From assembly GCA_020152595.1 (NCBI GenBank), contig JAIGNY010003179.1:312501-376500 (forward strand): a stretch of DNA of 64,000 nt, read 5' to 3'. Positions 1 to 64,000 of the stretch are shown here, one piece after another. This stretch comes from Chiridota heheva (lineage: Eukaryota > Echinodermata > Holothuroidea > Apodida > Chiridotidae). The position numbers and the translations under genes were made by a program. Each line of letters opens with the position of its first letter. Positions within the stretch are counted from its first letter, which is position 1. The notes beneath the pieces are model-generated. The model had not been told where the DNA came from. It saw only the letters and a program-made list of their open reading frames with translations, and searched no databases.

Positions 1-67
1 TATGGCAACAAAAATGGGTAGTCTCCTCACACAGTGTGGGTACCCATTCTTGGCATTGTTGCCATAT
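1..67. repeat. Inverted repeat / hairpin at window start
   Basis: TATGGCAAC followed by ATGGGTA is mirrored by TACCCAT and then GTTGCCATA, giving an imperfect fold-back of about 65 bp. It may be one end or the whole of a small palindromic element. No gene is associated. Confidence 0.5.
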
Positions 68-3000
68 GGCAACATATTTTTTTGACAATTAACTGAGTGA
101 AATACAAAAGCCCTTATTATAAAATGATCAGTATATCTTAAAGGTAATGCGCACTTTGAAATAGTTTGAAATATAACCTCAGTGATATGGTGTTTCTATT
201 TTCTGAGAATTCTTTTTAGAAAAGTAAAGGAAACTTTTTTAACTTCACTGTCACTTTTTAGCTTCTCCAAAGAAAGTGGGACTGCTGTAAAAAAAAAAAA
301 AAAAGATAGCGCTATAGCTAAATATATAAAAGGGAATGTGATGATGATGAAATAGTAATGATGATGAAACTGCAAAATAAATAACTGTTTGCTAGTAATG
401 TAGTATTTGTTGCCAAATGGAAACACTGTCAAGTAAAGGGTAAAGATGGTAGGAAAAAAGGACGGAAAATGTTTGAAATCAAATTCATCCGTGAAAATTT
501 TTAACTCTGGTTTTTCATTTGGGGAGGGGGAGAGGGCACAGCAAAAATTTGGGCACCAGTTTTCCACTAGCGACGCCACTGATTGTTATGTTACGTTTCT
601 GAAATATGTGACCCTGTATTTTTTTTATTGTTCAGTTATTGCATAAGTTGCAAATAGATGGTTATGGTGTCATCGTCTTAAAATAGCACGTCATGTACGT
701 CATGTACGTTCGGCTTCGAAACGATTGTGATAAAGCGCCATCTAAAATATTCTGTTAATCAGTTTTTTGGTAAAGAATGTTACTCTGTTGCGAACTAAGC
801 ATTCTTTTACTTTTTGAATAGCATACACAAACAGAGATTTGATGTCATGAACCGAGAAATATAACAGTTACAAGGAGAGAAAATAGTCGTAAGTATCATC
901 TATTTATTCCATTCTTAGGCTTATTTCGTTTTGTTATTTTGCAACACATTGATATTTTGTAACCTTACAGTGTTACACATTAGTTACGCGAAAAAAAATA
1001 ATATATCTGTAGGGCCATGCCGCCGTCTGTGAATTACGTGGCTGACTGCGGAATGTCCTTAGTAGACCCCTGGAATCTCCCAGGAATCATCTAAAGTCAT
1101 TCCGTAGTCTGTGAATCACGTGGTGGACTGCGGAATGGCCCAGTAGGCTGTAGTGGCCCTACTGTAACGTTAGTTATGGAATCATTACCATCGTTCGGCC
1201 ATAATTTCTTTCACTTTAAGCCATTTTGATGCCATTTGCTGTTGTTTACTGATCTGGAATGCTTTGACATTGTTCATGCACTAAGTCTCAATTGTTTGCT
1301 AAACTTACTAACACCTGTATTTAACTAGTTTTTTTATATTATTTTTTACTCATACTTTTTCTGTTGGTCCTCTTGAAGGATTTTTGCCGACTTAACCGTT
1401 TCAGATTCAGATCTGCGGCTTCACGAAGGCTTATGGTTTTGTTCTATGGCGAAAATCCGGTTTCATCCACTTCCCGTTCGGTCACACGAGACTGGCATCT
1501 GCTATGCTAGTCAGATAACATATGACTGTGTACTGTAGCCATATGCATCGGCTGTACACAGTCAGAAGGCTGTGAATACTTTATAACGTGGAAAACGTTT
1601 ACATTGCTCAACATAATAGCGTAGCCGAATATTGACGACGCACGGCTTAAAATAAGCCTTTCTGCGACGAATTTGTGGCTGTTGCCTTTTGTAATTATAA
1701 GTTAAAAAATTTGTCCTACTACTGTATGTAAAAATAACATGTACATACTCAAAAAGACCTAATCTTAATAGGCACCTACGTTTTAAACCTCAATGGCTGT
1801 TGTAAATTGGTTAAAACAAGAAATTATTTTACTAATCCTTCTCCGCGATGGTTCACTGTACAAAGCGTTGAAGTGTCTTTAACTAATCAATTGAAAATAC
1901 TGCGAACGTTCAAGCTTCAAAAGAATCCGCGGGCGCACACCACTAAATCGAACAACTAGCGTGCGTACCAATAATAACAAAGCTTGGATGTTGAAAGTAT
2001 AAACGAGATCTGACAACAATACGTAATATATAACACATGGTTAACACATGGCGGATGTAAACGAGAATATTAACCATATCGGTCACTGTTGTTTATGTAC
2101 ATAGGCGGGATTTGAGAGGGAAAATGAAATGAAGGCCACCCCTCCCTCCCCCCCCCCCCTCCCCACTACACACATTGCTCCCGAAATTTGTACCTTTTGT
2201 AAGATTATTTTCTGCATTTTAGCGTGATTTTGTCTCCCCAAACTTTTGATTTTGCCCCACTTTCAATAGGAAAATTCCGTCCGCTTTTGATGTTGGTATG
2301 CGTCACGAGGCTGTATTGGTCCGAAATAATAAGTATGGCAATTACTGAGCCAAACTATATGAATTTTGTTTGAACGAAATATTTTGTTACAGGTCTACAA
2401 TTTAATTGACAAAATAATTAATGTCTTATTTTTTTTTTTTATAATAAAAGTGGAGACACCCCCCCCCCTTCCCCCTCCCTCCTTCAGTAGATATAATCTC
2501 AAATCTCTGAGCCCATGCAGTTTTCATTCTGAAAAGGCACTTTTGTAATATTTGTTTAAATGTATCTGCAAATTCCGCCACAAATTATCCCACCTTTGAC
2601 AGTATTTGAGGTGAACTTTTCATTTTCAACAAGGACACTTTATTCATTTGCGTGTAGGGCACCGTTCCCATGCCCTCCTTGTTCCTACATTTATGTATTG
2701 AGCATCACGACATGGACATGAAATTCATTAAAACAAATATCTAATAACTGCCTGAAGAACACTGTTACTGTTTTGCCACTTTTCTTTATTTCGCTCAAAT
2801 GATATTTTATTGCATATCAAACATGCTTCTCCATCGTAATATGTGATATAATTTTTTCTCGCGCTGGTGACTTGTTGTCTCTCGAAGAAGATTGTAAGTG
2901 CAAATATCTGAAAACTAACACTCGCCAGCATAATCTGGCCTGAGCTGTGCATTACTTTTGTACGCCCGTTCGCGAGTCCGACGGACAAAGTTGTCAAGGT

Positions 3001-3570
3001 AAACGATTAGCTCCGAAAATCATTTAATTTCAATCCTTTTTCTTGTATATAAGGAGATAACAAATTTATTTAGTAAGTTTACAATATACTTGTCATCACA
3101 TTGGTAGTTCATCAATACTATTTTTAATGGTTTTGCCATCATAATTTCTAAAAGTGTTGGTCGTATGATAGGTCTAAATAAAAATCCCAATGGAAGTTTG
3201 TGTTGAGTTGTCTCACTCAGTTTTGCAAGTAGTGTCTTGCATGTAGGGCATACTGAGTGAGATGTTTATCTCACTACTGCTATGCAGGCAATAGCTTGGC
3301 GTCTATGCTCCCTATAGCCTAGAGTTGCCAAGTTCCCATAAGGGAGGATCATGTACAAAACTATAAAAAAAAAAACTATGCATGCCATTAGAGATCAGCA
3401 CCAAATTTTTTGGTGGTAAAAATATTCTTCAATAAAATATTAAAAATCTGTTATCACTAGTATCACAACAGATGTACATGTACTCAGAGCTTGCGTTATA
3501 ATTTTTTGCCTGGCGTATGTGGTTACCACAAGCCCTTGAATTTCGGCGTATTTTGTGAATTTGCCATCTT
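68..3570. other. 5' flank without a recognisable gene
   Basis: No convincing coding exon was found on either strand; the open frames are short and composition-driven. A CATGTACGT repeat lies near 690-712, a small inverted-repeat element at 1011-1161, and C-runs near 2140-2165 and 2460-2480. A donor-like GTAAGT follows position 888, and YY1-like GGCGCTTT/ATGGCGGA contexts occur near 735-745 and 2047. These could belong to an untranslated first exon or promoter of the downstream gene, but that is a guess. The stretch at 1350-1420 (ending near CCGACTTAACCG) recurs at 54605-54680, so part of this region is repeat. Confidence 0.5.
1011..1161. mobile_element. Possible short inverted-repeat element (MITE-like)
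   Basis: TAGGGCCA at the left is mirrored by TGGCCCTA at the right, each flanked by CTG (a possible 3-bp target duplication). Inside are two direct copies of a ~35-bp block containing CTGTGAATYACGTGG and GACTGCGGAATG. The short inverted repeats make the boundaries uncertain. Confidence 0.35.
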
Positions 3571-3623
3571 ATGTACAGGGCACTGCATAATGTACAGGGC
3601 ATTGCATAATGTACAGGGCACTG
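3571..3623 (+). repeat. 19-bp tandem repeat, about 2.8 copies
   Basis: The unit ATGTACAGGGCACTGCATA is repeated head to tail, with one C/T change in the middle copy. Confidence 0.8.
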
Positions 3624-3750
3624 CTAGCTAGCGAAGCATGCAAGTAATTGTTAACACACACACACTTGTGTAGGCCTGCCTTGCTAAAGTGAATGAAAAT
3701 TGCGCTTAGAATACCATAAACATTACAAAATCGGATTATTGTTATTAAAG

Positions 3751-4350
3751 CAAGTCACCAACTTTCAGTATCTTGGTTCGTGGGTAGACTCCACCAAGAA
3801 AGATATAGATGTCTGAATTGGAAAAGCATGGACTGCCTGTTCCAAGCTGAGCAACATATGGCGTAGTGATCTCTCCAGAGATCTCAAAATCAATTTCTTC
3901 AAGGCAGCTGTTGATAGTGTGCTGTTGTATGGATTTGAGGGATGGACTATGACAGATGCACTTTCAAGGAGACTGGATGGTACGTACACAAATTTGCTGA
4001 GATTTGCCCTTGGTGTGTCATGGCAACAGCACCTCCCTAACAGCCAACTTTATGGAAACTTACAGCCTATTTCTGAAGTCATCCAGGCAAGGCGCCTTAA
4101 ATTTGCTGGCCACTGTTGGAGGAGCAGAAATGAAGTAATACTGTACATCAGACACTTCTCTGGGACCCAAAACATGGAAAAAGAAGTTGTGGTAGGCCAG
4201 CAATAACCTACATTGATGTTCTTTAGAAGGACACTGGAATTGAAAGATATGTACTGCCAGGTGCCATGGATGATTGCAAGCAGTGGAGAATCTTGTCGAC
4301 AGTGCCTGAGTTCGCTCGATATGATGTTGATGATGATTATTATCATAAAA
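3751..4350 (+). pseudogene. LINE fragment: 3' end of a non-LTR reverse transcriptase ORF
   Basis: From 3751 to the stop at 4204-4206 one frame encodes the C-terminal part of a non-LTR retrotransposon ORF2. It includes FQYLGSWVDS, LLYGFEGWTM, LDGTYTNLLR and RRLKFAGHCWR, which match the conserved YLGS, LLYGSETWT, LDGxYTRMLR and RRxxFAGHCxR motifs of this class. A TGA stop at 3814-3816 interrupts the frame, so the copy is dead. The 3' end carries a GATGATGATTATTAT-like tail near 4320-4350, typical of a LINE terminus. The 5' part, including the catalytic core, is missing. The clade (RTE-like or a relative) is not certain. Confidence 0.85.
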
Positions 4351-4359
4351 TATTCAGAA

Positions 4360-5396
4360 AAAGTTGATACCCAATCCTTGTATATTGTTTATTGTTGAAT
4401 CATGAAATTTGGGTTAACAATCCCAAAATAAACTAGAAAATACTTTTATTTATCGTATCCAAACTTTCATAAGGTTTTAGTGAGCTTTGACCAATTGTCA
4501 ACAATAATATACTATTTAGATCTCGAACACGCCTACTTCTTTACAGTATAGTTACTTGACTTGCAGATTGTGATCACTTCACAAATACATGATCAACACA
4601 GTACAGGAGGAAAGTAGAATCCCTAGCTAATAATATTGTTGACATTTGACAGCCTGCATTCAAAACAACATCAAAACATTCATGTACACTGTACAGTGTA
4701 TGTACATCATGCATAGGGCCTATGTACTAACCTACAGTGTATATGTGTTTATGTACAGCACTACGGGCATCTTGGATCATTCGGCCGTTAGTCTCGTAGT
4801 TGCATCATTTTCTTTTTATTTATGAGTAATTCAAAATCATTTTTGTGTGAAATAAAACTTTGAATCGCATCAGAGAGGTAAGATGTTCATAATTTTCATT
4901 TATGTTAATGAAAAACTCTGGTGTAAAATTTCACATGCTATATGTAAATCTTACGACGCAGGTACAACCTGTGTCGTAAGAAATTTCAGCCATGGCGTAA
5001 TATACAACAAATTTGTCGTTAACGCGATCTCTGCATGTACTGTTTATGCACAAAATCCTGCTGTTTAAAACTTACTTGGAAATGATAGAATTGATATTTT
5101 CTCTGAGTCTTCTGTTCGCGATGCGAACAGCTATTCAGCCAGTTGTCAGTTGTATGACTCACCCCTACTACCCCTGGAAATGTCAGTCAAATGTGAGTCA
5201 TTAACATATGAAATAGTGACTTTCATGATTGTACCAAATTGTCAGTCACCAGAGTGACTCTTTGGTGGGTCAATTTACATTAGACCCATTGACTTTTTAC
5301 AGAGGTGATTGATTTGGGGTTAGTCATTTCACAAAAATATCAGTCACTTAAGTGACTGAGGGGTGCGTCAATGTACGTACTTGTCAATTGTGTGAC
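4360..5396. other. Intergenic sequence; hairpins and AP-1-like sites
   Basis: No gene was recognised. A 13-bp-arm hairpin lies at 4950-4980. A perfect palindrome (CTGTTCGC, 3-bp spacer, GCGAACAG) is at 5112-5130. Two AP-1-type heptamers, TGACTCA at 5155-5161 and TGAGTCA at 5194-5200, sit in a 250-bp stretch rich in GTGACT/AGTCAC variants. Any regulatory role is inference. Confidence 0.4.
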
Positions 5397-5700
5397 AAGA
5401 GCTAAGCTCTTCAAAAAAAAACCTCTGGATAAAATTATCTCCTTCCTTCACCATGCTTCCCTCTACAAGCATATTTAGTCCTCCTTCCCCACCCCTTCTC
5501 TCTCTACTTTATTTTTCCACTCATACACCTCTCTTGATCCCAGCTTTCTGGCTTTTAGTTCTCGTGTTTGCCTCAATCTCCCCCTGTTTTCTCTCCTTCC
5601 TACCTCTAGAATGATCTGACCTCTCAAGCACAATTTGACCCTCGTTTTTGTGGAGCCGTTAAGCCCTCATCAAACAAACAAACAAACAAACAAACTAAAC
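5397..5700 (+). mobile_element. LINE 3' end with (CAAA)n tail, copy 1
   Basis: After a damaged start, the frame reads KPLDKIISFLHHASLY and ends HI-stop. About 200 bp of 3' UTR follow, including ATGATCTGACCTCTC and GCCGTTAAGCCCTCATC, then a (CAAA)n tail. The same terminus recurs at 17570-17740, 31537-31990 (minus) and 32500-32930. The shared stop, UTR and tail show that this is the 3' end of a retroposon family. Confidence 0.8.
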
Positions 5701-5759
5701 TACAACAGGCCTTGTGCAATCAACTCTGTTAAAATGTTGTAGCAAACGTTACGTCACAC

Positions 5760-6395
5760 TCACAGTCAATCTGAAAACCTTGTAATATCACAAATTCTTA
5801 CGTACAGGCAAAGACTGGGGTATTTTCAGACCTACAGTAGCTGTTCAGGGCCAATCATGTTTTAGCTGTTCTTCTACCATGTAATATTACAAATTCTCAC
5901 GTACAGGCGAAGACTGGGGTATTTCCAGACCTAGTAATATTACTATCTCTTCAGGGCCAATCATGTTTTAGCTGTTCTTCTACCATGACCTAGCGAAGAC
6001 TGGGGTATTTCCAGACCTAGTAATATTACTATCTCTTCAGGGCCAATCATGTTTTAGCTGTTCTTCGACCTAGTAATATTATAAATTTTCACGTACTGGC
6101 GAAGACTGGGGTATTTCCAGACCTAGTAATGTTACTAGTTGTTCAGGGCCAATCATGTTTTAGCTGTTCTTCTACCATGTAATAATATAAGTTCTCACGT
6201 ACAGGCAAAGACTGGGGTATTTCCAGACCTAGTAATATTACTATTTGTTCAGGGCCAATCATGTTTTAGCTGTTCTCCTACCTTGTAATATTACAAATTT
6301 TCAGGTACAGGTGAAGACTGGGGTATTTCCAGACCTAGTAATATTACTAGCTGTCCAGTGCCATTCATGTTTTAGCTGTTCCTGTGCCTTATATG
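5760..6395 (+). repeat. ~110-bp tandem repeat, about six copies
   Basis: Each unit contains AAGACTGGGGTATTTCCAGA, CCTAGTAATATTAC and TTCAGGGCCAATCATG. Copies differ by small changes and truncations; the last is the most diverged. Confidence 0.9.
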
Positions 6396-6665
6396 ATCAC
6401 TTAATGGCTTGAAAGTTGCATTATTACCACTGTACATGTACAGTATGGCTCATTGTTGAATGGCAGAAAGAGCAGCTTGTAATATGATGCACAATTTTGC
6501 TTGTACACTCAACCGGCCTAACAATGCAAAATAATTATTTTTCAAAAAAATAATTTTTAGGAAAAACATTTTTAGGAAAAAAATTCTGTGTTATACATAA
6601 AAGCATGTTCAAAGTTTAAATATTGAAAGAAATCAAGTGAATTTAAGATAAATGATGCTTATGAT

Positions 6666-7987
6666 TAGGGATGTACCGGATATCCAGTCCGGCCGGATTT
6701 GGGAAAAAATCCGGTTCTGGTTCCGGCCCGATTTTTTTCCAAACCGCCTAAACCGGATTTTTGGCAATTTTAACAATTGAAGATTTACTTTTTCCTCAAT
6801 ATTTGATTGTTTAGCTTGTTTATATGTTGCAGGATGTTTTGATTGGAGATGCTTTTGTAACGGTGAAGTACTAAAGTTCTTTGGCAGGGATTCTGGTTTT
6901 CCTCTCCTTATTCCTTTTTTGCACAAAATACATTCAGCAATTTCATCAGCTTGATCTTGGACAGTAAAATGTTTCCAAATGAATGAGGATGCCTTGTTCT
7001 TTTATGATGTCTATATTCAGTCTTTCCTCTGTATCACTGTAACTCTAATATGCCTAAAACAACACTTCAAACCTCATATATACATGTAAAAAGGAATAGC
7101 ATGAAAGGCATTCACATATTGCCTCAAAAAGAACAATAGACCCTTTGTCTTGTAGACTTCCTGTCTGGTCTATGAGTCAGCAGCATCACATTGAGATTGG
7201 GATCACTGTTTTTCTTAAGTATCTTACTTGGCTACAATAAAACTTGAACTTCTGAATGGTAAAATTTAGGTAGTAGGACCAATCCAGATGTCATTGAAAT
7301 ATTGAATGATGGCTGAAAGTTTTTAAACATTATCAAATGTTTTGAGATGCAATTATAGTAAAGAGCCTATAAGCTACAGCCTGTAGAAGCATGTATAACT
7401 TATTATACTTTTATTAGATGGGGAATTTAATCCCCTCACCCCACCCCCCCCCTTCCCCAAAAAAAGTATTAAGTATGGCTTGAATTTTAAGTCCATTTAT
7501 GATGATAAATGAAGAGGATAGACAGTTCTCTTTAGGTGCACAGTAATTTTTGCCACAATTTTTAGACATTGCCCGTTGTTTTCATACTTTAATATCTTGA
7601 TAGGGCTGAGACAATCACGCAAAATCACACTTTTCTTAAAACAGTACCCAGAATCTCTCCTCTTATTAATATCTTCAAATTTTGCCTGAATTTCCAAATT
7701 TGGTACATGTTAGGATTAATCCAGAACTTTCACTAATTTTGATTTGATTTCATCACAATATGCCTAATAATTGTTATTTTCCAAAAAAATTGGGTTGCTA
7801 GCCATTAGTGGCCAACTTGACAATCCCCTGCCCCCACCCCTTTCCCTTTGTTTCTTAAGATTATGAGAATTGTTGTAAGCAATAAAAAATCCGGTTCCGG
7901 CCGAATTTTATCCGGCTGGATTTCAACCTGGATCCGGCAAAATCCGGTTCCGGCCGGATCCAAAAATTTGGATCCGGTACATCCCTA
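6666..7987 (-). mobile_element. Non-autonomous hAT-type DNA transposon with BED-finger remnant
   Basis: The element starts TAGGGATGTACCGGAT and ends with its inverted copy ATCCGGTACATCCCTA. A perfect 8-bp target duplication, CTTATGAT, is at 6658-6665 and 7988-7995. Eight-bp duplications and short TIRs starting YAGGG are typical of hAT elements. On the minus strand, near the left end (about 6780-6930), a reading frame contains PLQKHLQSKHP preceded by CKKG. This resembles the C-terminal half of a BED zinc finger as found at the N-terminus of hAT transposases. No catalytic RNase-H-like domain was seen in the 1.3 kb, so it cannot move by itself. Subterminal CCGGCCGGAT blocks recur at both ends. 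Confidence 0.88.
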
Positions 7988-8324
7988 CTTATGATGTGGT
8001 ATGCAATGTTGATTATGAGGTTCAAGAATATTACAGTATCTGGTAATGAACAGGTGACGTGTATTTTACCTGTAGATGTTGATACAATTCTTTGAAAAAA
8101 CGGTATTTTAGAAATGTTCATCATCTGCATGCAAATGTATAATTTTACTGATGACATTATTCTTTAAAAATCACATTGCATCCCAAAACAATGAAACCAA
8201 GCATCTATATAAGCTTAAGCATCTTATTCCTCACTTTGTATTTTCTGTGTAATCTGTTGTTTTATACAACAGTATACACATTATTATGTTATGATTTGTT
8301 ATAAGTCTTTGTTTTGAATGTTGT

Positions 8325-8409
8325 TTATATATATATATGTATATATATGTATGTATGTATGTATGTTTTGTATGTATGTATGTACAGTATGTATATATAT
8401 GTATGTATG

Positions 8410-8441
<32 letters not shown>

Positions 8442-8479
8442 TGCATGTATGTATGTATGTATGTATGTATGTATGTATG

Positions 8480-8555
<76 letters not shown>

Positions 8556-8565
8556 TATATATACA
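8325..8565. repeat. Compound microsatellite (TATG)n then (TA)n
   Basis: Runs of GTAT/TATG are followed by about 80 bp of pure TA. The open frames on both strands here are artefacts of the short period. Confidence 0.97.
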
Positions 8566-8635
8566 TGCAATAGTGTTATCATCATAAAAACTTGCAAAAA
8601 ATAAAAAAATCATTCTTTGAAATGAAGAAGAAGAA

Positions 8636-8765
8636 GATGATCTAGGGGCAGACTTGCAGTTGGAATTAAACCAGGACCTTCGGAGTAGCACCAACCCTTT
8701 GGGCCCAATGGTTCAGACACTCTCAGTCAGATGCTCTACCACAGAGCTTTCCTTTCCATCTTGTG
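8636..8765 (-). mobile_element. tRNA-derived SINE or tRNA pseudogene
   Basis: Read on the minus strand, a D-arm-like GCTCTGTGGTAGAGC (A box) is followed, after extra sequence, by a B-box-like GGTTTAATTCC. The spacing and the imperfect B box argue against a functional tRNA gene. Confidence 0.6.
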
Positions 8766-8921
8766 TTTGCAGTATTTAGGGATATTTTCCTGTAACCAAA
8801 TCTAAAGGTTAAATACAAAAAATTGCTAAAATGAATTGGGCCCATGACAATCCCCTTGTTAATCTGTGACATTTTTATACATTTGTTTTCTTCAAGATAG
8901 CAGTCCTGAAATAGGAGATCT

Positions 8922-9052
8922 ATGGGTGACAACTTTTGCAGTACTGTGGCTTTGGGGAACAAGCCCCCTCCCATCCCATCCATGCAGAAGAAGGCAACAA
9001 AGTCAGTCTTGGATCCTTTGGAGGAGTTACCAAGACGGAGAGGACTCAACAG
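8922..9052 (+). CDS. UBE3A: UBE3A-like exon 1 (coding start)
   Basis: I place the start at ATG 8922 because an in-frame TGA lies just upstream (8907-8909) and the frame then runs to a GTAAAG donor. The exon encodes MGDNFCST, a proline-containing stretch and LDPLEELPRRRGLNR. An acceptor TTCAAGATAG ends at 8900 and a second one, ACAACTTTTGCAG, at 8941. If the latter is used, the start codon lies in an unseen upstream exon. It ends two bases into a codon, matching exon 2. Confidence 0.6.
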
Positions 9053-12000
9053 GTAAAGGATCTTAATTTTCACTGATAAGTGATTGCATTTTGTGCTTGA
9101 TATGATTGTAAAGGATCTTAATTTTCACTGAAAATGATTGCATTTTGTGCTTGATATGATTGTAAAGGATCTTAATTTTCACTGAAAGTGATTGCATTTC
9201 TTGCGTGATAATTGATATGATTGTAAAGGATCTTAATTTTACTGAAAGTGATTGCATTTCTTGCGTGATAATTGATATGATTTAAGGATCTTAATTTTCA
9301 CTAAAAGTGATTGCATTTCTTGCGTGATAATTGATATGATTATAAAGGATCTTAATTTTCACCAAAAGTGATTGCATATTGTGCTTGATATTGCTAAAGA
9401 TGCATTTTATCTGTCATCATGAAATTGAAAGAAACTCTCTATTACCCTGCTCTATCCCTATTCATCTACTTTGTTCATTTTTCACAAACATTTTACATAT
9501 TTGTTCTCAAAATGTTTTATTTATATGAATAATTAAAAGGATGTTCATTCCCTCCCCATCCCCTACCCCCCCCAAAAAAAAATGTTTTGCTCCTTCAACT
9601 AAAATCTGTTACAGCCTCATATGCCTCTCCCCATGCTACCGTATAAGTGCCTCCAATGATTATTGTCATTGCCCTCCCAAAGATTTACTAATCATGTTTT
9701 TTTTTTATAGTAATGAATACAAACATGCTTGAAATATATGAATAATGAAAAGGATGCTTATTCCCTCCCCCCCTCCCCTAAAATCAATCATTTTTGCCCC
9801 TTCCCTAAAATCTCTAACAGCCCCTTTGATTATTATCACCCTTCCCCCTTGCTACCGTATAAGTGCCTCCATTGATTATTATCACCCTTCCCCCTTGCTA
9901 CCGTATAAGTGCCTTCGTTGATTATTGTCACTCTTCCCCCTTGCTACGGTATAAGTGCTTCCTTTGATTATTGTCACCCTTCCCCCTTGCTACCGTATAA
10001 GTGCTTCCTTTGATTATTGTCACCCTTAAGTGCCTCCCCCCTTGCTACCGTATAAGTGCCTCCATTGATTATTGTCACCCTTCCCCCTTGCTGCTGTATA
10101 AGTGCCTCCATTGATTATTGTCACCCTTCCCCTTGCTACCATTGTATAAGTGCTTCCATTGATTATTGTCACCCTTCCCCCTTCTACGAGATAAGTGCTC
10201 CATTGATTATTATCACCCTTCCCCTTGCTACCGTTAAGTGCCCCCTTGCTCCCCCTTGCTACCGTATAAGTGCCTCCATTGATTATTGTCACCCTTCCCC
10301 TTGCTACCGTATAAGTGCCTCCATTGATTATTGTTACCCTTCCCCCTTGCTGCTGTATAAGTGCCTCCTTTGATTATTGTCACCCTTCCCCCTTGCTACG
10401 GTATAAGTGCTTCCTTTGATTATTGTCACCCTACCCCCTTGCTACCGTATAAGTGCCTCCTCTGATTATTGTTACCCTTCCCCCTTGCTACCGTATAAGT
10501 GCTTCCATTGATTATTGTCACCCTTCCCCTTGCCACCGTATAAGTGCCTCCTTTGATTATTGTTACCCTTCCCCCTTGCTACGGTATAAGTGCTTCCTTT
10601 GATTATTGTCACCCTTCCCCCTTGCCACCGTATAAGTGCCTCCTTTGATTATTGTTACCCTTCCCCCTTGCTACCGGTATAAGTGCCTCCATTGATTATT
10701 GTCACCCTTCCCCCTTGCCACCGTCCATTATTAGTCACCCTTCCCCCTTGCCTCCTCCATTGATTATTGTCACCCTTCCCCTTGCCACCGTATAAGTGCC
10801 TCCATTGATTATTGTCACCCTTCCCCCTTTATTGCCTTCCCCTTTGTATAAGTGCTCTCCTTTAATTAATGTCACCCTTCCCCATGCTACCGTATAAGTG
10901 CCTCCAATGATTATTGTCACCCTTCCCCCTTGCTACCGTTTAGGTGCCTCTAATGATTATTGTCATCCTTCTCCCTTGCTACCATATAAGTGCCTCCTTT
11001 GATTATTGTCACCCTTCCCTTGCCGTATAAGTGCCTCCATTGATTTTGTCACCCTCCCTTGGTATAAGTGCCTCCATTGATTATAAGAGCCTCCTTTAAT
11101 TAATGTCACCCTTCCCCTTGCTACCGTATAAGTCCATTGATTATTGTCACCCTTCCATTGATTATTATTGTTACCCTTCCCCTTGCTACCATATAAGTGC
11201 CTCATTGATTATTGTCACCCTTCCCCCTTGCTACCGTATAAGTGCCTCCATTGATTATTGTCACCCTTCCCCCTTGCTACCATATAAGTGCCTCCTTTGA
11301 TTATTGTCACCCTTCCCCCTTGCTACCGAATAAGTGCCTCCTTTGATTATTGTCACCCTTCCCCCTTGCTACCGTATAAGTGCCTCTATTGATTATTGTC
11401 ACCCTTCCCCCTTGCTACCGTATAAGTGCCTCCTTGATTATTGTCATCCTTCTCCCTTGCTACCATATAAGTGCCTCCTTTAATTAATGTCACCCTTCCC
11501 CTTGCTACCGTATAAGTGCCTCCATTGATTATTGCCACCCTTCCCCCTTGCTACGGTATAAGTGCTTCCTTTGATTATTGTCACCCTTCCCCCTTGCCAC
11601 CGTATAAGTGCCTCCTTTGATTATTGTCACCCTTCCCCCTTGCCACCGTATAAGTGCCTCCTTTGATTATTGTCACCCTTCCCCCTTGCTACCGTATAAG
11701 TGCCTCCATTGATTATTGTCACCCTTCCCCCTTGCTACCGTATAAGTGCCTCCATTGATTATTGTCACCCTTCCCCCTTGCTACCGTATAAGTGCCTCCA
11801 TTGATTATTGTCACCCTTCCCCCTTGCTACCGAATAAGTGCCTCCATTGATTATTGCCACCCTTCCCCCTTGCTACGGTATAAGTGCCTCTATTGATTAT
11901 TGCCACCCTTCCCCCTTGCTACAGTATAAGTGCCTCCTTTGATTATTGTCACCCTTCCCCCTTGCTACCGTATAAGTGCCTCTATTGATTATTGTCACTC

Positions 12001-15000
12001 TTCCCCCTTGCTACCATATAAGTGCCTCCTCATTAATTATTGTCACCCTTCCCCCTTGCTACGAATAAGTGCCTCCATTGATTATTGTCACCCTTCCCCC
12101 TTGCCACCGTATAAGTGCCTCTATTGATTATTGTCACCCTTCCCCCTTGCTACGGTATAAGTGCCTCCATTAATTATTGTCACCCTTCCCCCTTGCTACC
12201 GTATAAGTGCCTCCATTGATTATTGTCACCCTTCCCCCTTGCTACGGTATAAGTGCCTCCTTGGATTATTGTCACCCTTCCCCCTTGCTACCATATAAGT
12301 GCCTCCTTTGATTATTGTCACCCTTCCCCCTTGCTACCGAATAAGTGCCTCCATTTATTATTGTCACCCTTCCCCCTTGCCACCGTATAAGTGCCTCCTT
12401 TGATTATTGTTACCCTTCCCCTTGCTACCATATAAGTGCCTCATTAATTATTGTCACCCTTCCCCTTGCTACCGTATAAGTGCCTCCATTATTATTGTCA
12501 CCCTTCCCCCTTGCTACGGTATAAGTGCCTCCATTAATTATTGTCACCCTTCCCCCTTGCTACCATATAAGTGCCTCCATTGATTATTGTCACCCTTCCC
12601 CCTTGCTACTGTATAAGTGCCTCCATTGATTATTGTCACCCTTCCCCCTTGCTACCGAGAATAAGTGCATTCTTTGATTATTGTCATCCCCTTTCTGTAT
12701 CAAACTAGGGTTACGACAAATGATTATCAAGTGGACAAGTGCAAGACACAAGGCAGACGAAGAAACAAAGTTCAGTTTCTGACTATTTTGACGGCAGAAT
12801 TTATGACGCATTTTTGTTCCTAATTTTGGACCCTCTTAGATTCAAAGTGGAAAACAGATGCAAATTTGCTTGAAAGACAACTCTCAATGTGGCAAGAACT
12901 ATACAGTAGTATTAACTTAAAGGCGTAGTATTGTTCCTTATGATGTTTTGTTATTTTGATCTTTTTAAAAAAATTCTTTCAGACAAATCTCAACAAGTCA
13001 GCCAAAGCTTGCATCTCAGCTGAAACATGCGGAGTCAATCGAGAATATCCTCAAAGGGGGTGGATTAAGGAGGCGGAGTTTAGCTATAACTCAGGAATTA
13101 AGAAGGTACGGTATACATACACATGGGGAAATTCCACTATTGTAATGTCAGTCACGCAGAGTGGAATAGCCCCCCATTTAACTCTACTTGCTTATCTCTA
13201 CAAGTTTGGAGGATAAATGCATTCGTTGTCAGACATGTACAATTTGTTCTAATTGGTTTAAAGTGTAAATGACGGATGCTTGTCATATAAGTTTGGGGAA
13301 TCACTTTCTACCCCAAACTTTGGTATCATTTACACTGCTCTGTATGGTATGAAATATTGTACTTTAAAGGAAAGTGCTTGAACAAATGATGTCTTCAAAT
13401 GGCCATGGTCATAATTCACATTACATGCATAAAATCACCCTTATATTATCCTGGCAGGGTCCTAGGGGAGTAGGAGGGGCGATTCTGTGCCTGATAACTT
13501 GTATTACATGCATGGAATTGCCCTTGCATTATCCTGTGATGGGTCAGAGAAAAGTAGGGGAAGTTCCATGCCTGGTAAATTGCACTACATGCACAGAATC
13601 ACTCCTGCATTACCCTGGAATGGTTCCAGAGAAACGAAAGGGCCATTTCCGTGCTTGGTAACTTGCATTACATGCATGGAATTATTACCCTTGTTATTCA
13701 TCATATACCCCCATTCCAGGCCTTTTACTTCCCCACTGATCTGTTGTTTTTTTGTTAGCTGATGTTCACTGATTGCTGTCTTTTCTGATTTACAGCCTGA
13801 CGGAAGTTATTCAAGTTCTATACAGCTTGCGTATAGTTTTTATTCTAACTGAGTTACGATGTTTCGCACCGTTTTTTCAGGCTGAAGCTCTCTTTCAAAT
13901 TACCTGTCTTTTACGTGTTCAAATTTGCACTCAAATTTGCAAACAATTCAACTCCTTTTGTATGTTTTCTGCAGCTAAAAAGTGTGAAATCATATTCCTT
14001 TAACACCAAAATTAAATGATTCTTGTCACACTTTCTCTGACCTTTCTTCACACTCTACAGCGTTAAGTTTGTTCTGAAGATGTCAAAGTTCAAAAGTGAT
14101 AGTCATGTGACTACCACCTGATAATAATTACAATTGCATTTGCAATTTCTGTGCGGGGCCCGTTTTATATTTTTGTCAGATCATGGGGATACTAGTAGAA
14201 AAATAATTTGAATTATGCAAAGAAATACAACCATTTATCATGTGACTACCACCTGATGATAAGTACTTTGGAGGGTCCCAGAGAAACAAAGGGGCCATTT
14301 CTGTGTCTGGTCACATCGCACACATGGAATACCCCTCTTATTATCCTGGTAGGGTTTAGAGAAACGAAGGGGCCAATTCCGTGTCCCCAATTTTGTTTAT
14401 ATATGTATAGTAACTCATTATGTCCTTGTAAGTCAAGATCTAATCAATTATTACTGCATTTATAATGATAAAGAATTTGTAGTGATCTAAATCAAAATCT
14501 AATTCTTTCTTCTGACTCTTGCAGAAATCTAAGTGCCAGTAACCTAGCTGCATATTCAGATTCCAACTTATCGATTCGTAAAGCTGTGCCTGTAAGGAGC
14601 TACGATGCTCCGGAATCGGAGAGTGCTGCAGCCAAGCAGTTCTTTGACCAACTGGTCAAGTGTTACTATTACCAGATGACAGATGGATGTGGAAATGCGG
14701 ACTGTAGGAATAAATTTTGCAAGTCCAGTCCAGGTCAGTGTAAGCTTTGTTTTTCGGTACGGTGTGAGAAATTTATGATACCGATGTATTGGTCGGGCCA
14801 GGTTGGTCCATGCTATGATATATTTGTAGGTATACCAAAATAAGTGTCCCACCATTAAAATCTCACATTTTACTTGCATTCATGCAGGTAATCCCCTGCC
14901 CTGTATCCAGGCTGGGTATGCACATGTCTACAATATTGAATGACATGCAAATAGATTAGAGGTGTAGTAGCTAGGTGGGGTCAATTAGGGTACCCCAACC

Positions 15001-18000
15001 CCCCCTCCCCCACAACATCTTCCCAAACAGTAAATAGGTCCAGATATATTGCTAAAAGGTCCAGAAAGCTGCTAGCAGATCCACTTTTTCAGGCAATGAC
15101 TGCTTTTCAGTAAAATAAAGCCTCCAAACTGTTTAAATACCAATATTTTGACACAATTTGAGGATTTGTTTTTACCCAATCAGCAATTATTTCTGTGCTA
15201 TGACCTCTTCCCCAATCCAAATGGCTGGCTACACTACACCCCTGTTAATTTACACCATTAGAAACAATGAAAAGAACGGGGGAAAAAAGCAAAGAAAAAT
15301 CGTATACTTGGGGAATCAATATTGACCTTTCATATTGGGGGATCCTTGGCTGCCTGCCCAATTCATGCATGGTATGGGACCATGCGTATTAAAAAATGCT
15401 TTTAAATGCTCATCATACCTGCATTATGCTTGAAGGTAATCAGGTGTGCATTGTTGATTACAATTTTTCCTCGAGCAACTACAGATGATTGGTTGGGCAC
15501 AAAAGGGAAATTTCCCCCAGCTTTTGATTGTAGGTCAAAGTTTTGGAGCAATCATGTTGGGTTAAAATCAATTTGAAATAATCTATTCTTACTGATTCTA
15601 ACATATTATCCTCCGCTGGTAGAATGCACTCAACTGTTCTGCATATGTCTCTAGGTTATGACTAGGGTTGGACAAATCAACCAGAAGGAGACAATTGTCC
15701 ATGGGGCATTGACCTTTGCATGTGTCATTGTCCAGAAAGAAAATCAGTTTGCCCTGAGAATGTTATGTGCATATGTTTGAAGATTTATGTACAGTTAGCA
15801 GCAACGTGAGCTTAAATGGTTTAAAATATACAATAAACCATAAAACAGCAAAGAGCCCATCAAATAGGTTAAATGGTTTAAAATATACAATAAATGATGA
15901 AACAGTAAAGAGCCCATCAAATAGGTTAAAAATGGACCATTTTATAACTTTGATACCTTATAAGCAAGAATTGTCCAATATTTTGATACCTTATTAGCAC
16001 AAATTGCCCAATATTTTGATACCTTATTAGCAAGAATTGCCCAATATTTTGATACCTTATTAGCAAGAATTGCCCAATATTTTGATACCTTATTAGCAAG
16101 AATTGCCCAATATTTTGATACCTTATTAGCAAGAATTGCCCAATGTTTTAATACCTTATTAGCAAGAATTGCCCAATATTTGGATAGCTTAGCAAGAATT
16201 TCCCAATATTTGGATAGCTTAGCAAGAATTGCCCAATATTTTAATACCTTATTAGCAATAATTGCCCAATACTTTGATACCTCATTAGCAAAAATTGCAC
16301 AATATTTTATGACTGTAGAATAAGGCAACTAGAAAATTGCTTATGTTAACTTAAATGTTTTTTGTTCCTTCCCCCAAGTATTTTGAATGAGAGAAGGTGG
16401 CTATTGAAAGTTGAATATTATTGTAACCTGGATCCATATTTAGCAGTAGAACAAAATTTGAGAATCTTTGGTATTTAAAATTTGGGAAAGAAAGATAAAG
16501 AATTATATTAAGCAATGTTAGCTGTATTCCTCTTCATATGAGGTGCAGTGGCTCAGTGTTTAAGGAGGCATGTTTGTATAGGAAAGGTACCGGGTTCGAT
16601 TCCCACCGCGAGCATTGCAGTCCTTGAGCAAAGCACTCTACTTGCTTCAGTCCATGTAGCTGTAAAATGAGTACCAGCACTGCTGGGGAGTTAACCTGTG
16701 ATGGACTGGCATCCCGCCTAGGGGGAGTCATGTACTCTCATCCACTTGCGCCATTGAAACCTGGGATAAGCACTGACCCTATGAGCATAATGGCTCGGAT
16801 GGATTTAACTTTTTTAATTTCCTGTTAATACATCATCACTTATGTGTATGCTGAAACATTTTGCAATCTTTGATTTATCATAACTTCTAGGAATAAGAAG
16901 TGAGGGCGTTAGCTTTACAGATATATAACCAATTTATGTTGATTTTAACTAATAGAGGTCACACCACACGGTCTGTTTTACATAATTTTTCACCCATCCA
17001 TCTCGCACATGGGAACAAATTCCACAAAGTCAATGGAAAAATATGTACAAATTTTGAGATTTAGTAATGTTTATGATATTTCCCACCGCTGGGTGCAAGA
17101 AAGGTATTCGATTTAGTGTGAGACTCATAATAATTATGCCCTCACTTTTCAGCTGCCAGCTCTTTTAAAAACTGTAAGTACTATTGTGACCATTTAAAGA
17201 TTGTTCTGCAGGGTTAAAAAAAAAAAAGCCACTTGTCGAACTTGGAAGGCTTAATTAAGTGTGCCGAGTACAACATAATAATATTTCTACTCCCCACAAT
17301 TGTTTTCATGTGAGCTGTTGAGTGGTTTTTCTAACCCTGCTGTTCTGCTGATAATTTAATGCTCTTTTCTTTTGGGTAAAAAAATCTCTAACTGTCCATC
17401 TACCTTTAATATAGACTGTGCCAATAATGCCAACACCCAGCAAAATTATGGTTGCCCGGACATGAATTTTGGTTGCCCCAGGCAACCGGAGAAGAGTTTG
17501 TTGATCCATTGTTATGACTAGTGTTTCTAAAATGCATGAAGCTTTCTTCTTTGTTTTTGTTTCAACCATGTACCTCCTCTCTCGATCACAGCTCTCTGAC
17601 CTTTTGTTCTTGAATTTCTCTCATTCTCACCCTGTTTCCTTTCCTTCCTACCTTTAGAATGATCTGACCTCTCAGGCACAATTTGACCCTCGTTGTTGTG
17701 GTGCCGTTAAGCCCTCATCAAACAAACAAAACAAACATGAAGCTTTCTTTGTTGTTGAAAGGTTTTGATATAATGGTGTTGATATTTTACCTTACAGACC
17801 CATTGGACTTGTCGCATGATAGATTAGCGCTTGTCAGTATACAACTAGCCATTCTACAAAAGTAAGTATGATCAACCAGTGTGCTGAAGAGATTCCACCA
17901 TTATTATCATCTGCAGTCCAATGGACCTGTGGACAATTTCTAAATTGTTTCAAAGAGTATTATCTGAGCAGATTAGTTTTTGAATTTTTGAAAAAAGCAC

Positions 18001-21000
18001 TTTCAGATTTTGTGTTTGGTCTGATGTTCAGTCAGTTTTTAATTCATGAAATATTTGTGATGTATGACTGCACGAACAGCTCCATCATCTTTATGTAATT
18101 CTTTAAATTTTGAAAAATTTGGGAAAGTCTATTTCTGTTAGACTCAAAAGCGTTGGTCAGAATTTGCTGCAATGCTTTAAAGAACTATGATACATCATCA
18201 AAAACAAAAGATATACAAAAGAAAATATCACTTGTTGCCCTGTGATAGGTACATCACTTAATTTGCATAAACATAAACATGATGTAAAAGTGCTGTAAAA
18301 TTGTATTTACTGTTTAATTTGAACTGGCATATTGGGTGGAGAAAAAATTTTTTTTTACATTGCCTACTAACAGCAAAAATTGAAAGCTTTTCTTGTCTCT
18401 TTCTAATGAATTTTACACCTGTTAGTGTGTATTCTCTTTTGTCGTATATATGTTGAGTTTTTCCATTTATTTTATATGATTTTACCTTTATATATAAACT
18501 TAGCTGTTTAGGGAAAAAGATATCGTCCCATAGATAAATTCAGAAGTGAACCCCGCTGTGCCTGTAACGTTACTTCTGATTTTTGATTTTTCTTATTGAT
18601 TGCAAGAATTATGGGATGTTATCTTTGATCTGTGTTATCTGTGATGTTATTGTTGATCTGTGTTATCTGTGATGTTATCTTTGATCTGTGTTATATGTGA
18701 CGTTATCGTTGATCTGTGTTATCTGTGATGTTATTGTTGATCTGTGTCATCTGTGATGTTATCTTTGATCTGTGTTATCTGTGATGTTATTGTTGATCTG
18801 TGTCATCTGTGATGTTATTGTTGATCTGTGATGTTATCTTTGATCTGTGTTATCTGTGATGTTATTGTTGATCTGTGTTATCTGTGATGTTATCTTTGAT
18901 CTGTGTTATCTGTGATGTTATCGCTTTGATCTGTGTTATCTGTGATGTTATCGTTAATCTGTGTTATCTGTGATGTTATCTTTGATCTGTGTTATCTGTG
19001 ATGTTATCGTTGATCTGTGTTATCTGTGATGCTATCGTTGATCTGTGTTATATGTGATGTTATCGTTGATTTGTGTTATCTGTGATGTCAATCTGGAAAA
19101 TTGACTTTACCATTAGTAAATTGCAGACTGCTTAAAAATTGACTTTACCATTAGTAAAGTCATTTTGAAGCAACAAATTAATCACATCATTCAACAAGAT
19201 TAACTTTGCATCATAACATTGAGGTAAAAATAGTTCTATGCTCATAGTTCATTTTACCTTTTCTCAGCAGCAAAGACAAACAATGCCAGCATTGATTACG
19301 TTTACTACTTATATTATAAAGGATTGCTATTATATTCAGATGTGTGTCACTAAAATACCATGTAACACCTGTGGGAGTAGGTGTTATCTTGAAGGAGCCT
19401 TGGAGAGGTGAAACTGTATACAGTTTTGTGGTTTGGAAAACAAAGAAATATAAAACTTTTGCTTCGACCGGCCCTGCTCCATTTGGGAGCTGGTTGAGAT
19501 GTTCCTGGTTTTGGGCAGAGCCATTTCTGATGGCAGCATGGCAGCATTCACTTCGGAACGTTTTTATGGGATGATACCTTTCCTTTAAGTGTTAACGAGT
19601 CTCATTAACTAATTAGGGTTTTAATTTTCTTTTGTTTCAGAAACTACCTCTGTTCTTCGGTTCGATTTAAAGATCGTGCCTTACCCAAAGATGTCTTCCA
19701 GAGTAAAAATACGAAGTGCAAGCAGTTTCTTCAAAGTTTATATTCTACTTCCCCTTTTCAATCCCTCTTCCAAAATGGAACAGTCCAGGATGGATCCTTC
19801 CTGAAGAAGTACTCATTGGTCAGTCGAATAGATGATGAATATGCAGCGAAACCTCCCATGGGAGGAGCTTCTTTGCGTGCGAAGTGTGGTAGACTGCCCC
19901 TTGGAAAAAGTAGAGAACTTTTTAGTAAAAGCAAGCTGAAACTCGAAATGCCAAACTCGATGTTTGAACAGCCGTTGCGGTCCGGAAGTGTTAACGACCT
20001 TAACTTCTAGCGAAGAATATTTTACGTGGCCTGAAATACAACCAAAACAACAGCATTCTGTGGATATAGCGGATGATCCTTTGTCGGAGCACAGTCACCC
20101 ATGGAGTGGGAGTGGTTATGAGTCAAGGAGCACTAGTGCGTGTGGCAGTGGCGACTCCACGCAGGTACATTTTTCACTGGGTCCAGCAAGGTAAGCTTCT
20201 TGAGATTTTTTGTTTGTTTTACAGTTTGATGAAATATAGTTGTTTGGAAAAAGTTTTGGAATGTTGAAATTAGTTTAGGTGGTGGGCTGACATCTTTAAG
20301 GAGCACTTGCTGAAATTTAAGGACATATTATACTGGAGTCTCAGGTAGTGTTCACACTAAGATTCGATTAGGGGGGGATTTTCCCCTTGTGTAAATTTTG
20401 GGGGAATTAAAAATGGGAGGATTTCTTTTTGGAAAAATACCAAAAAAAGAGTGGCCAAAATAACCAAAAAATACCAAAAGGTGCCAAAATTTGGCTGAAA
20501 AAATGCCAAATTTGGCATTTTTACCAATTTATTATTATTATTTTTTACAGGAAATTCCCACCCTTTAATTATTTTTGAGGGGAATTTGATAATATGTCCG
20601 TGAATCTCGCAATCTTGCACCTTAATGTGAACACTGGTCTCAGGAATATTTGAATACACTTTTCTTACCCGTAATACCACTGATAAATTTTGATATGAAT
20701 GTGATGTTCAGAGATATGAATGTAATGTTCAGTGTTATAAGTGTAGCTATGAAAATACAAATTATTCTCTAAGTTTTTTTCCTTTTCCACCCAGGTCCCG
20801 TAGCAGTCTCGGTAGTAACACTGCTCTTGGGTCCGCATCAGAATATTTAGCTATGGACGTATCCCCACCCCAGATTCATTTCCCGTACTAGACCCAAGCA
20901 CACCTCCATTACTCCAAGTCCCCAACCCCCTGCCACCCCTCGTCGCCTTCTATCGGAACATGAAGCGCTAGAGGAGACGGATGATTTACGAGAGTTTGAA

Positions 21001-24000
21001 CGAAGTCTTTCCATTGAAAATGCTGTGAGCAGCGAAACAGAGTTTTCATTGACCCACCTTACACTGCCAATGCTAAAGGTAGGTCTCACATTGACCCACC
21101 TTACACTGCCAATGCTAAAGGTAGGTCTTACATTGACCCACCTTACCCTGCCAATGCTAAAGGTAGGTCTCACATTGACCCACCTTACCCTGCCAATGCT
21201 AAAGGTAGGTCTCACGTTGACCCACCTTACCCTGCCAATGCTAAAGGTAGGTCTCACATTGACCCCCCTTACCCTGCCAATGCTAAAGGTAGGTCTCACA
21301 TTGACCCACCTTACCCTGCCAATGCTAAAGGTAGGTCTCACATTGACCCACCTTACCCTGCCGATGCTAAAGGTAGGTCTCACATTGACCCGCCTTACCC
21401 TGCCGATGCTAAAGGTAGGACTCACATTGACCCGCCTTACCCTGCCAATGCTAAAGGTAGGTCTCACATTGACCCACCTTACCCTGCCAATGCTAAAGGT
21501 AGGTCTCACATTGACCTGCCTTACCCTGCCAATGCTAAAGGTAGGTCTCACATTGACCCACCTTACCCTGCCAATGCTAAAGGTAGGTCTCACATTGACC
21601 CACCTTACCCTGCCAATGCTAAAGGTAGGTCTCACATTGACCCACCTTACCCTGCCAATGCTAAAGGTAGGTCTCACATTGACCCGCCTTACCCTGCCAA
21701 TGCTAAAGGTAGGTCTCACATTGACCCGCCTTACCCTGCCAATGCTAAAGGTAGGTCTCACATTGAACCACCTTACCCTGCCAATGCTAAAGGTAGGTCT
21801 CACATTAACCCACCTTACACTGCCAATGCTAAAGGTAGGTCTCACGTTGACCCACCTTACCCTGCCAATGCTAAAGGTAGGTCTCACGTTGACCCACCTT
21901 ACCCTGCCAATGCTAAAGGTAGGTCTCACATTGACCCACCTTACCCTGCCAATGCTAAAGGTAGGTCTCACATTGACCCACCTTACCCTGCCAATGCTAA
22001 AGGTAGGTCTCACATTGACCCGCCTTACACTGCCAATGCTGAAGGTAGGTCTCACATTGACCCACCTTACCCTGCCAATGCTAAAAGTAGGTCTCACATT
22101 AACCCACCTTACCTTGCCTATGCTAAAGGTAGGTCTTACATAACAGTTTGTGACGCACACCATTTATTCTTTTAAGTTATTTTGAAAAAATTACACCTAT
22201 CTGGCACTATAACAACTTTTTTTAGACATTAGACATCGATTTATATAGCGCCTTTTGTCAGGGCCTCAAAGTGCTGGACCCAGTTAGCCACCGAATAAGC
22301 TCTTTGGCAACTAGACCGAATCAGCACACAGGAACTTGGGCTTGACTGCACCAGGATGGGAAGTAAATGATCCCCGTGTTTTCACGCTTCTCTTCTCGAA
22401 TAGTGTTCAGAGAACCAGGCAGGGTGTGACTGTCCTACTATCAGGACCGACGGCTTAACGTCCCTTCCTAAGGACGGCGAGCGCCATTCAACCATTGTCA
22501 CTTCTCTCAACAGCTGAATGGGGGAGCAGGAGCTGCAAATGATGTACTTCCGCTTCAATGTTCCGTGTCTCTGCATAGCTGTGGAAAAAAATGAGTTAGA
22601 CCTGACCAAAGCTTCAAGCCTTTGCTGTCGACATGTCTCTATGTACAATATTCATACATACAAATTTCAAATATTATAAACTTTGTGACATCATGAGTGG
22701 ATGACAACCATTACTACAAATTTGTTATCTCTCTCTCTAATCACTTAACTTCTTTTGCATGATTTGCTGTCATATCTCATTAATCAATTAATCAATCAAT
22801 CAGTCTGTCAATCAGTCAATCAATCAATCAAATAATCTATTAATCAATATCATTGTTCATTTCATTTTCAGAGTGCAATTTTGCAATACCAGGAGTGCAA
22901 CGATAATTCCTTTCTACTGAACACAATCAGGACGGTTTTTACATCTTCAGAATCACTGAATTCAAGTTTTAAGGTAAAGATCTTGGTTTACATTCCATGT
23001 ATACCCGAAAAGGGTTCAGGCTTTTACTTGAGGTGTGCTTGGGCTAGTAGGGGTAATGGGTCTGGGGTGGGGATAAGTCCATAGCTTAATATTCTGGATG
23101 AGGACCCAAGGGCAGTGCTACTACCGTGGGTCCTGGGTGGAAAAAGAAAAAGAACGGAAAGAATAATTTTTATTTTCATAGCTACACTTATAACACTGAA
23201 CATCACATTCATATCACTGAACATCACACTCCTATCAAAATTTATCAGTGGTATTACGGGTAAGAAAATTGTATTAAAATATTCCTGAGACCAGTGTTCA
23301 CATTAAGGTGCGGGATTGCGAGATTCACGGAAATATTGTCAAATTCCGGCTTAAAGATAATTAAAGGGTGGGAAATTCCTCAAAACATTGATAATATTAT
23401 TTTCCTGAAATCACTTTTGATTCATGTGCCTATTAGTATTGGTATAAGCAATAACTATTTTTTTTTTTTTTTGGAAGGGGCAGGGGAAGAAGAAGGGGGA
23501 ACCTTGAAACACACAGAAATCTTGTTATCTTTTACAAAAATATCAATTTTCTAGTGCTGTTGAAGTATTTCTCTTTATCTCCTGATCTGTTTGCTGAAAT
23601 CTTAAGAACAAAAATTAATAGGAAAACTAAAATGAATCAAAATGTGATATTTTGCAAGCAAGGTAAAAGCAAATTAATTCAGAATTTGGAAATTGTTCTG
23701 TTTTCCAAACATTGTAATGGGAAGCAATTTTTAAATTCAATCTTCTTGTTCAATCAATTCATTCAATCAATCAATCTGCTTCAGATTATATATCTTTAAA
23801 ATAAAGGGAGCCGTAACAAACCTCCAATGAAAGCTAGCAGGAATTCCATACAAATTGCATGTCCATTAAGACATTCAATCAGTACCACCTTCCCCATCAC
23901 ATGATCAATTTTTGTTGGGTTAAATGTTTAATTCAATCTATACTCGGGCCAAGAAGGCTCATCAGGCTGCTGTGAGAGCACATAGCTCTCCCTGAATAGC

Positions 24001-27000
24001 ATGCCAGTTCATAGCAGGTTAACCCCCCCCCCCGCCCCTTCCCCCAGCAGTGATGGTACTCATTTTAGAGCTAAGTTTACGGAGCAAGTAGAGTCTTGCT
24101 TAAGGACACAATGCAGCTCCGCGAAAAAAGTCGAACCTGGTACCTGCCCCATGAGCATATAACTATACTTAGTCTCTGTACCTCATAATTTCTGTTTGGC
24201 GCATTGCACTTATTATGATGAACTATCTGGGCTGGCGCTATCATGTTCGTTGTTGCCTTCACATCATATTCACTTGGTTGGTGCCACGTTACTTCCAGGA
24301 GAAGACTATTTACTGGAGTAAAAACAAAGCTTTGTATGTTACGGAGAACGATAAGTCCATATGTGTCTGCATGTGGTATGCAAAGTTGGACAAAATATTT
24401 ATGATTGCAAATTCTTAGCTAAACTCCATTTTCACAAATTAGATGCTTCGTTAGTTGATTGTGCAATTAAGAATAACAATGAATTGAAGTTTATATATAT
24501 TTTTACGGACGATCGGACAATGTATGCTTTACTGGTACACCTGCTGGGTAGGCATGTTTAACACACCGTGGTTAAAATTTGGGTCAGTCACAGAAATTTC
24601 AAATTTACAAAAACTGTGATATATATTTACCAAAAACTCAGCAAAGCGATGCCACATTTCCCGAACCGATCATCATACGTTGTCTGAGAGGCAAATTTGT
24701 GCCATAAGTGGTTAAAATTTGGGCCTACCATGCTGCGTATTGCATATGATAGGTAAACAAACACAGCTGATTGCTTTGTTTTTACTCCAGCGGCATGCAG
24801 TTACTATGCGGTCTTACGACCTCTGGTCACGTATCCAACCAAGTGAATAACACTTTCTTACACTCCTTATATCCAATTCTGATAGGTCGATGAAAGAAGC
24901 AGTCTCAGCCTTGTTGACCTCCAGGTCGTTCGAGAGGCCTACAAACTCTTGATGACGTTGCAACCTATCAACACGTTCTTATCGGTGATGACCAACGCCA
25001 TAGAAATCTTGCTCATGAATCTGAAGCGGAGTACGCTGGAGTCCAACGAAATCAACCAGGTTAGTCAGAAGTCAAAAGTTCAAATTTTTCACCACTTTTC
25101 CATGAAACATTACTTTCCTAACAAATACTCTTCTAGACCAGTTTTCATTGTTCCAATGTTTTCCAATGATATTAAATTGGACTTAATATATGGTAAAACT
25201 ATTTGTTTTGTTAACATGCCCTTGGAGGTACAGTAGCTACGTATGTCACATTTTAGTAGGCCTACATATTTGGTCTTCACAAATGAAAAAGCATATCGAC
25301 ATGATTGAAAGCGTTCAGAGAGCGACTTAATTAATTTCATTATTATCGCATCTACTGTATCATATCCAGAGCAACAAGCCAAGCAAAACCTACCTACATT
25401 GACATAGGAGGGCCAGGGGTGATATGATTGAAGTATATAAGATCATGTCCAACATCTATGATCCAGCTGTGACCAAGTTCTATACTATAACTAGAGGCTC
25501 AAAATCCAAAACGATTCTACACCCATACTATCGCACAAGTGTTTGTCACAATTTCTTTTCTAACTGTGTTTGTAAACTTTGGAACCCTCTACCAGTTGTG
25601 GTGATGGATGCTAATAACCTGAACATTTTCAAAAACAGATTTGATAAGCATTGGTGCAAGCGAGCATTACGACAGCGACACAAATGAGCTTTCAACTCAG
25701 ATTTACTACGATCTGGACCTTTAGGCAGCAAGCCTTTCATCCAGAATTCATCATAGGTATATACATGATGTGAACATACTGTATATTATCCACATTCAGT
25801 TGTGTTCAGGCACACACATACAAGCAGCCTGGTTCTGGCAATTGCTGGCAATGTGTTAATAGTAGTAGACAAGGATTGACAGGGATCAGTATATGTCAAG
25901 GATTTGACATGGTGTCACTCAGATGAGGCCAGGCATGTCCACCTCTTCAGAGCTGCGACAGGGGTGAAGTTAAGGTCCAAATTCCAGTCATGGACTTGCA
26001 CAAATGGATTTGGCAATGAAATAGTTTCAAATTCAACCCATAGCCATGCATGGTTTAAATAAACCTCCTAGTTTGTTCCAGTAAGAGGCAGGGTGGCACT
26101 GAGTAAAACAGGCATTTATAAGGAATCTAGGGCACTTTGAGGGCAAATTTAAGGGCACTTAAAATGTAAGTAAAGGAGTAATCAGTATCCAACAAGTAGT
26201 GTCCCTGCATGTGCTTGTACTGGGGAACTGTAATCAGCATCAAAAGAAGGCAAGTTAGTTCTCAAAAGTATATATTTGTGAACAAAATATAGAGTGCCTA
26301 GGGTGGAGGCAATAAGGAGCAGGGTGGAGGCAATAAGGAGCAGGGTGGAGGCAATAAGGAGCAGGGTGAAGGAAAGGAGCAGGGTGGAAGGAAAGGAGCA
26401 GGGTGGAGGCAATAAGGAGCAGGGTGGAGGCAATAAGGCAGGCAGGGTGGAGGCAATAAGGAGCAGGGTGGAGGCAGGCAGGGTGGAGGCAAGCAGGATG
26501 GAGGTAATAAGGAGCAGGGTGGAGGCAAGGAGCAATAAGGAGCAGGGTGGAGGCAATAAGGAGCAGGGTGGAGGCAATAAAGGAGCAGGGTGGAAGGAAA
26601 TAAGGAGCAGGTGGAGGCATTAAGGAGCAGGGTGGAGGCATTAAAGAGCAGGGTGGAGGTAAGGGTAAGGAGCAGGGTGGAGGCAATAAGGAGCAGGGTG
26701 GAGGCAATAAGGAGCAGGGTGGAGGCAAGGAGCAGGATGGAGGCAATAAGGAGCAGGGTGGAGGCAATAAGGAGCAGGGTGGAGGCATTAAGGAGCAGGG
26801 TGGAGGCAATAAGGAGCAGGGTGGAGGCAATAAGGAGCAGGGTGGAGGCAATAAGGAGCAGGGTGGAGGCAATAAGGAGCAGGGTGGAGGCAATAAGGAG
26901 CAGGGTAGAGGCAATAAGGAGGATGGTGGAGGCGATAAGGAGCAGGTGGAGGCAATAAGGAGCAGGGTGGAGGCAATAAGGAGCAGGGTGGAGCGCCCCT

Positions 27001-30000
27001 CTGAAAGCAAAACTAGGGGTCTGGGTTATTCGGGCCTTCCTAACACACATGGTATATTTTAAGGGCTAGTGGTCTAATCCATCAGTCAATCAACTTCTGT
27101 TTCTTTCCTTTATGACTGTAGATATTCATTTTACTCGAAAACCCCCTCTTCCCCACCAAGCCAGAGCTGATTCTGGTGCTGAGTGAGGTACTTGCCAACT
27201 GTCTTTCAGAGGGAGGCAGGATGGTGTTTGTAAAGGTCCTGTCATCTTATCAGAAGGAGGACTTCCTCAGGCTGCTACGAAGCTTTAAAAGTTGCCTCAG
27301 TGCATCCATGAAACCTCAGCAAAGGTAAGTTTTCCACTTATCTTTCTGGTATCTTCTTTTCTGAGTTGTGATTGGTTGAAAGGGGGACACATCCCTTATT
27401 TGAAGAGTCCATTATTCTTTTGTATTTACTATTCATTCACAGGTGGATGTTTTACTGAAATGTGAATGGCTGAGAGCTCACCCCCTAATTTGCATAGGCC
27501 ATTATTTAGTTGTATTTACTTTTCATTCACAGCCGCATTTGTTGTCTGAAATGTGATTGGCTGAGAGGTGACACCCCTAATATGCATAGTCCATTATTTA
27601 GTTGTATTCATTCACAGCAGGATTTGTTTGCTGAATTGTGATTGGCTGAGAGGAGGCACACTTCTAATTTGATTAATTCACAGCTGGATTTGTTTTCTAA
27701 AATGTGGTTGGCTGAGAGGGGACACGCCCCTAATTAGAATAGACAGTTATTATGGTGTATTTACTATTCATTCACAGCTAGATTTGTTTTCTGAAATGCT
27801 GTTGGCTGAGAGGGAACACACCCCTAATTAGAGTAGACAATTATTCTGGTGTATTTACTATTCATTCACAGCTAGTTTTTTTTTCTGAAATGTGATTGGC
27901 TGAGAGGGGACACACCCCTAATTAGAATAGACAATTATTCTGGTGTATTTACTATTCATTCACAGCTAGTTTTTTTTTCTGAAATGTGATTGGCTGAGAG
28001 GGGACACACCCCTAATTAGAATAGACAATTATTCTGGTGTATTTACTATTCATTCACAGCTAGATTTGTTTTCTGAAATGTGATTGGCTGAGAGGAGACA
28101 CACCCCTAATTAGAATAGACAATTATTCTGGTGTATTTACTATTCATTCACAGCTAGATTTGTTTTCTGAAATGTGATTGGCTGAGAGGGACACACCCCT
28201 AATTAGAATAGACAATTATTCTGGTGTATTTACTATTCATTCACAGCTAGATTTGTTTTCTGAAATGTGATTGGCTGAGAGGGGACACACCCCTAATTAG
28301 AATAGACAATTATTCTGGTTATTTACTATTCATTCACAGCTAGATTTGTTTTCTGAAATGTGATTGGCTGAGAGGGGACATGTCCCTTAATTTGCAGTCC
28401 ATTATCCTGTGATATATGGACGTTGCTAAGGTTAATCAATGAATAGACATATGTAAGTTCCATAACGACAAGATGTAAGTTCCATAACGACAAGATGTAA
28501 GTTCCATAACGACAAGATGTAAATATTTATTATATTTTCAGTTTGTTTTATTCCAACCAAATAAATGAAAATGAAATATATGATTCAACTAACATCTTTA
28601 TTATTCCAATAAATTGATTGATCAATTCAAAATATAATATAACCTTTGACCAATCCATTCTTTTTAATCAGTTCAATTCAGTGTTATCCTTTTTATCATA
28701 CAGGTGTGGGGAGGAACTCTTGAATCTTGCCAAGTCTATCGCACTGTTTTACAAAGCCAGTAAAATAGCTACGAAGAAAAATAATGCTCCTCTTGTCACC
28801 ATTGAAGATTTTACAGCGAAGAGCTGTGCAGGTAGGAAATCTTCCAATATCCCATCCGTTTACACCAAGGGGTAGGGGAGGGGAGGGGGAGGGTGGTTGA
28901 AGAATGAGTGCTTACCTCAAAAATGGAGAAAGAAACATTGGGTATGTAGAAAAAAACCCAATGAATATTGTTTTTAGATTGAATGTGACTCACAGTTATA
29001 TTGATTGCTGTGTTGAATGAAATATTTACTGAGGCTGAACAACGCTGCAATGTCATTCATTTTATCACGCTCATTCTGATTGGACAATACTTCTTGCTTG
29101 GTTTGAATTCTCAGGAATCTGGATTACACTGAGGAGTATGAGTTTTGGAGCAATGTACCAAAGGGAGCCACCAGTCAGCTTTCAGTCTTAGACTTTCCAT
29201 TCTTACTGGACCCGACTGTAAGTATCAAATTGAATTCTAATGTATGTTTTTATCGCTAACGGAGACATAAACCCAATATTTTGAAGTTGATTTGTTATGC
29301 ACATGAAATTTGTTTTCCTTCGTAGATTAAACCAATAATGTAGTATACGATGCCAAGGAGAAATAATTAAACAAGTACAACAGTTTAAGTACTTGGGCCA
29401 CACACTAACATCAGATAGTCGGTGTATTAATGAAGTTAGAAAACGCATTGCAATTGCCAAAGACATATTTACAAAAATGAATCCAATTCTAAAGAATAGA
29501 AATATTGGAATGGACATGAAAGTCCGTGTCTTGAAGGCATATGTATGGTGTACTCTTCTCTATGGCTGTGACTGCTGGACAATTACCAGTGACGTCAAGA
29601 TTAGAAGCTACGGAAATGTGGTTCATTAGGAGAATGTTGAAAATATCTTGGACAGAAAGGAAAACAAATGATGATGTCCTGATAGCTTCAGGCATGGACA
29701 GGTCCCAACTCAATGCCATCAGAAGGAGACAGATGGAATTTTTGGGCATGTTTATCGAGAGGGTGGGATGGAACAGTTTGCAGTATGTGGGAAAATTGAG
29801 GGCAAAAGAAGCAGGGAAAGGCAGCGAGTTAAATATGTCCAAAGCTTAAACAACTGGGCAACCAACAACAGCCTAAGTAACAATAAGTTTATGCATTTAG
29901 CTCTAAACAGAAGTGACTGGAGGGCCATGATCGCCAATGTCTGTTCCATGCAGACTCAGCACCTAGGAGAGAGAGTTTAAGGTTGCTAAGATTACTCATC

Positions 30001-33000
30001 TTTTTAAGGTGGGTGGTGTCCAAACATTATCTAACTATAGGCCTATCTCTGCTTTTACCTACAATTTCCTATAATATTGAACATCTTATGTATAATCTTC
30101 ATTTATAATTTCATCTCTAGTGACAATGTACTGTATTGAGATCACTTTGGGTTTCTTGTGACTTACCTTGCTGCCCTTCAAGATCTAGGGACAGGTAGAA
30201 ACAACTTGAGTTAAATTGGAGGAGAATTTATTTGAAGAAAGCACCCCTTGAAACGCGGACGGGATGAAACTGCCACTGTCATTTTCATCCCGTTTCAAGG
30301 ACATTCTCTCAACGAGGTGATGCATGTATTACGCAATCATTTAACCACAAATTTTGTTATACTACGGGGTGGAGAAACGTGGCAATGAAATAGGAAACTC
30401 GGAACGTTTCAGTGACCGCATATCAATGTCACGTAATCGTTCAGGCGGTTACTAGAAGGCACAGAAAACCAGGAGGGAGTAGTGTTCATGAGCAGATTCT
30501 GTAATGTGGCTATAAACCATGAAAATAGCCAAAAGATTAATGAAAATTCATTACAAATTGACCATTTTACAGCAGTTTCAATTTTCAGGCCTGATTATTA
30601 TTAAGTAGAATGCTAGCACTCTGTAGAGTATATACCTCCATCCCTGTTCATTTCCCATCCTAGGCCCACACAAGTTATAACCCCAAACAATCTCTTTCTC
30701 ATCGTTGGTATGTATTACCATTTGCATTCTAAACACTTCATAATCTACTCTCTGATCATTGTTTTCAGTTTTATTCAGGCTCGGCATTCATTGTTTGAGT
30801 TCTATTCAGCCAAACTTCACATTCCATAATTTTCCTTTTCCTTTCATGATTCTTTTTGATATCAGCAATCCCTTGATCTGATTTTCTTTACAGTCCAGAA
30901 AATCCAGAAAATCCATGAATTAATTTATTCAGCACATTCCATTGGAAAGTATAAACTAGAAGTCTTGACAGATCTCATCCCAAATCATCCCCACCCCTGC
31001 ATTTTTGCCCTTCCCCTGTTCCAATGTCTCAAATTTTAACCCTTACTCTACCACGTGGTGATATTATTGCCGTTTTGAGTGCCACATCTTTGGTTCCGCC
31101 TCCCGAGCGCATTTAAACAAAATTGCTGGTAGAGTAAGGGTTAAGCAGCAAACACAACATAAACAAAATTTAAGGCGAATTCAATCATCAATTCTTGGGA
31201 TATCTTGATGACAGAGAAACAGAGGCAAAAACATAACCTCCGTCCAACTTCGTTGGCAGAGGTAAATATGCAAATTTTGATGAAATTTTGTGACCTCACA
31301 TCAAGAAAATATCTTTTGTTAACTTATTGTTTTTTCCAATCCTCTACTAATGATAGTTGAATGGAAGCAGGTGAATATGGTGAGAGATTTTGAATCTCCA
31401 TTATACCCTTTATTAGAATTTAACAGCAGAAAACAAGTGTGGAAATTTTCAGGGACTGAAATTTAGGACAGAAATTCAAAGAATTACATTACACAAAGCT
31501 GGAGCTGTCTTCTCCTTCATACATCACAAGTTTTCCGTACATTGTTTGTTTGTTTGTTTGCTGAAGGCTTAACGGCACCACGACAGCGAGGGTCAAATTG
31601 TGCCTGAGAGGTTAGATCATTCCAGAGGTAGGAAGGAAAGATAATAGGAGTCTGCGAGAAGTACGGGGCTAAGAGCCAGGAAGCTGGGATTGAAAGAGGA
31701 ATTGCAGGGGTGTAAAAAGGGTAAAAGTATGTGGCGGGGGTGAGGGGGGAGAGGAGGACTAAATATGGTTGTAGAGGAGACATGATGAAGGAAGAATATA
31801 ATTTTTATCCTGGGGTGTTTTTTGGAAGAGCTCGGCTATGGAGTTGTGAGGGGTGAGGGAAGCTCTGGGGAGGTTGTACATGAAACAGGCAAGGAGGACG
31901 TGGTGGACTGTGAGGGAGCAATGGGAATTGTTGCAATGGGGTGGGGGAGCCAGTAGGGAGGTGGGGGTGACAGTAGAAATTCTTGAAATTTTGATAAGCA
32001 ATAAGTTAGAAACTACCAGTCCTTCTCACATAATTCAAAGACTACTCTGTTGAGAATTTAAAGTTTATGGCAAATATAAAATATCTACCAGTCTATAGAC
32101 ATTTTATCCCTACCAGTCTATAGACATTTAATCCCTACTAGTCTATAGACATTTAATCCCTACTAGTCTATAGACATTTAATCCCTACCAGTCTATAGAC
32201 ATTTAATCCCTATCAGTCTATAGACATTTAATCCCTACCAGTCTATAGACATTTAATCGTGCCTACAAAAGTTTTGAAGAACTCGTTAATGATTGGAGCA
32301 TTGTGGCTTAGTGGTATAATCTGCGTCTTCCAGCCATGAGGTAATAGGTTTGAACCCAGCTTCAAGATCAAAATTGTTGTCTACTTTTCTGGGTTGTGGT
32401 TTCCAATCTGCATTGCCCAAACCATAGACATCAAACTTTGTGCATTTGACATACGAGACTGGTAGTTGCTGTAGCCAGCATTTGCTATAGCGTGGCGTAA
32501 ATACTGTACTCCTTATTGGCTCCCCCAACCCCTCTGCAACAATTGCCATTGCACCCTCACAATCCATCATGTTCTCCTTGCTTGCCCCCTGTACAACCTT
32601 CCCAGAGCTTCCCTCGCTCCCTACAACTCAATTGCTGAGTTCTTCCAGAAAAATCCTCTGGATAAAATTATCTCCTTCCTTCATCATGCCTCCCTCTACG
32701 ACCATATTTAATTCTCCTCTTCCACCCCCTCTCTACTTTGTTTTTGTTTCAATTATGCACCTCCCCTCAAAATCACAGCTTTCTGACCTTTTGTCCTTAA
32801 ATTTCTCTCATTCTCCCCCTGTTTTCTTTACTTCCTACCTCTAGAATGATCTGACCTCTCAGGCACAATTGACCTTAGTTGTTGTGGTGCCGTTAAGCCA
32901 TCATCAAACAAAACAAACAAACAAACTCCATAAAGAGTCCTTTCTTTAACCCTTTATATTTACCTTACTCTCCCTCATGAATTTCCCCTAATGTGCATTT

Positions 33001-36000
33001 TTGTTTTACTTTCTCACAGTCTAAAGTTCATATGCTACATTTAAATGCAGTTATGCAAATGAGGAACGAATACCAAAATGCCATCATACAACAAGCGGTA
33101 AGTTAGAAAAAAATTGCACTTTATTAAGGATTAGTTCAGGGGTCAAGCAAGTCTTATATGAAAGAGGACTTCAATAGAAACAAAATGGTGAGAGATAAAA
33201 ATGATCAAAAATGTTATTCCGTTAAGGAGATATTGAAGTTTAAAGTTAGGTATCATTTGTGTAGAAACGTCTAAAATCAGACTAGTTGTGATGTCATGGC
33301 ATCAGATTCATCGAAAATTTTATGGCTTAAAAACCATGGGATATGTCAACAAGATAGTAAAACTGAATCTAGGAAGGGTATTTATAATATACCACCTGAA
33401 GAAAGTTCAAGGAAAAATAATTTGAATAGTGAACAGATTGTTAAGAATGTGAGGATGAAGATGCCAACTTTTCTTAGTAGACTTACTACACAAGTAATTT
33501 CAATACAGATAAGACAGATATCTCCTTAACAGAGTAAGATTTTTGACCGCTTCCTTCACCATTTTGTTTCGTTTCAAGTCCTCTTTTACATAAGATAAAC
33601 TTGACTACTGAGCTAATCCTTTGAGCTTTTCACAATAGACACTTTCCATATGAAATGACACGAAAATGGTACAGTGAAAGGAAGTACTCCAAAAAGCCTA
33701 TAGGTTTTGCATGGTAGAGTCAGAGCTAAGCATCGCTAGCCACAGGCCCCTGACAGGGAGTTCGAAGGAATGCATGGGCAGTATTTGCAGCTTTTGAGCC
33801 GCATAAGACACGATTTGGGGGCAAGTTAGGGGTTTGAAGAATTTTGCATTGCTCATCGGGGAAAGTTAAAGTACCTCTTTTTTTAATTCGTAATTCCCTG
33901 ACGAGTTTTACCCCAATTTCCCCTGGTCTCCCCAACGGGGGATCCCATTTAACCTCTTGGAATTCAAACCAAATGCTATACATTTCTTGCCAACAGTTAT
34001 GAATAATTCAAAGGACATAGTAATGGACCAGAAATACTATCGTATTAGACAAAGGACCATCAAATGAAAACAATGATCAAAAACCTTAAAAGGGTATTTA
34101 AGTATAAAGCTCAACCGATATACTGTATGTAGAAACGACTGAAAGAAGACTAGAAATTACATTACATTTTCACGTCTCTGAAAATCCTTAGCGCTCGCTA
34201 TCTTTGCAAAATATTTTACGCTTATCACGATGATCAAATTTTTCTCATCACCTGACAGAAAGTGGACCAAGCCATGCGTTATCTGAAAGAAGGTTACCTT
34301 ACCACCAGCTTGCAGGACTCCCTCAAGGCAGCCGTTTGTCCTTACCTGATTCTTGAGGTGAGGAGGGACAACCTCTTGCAAGACACTCTGAATCAACTGC
34401 TGCTCAAGGAGAAGGACTTGAAGAAGCCTCTTAAGATCAAGTTTGTCGGAGGTGGAGAACAGGTGAAATATTGTGATATATTTTTCTGTTATGAAGTAAA
34501 AAGCTTTTGAGTTATCGAGCTGGAAAATATATACGGTTCCAGCAGTTATAACTGTCGGAAAATTGAAAATTCGCTGGAAGAAAATAAAAAGAAGACATTT
34601 TTTAAAGATTTCTTAAGTGCGCAACAGCAACAGACCTCCGTGGTGTAGTGGTTAGTGCTTTGTCCTCTCACCTGCACGTCCCAGGTTAGAATCCCGGTGG
34701 GTCTGCAACCAGTGAGTTCACAACTGGTTATCAAATGCCGTAGCCATCTTGATATAATGTCCAGTACTGGATGACTTGCGTGACACACATGTTTTCTTAA
34801 ATTGGAAGTTGTAATACAATCCAGGATGTAGTTCTGGGAATGTGTATGGGCTAGGGTAGGGTACAGGTTGGAAAGGGGGCTTAATGATATTCTTTCAATG
34901 ACATTAGCAAGTTAGGGCCTCTCCTTTCTTTGTTATTCAATTGATAGAACTAAAAGAGGTGTTGTAGTTTTAAAGACTGCTAGCTTTTACATGTTTTCTC
35001 AGTTACTGGTTGAGGTAACCGTGTGCTTTTTTGTTTTTTGTCTTAAAATATCTGAGAAAACTCAAAGATATTTTAAAACTTATAGTTAAATGTTGTAAAA
35101 ATTAACCAAGCAAATGAAAAAGTAATTTGAAATCATCTGCTCCTGCTACCCTATTTCTGTATAAACAGTACAATACCTCCCTCAATAAGCCCATTCTCTT
35201 TACTAGAATTGAAAACATGTAGTCGAGCATACTGTCCTTCCGACAGTTCTTGTTTTACTTTATTTTCTGTGGTATGTTATTTGCCGTTTCCGTTATATGT
35301 TTCTTTAAACTCATTGCCCATGACATGATTTGTAATAGCTAAATTGTTCAGAGTAACACATCCACAGGAATGTTATTTTGAAAAGTGGTCATGCGCCACC
35401 CTGTTCCATGAATTTATTTATCTGTTTACATTGGAGCTTAGAGGATTAATTTAGTGGTCGACGACGACGAGTGAACACACAATTACAATGACGGGGTAGT
35501 CGCCTGCGTATTAGGTCATGATAGTAACAATGCTATCACGAAACGCTTTATACGACCGGACAAGAACACAGGTACGACGTACAGACAGACATAACATCGA
35601 CAACCAAGTCAATGTCCATGGCCTTTGATAACCAGTTGTGGTGCACTGGCGTGTCTACCCACCCCAGGATTGAACTTAGGGCCTTGTGGTCTGTAGACAT
35701 GTATGATAACCGCTACACCACAGTTAGTATAGACAAAGTAAAGCAAGTCTATCTTATATGAAGGAGGACTTCAAAAGAAACAAAATAGTGAAGAAAGCAT
35801 TTAACAATCTTATTCTGTTAAGGAGATATTCAAGTTTAAAGTTCTGTCTTATCTGTGTAGAATGACTGGTGTAGTAAGTCTACTATGGAAAGTTGGTGTC
35901 TTCATCTTCACATTCTTAACAAATGTTAATGTATTTTAAAGAAAGTTTTATTTTATTTTTTCACTATTTAGATTAGTTTCCCTGAAACTTTTCTTCAGGT

Positions 36001-39000
36001 GGTTGGTATATTATAAATACCCTTTCTAGATTCAGTGTTACTACTTGTTGACATATCCCATGGTTTTTAAGCCACAAAATTGCAGGACAAAATATGATAG
36101 AATACAAAAAGACTTTGAGGAATCTGAGGCTATGACATCACAACTAGTCTGATTTCAGTCGTTTCTACTCAAAATATAACAAACTTTATACTTAGATATC
36201 TCTTTTATAGAATAAATTTTTTGAATGCTTTCTTCACTATTTTGTTTCTTTTAAACTCCTTTCTCATGATTTGCTTGACCCCTGACCTAATCCCTTATTA
36301 ATGTATGCACATCAAGCCTTTTCTATATTGTTTGAAAGAGTGTTAGATTCTGAGCTGATACAGTTTTGATTTTGTAAAAGGCACTTTTAGTTTTTGAGTT
36401 AGGCTGATCAAGGTTTTAATTTATGCAAAATTTGTGATGTATGACTGGGTGGACAGCTCAATATCTTTATTTAATTATTTCAATTTTTTTCGTAAATCTT
36501 AGACACCTGGATATTATGAGAAAGTCTATTTCTACTATAATTTGATTGGCGCTTCAAAAACATTTGATCACAGTGCTTATTTGCTACACCCTTCAAAGCA
36601 TTGTGATAGACATTTTAAGCACAAAGGATTTAGAAAAGAAAATAACAAGGTTGCCCTGTAATACATCAAAAAATTTGCATTAAATATGCAAATTGTTGCC
36701 TGAGATTTAAAAACGCTGTAAAGGGGTGTCAAGGTTCAATCAATTTTAAAGAAATTTTTTTGCTACAATAATGATTTTTGATAGATTGTCATTGCTGCCC
36801 CTACAAGTCCACATATCTTTCTAAGCAATAGTTGCTTTCTAAGCAATAGTCAAATCCAATTATTTCCCCGATAAATTAATGAATTATTTTCTTTTGTACA
36901 GGGTTTAGACATGGGCGGATTACAGAAGGAGTTCTTCCAGCTGATTGTGGAGTCCGTCTTTGATCCAAGTCACGGCATGTTCATGTGCAGTGACGAGACA
37001 AGACTGGTGTGGTTCAGCAGTGAGTCGAATACATACAGTTATAACATATAGACTTAGATAAGAATGTAGTCTTTGTGGCATTTGCGTGTTTCTATGCAAT
37101 TGTGATATATTGCGACAATATATATTTTAACATAGTTTTGAAGTAAATATTCCATAATTGGTTGTAAGTAGTAAAACTCTGTCCTGCAAACCTTCAGTGT
37201 AACTTGAAACCACACCGACACAACTCAAGCAGTGTTAAGACATGTGGTAGCATAGCAAGATTAGTTTTGAAAAGGAATGATATTATATTTTAGCAATTTA
37301 AAATCATCAGATCTAATAACTAGAGTTTCCTAAAGATCAGGTTGCAACATCTTGAGCTGAAGTGGAAGACAATATGTTATTTATAAACTATTACAAATAG
37401 TGCATTTTTCTTTCACAATGTACAGGTTCGTCCCTTGAACTCAACAAGGAGTTCGAGGTGGTTGGGATTATTCTTGGCTTAGCCATTTATAACGGCGTCA
37501 TCTTAGACATCCACTTCCCGAAGACCTTGTACAAGAAGCTTCACGGTCTGGAGGTTGACCTCGGTGACCTACAGGAAGTACAACCTGCACTTGCTCATGG
37601 ACTCAAGGTAGGTGCACCTTTTTTTGGTTTGATTCATATCTTACAAGATTTGAAACAAATCAGTACATAGTAGTGAATTTCACAAGTTTAAAAACCACAA
37701 TGAAGTTTTTCCTTGATTACTTTTCAGATAAGTATTCAAAGGATTATTTCCGTGGTCAGAAATATCCATCATGAATGATAAAACTACTTCAATATCTCAT
37801 TCTGTTTGGGATGTATCAGGTTTTAAGCTTGTGGGAGAATGAGCGGTGTGTTTAGTCTATGATGTCACACTCTCAATCTGTAAATAAATGTGATTGTATT
37901 TTATTGGAAATTATTTCAAAAACCAGGTATTTTGTTAACATGGACATTGTGCAGGTAAAAATTACAACACAATTCAACATTGTGATTGGTCAAAATATTT
38001 ACAATATCACTGACACGCCAATCATTTACTGCTGCGTAGGTGACGCTAGTATGTTACGGATTCATTAGTGAATGGTCAAAATATTTACACAATCACCGAC
38101 AAGAAAATTATTTTAAAGACCAGCTATTTTCTTAAAAGGGACAATGTGGAGATAAAAATTACAATACAATTCAACATTGTGATTGGTCAAAATATTTACA
38201 CAATCACTGACACGCCAATCAATTACTGCTGCGGAAGTGACGCTAGTATGTCACGGATTTATTGGTGATTGGTCAAATTTTTTACACAATCCCTGAAAAG
38301 CCATTCAAATACCGCCACAGAAGTGACATTACTAATTTTTTTTTCTTCCTCTTTTTCAGGAATTATTGGAATTTGATGGTGATATAGAGGAGATTTTTTG
38401 TCAGACATTCCAAGTTTCATATAACGCCATGGGTCATCAGGTCACGGCAGATCTGAAAAAGGATGGATCCCTTATACCAGTAACGCAAGAGGTAAGGAAC
38501 TTCATGTCAGACTTTTTCTGAATGAGAACAGTACACTCAAAAAGAAAAAAAATGCCCCACTTAGTTACCCAGATTTTGTTGCTATGCAAATTCATGCGGT
38601 GGTTGGTTGAAAAAACTGTCAATCATCGAACTCAGATATGTTAATTGATAGGGAGGGCGTGTATTTTGTAAGACATGAATGGCCAGGAAATAGTTCATTG
38701 TTGATTGAGCAATGTCAGGATGATTTGATAATGTATAGATGTGTCAGCCTTTATGTACCTGTGGTTTCGCATTGGGAAATTTTCAAAAAAATGATTAATG
38801 TGACTACTTTTGAATGAAATTCTTAAAAGGGATATGATTATATTTCTCTCCTTGTAGCGAAAAGTTGGATCAAACCCAGTGTTCTCTGTAAATGACTATC
38901 ACTTTTCTAGTATAAACATGAAACTTATGTTCTTAAAGGAATATTCCGGGATTTTCCTGTTCATATATATATGATAGAGAACTATTAAAGAAACACATTG

Positions 39001-42000
39001 GTATACAAATTATGTTGATATCTTATTCCGTTTAGGAGTTACTGCATTTCAAAGATTGCACCAGTGTGTTGAAAAGTGACCTCACAGTGTACAGTGTGAT
39101 GTCATAAAGGAAGATATGAGGATGAAAATTCACAGGAATATTCCTTTAATGTAATTCTGTAAATATTTTCCCACACATTCAACCACTGATGTTGTTCAAC
39201 CATCTTTCGTATAAAATTGTAAAATGGGCTAGGGCTAGGGTATGGCAGGGTTTAAAATAATGTTCGTCATTCTTCACCATAAGCCTAATGGCTCATTGAC
39301 GCACTTCTTAAGACCATGGGATGAAGGTGAGTTGTGGTGGGTTGTGGACTGAGTCTAACATGACTTGTCGCAGCAGTCAAGATCTGGCCCAGTTAATCCA
39401 CTCCATTTTATTAAGCTGTCAATCCATCTTGCAAGGGGGCGACCAGTAACTCTCTTGGTACCTGAGGAAAGCCCGCACATCAAAATAATGTTCATCTCAT
39501 GTAAATATAAGAGTCGACTTCAATCATTGAGACTTTTGTGGCGTGATATATTTGCATATTTACTTGGAATATCCAGGCCTAAGAATTGAAGAAAAGCTGT
39601 AAGATTGTAATTATTTACTTTTAGATAATATCTTGGTATGTTATTTCTAGGTGTCATGTCTTACCATCGTTCGAAACCTTCAAGAAGTAATTCAATTCTT
39701 AAAAATTATCCTTGCATTGTAAGAAACTTTGGATTTATTTTCATATTTCTCATTTGGCAGAACAAGGAGGAGTTTGTGCAGCTGTACACCAAATACATCC
39801 TAGTGACCAATATCAGCCGTCAATTTGAGGTGAGGCTGCTTTCATGTTTTATTTACTTCCAGATATTTTCTTACCTGGCTATATCTCCTGCCAAAGTCAG
39901 GAAAGCATGCGAACAATACGAACCTCGTTCACGGAATGCCTTTCATCTCAGCGATGCCTTGAATCAATCATGAAAACAAAAACAAAAATCAAATATGGAA
40001 AATGTTTTTCACAACATGAATTACATGCATTTTGAAGGCTAAAAACCATAAGCAGGCCCCTGGACTCCACGCCGTTATGGCTTTTTGCTTCCTAAAAAAC
40101 TAACGGGAACAGCAGCCATTCTTTATTTATGTTTGTAGGAACAGTTATGGGTGGAGGTGGAAGGAGGGGGGGCATGACTTCTGGTACCACTGGCTTTGAT
40201 TAAACATGAAGAGTTGTTTCACAGTTTAAAATACTTGATCAAATACAATCTAATTGTCAGCTTTTTTATCTATTTATTCGATTAACTAAAAGTATTAAAA
40301 TGAGCTCACTGATTGTACATTTTACCGACAGGCCTTTGCTCAAGGTTTTCATCGTGTCTGTGGTGGACCTGTCTTGAGCCTCTTTCATCCGACAGAGACA
40401 GAATTGCTGGTTTGTGGTATGGAGGAGCTGGACTTTAAAGCATTAGAGGATGGGGTGACCTATGAAGATGGTTTTAACAAGTAAACAAAGCAACTTACAT
40501 TATCTTAGTAAAGGCTTTCCAGTTTTTCTCGTACTCTTATGTGGGTGGGTGTGTATGTGTGAGGCGAGGGAGGGGGGTGGGTTGGGAGTAAATGATGTCA
40601 TGAATTTTATAGACAGCTACATTCAACTTTATGCTAATTAAAAAGGTTTCCATTTCTCGTTGCACTGTGATTTCCACAATTTTTGTTTGTTTTTCTGTGT
40701 GTGTGTATGCATTTGTGTGAGCTTAGAGAAAGAAGAGGGGGGAGGGGGTAAATAGATAAATGGCATACAAATTTAGATATCTGTATTCAGAATGATCGGT
40801 CTTTTCATCTAGATTTGAAACTACAGAATTTAGAGCCATGTTCGGATGCATATAGGATCCCTCTCTGTCCATATATCTTAAAAGTTGCATAATCATCATG
40901 CATTTTGATCCTTTTCACAGGGAGCATAAGACCATCATTGGGTTTTGGAAGGTGGTGCATGCAATGACAACGGAGCAAAAGAAACAACTACTGCGTTTTA
41001 TCACCGGGAGTGCCAGGGTAAGGCATACAACCTTTGTTTTAACATCATTAAAACAGTGGCGAAGATAAGCTATCGAGGGGGGTGGTGTCAAAAATAAAAT
41101 AAAAATATTTTTTTATGCAAACAGTAGGTCAATCGGAGTTGGAATTATTTATTTCCCACGGTTCCGTGAATAAAGGTGTCAAAAATCTTCCCACGAAAAA
41201 TCGTGACAGATATAATATTACTGTGGTGAGTACATCTTTATATGCTCCCTCTTTCGGAATTTAATGTACTTTTGATTGCACAACTACTTTGGGGACGTTT
41301 TTAGAGCACATAATTACCACATATACTGTTGTTAGAAATTTTAAAAATTACATTAATTTTCTTTTAAATTTTTGTAAAAATGATTTTTGTTTCTTTCTGG
41401 GAATTTTGATTTTCCCTAGCTATAAACGCCGAAACTGTGTTTTTTTTTCCAGCTCCAAGGTCAGTTATTTTACACAATCCCCTCAAGTTATTACTCTCCG
41501 ACAAATTCAATTGTTGTATGTCACAAACTCTCAGGAAATCATTAGTCTTAAACCTCGCAATACATTCTCTGTCTTAAGCCCCGACAAAACCTCAAATCTG
41601 TGGGGTCTATTATTGCTCGCAACAGAAACCACAATCCAGCACAAGCAATTACACCAGGGATTTCTTATTTCTACAATGCACACACTTTACCTCACTTTTC
41701 ATGGTCACAACCTGACATTGATAGTAAACAAATTTCACTGCAGCTGCACTGACTTTTTCACTCACTACAAGGACAAAAGTATTCCTCTGTGGTCAAAGAG
41801 TCTGGCTTGAAGTAATAATTTACAAATATGACGGTATTTTACAGTGAAGGTTTTGTTTGTTTATTAATAAGTGAATTTAAGTGATGTTTTTGTCCAACCT
41901 TGTATGCTTGGAGGACTTTTTAGACTCAAAATTTATTGCGACAGATTTTCATAATGTATGTCACTAAATGACATACATGAATGTAAGAATATCTGGTTTC

Positions 42001-44513
42001 AGTTCTTTCTGCATTGATATTAAAATGCAGAGAATGGAGCATCCGTGACATGATGACATTTTGTCACAAAATTTCATTGTCCAAAAATCTGTGACATTCT
42101 GTGACATTTTTTGACAAAATGAACATAAACAACAGATGTATTAAAATTTGTCTGACATTTTGTGACATGTTTACACCTTCAATCGCACTCATTGGTGATT
42201 TGATGTTGCATTTTAGTGGTGGATTTCATTTTGTATGAAACAAAAGTAACCAAATGATCCTTTCTATGAGTATCACCAGTCAGCTGGTCATGATGTGTGA
42301 ATCGATGCCAATCAAATGTGACAAAGGCAAAACTGATGTGACATTCTGTGCAAAAAGTGCCAAAAATTATGTGACATTTGAGACATTTATGTGACAAATT
42401 TGAAATTTTGTGACAAGTCATCAATCATCACTCCATTCTCTGCGAATGGTTTAAAAACAAAATACTTTCAAATCTATGAAAAATCATAGTTGCAAAAAAT
42501 ATCGTAAAAATTGATTAAACAGTGACCATTTCACAACGTTTTAAATCACAGGCATTCATTGGCATATTGCATGCAAGTTTTGTGTTTTATATTACAAGGC
42601 ATTCTTTTTTTTTTTTTTTTTTGCCATCATTTATTAAACGCTCTCATCAAACAAAAAGACATTAGTACTATTACATAATAGTGATTGCAGGTAATTCCAA
42701 ATACATATAACATAAAATGTTCACAGATAATTAGTCACTTTATTTTTTAGTAAATCTTGTTGTTTTTGAAATGTCTTTCAAATTATCTTTAAAGTAAGGC
42801 CAACATTTTTGACCACAAACTCAGTCTTTGCCATACTCCAGCAGGAGTAGATTCTCCCATCATTTTCACGGACTAAGATTTAGGAAAGAAGTTTGAATAA
42901 CGATTTTCAGCTGTCTGCACAGTTATGCATCACATATTTCCCAGGAAGGAAAAACTTATAACATAGGGTTGGTTTAGGTCTTGTACTTTTTGAGTTGAAA
43001 ATGCTGCAAAATTTTGCATAAAAACACTTATTTGACCTTTGACCTATTGACCTGCAATTATTTTTAATTTCTTTTAGAATGTTATACCTATACCCACCTA
43101 TGCAATATGTAAAGATACCAAGTAATTCCTTCAAAAGATACAACCATCACCAAAAACTTGTCCCATATGACCTTTGACCTTTGTAACCCAAAACCATGGA
43201 GAATAAAGTTTCGGGCCAGGGGTACCCGTCCATCAATTTTGGTTCATGTGTGTATTACAGTTTGTGAGTTATAAGCAACATAAAATTAGTTGTTGCATAT
43301 GCACACACATCCACCTCCCCCACCCCCACCCCCTCCCACACACCTACACACCCACACACAAACTTGTGGACAGATGCAAAAATCACCAAATTTTGTCCTG
43401 ATCCAAAAACTTATGACCCCCAACCCCTAATATAAGCTCATCATAGGAGACCCCCTGGTGGGCCCCACAAACCCCCCTATTATCAAGGGGGTGGCCATGT
43501 AGTATAGGAGGTACAAGCAGTTAGTTGTCTATACAGCAAAGTGACTACACTATCTCATCCCCATACAGTATATGTACATGTGGTTAACAAGATCATTACA
43601 ACATGCCCATAGACTGACATATTAGTTGCCTCTAAGTTGTTATCACCAATCATGTATTTACACACAATTATACATTATGCAATTTATCATCATTATTATT
43701 CATAATGAATATTCATCATTATTTATTATGAATATGCATCATTATTGTTCATTATGAATATTCATCATATTAGTATGAATATCATTATTATTCATTATGA
43801 ATTTTCATCATCATTATTGTTCACTGTGAATATTCATCATTATTATTGTTTATTATGGATATTCATCTTAATCATTATTCACTTTGAATATTCATCATTA
43901 TTTTTCATTATGAATATTTATCTTTATTCATAATGAATATTCATCAATATTATTATTTGTTGTGAATATTCATTATTTTAATTATGAATAGTCATCATTA
44001 TTTTGGTATAAAACTAATCTGCTCAGATTTTGATACTCTTAAACCAATATAGAAATTAATACAAGATCATAGAATGACATATTAGTTGCCTCAAAGTTGT
44101 GATCACCAATCAAGTATTTACACACAATTATACATTATGCAATTCATCATCATTATATTTATTGTGAATATTCATCATTATTACTCATAATGAATATTCA
44201 TCATTATTATTGTTCATCATGATTATTGTTCATTATGAATATTCATCATTATTTGTCATTATGAATATTCATCAGTTTTATTCATTATGAATATTCACAA
44301 TTTATACGTTTGACTCATTTTGCACAGGTTCCCCTCAAAGGCTTAGCCAGTCTACCACTTGTAATCCAACGAAACGGTACCGATTCCGATAACTTGCCCA
44401 CCGCCATGACTTGCTTCAATCGCTTATTGCTACCCGACTATGCTACGCACGAAAAACTCAGTCAAAGGCTTTTACTTGCCATTCAGTTTAGTAAAGGCTT
44501 TGGCTTGTCATAA
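8922..44513 (+). CDS. UBE3A: UBE3A (E6AP)-like HECT E3 ubiquitin ligase, whole gene span (about 20 coding exons)
   Basis: HECT ligases take ubiquitin from an E2 onto a catalytic cysteine and pass it to substrates; AZUL of human UBE3A docks on proteasome subunit PSMD4/Rpn10. Exon by exon the product follows UBE3A order: AZUL with four expected zinc-ligand cysteines (exons 3-5); a Ser-rich linker; a segment like the human YLTEEKVYEILEL...RVFSSAEAL block (exons 6-7); helical repeats (exons 8-12); N lobe with VRRDNLLQDTL and GLDMGG (exons 13-14); LGLAIYN (exon 15); and C lobe with MTCFN, cysteine codon 44412-44414. It ends GFGLS-stop. Human UBE3A is 875 residues; this product would be about 1,070-1,090, longer at the N terminus and linker. 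All junctions used are GT-AG and keep phase except for one-base problems in exons 5 and 10. HECTD2 is the next candidate, but AZUL and the middle region favour UBE3A. Confidence 0.92.
9053..9392 (+). repeat. ~60-bp tandem repeat starting at the exon 1 donor, about 5.5 copies
   Basis: Units contain AAAGGATCTTAATTTTCACT and GTGATTGCATTTCTTGCG. The first copy begins immediately inside the intron (GTAAAGGATC at the exon 1 donor). Later copies read TGTAAAGGATC, so the GTAAAG donor-like core is repeated. Confidence 0.9.
9636..12690 (+). repeat. 3-kb minisatellite, 46-bp unit, about 65 copies
   Basis: The consensus contains CCGTATAAGTGCCTCCATTG, ATTATTGTCACCCTTC and CCCCTTGCTA. Most copies are 46 bp, with 1-4-bp length changes in the C run and some truncated or fused copies between 10190 and 11210. 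It is strongly pyrimidine-rich on the plus strand. It fills most of intron 1, and the open frames inside it on both strands are artefacts. Confidence 0.97.
12983..13105 (+). CDS. UBE3A: UBE3A-like exon 2
   Basis: The acceptor is TTCTTTCAG and the donor AAG/GTACGG. In the frame set by exon 1 it reads QISTSQPKLASQLKHAESIE then NILKGGGLRRRSLAITQELR. It is polar and basic, probably disordered. This N-terminal extension before AZUL is absent from human UBE3A. A longer open frame covers the exon in another phase but does not link to exons 1 and 3. Confidence 0.75.
13259..13337. repeat. Fold-back hairpin in intron 2
   Basis: Nested inverted repeats: AGTGTAAATGA/TCATTTACACT outside and AAGTTTGGGG/CCCCAAACTT inside. 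It may be a tiny palindromic element. Confidence 0.65.
13385..14395 (+). repeat. Diverged ~65-80-bp repeat units in intron 2
   Basis: Four units at about 13430-13690 share CATTACATGCATGGAAT, TTATCCTGG and AGAGAAACGAAAGGGCCATT. Two more lie at 14265-14390 after a unique spacer. The open frames here are repeat-driven. Confidence 0.75.
14525..14733 (+). CDS. UBE3A: UBE3A-like exon 3: AZUL domain, first part
   Basis: The acceptor is GACTCTTGCAG and the donor CCAG/GTCAGT. The second half encodes SAAAKQFFDQLVKCYYYQ and MTDGCGNADCRNKFCKSSPG. This matches the UBE3A AZUL zinc domain, including the AAAK helix, the YY pair and cysteines spaced as C-x4-C-x4-C. Three of the four zinc ligands are here; the fourth is in exon 5. 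It ends one base into a codon. Confidence 0.95.
14734..15937. other. Intron 3, first part
   Basis: No gene or known element was recognised between 14734 and 15810. At about 15811-15930 there are two copies of a ~66-bp unit sharing GGTTTAAAATATACAATAAA and AAGAGCCCATCAAATAGGTT. Confidence 0.6.
15938..16315 (+). repeat. 33-bp minisatellite, about 11 copies
   Basis: The unit contains TTTTGATACCTTATTAGCAA and GAATTGCCCAATA. The period is a multiple of three, so long frames stay open on the minus strand; they are not genes. The last copies are shorter (GATAGCTTAGCAAG variants). Confidence 0.95.
16536..16830 (+). mobile_element. tRNA-derived SINE, full length
   Basis: The A box is in GTGCAGTGGCTCAGTG and the B box is GGTTCGATTCC, at tRNA-like spacing. 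A body follows with CTTGAGCAAAGCACTCTAC, GTAGCTGTAAAATGAGTACC and a CCTGGGATAAGCACTGACCC tail. A second member lies on the minus strand at 23945-24195. Confidence 0.88.
17570..17740 (+). mobile_element. LINE 3' end with (CAAA)n tail, copy 2 (UTR only)
   Basis: It shares CACCCTGTTTCCTTTCCTTC, GAATGATCTGACCTCTCAGG and GCCGTTAAGCCCTCATC with the copies at 5.5, 31.6 and 32.9 kb and ends in CAAACAAA. It is heavily 5' truncated, with no coding part left. Confidence 0.8.
17798..17861 (+). CDS. UBE3A: UBE3A-like exon 4: AZUL domain, helix
   Basis: The acceptor is TTTTACCTTACAG and the donor AA/GTAAGT. It encodes DPLDLSHDRLALVSIQLAIL then QK, aligning with the human AZUL helix that starts at MDNNAAAIKALEL. 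Phases (1 in, 2 out) fit exons 3 and 5. Confidence 0.9.
17862..18625. other. Intron 4, first part
   Basis: No gene is supported. The frame just after the donor (17868-18098) is intronic read-through. The piece near 18000-18350 (TTTTGTGTTTGGTCTGATG, ATACATCATCAAAAACAAA) resembles 36350-36740, so it belongs to a dispersed repeat. Confidence 0.45.
18626..19090 (+). repeat. 28-bp minisatellite, about 17 copies
   Basis: The unit is GATCTGTGTTATCTGTGATG plus TTATCGTT, with recurring TTATTGTT and TTATCTTT variants. Two variants alternate in places, suggesting higher-order duplication. Confidence 0.95.
19641..20190 (+). CDS. UBE3A: UBE3A-like exon 5: end of AZUL and Ser-rich linker; contains a frame break
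   Basis: The acceptor is TTTGTTTCAG and the donor AG/GTAAGC. It opens KNYLCSSVRFKDRALPKD, whose cysteine is the fourth AZUL zinc ligand, then runs through a basic/Ser-rich linker to RSGSVNDLNF and a TAG at 20008-20010. Dropping one base near the TAG restores SEEYFTWPEIQPKQQHSVD, then SGSGYESRSTSACGSGDS, which leaves in the phase of the next exon. The second half therefore looks genuinely coding. A one-base assembly error, an allele or a real frameshift are all possible. The linker does not resemble the human one. Confidence 0.8.
20346..20636. mobile_element. hAT-type MITE in intron 5
   Basis: The element starts TAGTGTTCACACTAAG and ends CTTAATGTGAACACTG (inverted repeats with two mismatches). 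It is flanked by a perfect 8-bp duplication, GTCTCAGG (20338-20345 and 20637-20644). It has no coding capacity. Its right part is included in the inverted duplication with 23.03-23.4 kb. Confidence 0.85.
20555..20905 (+). repeat. Left arm of an inverted duplication covering the intron 5 end and exon 6 start
   Basis: The sequence, including ATGTGAACACTGGTCTCAGG, ACCACTGATAAATTTTGATA, CTCTTGGGTCC and TATCCCCACCCCAG, reappears in reverse complement at about 23030-23400. Identity looks moderate to high with small indels. The arms are about 2.1 kb apart. Confidence 0.85.
20874..21078 (+). CDS. UBE3A: UBE3A-like exon 6 (ends inside the first copy of the 42-bp repeat)
   Basis: The donor is TAAAG/GTAGGT at 21078. 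With acceptor TATCCCCACCCCAG (ending 20873) the exon is in phase with exon 5 and open throughout: RFISRTRPKHTSITPSPQPP, LEETDDLREFERSLSIENAV, then EFSLTHLTLPMLK. A stronger-looking acceptor, CCTTTTCCACCCAG (ending 20794), would add coding-like SRSSLGSNTALGSASEYLAM but meets TAG at 20889-20891 unless one C is dropped from the CCCC run. Both forms are possible. The end aligns with the human YLTEEKVYEIL region. Confidence 0.75.
21049..22140 (+). repeat. 26 tandem copies of an exon end plus its splice donor (42-bp unit)
   Basis: The unit is TTGACCCACCTTACCCTGCC, AATGCTAAAG, GTAGGTCTCACA. The first copy is the 3' end of exon 6 with its donor. All 26 copies keep GTAGGT, and 25 keep AAG before it (copy 25 has AAA). 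The 14-codon period means the exon 6 frame stays open through the whole array as (LTHLTLPMLKVGLT)n until TAA at 22141. Copy-to-copy changes are few, mainly CCACC/CCGCC and TTACC/TTACA. The minus-strand frame across the array is also open, an artefact of the period. Confidence 0.97.
22220..22660. mobile_element. SINE-like dispersed repeat in intron 6
   Basis: It contains ATTTATATAGCGCCTTTTG, CTCAAAGTGCTGGACCCAG and GGCTTAACGTCCCTTCC. The TATAGCGC ... CAAAGYGCT motif pair is common in SINEs of marine invertebrates. A related TATAGCGC/GCGCCATATAAAT piece lies at 59505-59560. The ends were not defined. Confidence 0.5.
22872..22973 (+). CDS. UBE3A: UBE3A-like exon 7
   Basis: The acceptor is TTCATTTTCAG and the donor AAG/GTAAAG, phase 0 at both ends. 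It encodes SAILQYQECNDNSFLLNTIR then TVFTSSESLNSSFK, matching the human block that ends RVIGRVFSSAEALVQSF. Because it starts in phase 0, it can be joined in frame to any of the 26 donors upstream. Confidence 0.92.
23030..23400 (-). repeat. Right arm of the inverted duplication (degenerate copy of exon 6 start)
   Basis: On the minus strand this copies the intron 5 end, the CCACCCAG acceptor, about 100 bp of exon 6 sequence (TATCCCCACCCCAG retained, then diverged) and part of the hAT-type MITE. It has no open frame matching exon 6 and lies in intron 7. Confidence 0.85.
23401..23940. other. Intron 7 middle
   Basis: AT-rich sequence with a T-run near 23457-23472 and several AATCAATC repeats. The short plus-strand frames show no family motifs. 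No gene or known element was recognised. Confidence 0.5.
23945..24195 (-). mobile_element. tRNA-derived SINE, second member
   Basis: Reverse complement of the 16.5-kb family: B box GGTTCGACTTT, then CTTAAGCAAGACTCTACTTG, CTCTAAAATGAGTACC and GTTAACCTGCTATGAACTGG. A C-run interrupts it near 24021-24030. Confidence 0.8.
24267..24849. mobile_element. Inverted-repeat element (TIR TATTCACTTGGTTGG)
   Basis: TATTCACTTGGTTGG at the left is matched by CCAACCAAGTGAATA at the right, and the inner flanks also pair partly (GGAGTAAAAACAAAGC and its inverse near 24775-24790). A second member is at about 51813-52036. No target duplication was clear. It lies just upstream of exon 8. Confidence 0.7.
24886..25059 (+). 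CDS. UBE3A: UBE3A-like exon 8
   Basis: The acceptor is CCAATTCTGATAG and the donor CAG/GTTAGT, phase 0 at both ends, 58 codons. It encodes VDERSSLSLVDLQVVREAYK and NTFLSVMTNAIEILLMNL, aligning with the human VDIDAIRRVYTRLLSNEKI block in the helical region between AZUL and HECT. Confidence 0.9.
25288..25687 (+). pseudogene. CR1-like LINE fragment (ORF2 C-terminus)
   Basis: The frame reads HIDMIESVQRAT, then RRARGDMIEVYKIMSNIYDP, FFSNCVCKLWNPLPVVVM and NNLNIFKNRFDKHW. These match the IExVQRRATK, YRRxRGDMIExYKI, WNxLPxxVV and FKxxLDxHW motifs at the end of CR1/L2-type non-LTR ORF2. In-frame TAA and TGA stops and an indel before RRARGD show it is dead. Confidence 0.88.
25690..26290. other. Intron 8, between LINE remnant and minisatellite
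   Basis: No feature was recognised except the likely LINE 3' tail just after 25687. No gene-like frame. Confidence 0.5.
26296..26995 (+). repeat. G-rich 21-bp minisatellite, about 34 copies
   Basis: The unit is GGAGCAGGGTGGAGGCAATA with one extra A, with truncated or expanded copies between 26360 and 26690. It is G-rich on the transcribed gene's sense strand. The 21-bp period leaves long frames open on both strands (Ser/Pro/Leu-rich on minus); these are artefacts. Confidence 0.96.
27122..27324 (+). CDS. UBE3A: UBE3A-like exon 9
   Basis: The acceptor is TTTATGACTGTAG and the donor AG/GTAAGT. It encodes IFILLENPLFPTKPELILVL and MVFVKVLSSYQKEDFLRLLR, aligning with the human [20 protein letters not shown] ... 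LIRLWSKYNADQIRRMM region. Confidence 0.92.
27420..28385 (+). repeat. ~94-bp tandem repeat, about ten copies, in intron 9
   Basis: Units contain TGAAATGTGATTGGCTGAGA, CACCCCTAATTAGAATAGAC and TTTACTATTCATTCACAGCT. The outer copies are diverged and the inner ones nearly identical. ATTGGCTGAGAG is the best-kept part even in diverged copies. Each unit also carries an acceptor-like TATTCATTCACAG. Confidence 0.93.
28450..28520 (+). repeat. 22-bp tandem repeat, three copies
   Basis: AAGTTCCATAACGACAAGAT plus GT, three nearly exact copies. Confidence 0.85.
28704..28831 (+). CDS. UBE3A: UBE3A-like exon 10 (one base apparently missing)
   Basis: The acceptor is TTTATCATACAG and the donor TGCAG/GTAGGA. 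It reads RCGEELLNLAKSIALFYKAS and APLVTIEDF, matching human ANVVGG ... KPLIPFEEF. As written, the phase leaving this exon does not fit exon 11. If the T run at 28809-28812 were one T longer, the end would read YSEELC and join exon 11 as R-NLDYTEEYEFW, matching the human [20 protein letters not shown] spacing. A homopolymer error in the assembly is the simplest reading. Confidence 0.85.
29115..29217 (+). CDS. UBE3A: UBE3A-like exon 11
   Basis: The acceptor is TTGAATTCTCAG and the donor ACT/GTAAGT. It encodes NLDYTEEYEFWSNVPKGATS and VLDFPFLLDPT, aligning with the human [20 protein letters not shown] block and its CPFILN sequence. It ends in phase 0. Confidence 0.9.
29350..29985 (+). pseudogene. 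LINE fragment: non-LTR ORF2 C-terminus, frameshifted
   Basis: It reads QQFKYLGHTLTSDSRC, VRVLKAYVWCTLLYGCDCWT, then in the next frame EMWFIRRMLKISWTERKTND, and in a third frame KIEGKRSRERQRVKYVQSLN and RSDWRAMIANVCSMQTQ. The order matches the YLGS, LLYGxExWT, EMWxxRRMLKISW, GKRSRGRQR and DWRxMIAxV motifs of non-LTR elements. Frameshifts near 29600 and 29770 make it non-functional. Its family differs from the copies at 3.8 and 25.3 kb. Confidence 0.88.
29986..31035. other. Intron 11, unique-looking part with one hairpin
   Basis: No gene is supported. A hairpin at about 30246-30302 pairs CTTGAAACG and GGGATGAAA with TTTCATCCC and GTTTCAAG around a ~13-nt loop, with a small bulge. Confidence 0.5.
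31036..31144. mobile_element. 109-bp MITE with TTAA ends
   Basis: TTAACCCTTACTCTACCA at the left is exactly mirrored by TGGTAGAGTAAGGGTTAA at the right, giving an 18-bp perfect inverted repeat including the TTAA. A TTAA target duplication is typical of piggyBac- and Kolobok-type elements. It carries a CACGTG palindrome inside and no coding sequence. Confidence 0.85.
31537..31990 (-). mobile_element. LINE 3' end with (CAAA)n tail, copy 3
   Basis: The minus strand encodes CSLTVHHVLLACFMYNLPRA, SIAELFQKTPQDK and ends YNHI-stop, then the family 3' UTR (GATCTAACCTCTCAGGCAC, GTGGTGCCGTTAAGCC) and a (CAAA)n tail read as TTTGTTTG on plus. It lies back to back with copy 4. Confidence 0.85.
32087..32262 (+). 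repeat. 25-bp minisatellite, about seven copies
   Basis: The unit is TACCAGTCTATAGACATTTA plus ATCCC, with C/T changes in CCAGT. Confidence 0.94.
32290..32500 (+). mobile_element. tRNA-derived SINE, second family
   Basis: A-box-like TGTGGCTTAGTGGTATAATC and B-box-like GGTTTGAACCC lie at tRNA-like spacing, followed by an unrelated body. The downstream end abuts LINE copy 4. Confidence 0.65.
32500..32930 (+). mobile_element. LINE 3' end with (CAAA)n tail, copy 4
   Basis: The frame reads CNNCHCTLTIHHVLLACPLY, NLPRASLAPYNSIAEFFQKN, PLDKIISFLHHASLYDHI-stop, then the shared UTR and CAAACAAA tail. CNNC...H...C fits a C-x2-C-x7-H-x4-C zinc motif as found at the C-terminus of several non-LTR ORF2 proteins. 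This is the best-preserved of the four copies. Confidence 0.88.
33020..33097 (+). CDS. UBE3A: UBE3A-like exon 12
   Basis: The acceptor is CTTTCTCACAG and the donor GCG/GTAAGT, phase 0 at both ends, 26 codons: SKVHMLHLNAVMQMRNEYQN then AIIQQA. It aligns with the human region before the HECT domain (NRIRMYSERRI). Confidence 0.88.
33126..33621. mobile_element. Fold-back MITE with ~120-bp inverted repeats, copy 1
   Basis: AAGGATTAGTTCAGGGGTCA ... GAGGACTTCAATAGAAACAA ... GTTAAGGAGATATTGAAG on the left is mirrored on the right (TCTCCTTAACAGAGTAAGA, GTTTCGTTTCAAGTCCTC, CTAATCCTT). The centre includes GGCTTAAAAACCATGGGATA. No clear target duplication. It is not coding; the 77-codon frame inside is incidental. 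Confidence 0.8.
33700..34258. other. Intron 12, remaining part
   Basis: A single diverged inverted-repeat arm of the same MITE family lies at about 34018-34155 (ACCTTAAAAGGGTATTTAAG, TGTAGAAACGACTGAAAG). The rest is unassigned and no gene is supported. Confidence 0.5.
34259..34462 (+). CDS. UBE3A: UBE3A-like exon 13: start of the HECT domain
   Basis: The acceptor is CATCACCTGACAG and the donor CAG/GTGAAA, phase 0, 68 codons. It encodes KVDQAMRYLKEGYLTTSLQD, then EVRRDNLLQDTLNQLLLKEK and KPLKIKFVGGGEQ. The VRRDxLxxDxL motif followed by F-x-GEQG (continued in exon 14) marks the start of the HECT N lobe. Confidence 0.95.
34630..34790 (+). mobile_element. tRNA-derived SINE, third family
   Basis: A box TGGTGTAGTGGTTAGTGC and B-box-like GGTTAGAATCCC, then CAACCAGTGAGTTCACAACT and GTCCAGTACTGGATGACTTG. 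A relative lies on the minus strand at about 35590-35725. Confidence 0.75.
34800..35590. other. Intron 13, unassigned stretch
   Basis: No gene, array or complete element was recognised. Around 35455-35590 CG-containing sequence (GACGACGACGAG) leads into the minus-strand SINE. Confidence 0.5.
35591..35725 (-). mobile_element. tRNA-derived SINE, minus strand
   Basis: Read on minus: GTGGTGTAGCGGTTATCATA (A box), then GGGCCCT-like spacer and GGTTCAATCCTG (B-box-like). A CACAACTGGTTATCAAAGGC segment is shared with the 34.6-kb copy. Confidence 0.7.
35738..36297. mobile_element. Fold-back MITE with ~120-bp inverted repeats, copy 2 (opposite orientation)
   Basis: The left arm has GAGGACTTCAAAAGAAACAA and GTTAAGGAGATATTCAAG; the right arm is its inverse, ending TTGACCCCTGACCTAATCCC. 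The centre has CCCATGGTTTTTAAGCC, the reverse complement of the centre of copy 1, so it is inserted the other way round. The left outer end is shortened beside the SINE. Confidence 0.8.
36300..36901. other. End of intron 13
   Basis: A stretch at 36350-36740 resembles 18000-18350 of intron 4 (GTGATGTATGACTG, GCCCTGTAATACATC, AAAACGCTGTAAA). It is therefore a dispersed repeat, family unknown. Confidence 0.5.
36902..37019 (+). CDS. UBE3A: UBE3A-like exon 14: HECT N lobe
   Basis: The acceptor is CTTTTGTACAG and the donor A/GTGAGT. It encodes GLDMGGLQKEFFQLIVESVF and DPSHGMFMCSDETRLVWFS, the conserved G(V/L)D-GG--KEFF and GMF...WF signatures of HECT domains. Confidence 0.96.
37426..37607 (+). CDS. 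UBE3A: UBE3A-like exon 15: HECT N lobe
   Basis: The acceptor is CACAATGTACAG and the donor AAG/GTAGGT. It encodes SSLELNKEFEVVGIILGLAI, YNGVILDIHFPKTLYKKL and DLQEVQPALAHGLK, matching the GxxLGLAIYNxxxLDxxFP core of UBE3A, where E2-binding elements lie nearby. Confidence 0.96.
37935..38330 (+). repeat. ~198-bp direct duplication in intron 15
   Basis: AATTCAACATTGTGATTGGT, CAAAATATTTACA and CACTGACACGCCAATCA occur at 37968-38070 and again at 38166-38268; a third partial copy starts at 38272. Each has ATTGGT (inverted CCAAT). Confidence 0.85.
38360..38491 (+). CDS. UBE3A: UBE3A-like exon 16: HECT domain
   Basis: The acceptor is CCTCTTTTTCAG and the donor GAG/GTAAGG, phase 0, 44 codons: ELLEFDGDIEEIFCQTFQVS and HQVTADLKKDGSLIPVTQE. 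It matches human DLLEYEGNVEDDM...TFQIS and YDLKENGDKIPITNE. Confidence 0.95.
38933..39149. mobile_element. 217-bp MITE with TTAA ends, second family
   Basis: TTAAAGGAATATTCC at the left is exactly mirrored by GGAATATTCCTTTAA at the right, with TTAA at both boundaries. Inside is TGTGATGTCATAAAGG, resembling TGTGATGTCATGGC in the fold-back MITE at 33.3 kb. No coding capacity. Confidence 0.8.
39150..39760. other. Intron 16, remaining part
   Basis: A frame at 39365-39589 reads SGPVNPLHFIKLSIHLARGR, which looks like part of a mobile-element protein or transcript, but I cannot name the family. Nothing else was recognised. Confidence 0.35.
39761..39829 (+). CDS. UBE3A: UBE3A-like exon 17: HECT domain
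   Basis: The acceptor is TTCTCATTTGGCAG and the donor GAG/GTGAGG. Twenty-three codons, NKEEFVQLYTKYILVTNISR then QFE, matching human [20 protein letters not shown] then QFK. Confidence 0.96.
40332..40480 (+). CDS. UBE3A: UBE3A-like exon 18: HECT domain
   Basis: The acceptor is TTTTACCGACAG and the donor AA/GTAAAC. It encodes AFAQGFHRVCGGPVLSLFHP, TETELLVCGMEELDFKALED and GVTYEDGFN, matching the GFH, F-P-E-E-LxxCG and LDFxALE motifs of the UBE3A family. Confidence 0.96.
40921..41017 (+). CDS. UBE3A: UBE3A-like exon 19: HECT C lobe start
   Basis: The acceptor is CCTTTTCACAG and the donor AGG/GTAAGG. It encodes EHKTIIGFWKVVHAMTTEQK and KQLLRFITGSAR, matching FWxxVxxFxxEQxxxxLxFxTGxxR at the hinge and start of the C lobe. 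Confidence 0.96.
41555..41950. repeat. Dispersed repeat R1, copy a
   Basis: It contains AAGCCCCGACA, ACAGAAACCACAATCCAGCA, CAATTACACCAGGGATTTC, CATTGATAGTAAACAAATT and GGACAAAAGTATTCCTCTGT. Other copies: 46808-47215, 50220-50610, 63545-63945. The frame across it is also partly open in other copies, but I see no protein family. Confidence 0.9.
42027..42443. mobile_element. MITE with 13-bp inverted repeats in intron 19
   Basis: GCAGAGAATGGAG at the left is exactly mirrored by CTCCATTCTCTGC at the right. The interior is dense in TGTGACATTTTGTGAC-like strings. Target duplication not clear. Confidence 0.7.
42450..43680. other. Intron 19, unassigned stretch
   Basis: A T-run is at 42605-42622. The stretch 42780-43500 contains text-like repeat fragments with CA and CCCCC runs (CACACACCTACACACCCACA near 43335-43360). 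No gene or bounded element was identified. Confidence 0.45.
43680..44300 (+). repeat. AT-rich array of ATTATGAATATTCATCAT units
   Basis: Irregular 25-30-bp units of TTATTGTTCATTATGAATAT plus TCATCA, partly palindromic (GAATATTC). A ~120-bp non-repeat stretch (GACATATTAGTTGCCTC, CACACAATTATACATTATGC) occurs twice, at 43614-43690 and 44065-44145, so the array was duplicated as a block. It ends about 30 bp before the exon 20 acceptor. Confidence 0.92.
44328..44513 (+). CDS. UBE3A: UBE3A-like exon 20: HECT C lobe with catalytic cysteine and stop
   Basis: The acceptor is CATTTTGCACAG. It encodes VPLKGLASLPLVIQRNGTDS, LPTAMTCFNRLLLPDY, then KLSQRLLLAIQFSKGFGLS and TAA. TCFN contains the thioester-forming cysteine (codon 44412-44414), and the end matches the family's KAITYAKGFGML. 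The C-terminal F important in HECT ligases is present (GFG). The 3' UTR and poly(A) site were not defined; no AATAAA is obvious nearby. Confidence 0.97.
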   Translation, partial: VPLKGLASLPLVIQRNGTDSDNLPTAMTCFNRLLLPDYATHEKLSQRLLLAIQFSKGFGLS

Positions 44514-44739
44514 TATGAGCCAATGGTTTTAGGTTTCAATAACTAGTAATAAGTACAAAGAGAAGATGTAACTTTTATATTGCTTATAACCGCAAACTGA
44601 ATTTTGTAAATTTTATAAAGATGTTTTTACCTATGACAAGGTAGGATAAGTTGTCAAATTACAATTTAAGGAAAACTTAAATTTGAAAATGTGAAACACT
44701 CTTCTTGTCTTCCAAATTTCTGTGTGTATTGGAAGAGAT

Positions 44740-46060
44740 TTGTATGTATTGTATATTTTCCTCTCGACCCTCTTGTATTGCACAAAATAATTTGGGCTTG
44801 GACTAACAATATGCAACAGGTGGTACCCAGTGGGGGTGGGGGAATTTTTTTTTGTGAGGGGGTAGTAAGAGAAAACAGAATACAACTGAAAGGTGAAATT
44901 GACTTCACCTTTTTCAATTGTTATCTAAGCCATTCATATTTTTTTCCCTGCTGCTATTATTGACTTATTCTTTATTATTCAGTTTTGATAGGTCAAAGTT
45001 TGTATGTAAATTATTTGAAGTTATAAATGGTTTTTATGTAAATTATGTGAAGTTATAAGTATGAACTGGTTAACAGAAAGACTGTGCATAGTTCATTTAC
45101 ATCTGTCCAGCAATGGAGTGCATTTTTTGTTCCTATCATGGAGGTGGGCGTCATATTTTATTTTTCATTAGTTCGTCATTGATTTTTGATAGTCATGCTT
45201 TATACTCAGCTTGTAGAATGTAAGTTTGTATGTATCAGAACTGAAATGAGACCTCAAGTTAAGGCCTGATTTTATATCAGTAATAATCAATAAGGATAAA
45301 CCTTAAAAGAGCCTAATCTCTGTAACCTTTGAAGAAACAGTAGATAGGGGTTGGGATCCTTTTAATTTGTGAAAGAACTATAAGAGAATGACTGAATGTA
45401 ACTTAAAGGTGAAATTAACTTAACCCCCTCCCCACCCCCACCCCCTGTTCAGGTAGTGGATTGTTTTTCCTGTCTTGGAGTTGTGCTTCATTACCATATT
45501 TGTATTTTCATTGGTCCGTTGTACAATTTTTTGGTATTCATACCCAGTTTATAAATGTAAGTTTGTATATTACAGGACTGAATGACAGCTCAAGTTTAAC
45601 AAGGCCTAGTTTGGCCTGAATTCAAATGAGTAATCTGAAAGTTTTAACCTTTAAAAGAGCTAAAGTCTTTGTATCTTCTGAAGAAACAGTACATAGGGGT
45701 GGCACCCAGTGGGGGTGGGGGGGGGGGGGTGGCACCCAGTGGGGGTGGCACCCAGTGGGGGTGGGGAATTTTTTTGATTTGTGAAGGAACAGTAAAGCAA
45801 GACTTAAACTTAAAGGAGAAATTAACTTACTCTCCCCCTGTTCAGGTAGTGAAATTTGTTTCCTGTCATGGAGTTGGGCATCATTACCATCTTTGCATTC
45901 CCAGTGGTTTGTTATAATCTTTTCTATCCATGCTTCATACTCAGCTTGTAAATTTAAGTTTGTAGGTAACTGAAATTGACTGCAACCTCCAGTGTAACAA
46001 GGCCTATGCCTAAATTCCAACCTCCAGTGTAACAAGGCCTACATGTATGCCTAAATTCCG
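44740..46060 (+). repeat. Three diverged ~330-bp tandem copies downstream of the UBE3A-like gene
   Basis: Each has GAAACAGTA, CCCAGTGGGGGTGGGG or a G-rich equivalent, TTAAAGGTGAAATTAACTTA and a CATACTCAGCTTGTAAATT end. Copies start near 44790, 45335 and 45680. They could be part of the 3' UTR or an independent repeat. Confidence 0.75.
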
Positions 46061-46805
46061 ATTAGAAGTTATCAATAAGTACAAACCTTTTAAAGAGCGG
46101 TCAGCCGTTGTTGTTTTGATTGCTGCACCCACATGCTCTATCAGTTTGAAGCAAATTTTGTCTATTTGTGGATTGAGATATAATTAGTATACGTACACAT
46201 ACAGCATGTATTGTGTCATAATACAATGAACACTTTTGGCGAAGGGCAAGAAAATATATAATGACGTCACTACTGGGGTCGATTTTTTTTTTGCCACTGT
46301 TCCACTAAACAGTACTGTCTCAAACAATACTATTCCAGATCAGATTTCACAGTTCCAACTTTCTTGCCGATAACAGGACAAGTTCCTCTCTTCAAAATGG
46401 GCTTAATTTACATTTTTTGGTTAATATATGCAAATATGTATGTCGGTGCCTAGTATTTACATGATGTGTAATAGCATTAATTTGTGTACAGTTGTACATG
46501 TGTAAGCACCCTTGCATATGTATATTCATGGTTAATTGTGCTGACAATTGCAGGCAAGGCGGGAAAAACTTGTTCTTACTAGAAGATATTATCTTTAAAA
46601 TAATCTTGTTTGACAACGTCCACTTTTTTGCATCAAGGAATCAAGTTATTGATCACTGATGCCACATACTTGTAAAAAGAGTACTGCTCCACTGGAACAG
46701 TGATGTCTGAAAATGGCAAATTTCCCACTGCACTAGTACATGTATATCAACAGCATGTGCATACGGGAAAAGTGTAGTTTTAATAATATGAATCGTTATG
46801 AAATC
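46060..46805. other. Intergenic stretch
   Basis: No gene supported; no complete element recognised. Short frames on both strands have no family features. Confidence 0.5.
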
Positions 46806-46807
46806 AA

Positions 46808-47215
46808 AACATTTTGTGTCTTCAAGCCCCGACAAATCTAAAATCTGTCGGGTCTATATTGCTCACAACAGAAACCACAATCCAGCACAAGCAATTAGCA
46901 ATTACACCAGGGATTTTCACACGCTTCACATCACTTTCCATAGTCATCACCTCACTTTCCATGGTCAAAATTTGACATTGATAGTAAACAAATTTTACTG
47001 CAGCTGCACTAACATTTACACTCAACACAAGGACAAAAGTATTCCTCTGTGGTCAGTGTGTCTGGCTTGAAGTAACATTTTACAAATAGGATGGTATTTA
47101 AGAGTGAAGGTTTTGTTTGTTTATTGATAAGTGATTTTAAGTGATGTTTTTGATTGATCTTGTAGGCTTCGAGAATTTCGGACTCTAAATCCATTGCGAC
47201 AGATTTTTATCATGT
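46808..47215. repeat. Dispersed repeat R1, copy b
   Basis: It shares the CCCCGACAAATCTAAAATCT, GTCGGG stem-loop and the CACAATCCAGCACAAGCAAT, ATTGATAGTAAACAAATT and GGTTTTGTTTGTTTATTGAT blocks with copies a, c and d. Confidence 0.9.
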
Positions 47216-47536
47216 GTTCATCACCCACTCTCATGATAGGAAAACATTTTTGCGTCCAGACATGTTCTTTGATTGTCATGGGCAGCAAGGAAATAGATTT
47301 GTCAATCTCTCTTTGCTGCAAAGTCTTTGCATTTTGCAATTATTCTGATTGCTGCACAAGTCCTTTGCCAAGCATCAAAGATAATCCAAAGTAGATTTAG
47401 TATTTTTCTCTTATGTTATCTCGCTTAACAAGAATTGTGGCAAGTAAAAAAAAAGTTAAAACATTTTCAGCAGTACTATGTTAAGTTATGGATGGGATTT
47501 GTAACTTAATGACAAAACAATCCTGGCATACTGAAA

Positions 47537-48178
47537 AGAGATCTGTCCCTTCTTCGTAGGAAGCATGGGGATCTGTCTCTTCTTCGTAGGAAGCATGGGG
47601 ATCTGTCTCTTCTTTATAGGAAGCATTGGTGGATCTGTCTCTTCTTCGTAGGAAGCATGGGGATCTGTCTCTTCTTCATAGGAAGCATGGGGATCTGTCT
47701 CTTCTTCGTAGGAAGCATGGCGGATCTGTCTCTTCTTCGTAGGAAGCATTGGGATCTGTCTCTTCTTCATAGGAAGCATGGGGGGATCTGTCTCTTCTTC
47801 ATAGGAAGCATGGGGTTCTGTCTCTTCTTCGTAGGAAGCATGGGGATCTGTCTCTTCTTCATAGGAAGCATTGGGGGATCTGTCTCTTCTTCATAGGAAG
47901 CATGGGGATCTTCTTCATAGGAAGCATGGGGATCTGTCTCTTCTTCGTAGGAAGCATTGGGGGATCTGTCTCTTTTTCGTAGAAAGCATGGGGGATCTGT
48001 CTCTTCTTCGTAGGAAGCATGGGGGATCTGTCTCTTCTTTATAGGAAGCATGGGGATCTGTCTCTTCTTCGTAGGAAGCATGGGGATCTGTCTCTTCTTC
48101 GTAGGAAGCATGGGGGATCTGTCTCTTCTTCATAGGAAGCATGGGGATCTGTCTCTTCTTCGTAGGAGCATGGGGGCA
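47537..48178 (+). repeat. 30-bp minisatellite, about 21 copies
   Basis: The unit is GGGATCTGTCTCTTCTTCGT plus AGGAAGCATG, with a G-run of variable length and C/T and G/A changes (TTCGTAGG/TTCATAGG). The open frames (ETDPHASYEE on minus) are repeat artefacts. Confidence 0.96.
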
Positions 48179-48479
48179 ACTTTCCCCTGAGAGGATTTCT
48201 CCTTCCTGGTTTCATGCTTTCTTTTCGGTTGGAGGGTGAACGATAAAAGTGACAAAATGGTAATATAAATTGAAGTAAACCTGAAGGAAACTTTGATAAA
48301 ACTTAAAACTGTTTTTCGAAAATTAAAGAAAATATCCTGAAAATGAAGGAAATTTCTTAAATATTGGGATTAGCAGCATAGTTTGATCAAACTAAATTTA
48401 TTAGTGTGATTTTTCTGATCGTAATTGGGGAATCTTTTGGATTCTGAATTAGATTTTGTGGATGAGGGTTCTAAGATTT

Positions 48480-50620
48480 TTATATGAAGCTTTTTTAACA
48501 TAACAGAGTATGGTGCAGAAGATTGCCTTTGTAAAAACAACTGTTTTATTACTAAATTTATATCTTTAATTTGACAATGCAGTACTTGTGCATAAATGTT
48601 TTTGTTTTTTTCCACATTTAATTTTCATTTAATACTTTGCATTTGAAGACCTTTATTCTCTTGATTAATTTATTATATACCTTTAAATTATGTATATATT
48701 TGATGTAGAATTTTGTACTAAAGATTATGTGATTTTAGACACGTTTTGTCAAAAAAACTTTATTAATCTGATAATTTGTAAAAATATAAAGTTTGTATTA
48801 TTGTCACTGCAAAAGAATGCTTAGAGCTATTGCAACTGCTAACAGGATAGAACAATTTTGTAAAAAAGCTTATATGCAGAGGTCACGAAAGCTTATGAAT
48901 ATGCAGAGGTCGCAAAAGCTTGCGAATATGCAGACAAGGTTACAAACGCTTATGAATATATGCAGAGAGGTTGTGAAAGCTTCTGATTATGCAGAGGTCG
49001 CAAAAGCTTTTGAATATACAGAGAAGTCGCGAAAGTTTATGAATATGCAGTCTCAAAAGCTTATGAATATGCAGAGGGGGTTGCAAAAGCTTATGAATAT
49101 GCAGTCACAAATGCTTGTAAATGGACAGAGAGGTCATGAAAGCTTTTGAATATGCAGGCAGTTTTCACTGAAATAAGAGTCATTGAAATGTATAATGGGA
49201 AAAGAGTCATGGAATTTGGTTTCTATGGCAACCCTGTATTACATCAAAACAAACTAGAATTGCTAATCCTTTTGGTTAAAAATACAATCTATGTTAATTT
49301 AAAAGCAATTCGCAATTACTATGTATTTTTTTTTTTTTTTTTTTGTGTGTGGATTTTAAGGCTTTTTGCCTTCGAGCTTTGTTTTGATATCAAATGTAAA
49401 TTCAAGTTAGCTTATTGATGTGATGGGCTCAGGGATGTAGGAAGCTTTCAAAAAATGAGGGGGGGGGGCATGACAATAGGGGGAACTTCCCATGTCATAT
49501 GTCCCCCATCCCAATCTGTAGATAGAATAAGTGAGCCCAAAACAACAAAGTAAAGTAAAAGTGGCACTTCAATTTTATAAAATTAGGGACACATTCCTCC
49601 TGTACATGGGACTGACAAAAATCACCAGTTTCCTACTATTGGGACCAACAATGTCGGAACTATGGGGACAAGGGGCAAGACTGCCCCCTTGCCTTAGAAT
49701 GAGGTGGGAAAAGGGGGCTTGAGGTGCCCTTTTGAAAGTTGAAGGTGGACGGGCAGGAGATGCTTTTCATAAAGTTGGCGGTGGACGGGAGGAGGGGCCC
49801 TTTTAAAAGTTGAGGTTGGATGGGGGCAGGAGGGACCCTTTTGAAAGTTATATGAAATTATAGGTCATTCTTGAAAACAAATAGGAGCAGGAGGGACCCT
49901 TTTAAATGAAATGAAATTATAGGTCGTTCTTGAAAACAAATAGAAATTACTCGCTCTGTAATCCTACATGTTATATGGAAAATGTAACATACAATAAGTA
50001 TTTATTTGACACAATTAAAGCAGTAGCATTTACCAGGGTCCAAACACCAAGGGCCATTGCAGAAGGGGAGCATGGCCGCCAGTAATTTTCAAAAGTAGCC
50101 TCCCTTTAACTATTCACCAACTTCCAAATCTCAAACCCATTAGTGGGATTTGCCTACTAAAAGTTGGGGGAAAAGTCAATTATGGGAGGGGAGGTAACAT
50201 TGAGTCTTTACCTTGCAATACATTTTGTGTCTTAAGCCCCGACAAATCTAAAATCTGTCGGGTCTTTATTGCTCACAACAGAAACCACAATCCAGCACAA
50301 GCAATTACACCAGGGATTTCCACACACTTCATCTGACTTTCATGGTCATCTGACTTTCCATGGTTACAACCTGACATTGATAGTAAACAAATTCACTGCA
50401 GCTGCACTGACTTTCACACTCAACACAAGGACAAAAGTATTCCCTGTGGTCAATGTGTGTGGCCTGAAGTAATAATTTACAAATAGGATGGTATTTAGCA
50501 GTGAAGGTTTTGTTTGTTTATTGATGAGTGATTTTAAGTGATGTTTTTGTTCGACCTTGTAGGCTTTTAGAATTTTGGACTCAAAATCCATCGCGACAGG
50601 TTCTCATCATGATTAAAACC
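48480..50620. repeat. Long dispersed repeat R2, copy 1 (contains a 27-bp array and R1 copy c)
   Basis: From TGGTGCAGAAGATTGC (about 48510) through TTTGACAATGCAGTACTTGT, GAATGCTTAGAGCTATTGC, a 27-bp array (48876-49160), CTCAGGGATGTAGGAAGC, GGGACCAACAATGTCGGAAC, to R1 (50220-50610) and AAACTTAGATGTGCCGTAAC, the order is repeated at about 62305-64000. Copy 1 carries about 270 bp of extra sequence after the 27-bp array, including a T-run at 49326. Neither copy has a convincing protein-coding frame. Confidence 0.88.
48876..49160 (+). repeat. 27-bp array inside R2, about ten copies
   Basis: The unit is GCTTATGAATATGCAGAGGT plus CGCAAAA, with indels. The shorter equivalent in the second R2 copy is at 62675-62795 (about four to five units), so the array differs in size between copies. 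Confidence 0.9.
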
Positions 50621-51810
50621 TGACCAAACTTAGATGTGCCGTAACTCAAAAATTAAAAGTGGTTATTTCGCTTCAAAATTCCAAAAAAAGATCTGCTCAG
50701 ATTTTAATACTCTGTCAAACAATACTGAAAATGTGACATGTCCGTAGACCTTTCACCTTCCAGGGTACTTGTAGATTTAGAGTAAATTTACTATAAGGTT
50801 TAGTTGATAAATTGAATAGTTGATGCTTGTTCTGCAAATGATTGAAAAATTATTGGATGATCACTGGTTGGTCAGTTAATAGGCCAATCGTTGTTTGTTA
50901 TTAGCTTCTTTTTTTGGACTCTTTTCATTCTTGGTTGTGTATCGTTTCCTGCATCCATGATACCAGAGAGATATCATTGTACATCTCTCTTCAGGGATGC
51001 CAGAGCATTAAAAATAATAGGGGGGGGGAAGAGAGGGGGGGGGGCGCTAATAAAGTCAGGTGACATGATGAATAACTCTGACAATAAATTTTCAGTTTAA
51101 TGCATCCAAACTCAACGGAGTGTTTATAACTCCCTGATGAAAACGTCCCTTTAAAAAGTCCAAATGAATCCTCAGCCCCCCATTACACGCATGACTTGGC
51201 CCTGCAGTAACCAAATCCACAATACCTGGCCCTTCACAATAATTTCCATTGTGTTTATATAGATGATTGGGAGTGTAATTTCTGATGCGTAAAATCACTA
51301 AACTATCAGTGATGGGTTTATTAATTGCTTCTAGCAGAGTCTTAAAGTCATACCTGCCGAATGGGAGGTTTTTGCGTGTAAAAAAGAGACTTAACATTTG
51401 TAGCCAGGATTGGGCGTAATGACATGTGATAATGATATTAGGGGAAGGGGGGGGGGATAATTAGGTCGAGTAGCGTGATAGCACATGTTCACCTAAAATT
51501 ATTGGGGGCTGCAGTGTTGATAAATGCACTGAGTAAATGTCCTGCCACTTGAAATCTTACATTTTCATCTCGCATAGTAATTAAAGTTGCTCACAGATTA
51601 ATAACCGGTGTTAAATGGCTGTTTTTGGCCACATTTGCATATAAATGAATATTCAGTATGAGTTTTACACATGCTGGTTTTAATATTTGACGGTATTTTC
51701 CTCCAAACCTACTGCGTATATAATGCAGTTTTGAGTGAGCATGATGTTAATATGCATTAACATTGGATGGAAATACTCTCTCTCCATTTGTCAACTACCA
51801 GCTTGTGTAT
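50620..51810. other. Intergenic stretch
   Basis: G-runs near 51018-51045 and 51440-51455; no gene supported. The minus-strand frame 51092-51397 has no recognised domain. Confidence 0.45.
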
Positions 51811-51812
51811 GT

Positions 51813-52036
51813 AAATATTTACTTGGTTGGAAATATGACCTGAGGTCATCAGACCGCATAGCAACCACACGCATTGGAGTGAAATCAAAGTGATCAGCTG
51901 TGTTTGTTTACATGCCATACATACCGCACACAGTAAATGCATACGGACTTGCCCACGTGTATTGCGCAAAGGTTTGTTTTCACTGCAGCAAATGACATCA
52001 TCTCCCGGATATGACGTGGCACCGACCAAGTGAATA
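51813..52036. mobile_element. Inverted-repeat element, same family as 24267-24849
   Basis: AATATTTACTTGGTTGG at the left and CCGACCAAGTGAATATG at the right pair as inverted repeats. The inner left part (GAGGTCATCAGACCGCATAG) matches the inverted right arm of the 24-kb copy (GGTCGTAAGACCGCATAGTA). Confidence 0.68.
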
Positions 52037-52039
52037 TGC

Positions 52040-54020
52040 TTCATTGATAATTGAGTATATCTGATTCAATATATCTTTATCATCAACTGGCCACAACTCT
52101 TTGAAGTCAGTGATGCAGTTTCAGTCCTTGTTTCTCTGGGTGGCTTGCTTGATTATCTCGGTAAAGGGTCAACTTGATATTTCTTTTTTATGGAATGGGT
52201 TGAAACTGAAAAAATATTACAGTACAGAGTATGAGGTTCTTTATCTATTGCATTGTGGGTGATGCAGTGTGAAGTTTGTTTAAAAAGAAACAAGAAAAGT
52301 TTACACATATTTTATCGCTTTATTAAAAAAACATTACATGTTTTAAAATGGAATAAACTGAATGATTATGGTCATGCATTAAAAGATTTAATGCACAGGT
52401 CATAACAATGCAAATACTCGATAGAAATTTTATAATTTCTGTTATTAACATTAACACCAACTTTTTTTTCTTTATTACTATTAAAAAGATTAGCATTATT
52501 TCATTTAGTCTTCTCTTAATAATTTCATAGACAGCAATTTTATAAACATAAGAATTCAAATTGTGAAAAGAAATGCGCTTACAAACCATGGAGGGCTTTT
52601 CAAAGTAGAATACTCCTTTTGCAAATATTAAACATTCAACGAAAGAGAACAAATTATGTAATAAGTCAAAGAGTAGCACAGTCATGCTCCGGTTGGCCAC
52701 ACTCACTGATGGGCGTGTCATTTAAAGGTATATGGACAAGTAGAGCTGTCAATTCTGAGCCAAATATTCTTTAAATTATTTCTTACACCTGTAGTGTCCG
52801 AGTTACGGACAATCAGAGTTTGAAGAATTCTTAATGTATGCAAAAGTTGAGATGTATGAAGTAGAGGACAGCTCACAATTGCAGTCCCTGGATGTCCGCA
52901 GACCTGTTGTCTGCTAAATCTTGAGAAAGGGTACGATGGAGATTATAAAAACTTTTCGTCATATTCAACTGGTTCATTTAAATAATGTTGGTAGTGGATT
53001 CAAAAGTAATAAGTTAATTGATATTGTAGGTTTTCTTATTGTGATGTCACAAGTTTTAAGTTAAATTTGCATAATTTATTAAAATAAGGTCATATAAATC
53101 AATAGTATATTAAATGGTCAATTTGAACCAAATTTGATTATTAATCTTTTTGTTATTTTCATGCTTAATAGCATATTTTAATACATTAATGTATATGGCT
53201 AGTGGTCAGTTGGTCAATTCCCATTTAAAGATAGGCATAGGAATGGGGGAGTGGGGCACATGGGGCACGTACTTCCCAAAGTTGCAGTGACCTACATGGT
53301 GCCCATCACCCAACTAAGTCATTTTTTTACCATCGTAGCATATCTTTGTGCTCCCCCCCTCCCATGAATGAATAAACATTATGTACCTACCCATTTGAGG
53401 ACAGGTACTGTAAATGTAGGGTATAGGAAATTCCACCCTTATGTTGCCCCAGTTTGTGTAACGTGACCTAGACAAGACGTTGGTAGTCTTTCTGGGTATA
53501 GCCTACATGACCTGTTCATGTTGCTGCTCGGTATACTATGACGTAATGTATAAGATCTGTACATATGATGAGCACTGAATTATGTAATTACCGATTTTTT
53601 AAAGATATCTTTGTTTCGCAATTACTTTGAATCCAATTCACCTCCTAACTCTCCTTTTGGATAACTCTTGTGTTGCACGTTACCTATCCTTCTCTATCAG
53701 AAATGTATTAAAGCTGTGCTACCTCCGCTGTGAAATAAGTAATGTTCAATCATCACTCTCGAGAATCGAAATATTCCATGTATTGAAATAGACTCAGAAG
53801 AATGTATAGCACAAATAAACATGACCTTATGCCATGCATATTCATGATGTATGACCTATTATAATTATCATAGTACATATTTGCAACATATTAATAAGCA
53901 GGTGATGCCAAGGAGGTATCACTTGGTGCTACATTTACAGATGAGTCAAGAAATTGTCATAATAAATCAAAAATGGATATTGCACTCATGGTTGTGTTTC
54001 TTATTTTCCATGCTTCTGGT
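52040..54020. other. Intergenic stretch
   Basis: No gene is supported on either strand. The minus-strand frame 52323-52721 is AT-driven with no family motif. No array or bounded element was recognised. Confidence 0.5.
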
Positions 54021-54480
54021 TACTTTAAAGGGGGCATAAAGTCTCATACAATCATTATTTGATTGAGGATAAAAATCTAGACCAATTAACTTCTGAAATC
54101 AGCAAGTCAAAATCCTTTTCCTATCTCAAGTTATTTGTGTTTGAAGTCGACACGTGGAGGCTGCAATTTTGTTTAATTCTGTATCAAAATCTTGTGCATG
54201 CTGACAGAGTTTGCCCAACAAGGATATAAGGATTATAATGTATTTCTTTATCAATTTGACTTAAGTCTTGAAATGATGTGACAAAACGTTTTAACAACAT
54301 GTTTTGATAATTTCATGTGTACACAAAATGTTCTTGACCCTTACAAAAGGAAAACAATTTTTCATAAGCTTGAAAACTTGAGATAAATTATAAAGAAATG
54401 CAAAGCATTCCAACATCCTATAGGGCTGATGACATCATTTCCTGCATGTTTTAAAATCAAAATGGTGGTACCCACAGTAG

Positions 54481-54841
54481 CAGACCTGCCAACTAGTACG
54501 ATTTTGCTGTATTTAATACGGGAAAATGTTGAGAATACGATTGTACCTTTTTTGGCACCAGAATACGATTTATTTATTATTATTTTTTTTTAAATATTTT
54601 TTTTACTTATACTTTTTACGCTCGGTTGGCGTTCATGTCCTCTTAAAGGATTGATTTTGCCGACTTAACCGATTCAGATACGTACAATAAGAGAAACTGA
54701 AAGTACAGTGGTCATTTTTTTTTAGCCACTAAACCTTTGTTTTGTACATTTTGTTTGAAGAGTACAGTTTTTTTTTTATCAAAAATACAACTTTTTTAGT
54801 TCCAGAATACAGTTTGGTGATCCTAAAGGTTGGCAGGTCTG
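54481..54841. mobile_element. Nested element with TIR CAGACCTGCCAAC
   Basis: CAGACCTGCCAAC at the left is exactly mirrored by GTTGGCAGGTCTG at the right, flanked by a 6-bp direct repeat CAGTAG (54475-54480 and 54842-54847). It carries no coding frame. The part at 54605-54680 matches 1350-1420 at the start of the window. Confidence 0.8.
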
Positions 54842-54949
54842 CAGTAGTAGCATCAAAGTTTTTAATAATTAATAAAAAAAAAATCTGTTAGATTGCTTTG
54901 GGAGGTATGAGACTTGGCCAGCAAATTTGTTATTTTTATTTCTAATTTC

Positions 54950-55460
54950 TACCATATGAGCTAAGGATTATGTCAGACTTGATTTCTACCACATGAATTA
55001 GGGATTATGTCAGACTTAATTTCTACCATATGAGCTAAGGATTATGTCAGACTTTATTTCTACCATATGAACTAAGGATTATGTCAGACTTTATTTCTAC
55101 CACATGAACTAAGGATTATGTCAGATTTTATTTCTACCATATGAACTAAGGATTATGTCACTTTATTTCTATCATATGAACTAAGGATTATGTCAAACCT
55201 TATTTCTACCATATGAACTAAGGATTACGTCAGACTTGATTTCTACCATATGAACTAAGGATTATGTAAGACTTTATTTCTACCATATGAACTGATTATG
55301 TCAGACTTTATTACTATCATATGAACTAAGGATTATATCAGACTTTATTTCTACCATATGAACTAAGGATTATGTCAGACTTGATTTCTACCATATGAAC
55401 TAATGATTATGTCAGACTTTTTATTTCTACCATATGAACTAAGGATCATGTCAGACTTTA
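54950..55460 (+). repeat. 37-bp minisatellite, about 14 copies
   Basis: The unit is ATTTCTACCATATGAACTAA plus GGATTATGTCAGACTTT. Its end resembles the right terminal repeat of the host element (AGACTTTATGTC), into which the last copy runs. Confidence 0.94.
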
Positions 55461-55474
55461 TGTCCCCTTTAAGA

Positions 55475-56324
55475 TTTAATTTGTTTTTGGTAAAAGTCCA
55501 TGGACGCCAAGAGGAAACATCTACAAAAATGGTGGTGCAGTGACCAAACTCCAACAAATTTACAGCAACATCCTTTGAAATCAGTCTTAGGCAAAAGGGT
55601 CCAAATGTTTTTGGTTTTCAGTTTGACTGTTATTTACTTCAATTTCTTCTTGTTTTTGCTTCAATTTTAATATGAAAAATTGTTGCCAATTATTCAAGTA
55701 TTAATACCTGACTATGCGAATGATTCTTCCTATTCAGGTTTTGAGGCCCTTGTCACTGCCTATTTTGGCAAAATGCATTCAACGATTAAACCTTATTTTC
55801 TGCTTTGAATAGTAAATGGGAGCAATTTATAATCAGTTCACGAAATGAAACTGAATTGGCATTCATTTGCTTCCAAATACTTCTATTTTCTACCCGCTGC
55901 GAGATTGAATGCACAGAGATGTTTTGAGCGGAGTCTTAAACAAGCCTTGGCTTTTTTTGAGATGAAGGTGCCCCTTTAACTGTTTAAGTAAGCTTATGAA
56001 TCAGTTGAAGGGTGCGTATCGCATTTATAGTATATTGATTGTTGCGACTACTTATTGAAACAAATATTTAATCTGCTGTCAAATATTCCCTGAATAAAAT
56101 GAGAAAAATTCCATTGCTTTGAGCTGGGTGATTAATGGCTAAATTCAAACAGCAATATCTATACAACTACATCAGTTGTATAGCTGCTTCAAGTAACTAC
56201 AAAACCTATTTTTTACCAAATTTACAAAACATATCTAGAATATTTGATCAGTCATAACTCAGAAATTGATTGAATATTTCAATTTCAAATAAGTGTAGCC
56301 AACAATAAAGAGAAAATTGTTCCT
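55475..56324. other. 3' flank of the OAS-like gene
   Basis: No gene is seen. On the minus strand an ATTAAA (56067-56072 on plus) lies about 255 bases after the OAS-like stop and could act as a variant poly(A) signal; this is weak. Confidence 0.4.
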
Positions 56325-57638
56325 TTAAGACCAATCACAACCTACTTCTATCATTTCATTGCTGTCACGTCCCAAAGGAAATTGGAATGTTGTCTGGGAT
56401 GAACTTCGACTTCCACCTCCCCAGCTTGCGTTTGGATTCAGAGCTTTTTGCATTTCCTGTTGAACGTACGAGCCAACATGTGTTCCTTTCTTCTTAGCCG
56501 TTTCAATTGCAGCATTGGCGACAGAAAACACAAACTTCTCAGCCACATCCATTCCAACTTTGTCAGTTGTCTTCTTGGTGGTCTCTCTCCTTGGCATCAG
56601 GAGACTGTCGCTCTTTGTAACTCTAGTTGTGAAGTTACAAGGCCTAGGGGTGAATTCCTGTGTATGCCACTCTGGCTGTGGTCTGAAAATGGAACCGTAG
56701 TCTGGTGTTACGTCATCTTTATGCTCCTCAAGTCGTCGAAGGGTCTCCTTCGCAAATGGGATCATCTCTCGGATATGCTCATCATTTCTGAACGGCCGTG
56801 ATGACAGAAGGTTATTGTACGGATTTGTTGGATCAAGTAAAAATGGTCGTCTTCTTATTTCCGGCGGAACATCATCTTGTTGGTATAAACCGAGGTTGTA
56901 CCATTCTACATTCAATTGATTTGGATTCTCCACCATTCGCAAGAAGCGTGAGAATGCACTTAGCATATCGCGGTTGCCTCTATTTTCCTCATCCTGTGCC
57001 GCTTTTACCCCAAGATACTCCATGATACACGATCGTTTTTCAAACTCTGCGACGTAAACTGTCATGCTCCAAAATTTTGCCATACGTGCCACAGAATGGG
57101 CAAAAGAACTCTGCTCTTTCTCAAATTCAACTGCTGCCTCAGATAAACCTGTGCTGTACTTCCAAGCAATGTCCATGGGTCGAGTTGATCTCTGAATGAG
57201 TTCAAGTGTCCGTTCATGCTGTACCCTCCATGTCTCTTGTCCCTGACTTCCTGGTGGCACCATATTTTTGGCTGCTAATAGGTCAAAGTCAGTTTTGCCA
57301 TCTACCTTGAATGAGATGCATCTGTTTTCATTATTCGTTGCCTCCTCGTCTATGTGCATTATGATGACATCTTCAAAATCATCCATGACGTCATCAAATG
57401 GGAGATTACAGTCATTGAGATAAACGATGATGTCGACATCCATTTTAATGCGAAGCGATGCTTTCTTTCCATAGCTGCCAAGGGGTTTAATGCGGTCGAT
57501 GTGTTTTTTCTTCTTACTGTAAGTGTGCAAGACATCAGTCACCCTCTTAATTGCTCGTCCCACCTCCTGCTGTAGAGCATTACTTGGTGCTTGGTCATCT
57601 GCATACTCTTGTAGGTACTTGCTTAATGGCGGTGCCAT
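56325..57638 (-). CDS. 2'-5'-oligoadenylate synthetase (OAS)-like nucleotidyltransferase
   Basis: OAS enzymes are activated by double-stranded RNA and make 2'-5'-linked oligoadenylates from ATP as antiviral signals. The product from MAPPLSKYLQ is 437 residues (human OAS1 p46 is 400). It shows LGSYGKKASLRIKMDVDIIV (residues 53-72), with the GS motif and first two metal-binding aspartates D67 and D69; TDFDLLAA with the third, D119; ARMAKFW, like the RLVKHW helix; and RRPFLLDPTNPYNN, like the OAS ILDPADPTNN motif. A Ser/Gln-rich tail follows from about residue 400. All catalytic residues are kept, so activity is likely. I start at 57638 because a good acceptor (TTGTTCCTTTTCAG) ends just upstream at 57675, so the longer frame to 57740 is read-through. 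The coding region is one exon. It runs toward the UBE3A-like gene. Confidence 0.9.
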   Translation of the reverse strand: MAPPLSKYLQEYADDQAPSNALQQEVGRAIKRVTDVLHTYSKKKKHIDRIKPLGSYGKKASLRIKMDVDIIVYLNDCNLPFDDVMDDFEDVIIMHIDEEATNNENRCISFKVDGKTDFDLLAAKNMVPPGSQGQETWRVQHERTLELIQRSTRPMDIAWKYSTGLSEAAVEFEKEQSSFAHSVARMAKFWSMTVYVAEFEKRSCIMEYLGVKAAQDEENRGNRDMLSAFSRFLRMVENPNQLNVEWYNLGLYQQDDVPPEIRRRPFLLDPTNPYNNLLSSRPFRNDEHIREMIPFAKETLRRLEEHKDDVTPDYGSIFRPQPEWHTQEFTPRPCNFTTRVTKSDSLLMPRRETTKKTTDKVGMDVAEKFVFSVANAAIETAKKKGTHVGSYVQQEMQKALNPNASWGGGSRSSSQTTFQFPLGRDSNEMIEVGCDWS

Positions 57639-57676
57639 GTTTGTATTGAGACAGGTCGTATGGTTCAGGGGAGTCT
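57639..57676 (-). other. 5' UTR of the OAS-like gene with splice acceptor
   Basis: On the minus strand a pyrimidine tract and CAG end at 57675, followed by ACTCCCCTGAACCATACGAC and the ATG at 57638. The upstream untranslated exon and promoter were not identified. Confidence 0.65.
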
Positions 57677-57743
57677 GAAAAGGAACAAAATCAATACATT
57701 TGTATGTACTTTGAGATATGAAACCAAATAAAGTCAACATATT

Positions 57744-58440
57744 TCATATTGGTTTGCTCATATCAGAAAGAGATGTATCTGCTCTTATGTTCAAACTTTC
57801 CCGATCCCTTTTCTCGGAACTGGGACATATGCCCACAGCCCACCAATTTGTCACGCTCAAACAATATGGCCTTTCTTCAGAGAATACTAGTCCTTTAAAA
57901 TAGGGGGGGGGGAGGGGGGGGGGGGCAAGTCCCCGCTTGCTCATGTCAGAAAGAGACGTACCTGTTCTTATGTTCAAACTTTCTCGATCCCTTTTTTCGG
58001 AACTGGGACATATGCCCACAGCCCACCATTTTGTCATTAGTTGTTATGCTCCTTAAAGTTTCGAACAGTTAGACCCAACCTAATATATAAGCAGGTCGGG
58101 TCAGGCTTTTCCTCTTTATTTTCTTTATTCTGAAAACCACAAGCAATTAGGATCAAGTTTCCCTTTTCAATGGCTCCATTGTTATAGTTCTCCATCTGGT
58201 CCTGGGTTGTTGTGGAAGTTAGTGTTGAGTATCAAATTAGCAGCAGATGAAGTCCTTATTGTGTGGTTGATGCGAAGTTGAGTGCTTATTTTAATTAAGA
58301 TAAGTGGTCTCATTATTTGCCACATTAAGCTTGTTGCTATGATTTATTGGAACAAATTTTCAAGGAGAAGGACAAGTTAAGTCAAATAATGTGGCCTTTC
58401 TCCAGAGAATAATAGTCCTTCGAAATAGGGGGTGGGGGCA
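57744..58440. repeat. Local duplication upstream of the OAS-like gene
   Basis: TTCGGAACTGGGACATATGC, CCACAGCCCACCA and TCAGAAAGAGA blocks occur at 57750-57855 and 57940-58037. The ATATGGCCTTTCTTCAGAGA, ATACTAGTCCTTTAAAATAG block at 57865-57903 recurs at 58388-58430. A G-run (57903-57924) separates the first two. The frame here (VGICPSSEKRDRESLNIR repeated) has no known family. Confidence 0.8.
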
Positions 58441-59495
58441 AGGGCCAAGTCCCCAATAAAATAAAAAAAAGGGGGGCGAAGTACTGTTTTGGCCCCCCGA
58501 TAATCAGTGGCGGACTAAGCTTTTGGTCCCCAATAATCAGTGGCGGATTAAACTGTTATGGGCCTTAGGCTGAGTCCACGATATGAACAATTATACAATT
58601 ATACTATACAAATGTTTGGAATCATGATGGTCTACCATATTGCAATTTTGAATTTCGTTTCTCTCGTAGTTATTTTTACTTCTATTTTCCAAGATGATTT
58701 GTATATAGCATGCATTTTATTTTTTACATCTAAAGTTGATGGGCCTTGAGCTTAGGATTATGCAGCCTATTGGGCTATCCGCGACTGCACAATAATGAAG
58801 GTCTGACAGAATGATTTTGAATATTCCGTTCGCAAGTTCACATCTTTTCTTATTCCAAAAGGATATTTTCGGGAAATTTTCGTTAAATTTGCATCAGTTT
58901 TTGAGAAATTTCCTTCATTTTCAGATCCGACATTTTCCTCAATTTTCGGGATTAGTTTTCTTTAATTTTCTGGATATGTTGTAAATTTTTTCCAAAATTT
59001 CTAGTAATTAGAAAATGAGTCAAAATTGTACAAGAAAAGATAATCTTATTTAGTCAAAACCTTCCAACAATTTTCCCTGTACAAATATTTTTTGGATAAA
59101 GATGCTTAGTATACATTTTTATAGGTTCAAAAAATCAAATCTGTCCCTCCCCCTCTCTGCCTCTCCCCCTCCTCCATTGTGAAATATCTTTCTACGCCGC
59201 TGATGTATAGGCCTATATATCAGGTACATGAAAATGAAAATTTATTCTCAAACTAATCAGCTATTAGGACCTTTTTTATACAAAAACCAAAACACCTCAA
59301 TCAGCCAACAAGACACGTTACAAGAGATATAGATTTTTTTTTTTCAAAACAAAATTCAAGGAAAAAACAAAAACTGCATTCACCTTTATTGACCTATTGG
59401 GAGCGGGGTAGGGAGAGGGGTCATATCAAGAGTAAAAAATGCATCAAAAAGTACATTTTGTACCCTTCCTCTACCCACTAATCAGCATTTGTTGT
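58440..59495. other. Intergenic stretch
   Basis: Two CAGTGGCGGA strings near 58506 and 58540 are typical of degraded element ends. No gene is supported. Confidence 0.45.
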
Positions 59496-59499
59496 AGAG

Positions 59500-59590
59500 C
59501 AGTTACTTGTATAGCGCATTTGAATAGTTCTTTCAACAAATGCGCCATATAAATTTCAGAGATGATGGTGATGGCGATGACGATCTAAAC
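59500..59590. mobile_element. SINE/LINE tail fragment
   Basis: TATAGCGCATTTGAATAG ... AATGCGCCATATAAAT then GATGATGGTGATGGCGATGA: the TATAGCGC/GCGCxATATAAAT pair with a GATGATG tail is a common 3' end of marine-invertebrate retroposons. Confidence 0.6.
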
Positions 59591-59868
59591 TTTTCCGAAA
59601 CCTGATATGAACAATTTTGAGGATGAGAGGTGGATCAGGTCCCCTGCCTACAAATCTACGTTATTTAGGCACGTCCCTTTTTGAAAAGGGCCGTTATTCA
59701 TAATTCATAGGAGACAGAGAGACCCCCTTCAATTCGGAAAGATTTTAAGAAAAACACACTGTCCCCTATACTTTGGATATACTATACTTAGCCACAATAT
59801 ATATCTGTACTTTTTGAAGGAGAATTACGGCCCTGCCATAAAAAATATACCCCTCCCAAAGTCACATG

Positions 59869-60282
59869 CAGTGGCATAGCTAGTCTTTTTTACAGGTGGG
59901 AGAAGCCATAAGCTAACCCCCCTTCCCCCTCCCTCGGTTACCGGAAATTTTGGGAAAAATCGGAAGTTAAAGGAAAAACTTAAGACATTTTGAGTAAATA
60001 TTTTGAAGAAAAACTGAGTGTATATAAGAGGAAATCCTTCAAAATTTTGAGGAAAAGTAAGATGTTTTGAAGAAAAACTTGTGGCAGAAATTTTTAGGAA
60101 ATGGGGGAAAAGAGCGGATAAATTTGAGGAAACACTGGGAATTTTGAGGAAATTCCTCGGAAAGTTTGTGATCCATTTTCTCAAGATGGCTACAGTAATT
60201 GTGCAATTACCCCGAAGTTTGGGAAATTTCCGGCCGGAGAGGGGCAATTGCCCGTATCCCTCGCCCCTCTAGTACGCCACTG
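59869..60282. mobile_element. Possible hAT-type element (TIR CAGTGGCRTA)
   Basis: CAGTGGCATAGCTAGT at the left is mirrored by AGTACGCCACTG at the right. The flanks GTCACATG and CACACATA share five of eight positions, so a target duplication is possible but degraded. The interior is AT-rich with repeated TTTTGAGGAAA-like strings and no coding frame of note. Confidence 0.5.
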
Positions 60283-60289
60283 CACACAT

Positions 60290-62300
60290 ACAAGGGTATA
60301 GGGATATTTCCTAATTTATGTTTACAAATCTTTACAACGAATATGATCAATTATAAATGATATTGATACTTCTGTTTTAAAGAAAAAAGAAAAAAATAAC
60401 AATATCTATACCTGAGAATGCTGCTCCTCTAGATTTTTGCGCTACTTTATAGACCTACTTTCTCTCAAGTCTCCTCAGGCTGGCCGAATGATGGTGAGGT
60501 ACGGCTTAGTGCTGCATAACATTGATATAAGCTCCACCCTTACTGTTACGGTCCTAACGATATTGCAATTATTGGCTTTAAGATAAAAAATACAAATATA
60601 ACCGTGTAGTGAAAACAAAGACATGAAAGATACGGTCATCAGCCCATTCAAAATATTTTTGACAATCTGACAATGGCGGAAAACGAAATATTGATGAGTG
60701 TGATGCATGTACAAACGAAGTAAGCATTTCAAATTTAAAAAAAATTGAAATAGAATACATTGATACCAAAAATAAAAGGTTTTAATACGCGAACTAACGA
60801 TTTAAAGAATTATAGGCCTAATTGGGTGTACCATGAATAATTTCGCAAGGTGGTGCGGGCTCGAGACAGAGAGGGAGAGAGAGGGGAAGGGGAGGGCTAT
60901 AGGAAGATACCCTGTATTCCATTGTTTTATTTTCTTTAAGTATAGTTCTTATGAATAGTGGAGCAATTATGCATTGTGAAGGTGAATCCCTGGACGGCTG
61001 GATATGAAAAACTTCAAGTTGACCATGTATTGGTGTTCTAGGCCAGGCCGCTTTCGACCCCCCCCCCCCTCTCCGACCGAGCGCAAAGGTACATAAAATG
61101 CCATAAGCCTACCTACCTATAATTCATGTGGGAAACTGTACTGTGGAAACGCTCCTCCCCCCCCCCCTCTCCCCAATGAAAAATCCTGGCTAAGTACCCT
61201 GGTGACCATAATTCTCCTTCCCCGTCAAAGTGGGGCGGGAGGTGAACACATTGGACCATACGTTGTCTACACAATGTTTTTTCAAAATAATTATGCATTT
61301 TATTTCAATTCCACATGAAAGTGTGTGTGGGGAGGTGGGCAAAGTAACACTGTCCCCCATAAATTACGCCCCTGGTGCTCTTTACGAACGATAATTTCTG
61401 CCAACCCTATAGTCACGACTGTTATTACATTCAATACGTTGACTCCAGTAGTAGGCCACGACGCCTTCAATCCTCGAGATTCCTGTGATATCTATCGTCC
61501 TATATTTTCTGGGACATTCCACAAACTATAATTAGGAAAATTGCGAAATACTTCAAAAACAAATTGTGTATTTTGATATATTAACACATGATCATGATTG
61601 AAATTCATCTTTTGGTTATGCCATAATACCTAATTATCGGTATACGCGGTAATTATTAACACACGACACTTTTCATGCGCCTGATTAAACATTTCAATTT
61701 TTTTGTTCAGTATTGAGGTACATTTGTTATGTTTTGATGATGTAGTCTGATGATCAGTAGCGTCACCAGTTTTGGAGGGAGAAAAAGGGGAGTGGGAGGG
61801 TGGGGGGGGGGGGGGAGAACCAAACCACGCATGATGTGATAACGTGTTTTATGAGTAGTTTTGTCATGATTAATGAAACAAGGACAAGGCCCACACGTGA
61901 CAAGGGTGCACTAAGTGTCTTATAAGAGGGGAGCAGAAGAAAAAATATTCCCTTAATATGTTTTCTTTCGATTGCGAGATTATCAACCGTATTGAAGGAA
62001 ATTTTGGTAAAATCATTGGAGATTTTGGTAAAAGTCCTTAAATTTTCCCGGTGACAAGTAAACAAAATGCACGGGTATATTAAGTTTCCTTCAAAAGTTG
62101 ATGCTTATCGGGTAATCCTTTCAATTTCCGGGAGATTTTCTACCTTTTCGGGAATGTTACAACTGCCCCACAATCGTGACCCTTGTAAGACGTGACATTA
62201 AAATTTACAAGGAAAACAAAAATTAATTCAAAAAGCTGTTAGAGAAAGAAATTGTATTCATCAAATTAAAAAATAATAATCAAATAAGTTTTTCTACGTG
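60290..62300. other. Intergenic stretch
   Basis: No gene is supported. G/C runs at 61060-61070, 61160-61170 and 61800-61814; several pieces (CATAAATTACGCCCCTGG, CCTTCAAAAGTTGATGC) look like parts of degraded repeats. Confidence 0.45.
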
Positions 62301-62304
62301 GAAG

Positions 62305-64000
62305 TATGGTGCAGAAGATTGCTTTTGTAAAAACAATTGTTTTATTACTAAATCTATATCTTTAATTTGACAATGCAGTACTTGTACTTAAATGTATCTT
62401 TTTTCTTCCACATTTAAATTTCATTTAATACTTTGCGTTGGAAGACCTTTATTCTCTTGAATAATTTATTATATACCTTTATATTATGTATATATTTGAT
62501 GTAGAAGAATTTCGTACTAAAGATTATGTGATTTTAGACACGTTTCGTCGAAAAAACTGTATTAATTTGATAAATTGTAAAAATATTATAAAGTTTGTAC
62601 TATTGTTACTGCAAAGAATGCTTAGAGCTATTGCGCCTGCTAACAGGATAGAACAATTATTGCAAAAAAGCCTATATGCAGAGGTCGCGTAAGCTTATGA
62701 ATATGCAGTTGCAAAAGCTTACGAATATGCAGACGAGGTTACACAAGCTTATGACTATACAGAGTCGCGAAAGCTTATGAATATGCAGAGTGTTTATGTC
62801 ATGGGCTCAGGGATGTAGGAAGCTTTCGAAAAATGGAGGGGGAGGGGGCATGACAATAGGGGGCACTTCCCATGTCATATTTCTTCCATCCCAATCTGTA
62901 GATAGAATAAGTGAGCCCAAAACAACAAAGTAAAGTAAAAGTGGCACTTCAATTTTAGAAACTTGGGGACACATTCCTTCTGTACATGGGACACACAAAA
63001 ATCACCAGTTTCCTACTATTGGGACCAACAATGTCGGAACTATGGGGACAAGGGGCAAGACTGCCCCCTTGCCTTAGAATGAGGTGGGAAAAGGGGGAAT
63101 GAGGTGCCCTTTTGAAAGTTGAAGGTGGACGGGCAGGAGATGCTTTTTATAAAGTTGGGGGTGGACGGGAGGAGGAGGAGCCCTTTAGAAAGTTTAGGGT
63201 GGATGGGGGCAGGAGGGACCCTTTTGAAAGTTATATGAATTTATAGGTCATTCTCGAAAACAAATAGAAATAACTCACTCTGTAATCCTACATATTATAT
63301 AAAAGATGTAACATACATTAAGTATTTATTTGACACAATTAAAGCAGTATCATTTACCATGGTCCAGACACCAAGGGCCATTGCAGAAGGGGATCATGGC
63401 CCCCAATAATTTTCAAAAGTAGCTTCCCTTTAACTATTCACCAACTTCAAAATCTCAAACCCATTAGTGGGATTTGTCACTGAAAGTTGGGGGAAAAGTC
63501 AATTATGGGAAGGGGAGGTAACATGGAGTCTATATCTTGCAATACATTTTGTGTCTTAAGCCCCGACAAATCTAAAATCTGTCGGGGTCTATATTGCTCA
63601 CAACAGAAACCACAATCCAGCACTAGCAATTACACCAGGGATTTCCTCACACTTCACCTGACTTTCCTGACTTCACCTGTCAGATTATGACATTGATTAT
63701 ATGACATTGATTATGATCAATGTCATAATCTGACATTGATAGTAAACAAATTCACTGCAGCTGCACTGACTTTCACACGCAACACAAGGACAAAAGTATT
63801 CCCCGTGGTCAATGTGTGTGGCTTGAAGTAATAATTTACGAATAGGATGGTATCTAACAGTAAAGGTTTTGTTTGTTTATTGATGAGTGATTTTAAGTGA
63901 TGTTTTAGAATTTTGGACTCAAAATCCATCGCGACAGATTTTCATTATATTTAAAACCTGACCAAACTTAGATGTGCCGTAACTCAAAAAATAAAAGTGG
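62305..64000. repeat. Long dispersed repeat R2, copy 2 (runs off the window)
   Basis: Same block order as 48510-50660, beginning TGGTGCAGAAGATTGCTTTT and still matching at the last base (ATGTGCCGTAACTCAAAAA). R1 copy d is at 63545-63945 and carries a small local inverted duplication around 63685-63735 (ATGACATTGATTATGATCAA and its inverse). Confidence 0.88.

Follow-up and report, generated by a model that had tools for sequence, protein, structure and literature searches.

Within the window (the whole stretch of DNA analysed here, 64 kb, C3076:312501-376500 of a genome whose genes point to an animal) the border between a coding exon and its intron, splice donor included, has been amplified into 26 tandem units of 42 bp in a UBE3A-like gene. 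Such an in-frame amplification had been proposed in a first-pass annotation of the sequence and is real: TRF reports an array at 21047-22141 (period 42, 26.1 copies, 96% match, 0% indels) and a unit table resolves 26 full head-to-tail units with no indel. We put the probability at about one half that the array is a coding minisatellite, derived from the exon-intron border of a UBE3A-like paralog and translated at least in part. This reading, drawn from the DNA sequence, leans on the variants that distinguish the units, which are synonymous more often than expected in the frame set by the exon. The features are located in Table 1.

Table 1. Features of the UBE3A-like gene and of the array within it (window coordinates).
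Feature	Position	Strand	Basis and remarks
Exon, first half of AZUL zinc-binding domain	14525-14733	+	Pfam AZUL 36.7 bits, profile 1-31 of 59; acceptor by eye
Exon b, upstream exon	19641-20190	+	Donor AAG/GTAAGC; ORFs 19609-20010 and 19940-20194 in different frames
Exon 6 up to first donor	20874-21078	+	If acceptor is 20872-20873; acceptor table; translation FISRTRPKHTSITPSPQPPATPRRLLSEHEALEE...
Array of 26 units of 42 bp	21047-22138	+	Exon end, donor GTAGGT and intronic bases; coding frame VGLTLTHLTLPMLK
First (intron-distal) donor GTAGGT	21079-21084	+	Unit table
Last (intron-proximal) donor GTAGGT	22129-22134	+	Read-through past donor meets TAA at 22141-22143
Exon 7	22872-22973	+	Phase 0 start (SAILQYQECNDNSFLLNTIRTVFTSSESLNSSFK); collinear with human UBE3A, ungapped, weak (3.5 bits)
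Next exon after exon 7	24886-25059	+	Frame and splice signals by eye
Further exon	27122-27324	+	Frame and splice signals by eye
Stretch with HECT exons, including TAMTCFN and C-terminal end KGFGLS	37401-44513	+	Pfam HECT in two ORFs scanned

The array and its proposed origin

Each unit comprises the end of the coding exon (CATTGACCCACCTTACCCTGCCAATGCTAAAG) followed by GTAGGTCTCA from the start of the intron. On the left, unit 1 continues into exon sequence (…GAGTTTT/CATTGACC); on the right, the last unit continues into the intron (GTAGGTCTTA/CATAACAG). The unit had been described as 30 exonic plus 12 intronic bases, which matches, but the register slides by 2 bases (CA before TTG also matches) and a division into 32 exonic and 10 intronic bases describes it equally well. 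Across the 26 units, 27 cells differ from the consensus and represent 14 distinct variants, and neighbouring units have variants in common beyond expectation (5 shared, permutation P = 0.03). A pattern search of the 1.1-Gb genome with up to 3 mismatches finds at least 25 places, every one of them inside the array; unit 26 has 4 mismatches and falls beyond this search, whose repeat counts are lower bounds. A dispersed origin of the 42-bp unit was rejected, as at this level of mismatch the unit is found only in the array. Searches of the genome, represented by one assembly, found neither a second haplotype of the locus nor a close paralog copy.

The breakpoints at the two ends of the array, read from the unit table, have CAT in common, which fits slippage between short direct repeats. 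We propose that slippage from a CAT triplet in the exon to another 42 bp away, just inside the intron, would have duplicated the exon end with its donor, and that more local slippage, to which the flanks and the variants common to neighbouring units point, would have brought the number of copies to 26. Because 42 is divisible by 3 and the unit is free of stops, the frame continues across the added DNA as VGLTLTHLTLPMLK repeats. Each added copy would contribute 14 codons and shift the old splice border downstream, while the last copy would always restore the native residues ahead of exon 7. The array is probably variable in length between alleles; protein length would then be set mainly by the copy number of the allele, and donor choice might vary it further.

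The host gene

The gene had been named UBE3A, and the assignment to this family stands. Like UBE3A (E6AP), it encodes an AZUL domain followed by a HECT domain, the latter scoring 49.6 and 77.4 bits (Pfam) in the two ORFs scanned. The HECT exons are open and have human UBE3A as their best match among solved structures; the TAMTCFN segment presumably holds the active-site cysteine. A motif search did not find the second half of AZUL. The block split by the array aligns with human UBE3A without a gap (LTHLTLPMLK/SAILQYQECNDNSFLLNTIRTVF), with a score that is weak when taken alone (3.5 bits).

The name itself belongs to another gene. A genome-wide AZUL search gives 77.7 bits (profile 2-59) on contig C2052 versus 37.8 bits at the window gene. 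An uninterrupted open frame of 445 residues runs across the array-equivalent site on C2052, and a 420-residue query taken from it matches human UBE3A over 417 residues (362 bits, middle region). As the C2052 gene is by far the better match, sequence comparison identifies it as the UBE3A ortholog and the window gene as a divergent UBE3A-like paralog, with an intron where the ortholog keeps the block in one frame. This difference may reflect either gain or loss of an intron, since the C2052 gene also lacks the neighbouring introns of the window gene. A second copy of the paralog was not found, its middle block matching only itself in the genome; the next best genome match of its last exon is the C2052 gene (59% identity over 39 residues). 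The ortholog occupies about 68196-90281 (-) of C2052 and has large minisatellites in and around it. Downstream of it lies an array of 30-bp units (about 60260-62095) with a 355-residue ORF that is nearly all repeat.

Two features of the gene model are less orderly. Exon b contains two long open frames that overlap at about 19940-20010 with one frameshift between them, which may be an assembly error or a real lesion and is a point against translation of the array. At exon 6, the most pyrimidine-rich acceptor (20793-20794) leads into stops and is unusable in the exon 6 frame because of a TAG at 20848-20850. Exon starts at 20874, 20892 and 20919 all fit the phase of exon b and have similar pyrimidine counts. 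Taken with a middle region barely recognizable against human UBE3A (3.5 bits), the frameshift and the stops could mean that the paralog is decaying, or the assembly faulty, and that the array has no consequence for any protein. We regard this as improbable: the HECT exons are open and retain the TCFN segment, in-phase acceptors exist (the first at 20872-20873), and the synonymous excess described below lies in the exon frame.

Reading frame and variants among the units

The first-pass annotation held that the frame is open through every unit and that splicing from any of the 26 donors would be in frame, and both statements are borne out. The frame VGLTLTHLTLPMLK runs through all 26 units (ORF 20851-22143). 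The coding part of each unit ends in AAG (AAA in unit 25) immediately before GT, and exon 7 opens with a whole codon at 22872 (SAILQYQ...); with exon 7 in phase 0 and the coding part of the unit ending on a whole codon, every donor joins in frame. Since the exon end is itself part of each unit, native residues would flank the junction in every isoform. The further statement that all 26 units keep GTAGGT is true of GT (26 of 26), whereas the exact hexamer is present in 25, unit 9 (21383) reading GTAGGA. Unit 25 (22055) has A for G at position -1.

A run of 26 near-identical units exceeds chance. A preserved frame and preserved donors, although present as described, are weak evidence of function. 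The array was compared with 19 control arrays; together these are the 20 TRF rows, one for each array, with a period of at least 18 that is divisible by 3 and at least 5 copies, all remaining rows having been set aside before counting. The sequence covered comes to 155 kb, made up of the window, 13 fetched loci and 50 kb of C2052. The argument that an open frame through 26 units implies function was rejected, as three of the six frames of the array are open and nine of the 19 others have one or more open frames. The lack of indels is likewise a weak sign of selection: four of the 19 control arrays are also indel-free (one of these has no variants at all), and the control arrays when pooled have 106 gaps to 536 substitution cells. 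Nor was extra constraint found on the nine donor positions, where two of the 14 distinct variants fall and three are expected (P = 0.40).

The nature of the variants is more informative. Read in the exon's frame, 10 of the 14 distinct variants are synonymous, compared with 36 of the 126 possible single changes (binomial P = 0.0011; stratified by transition and transversion, 0.0033; matched for type of base change, 0.0029; hypergeometric, 0.0005). By a cruder count, third codon positions hold 9 of the 14 variants (P = 0.017), and a rough dN/dS among the units is 0.16. All four non-synonymous variants fall within one Thr-His codon pair. Omitting unit 26 gives P = 0.007 and omitting units 1, 2 and 26 gives P = 0.016. 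The other five frames of the array have 4, 2, 4, 2 and 7 synonymous variants out of 14, the frame with 7 being on the minus strand (P = 0.025). The 15 control arrays that carry 8 or more variants supply 90 control frames; six of these reach P ≤ 0.05 and not one reaches P ≤ 0.005, indicating that the test behaves as it should. This count uses the 21-bp unit of one control array (L003); with a 42-bp unit the same array gives P = 0.0050, in a frame with stops.

An excess of this kind in the exon frame is what would be left if the units were translated and weeded at the protein level, and it suggests, within a small sample of 14 variants, that they are translated and constrained in this way. As in coding minisatellites, the unit is a multiple of 3, the frame is open in the phase of the exon and the differences among units point to constraint on the protein. 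Translation would be at least partial and would be achieved most simply through the last donor or another late one. A translated array would illustrate how a splice border, once amplified, can turn intronic DNA into protein.

The data can also be read as an ordinary bystander, an intronic minisatellite in which the first donor alone is used, 25 units are intronic, and frame and donors persist through youth and homogenisation. We treat this as a possible but tentative explanation. It is in keeping with how common arrays are in the window (68 TRF rows in 64 kb), with the control arrays that are open in at least one frame (9 of 19) or gap-free (4 of 19), and with donor positions that have no special conservation (2 of 14 variants, 3 expected). 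Against it stands the synonymous excess, which occurs in a frame preset by the exon (P 0.0005-0.003) and is unmatched in the 90 control frames.

Donor choice, precedents and surroundings

Scored with a donor matrix, 24 of the 26 donors, which are identical over 9 bases, reach 5.9; unit 9 scores 4.3 and unit 25 scores 2.6. Five other donors placed in the window gene range from 3.5 to 8.5, and the 24 array donors exceed three of them. Elsewhere on the + strand of the window, 9 of 3558 other GT sites score as high as 5.9 (0.14 per kb). Constructs are the usual means of studying how identical 5' splice sites compete; a natural row of 26 almost identical in-frame donors could reveal how position alone decides their use.

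Among equal 5' splice sites the intron-proximal one tends to win; under exon definition, short exons are preferred. Counted from the acceptor at 20872-20873, exon 6 would be 205 nt long if it ended at donor 1 and 1255 nt long if it ended at donor 26. Given the preference for short exons, the length of the last-donor exon is a point against full retention of the array and counts against the translated-array reading. Full retention would insert 350 residues into a block that is ungapped relative to human UBE3A, a further point against it. A late donor may be favoured, by the synonymous excess and the intron-proximal tendency, or the first donor, by the shorter exon and by analogy with the human CBS repeat considered below.

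Use of many donors would turn the array into a splice-length dial, one allele giving a set of isoforms that carry between 0 and 25 additional units, perhaps under tissue-specific regulation. The geometry is what makes such a dial possible: every donor joins in frame and 24 of the 26 score equally, above three of the five other donors of the gene. The available parts of two published accounts describe comparable behaviour, namely regulated choice among competing 5' splice sites, which SRSF1 and hnRNP A1 push in opposite directions (PMC5585400), and alternative splicing from repeats at exon-intron borders (PMC2812944). A dial is nevertheless unlikely here, as the donor positions have no extra constraint and folding predictions leave every one of the 26 donors mostly paired, with just one of them, the weakened donor of unit 25, opening about as easily as ordinary GT sites do. 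The fuller version, in which selection keeps both the frame and the amino acids so that one allele yields a graded protein family with 0 to 25 modules of 14 residues through the 26 donors, is doubtful to a similar or slightly greater degree. If true, donor choice, and not the length of the allele, would determine how long a UBE3A-like ubiquitin ligase is.

The predicted pairing involves a repeat arm, each donor pairing at -10.8 kcal/mol with the next unit and at -9.8 kcal/mol with its own. At the 150/100 setting, the predicted opening of the 9-base donor is 1e-7 to 3e-6 for the first, last and internal units and 2.5e-3 for unit 25, the latter within about tenfold of the median of 300 random GT sites (1.7e-2). 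The donor at 27325 of the window gene is also fairly closed (1e-4), and 8% of shuffled units are closed to the same degree as the array units. As donors at both ends of the array are closed alike, structure gives no graded choice among them. RNA hairpins were accordingly rejected as a donor selector, the first, last and internal donors all being occluded apart from that of unit 25, and these predictions gave no evidence of selection on the hairpins either. By eye, the units find no support as acceptors in recursive or intron-breeding splicing (the AG follows AA and the pyrimidine tract is weak). AlphaFold2 run on the array frame without an alignment gave a beta-strand repeat, with a best pLDDT of 70.9 and 37.7-53.5 for the other four models, and was not relied on.

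The 26 donor sites that one transcript offers are a small number next to the U1 of the cell. The first-pass annotation had also suggested a decoy array that titrates U1, and a decoy might equally block splicing of the intron and so control the output of the gene. The density of sites speaks for it (26 donors in 1.1 kb, 24 at full score, versus 0.14 per kb elsewhere on the + strand of the window). We consider a decoy very unlikely and found no support for it: the synonymous pattern indicates translation rather than sites kept for U1, and 26 sites per transcript are a small number for titration. The same synonymous excess, a point against a mere decoy array, fits an ordinary coding repeat as well as it fits a dial.

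Lievers et al. reportedly studied the 31-bp VNTR of human CBS in 2001. In the available part of a further account, this repeat (c.1444_1467+7(16_21)) has 16-21 copies of a unit that by its name comprises 24 exonic and 7 intronic bases; the units are always 31 bp, differ by single substitutions and are polymorphic in people (PMC2630376). As described there, the CBS unit resembles ours in joining an exon end to the first intronic bases, with the donor region in each copy (PMC2630376), and the present array is likewise a tandem unit across an exon end and donor in many copies. As 31 is not divisible by 3, the frame in CBS shifts with the donor chosen, whereas 42 bp keeps it; and the CBS array is known to be polymorphic whereas ours is known from one assembly. 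Interpreted literally, the name of the CBS variant suggests that the first donor is used in the reference mRNA, which counts by analogy against late-donor use here and favours an intronic bystander.

Repeat arrays at exon edges thus have precedent, to the extent covered by the sources available. In human paralogs, internal tandem repeats within exons encode amino-acid repeats, and those at exon-intron borders can alter splicing (PMC2812944, Genome Biol 2009). Our array is similar in lying within a duplicated gene at such a border; in the portion of that study at hand the human cases have transcript support whereas ours is known from DNA, and a donor in every one of 26 copies sets ours apart from them (PMC2812944). 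What distinguishes the array from its precedents is the combination of a unit divisible by 3, donor choices that are all in frame and a protein-level signal.

Zhuo et al. are said to have treated intron gain through tandem duplication of AGGT segments in 2007. Such duplication is a recognised route of intron gain in the parts of two papers available, which include fission-yeast genes with repeated 24-bp AGGT segments and introns across 4 or 2 copies (PMC3443670, PMC4974935). The present unit also contains AGGT; in the systems described there, however, the copies supply both donor and acceptor, whereas here the acceptor of exon 7 is separate and ordinary (PMC3443670, PMC4974935).

The surroundings of the array are rich in repeats. 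The minisatellites of the window include a 2.4-kb array of 46-bp units at 10250-12686. A dispersed repeat (22228-22400, the right end being where the query stopped) starts about 90 bp past the array, and has 39 other copies, with 80-87% identity, among the 40 scored of 964 candidates. An inverted repeat of about 370 nt (20519-20894 and 23041-23410) brackets the array and exon 7. Its longest arm is 206 nt with 92% complementarity, and 330 of 376 arm bases pair across in the predicted fold. One arm covers the last part of the preceding intron and the first part of exon 6, with the acceptors at 20793-20794 and 20872-20873. The outer part is a dispersed repeat; for the inner part, the scored candidates gave matches at these two places and nowhere else. 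The inverted repeat could affect splicing, editing or the formation of circular RNA. Away from the array, a 472-residue stop-to-stop ORF at 56325-57743 (-) is a candidate OAS/cGAS-like nucleotidyltransferase, with matches that are all weak (SMODS 26.1 bits, cut-off 26.5; OAS1_C 21.1 bits, cut-off 19.9; 2'-5'-oligoadenylate synthase 1 22.3 bits).
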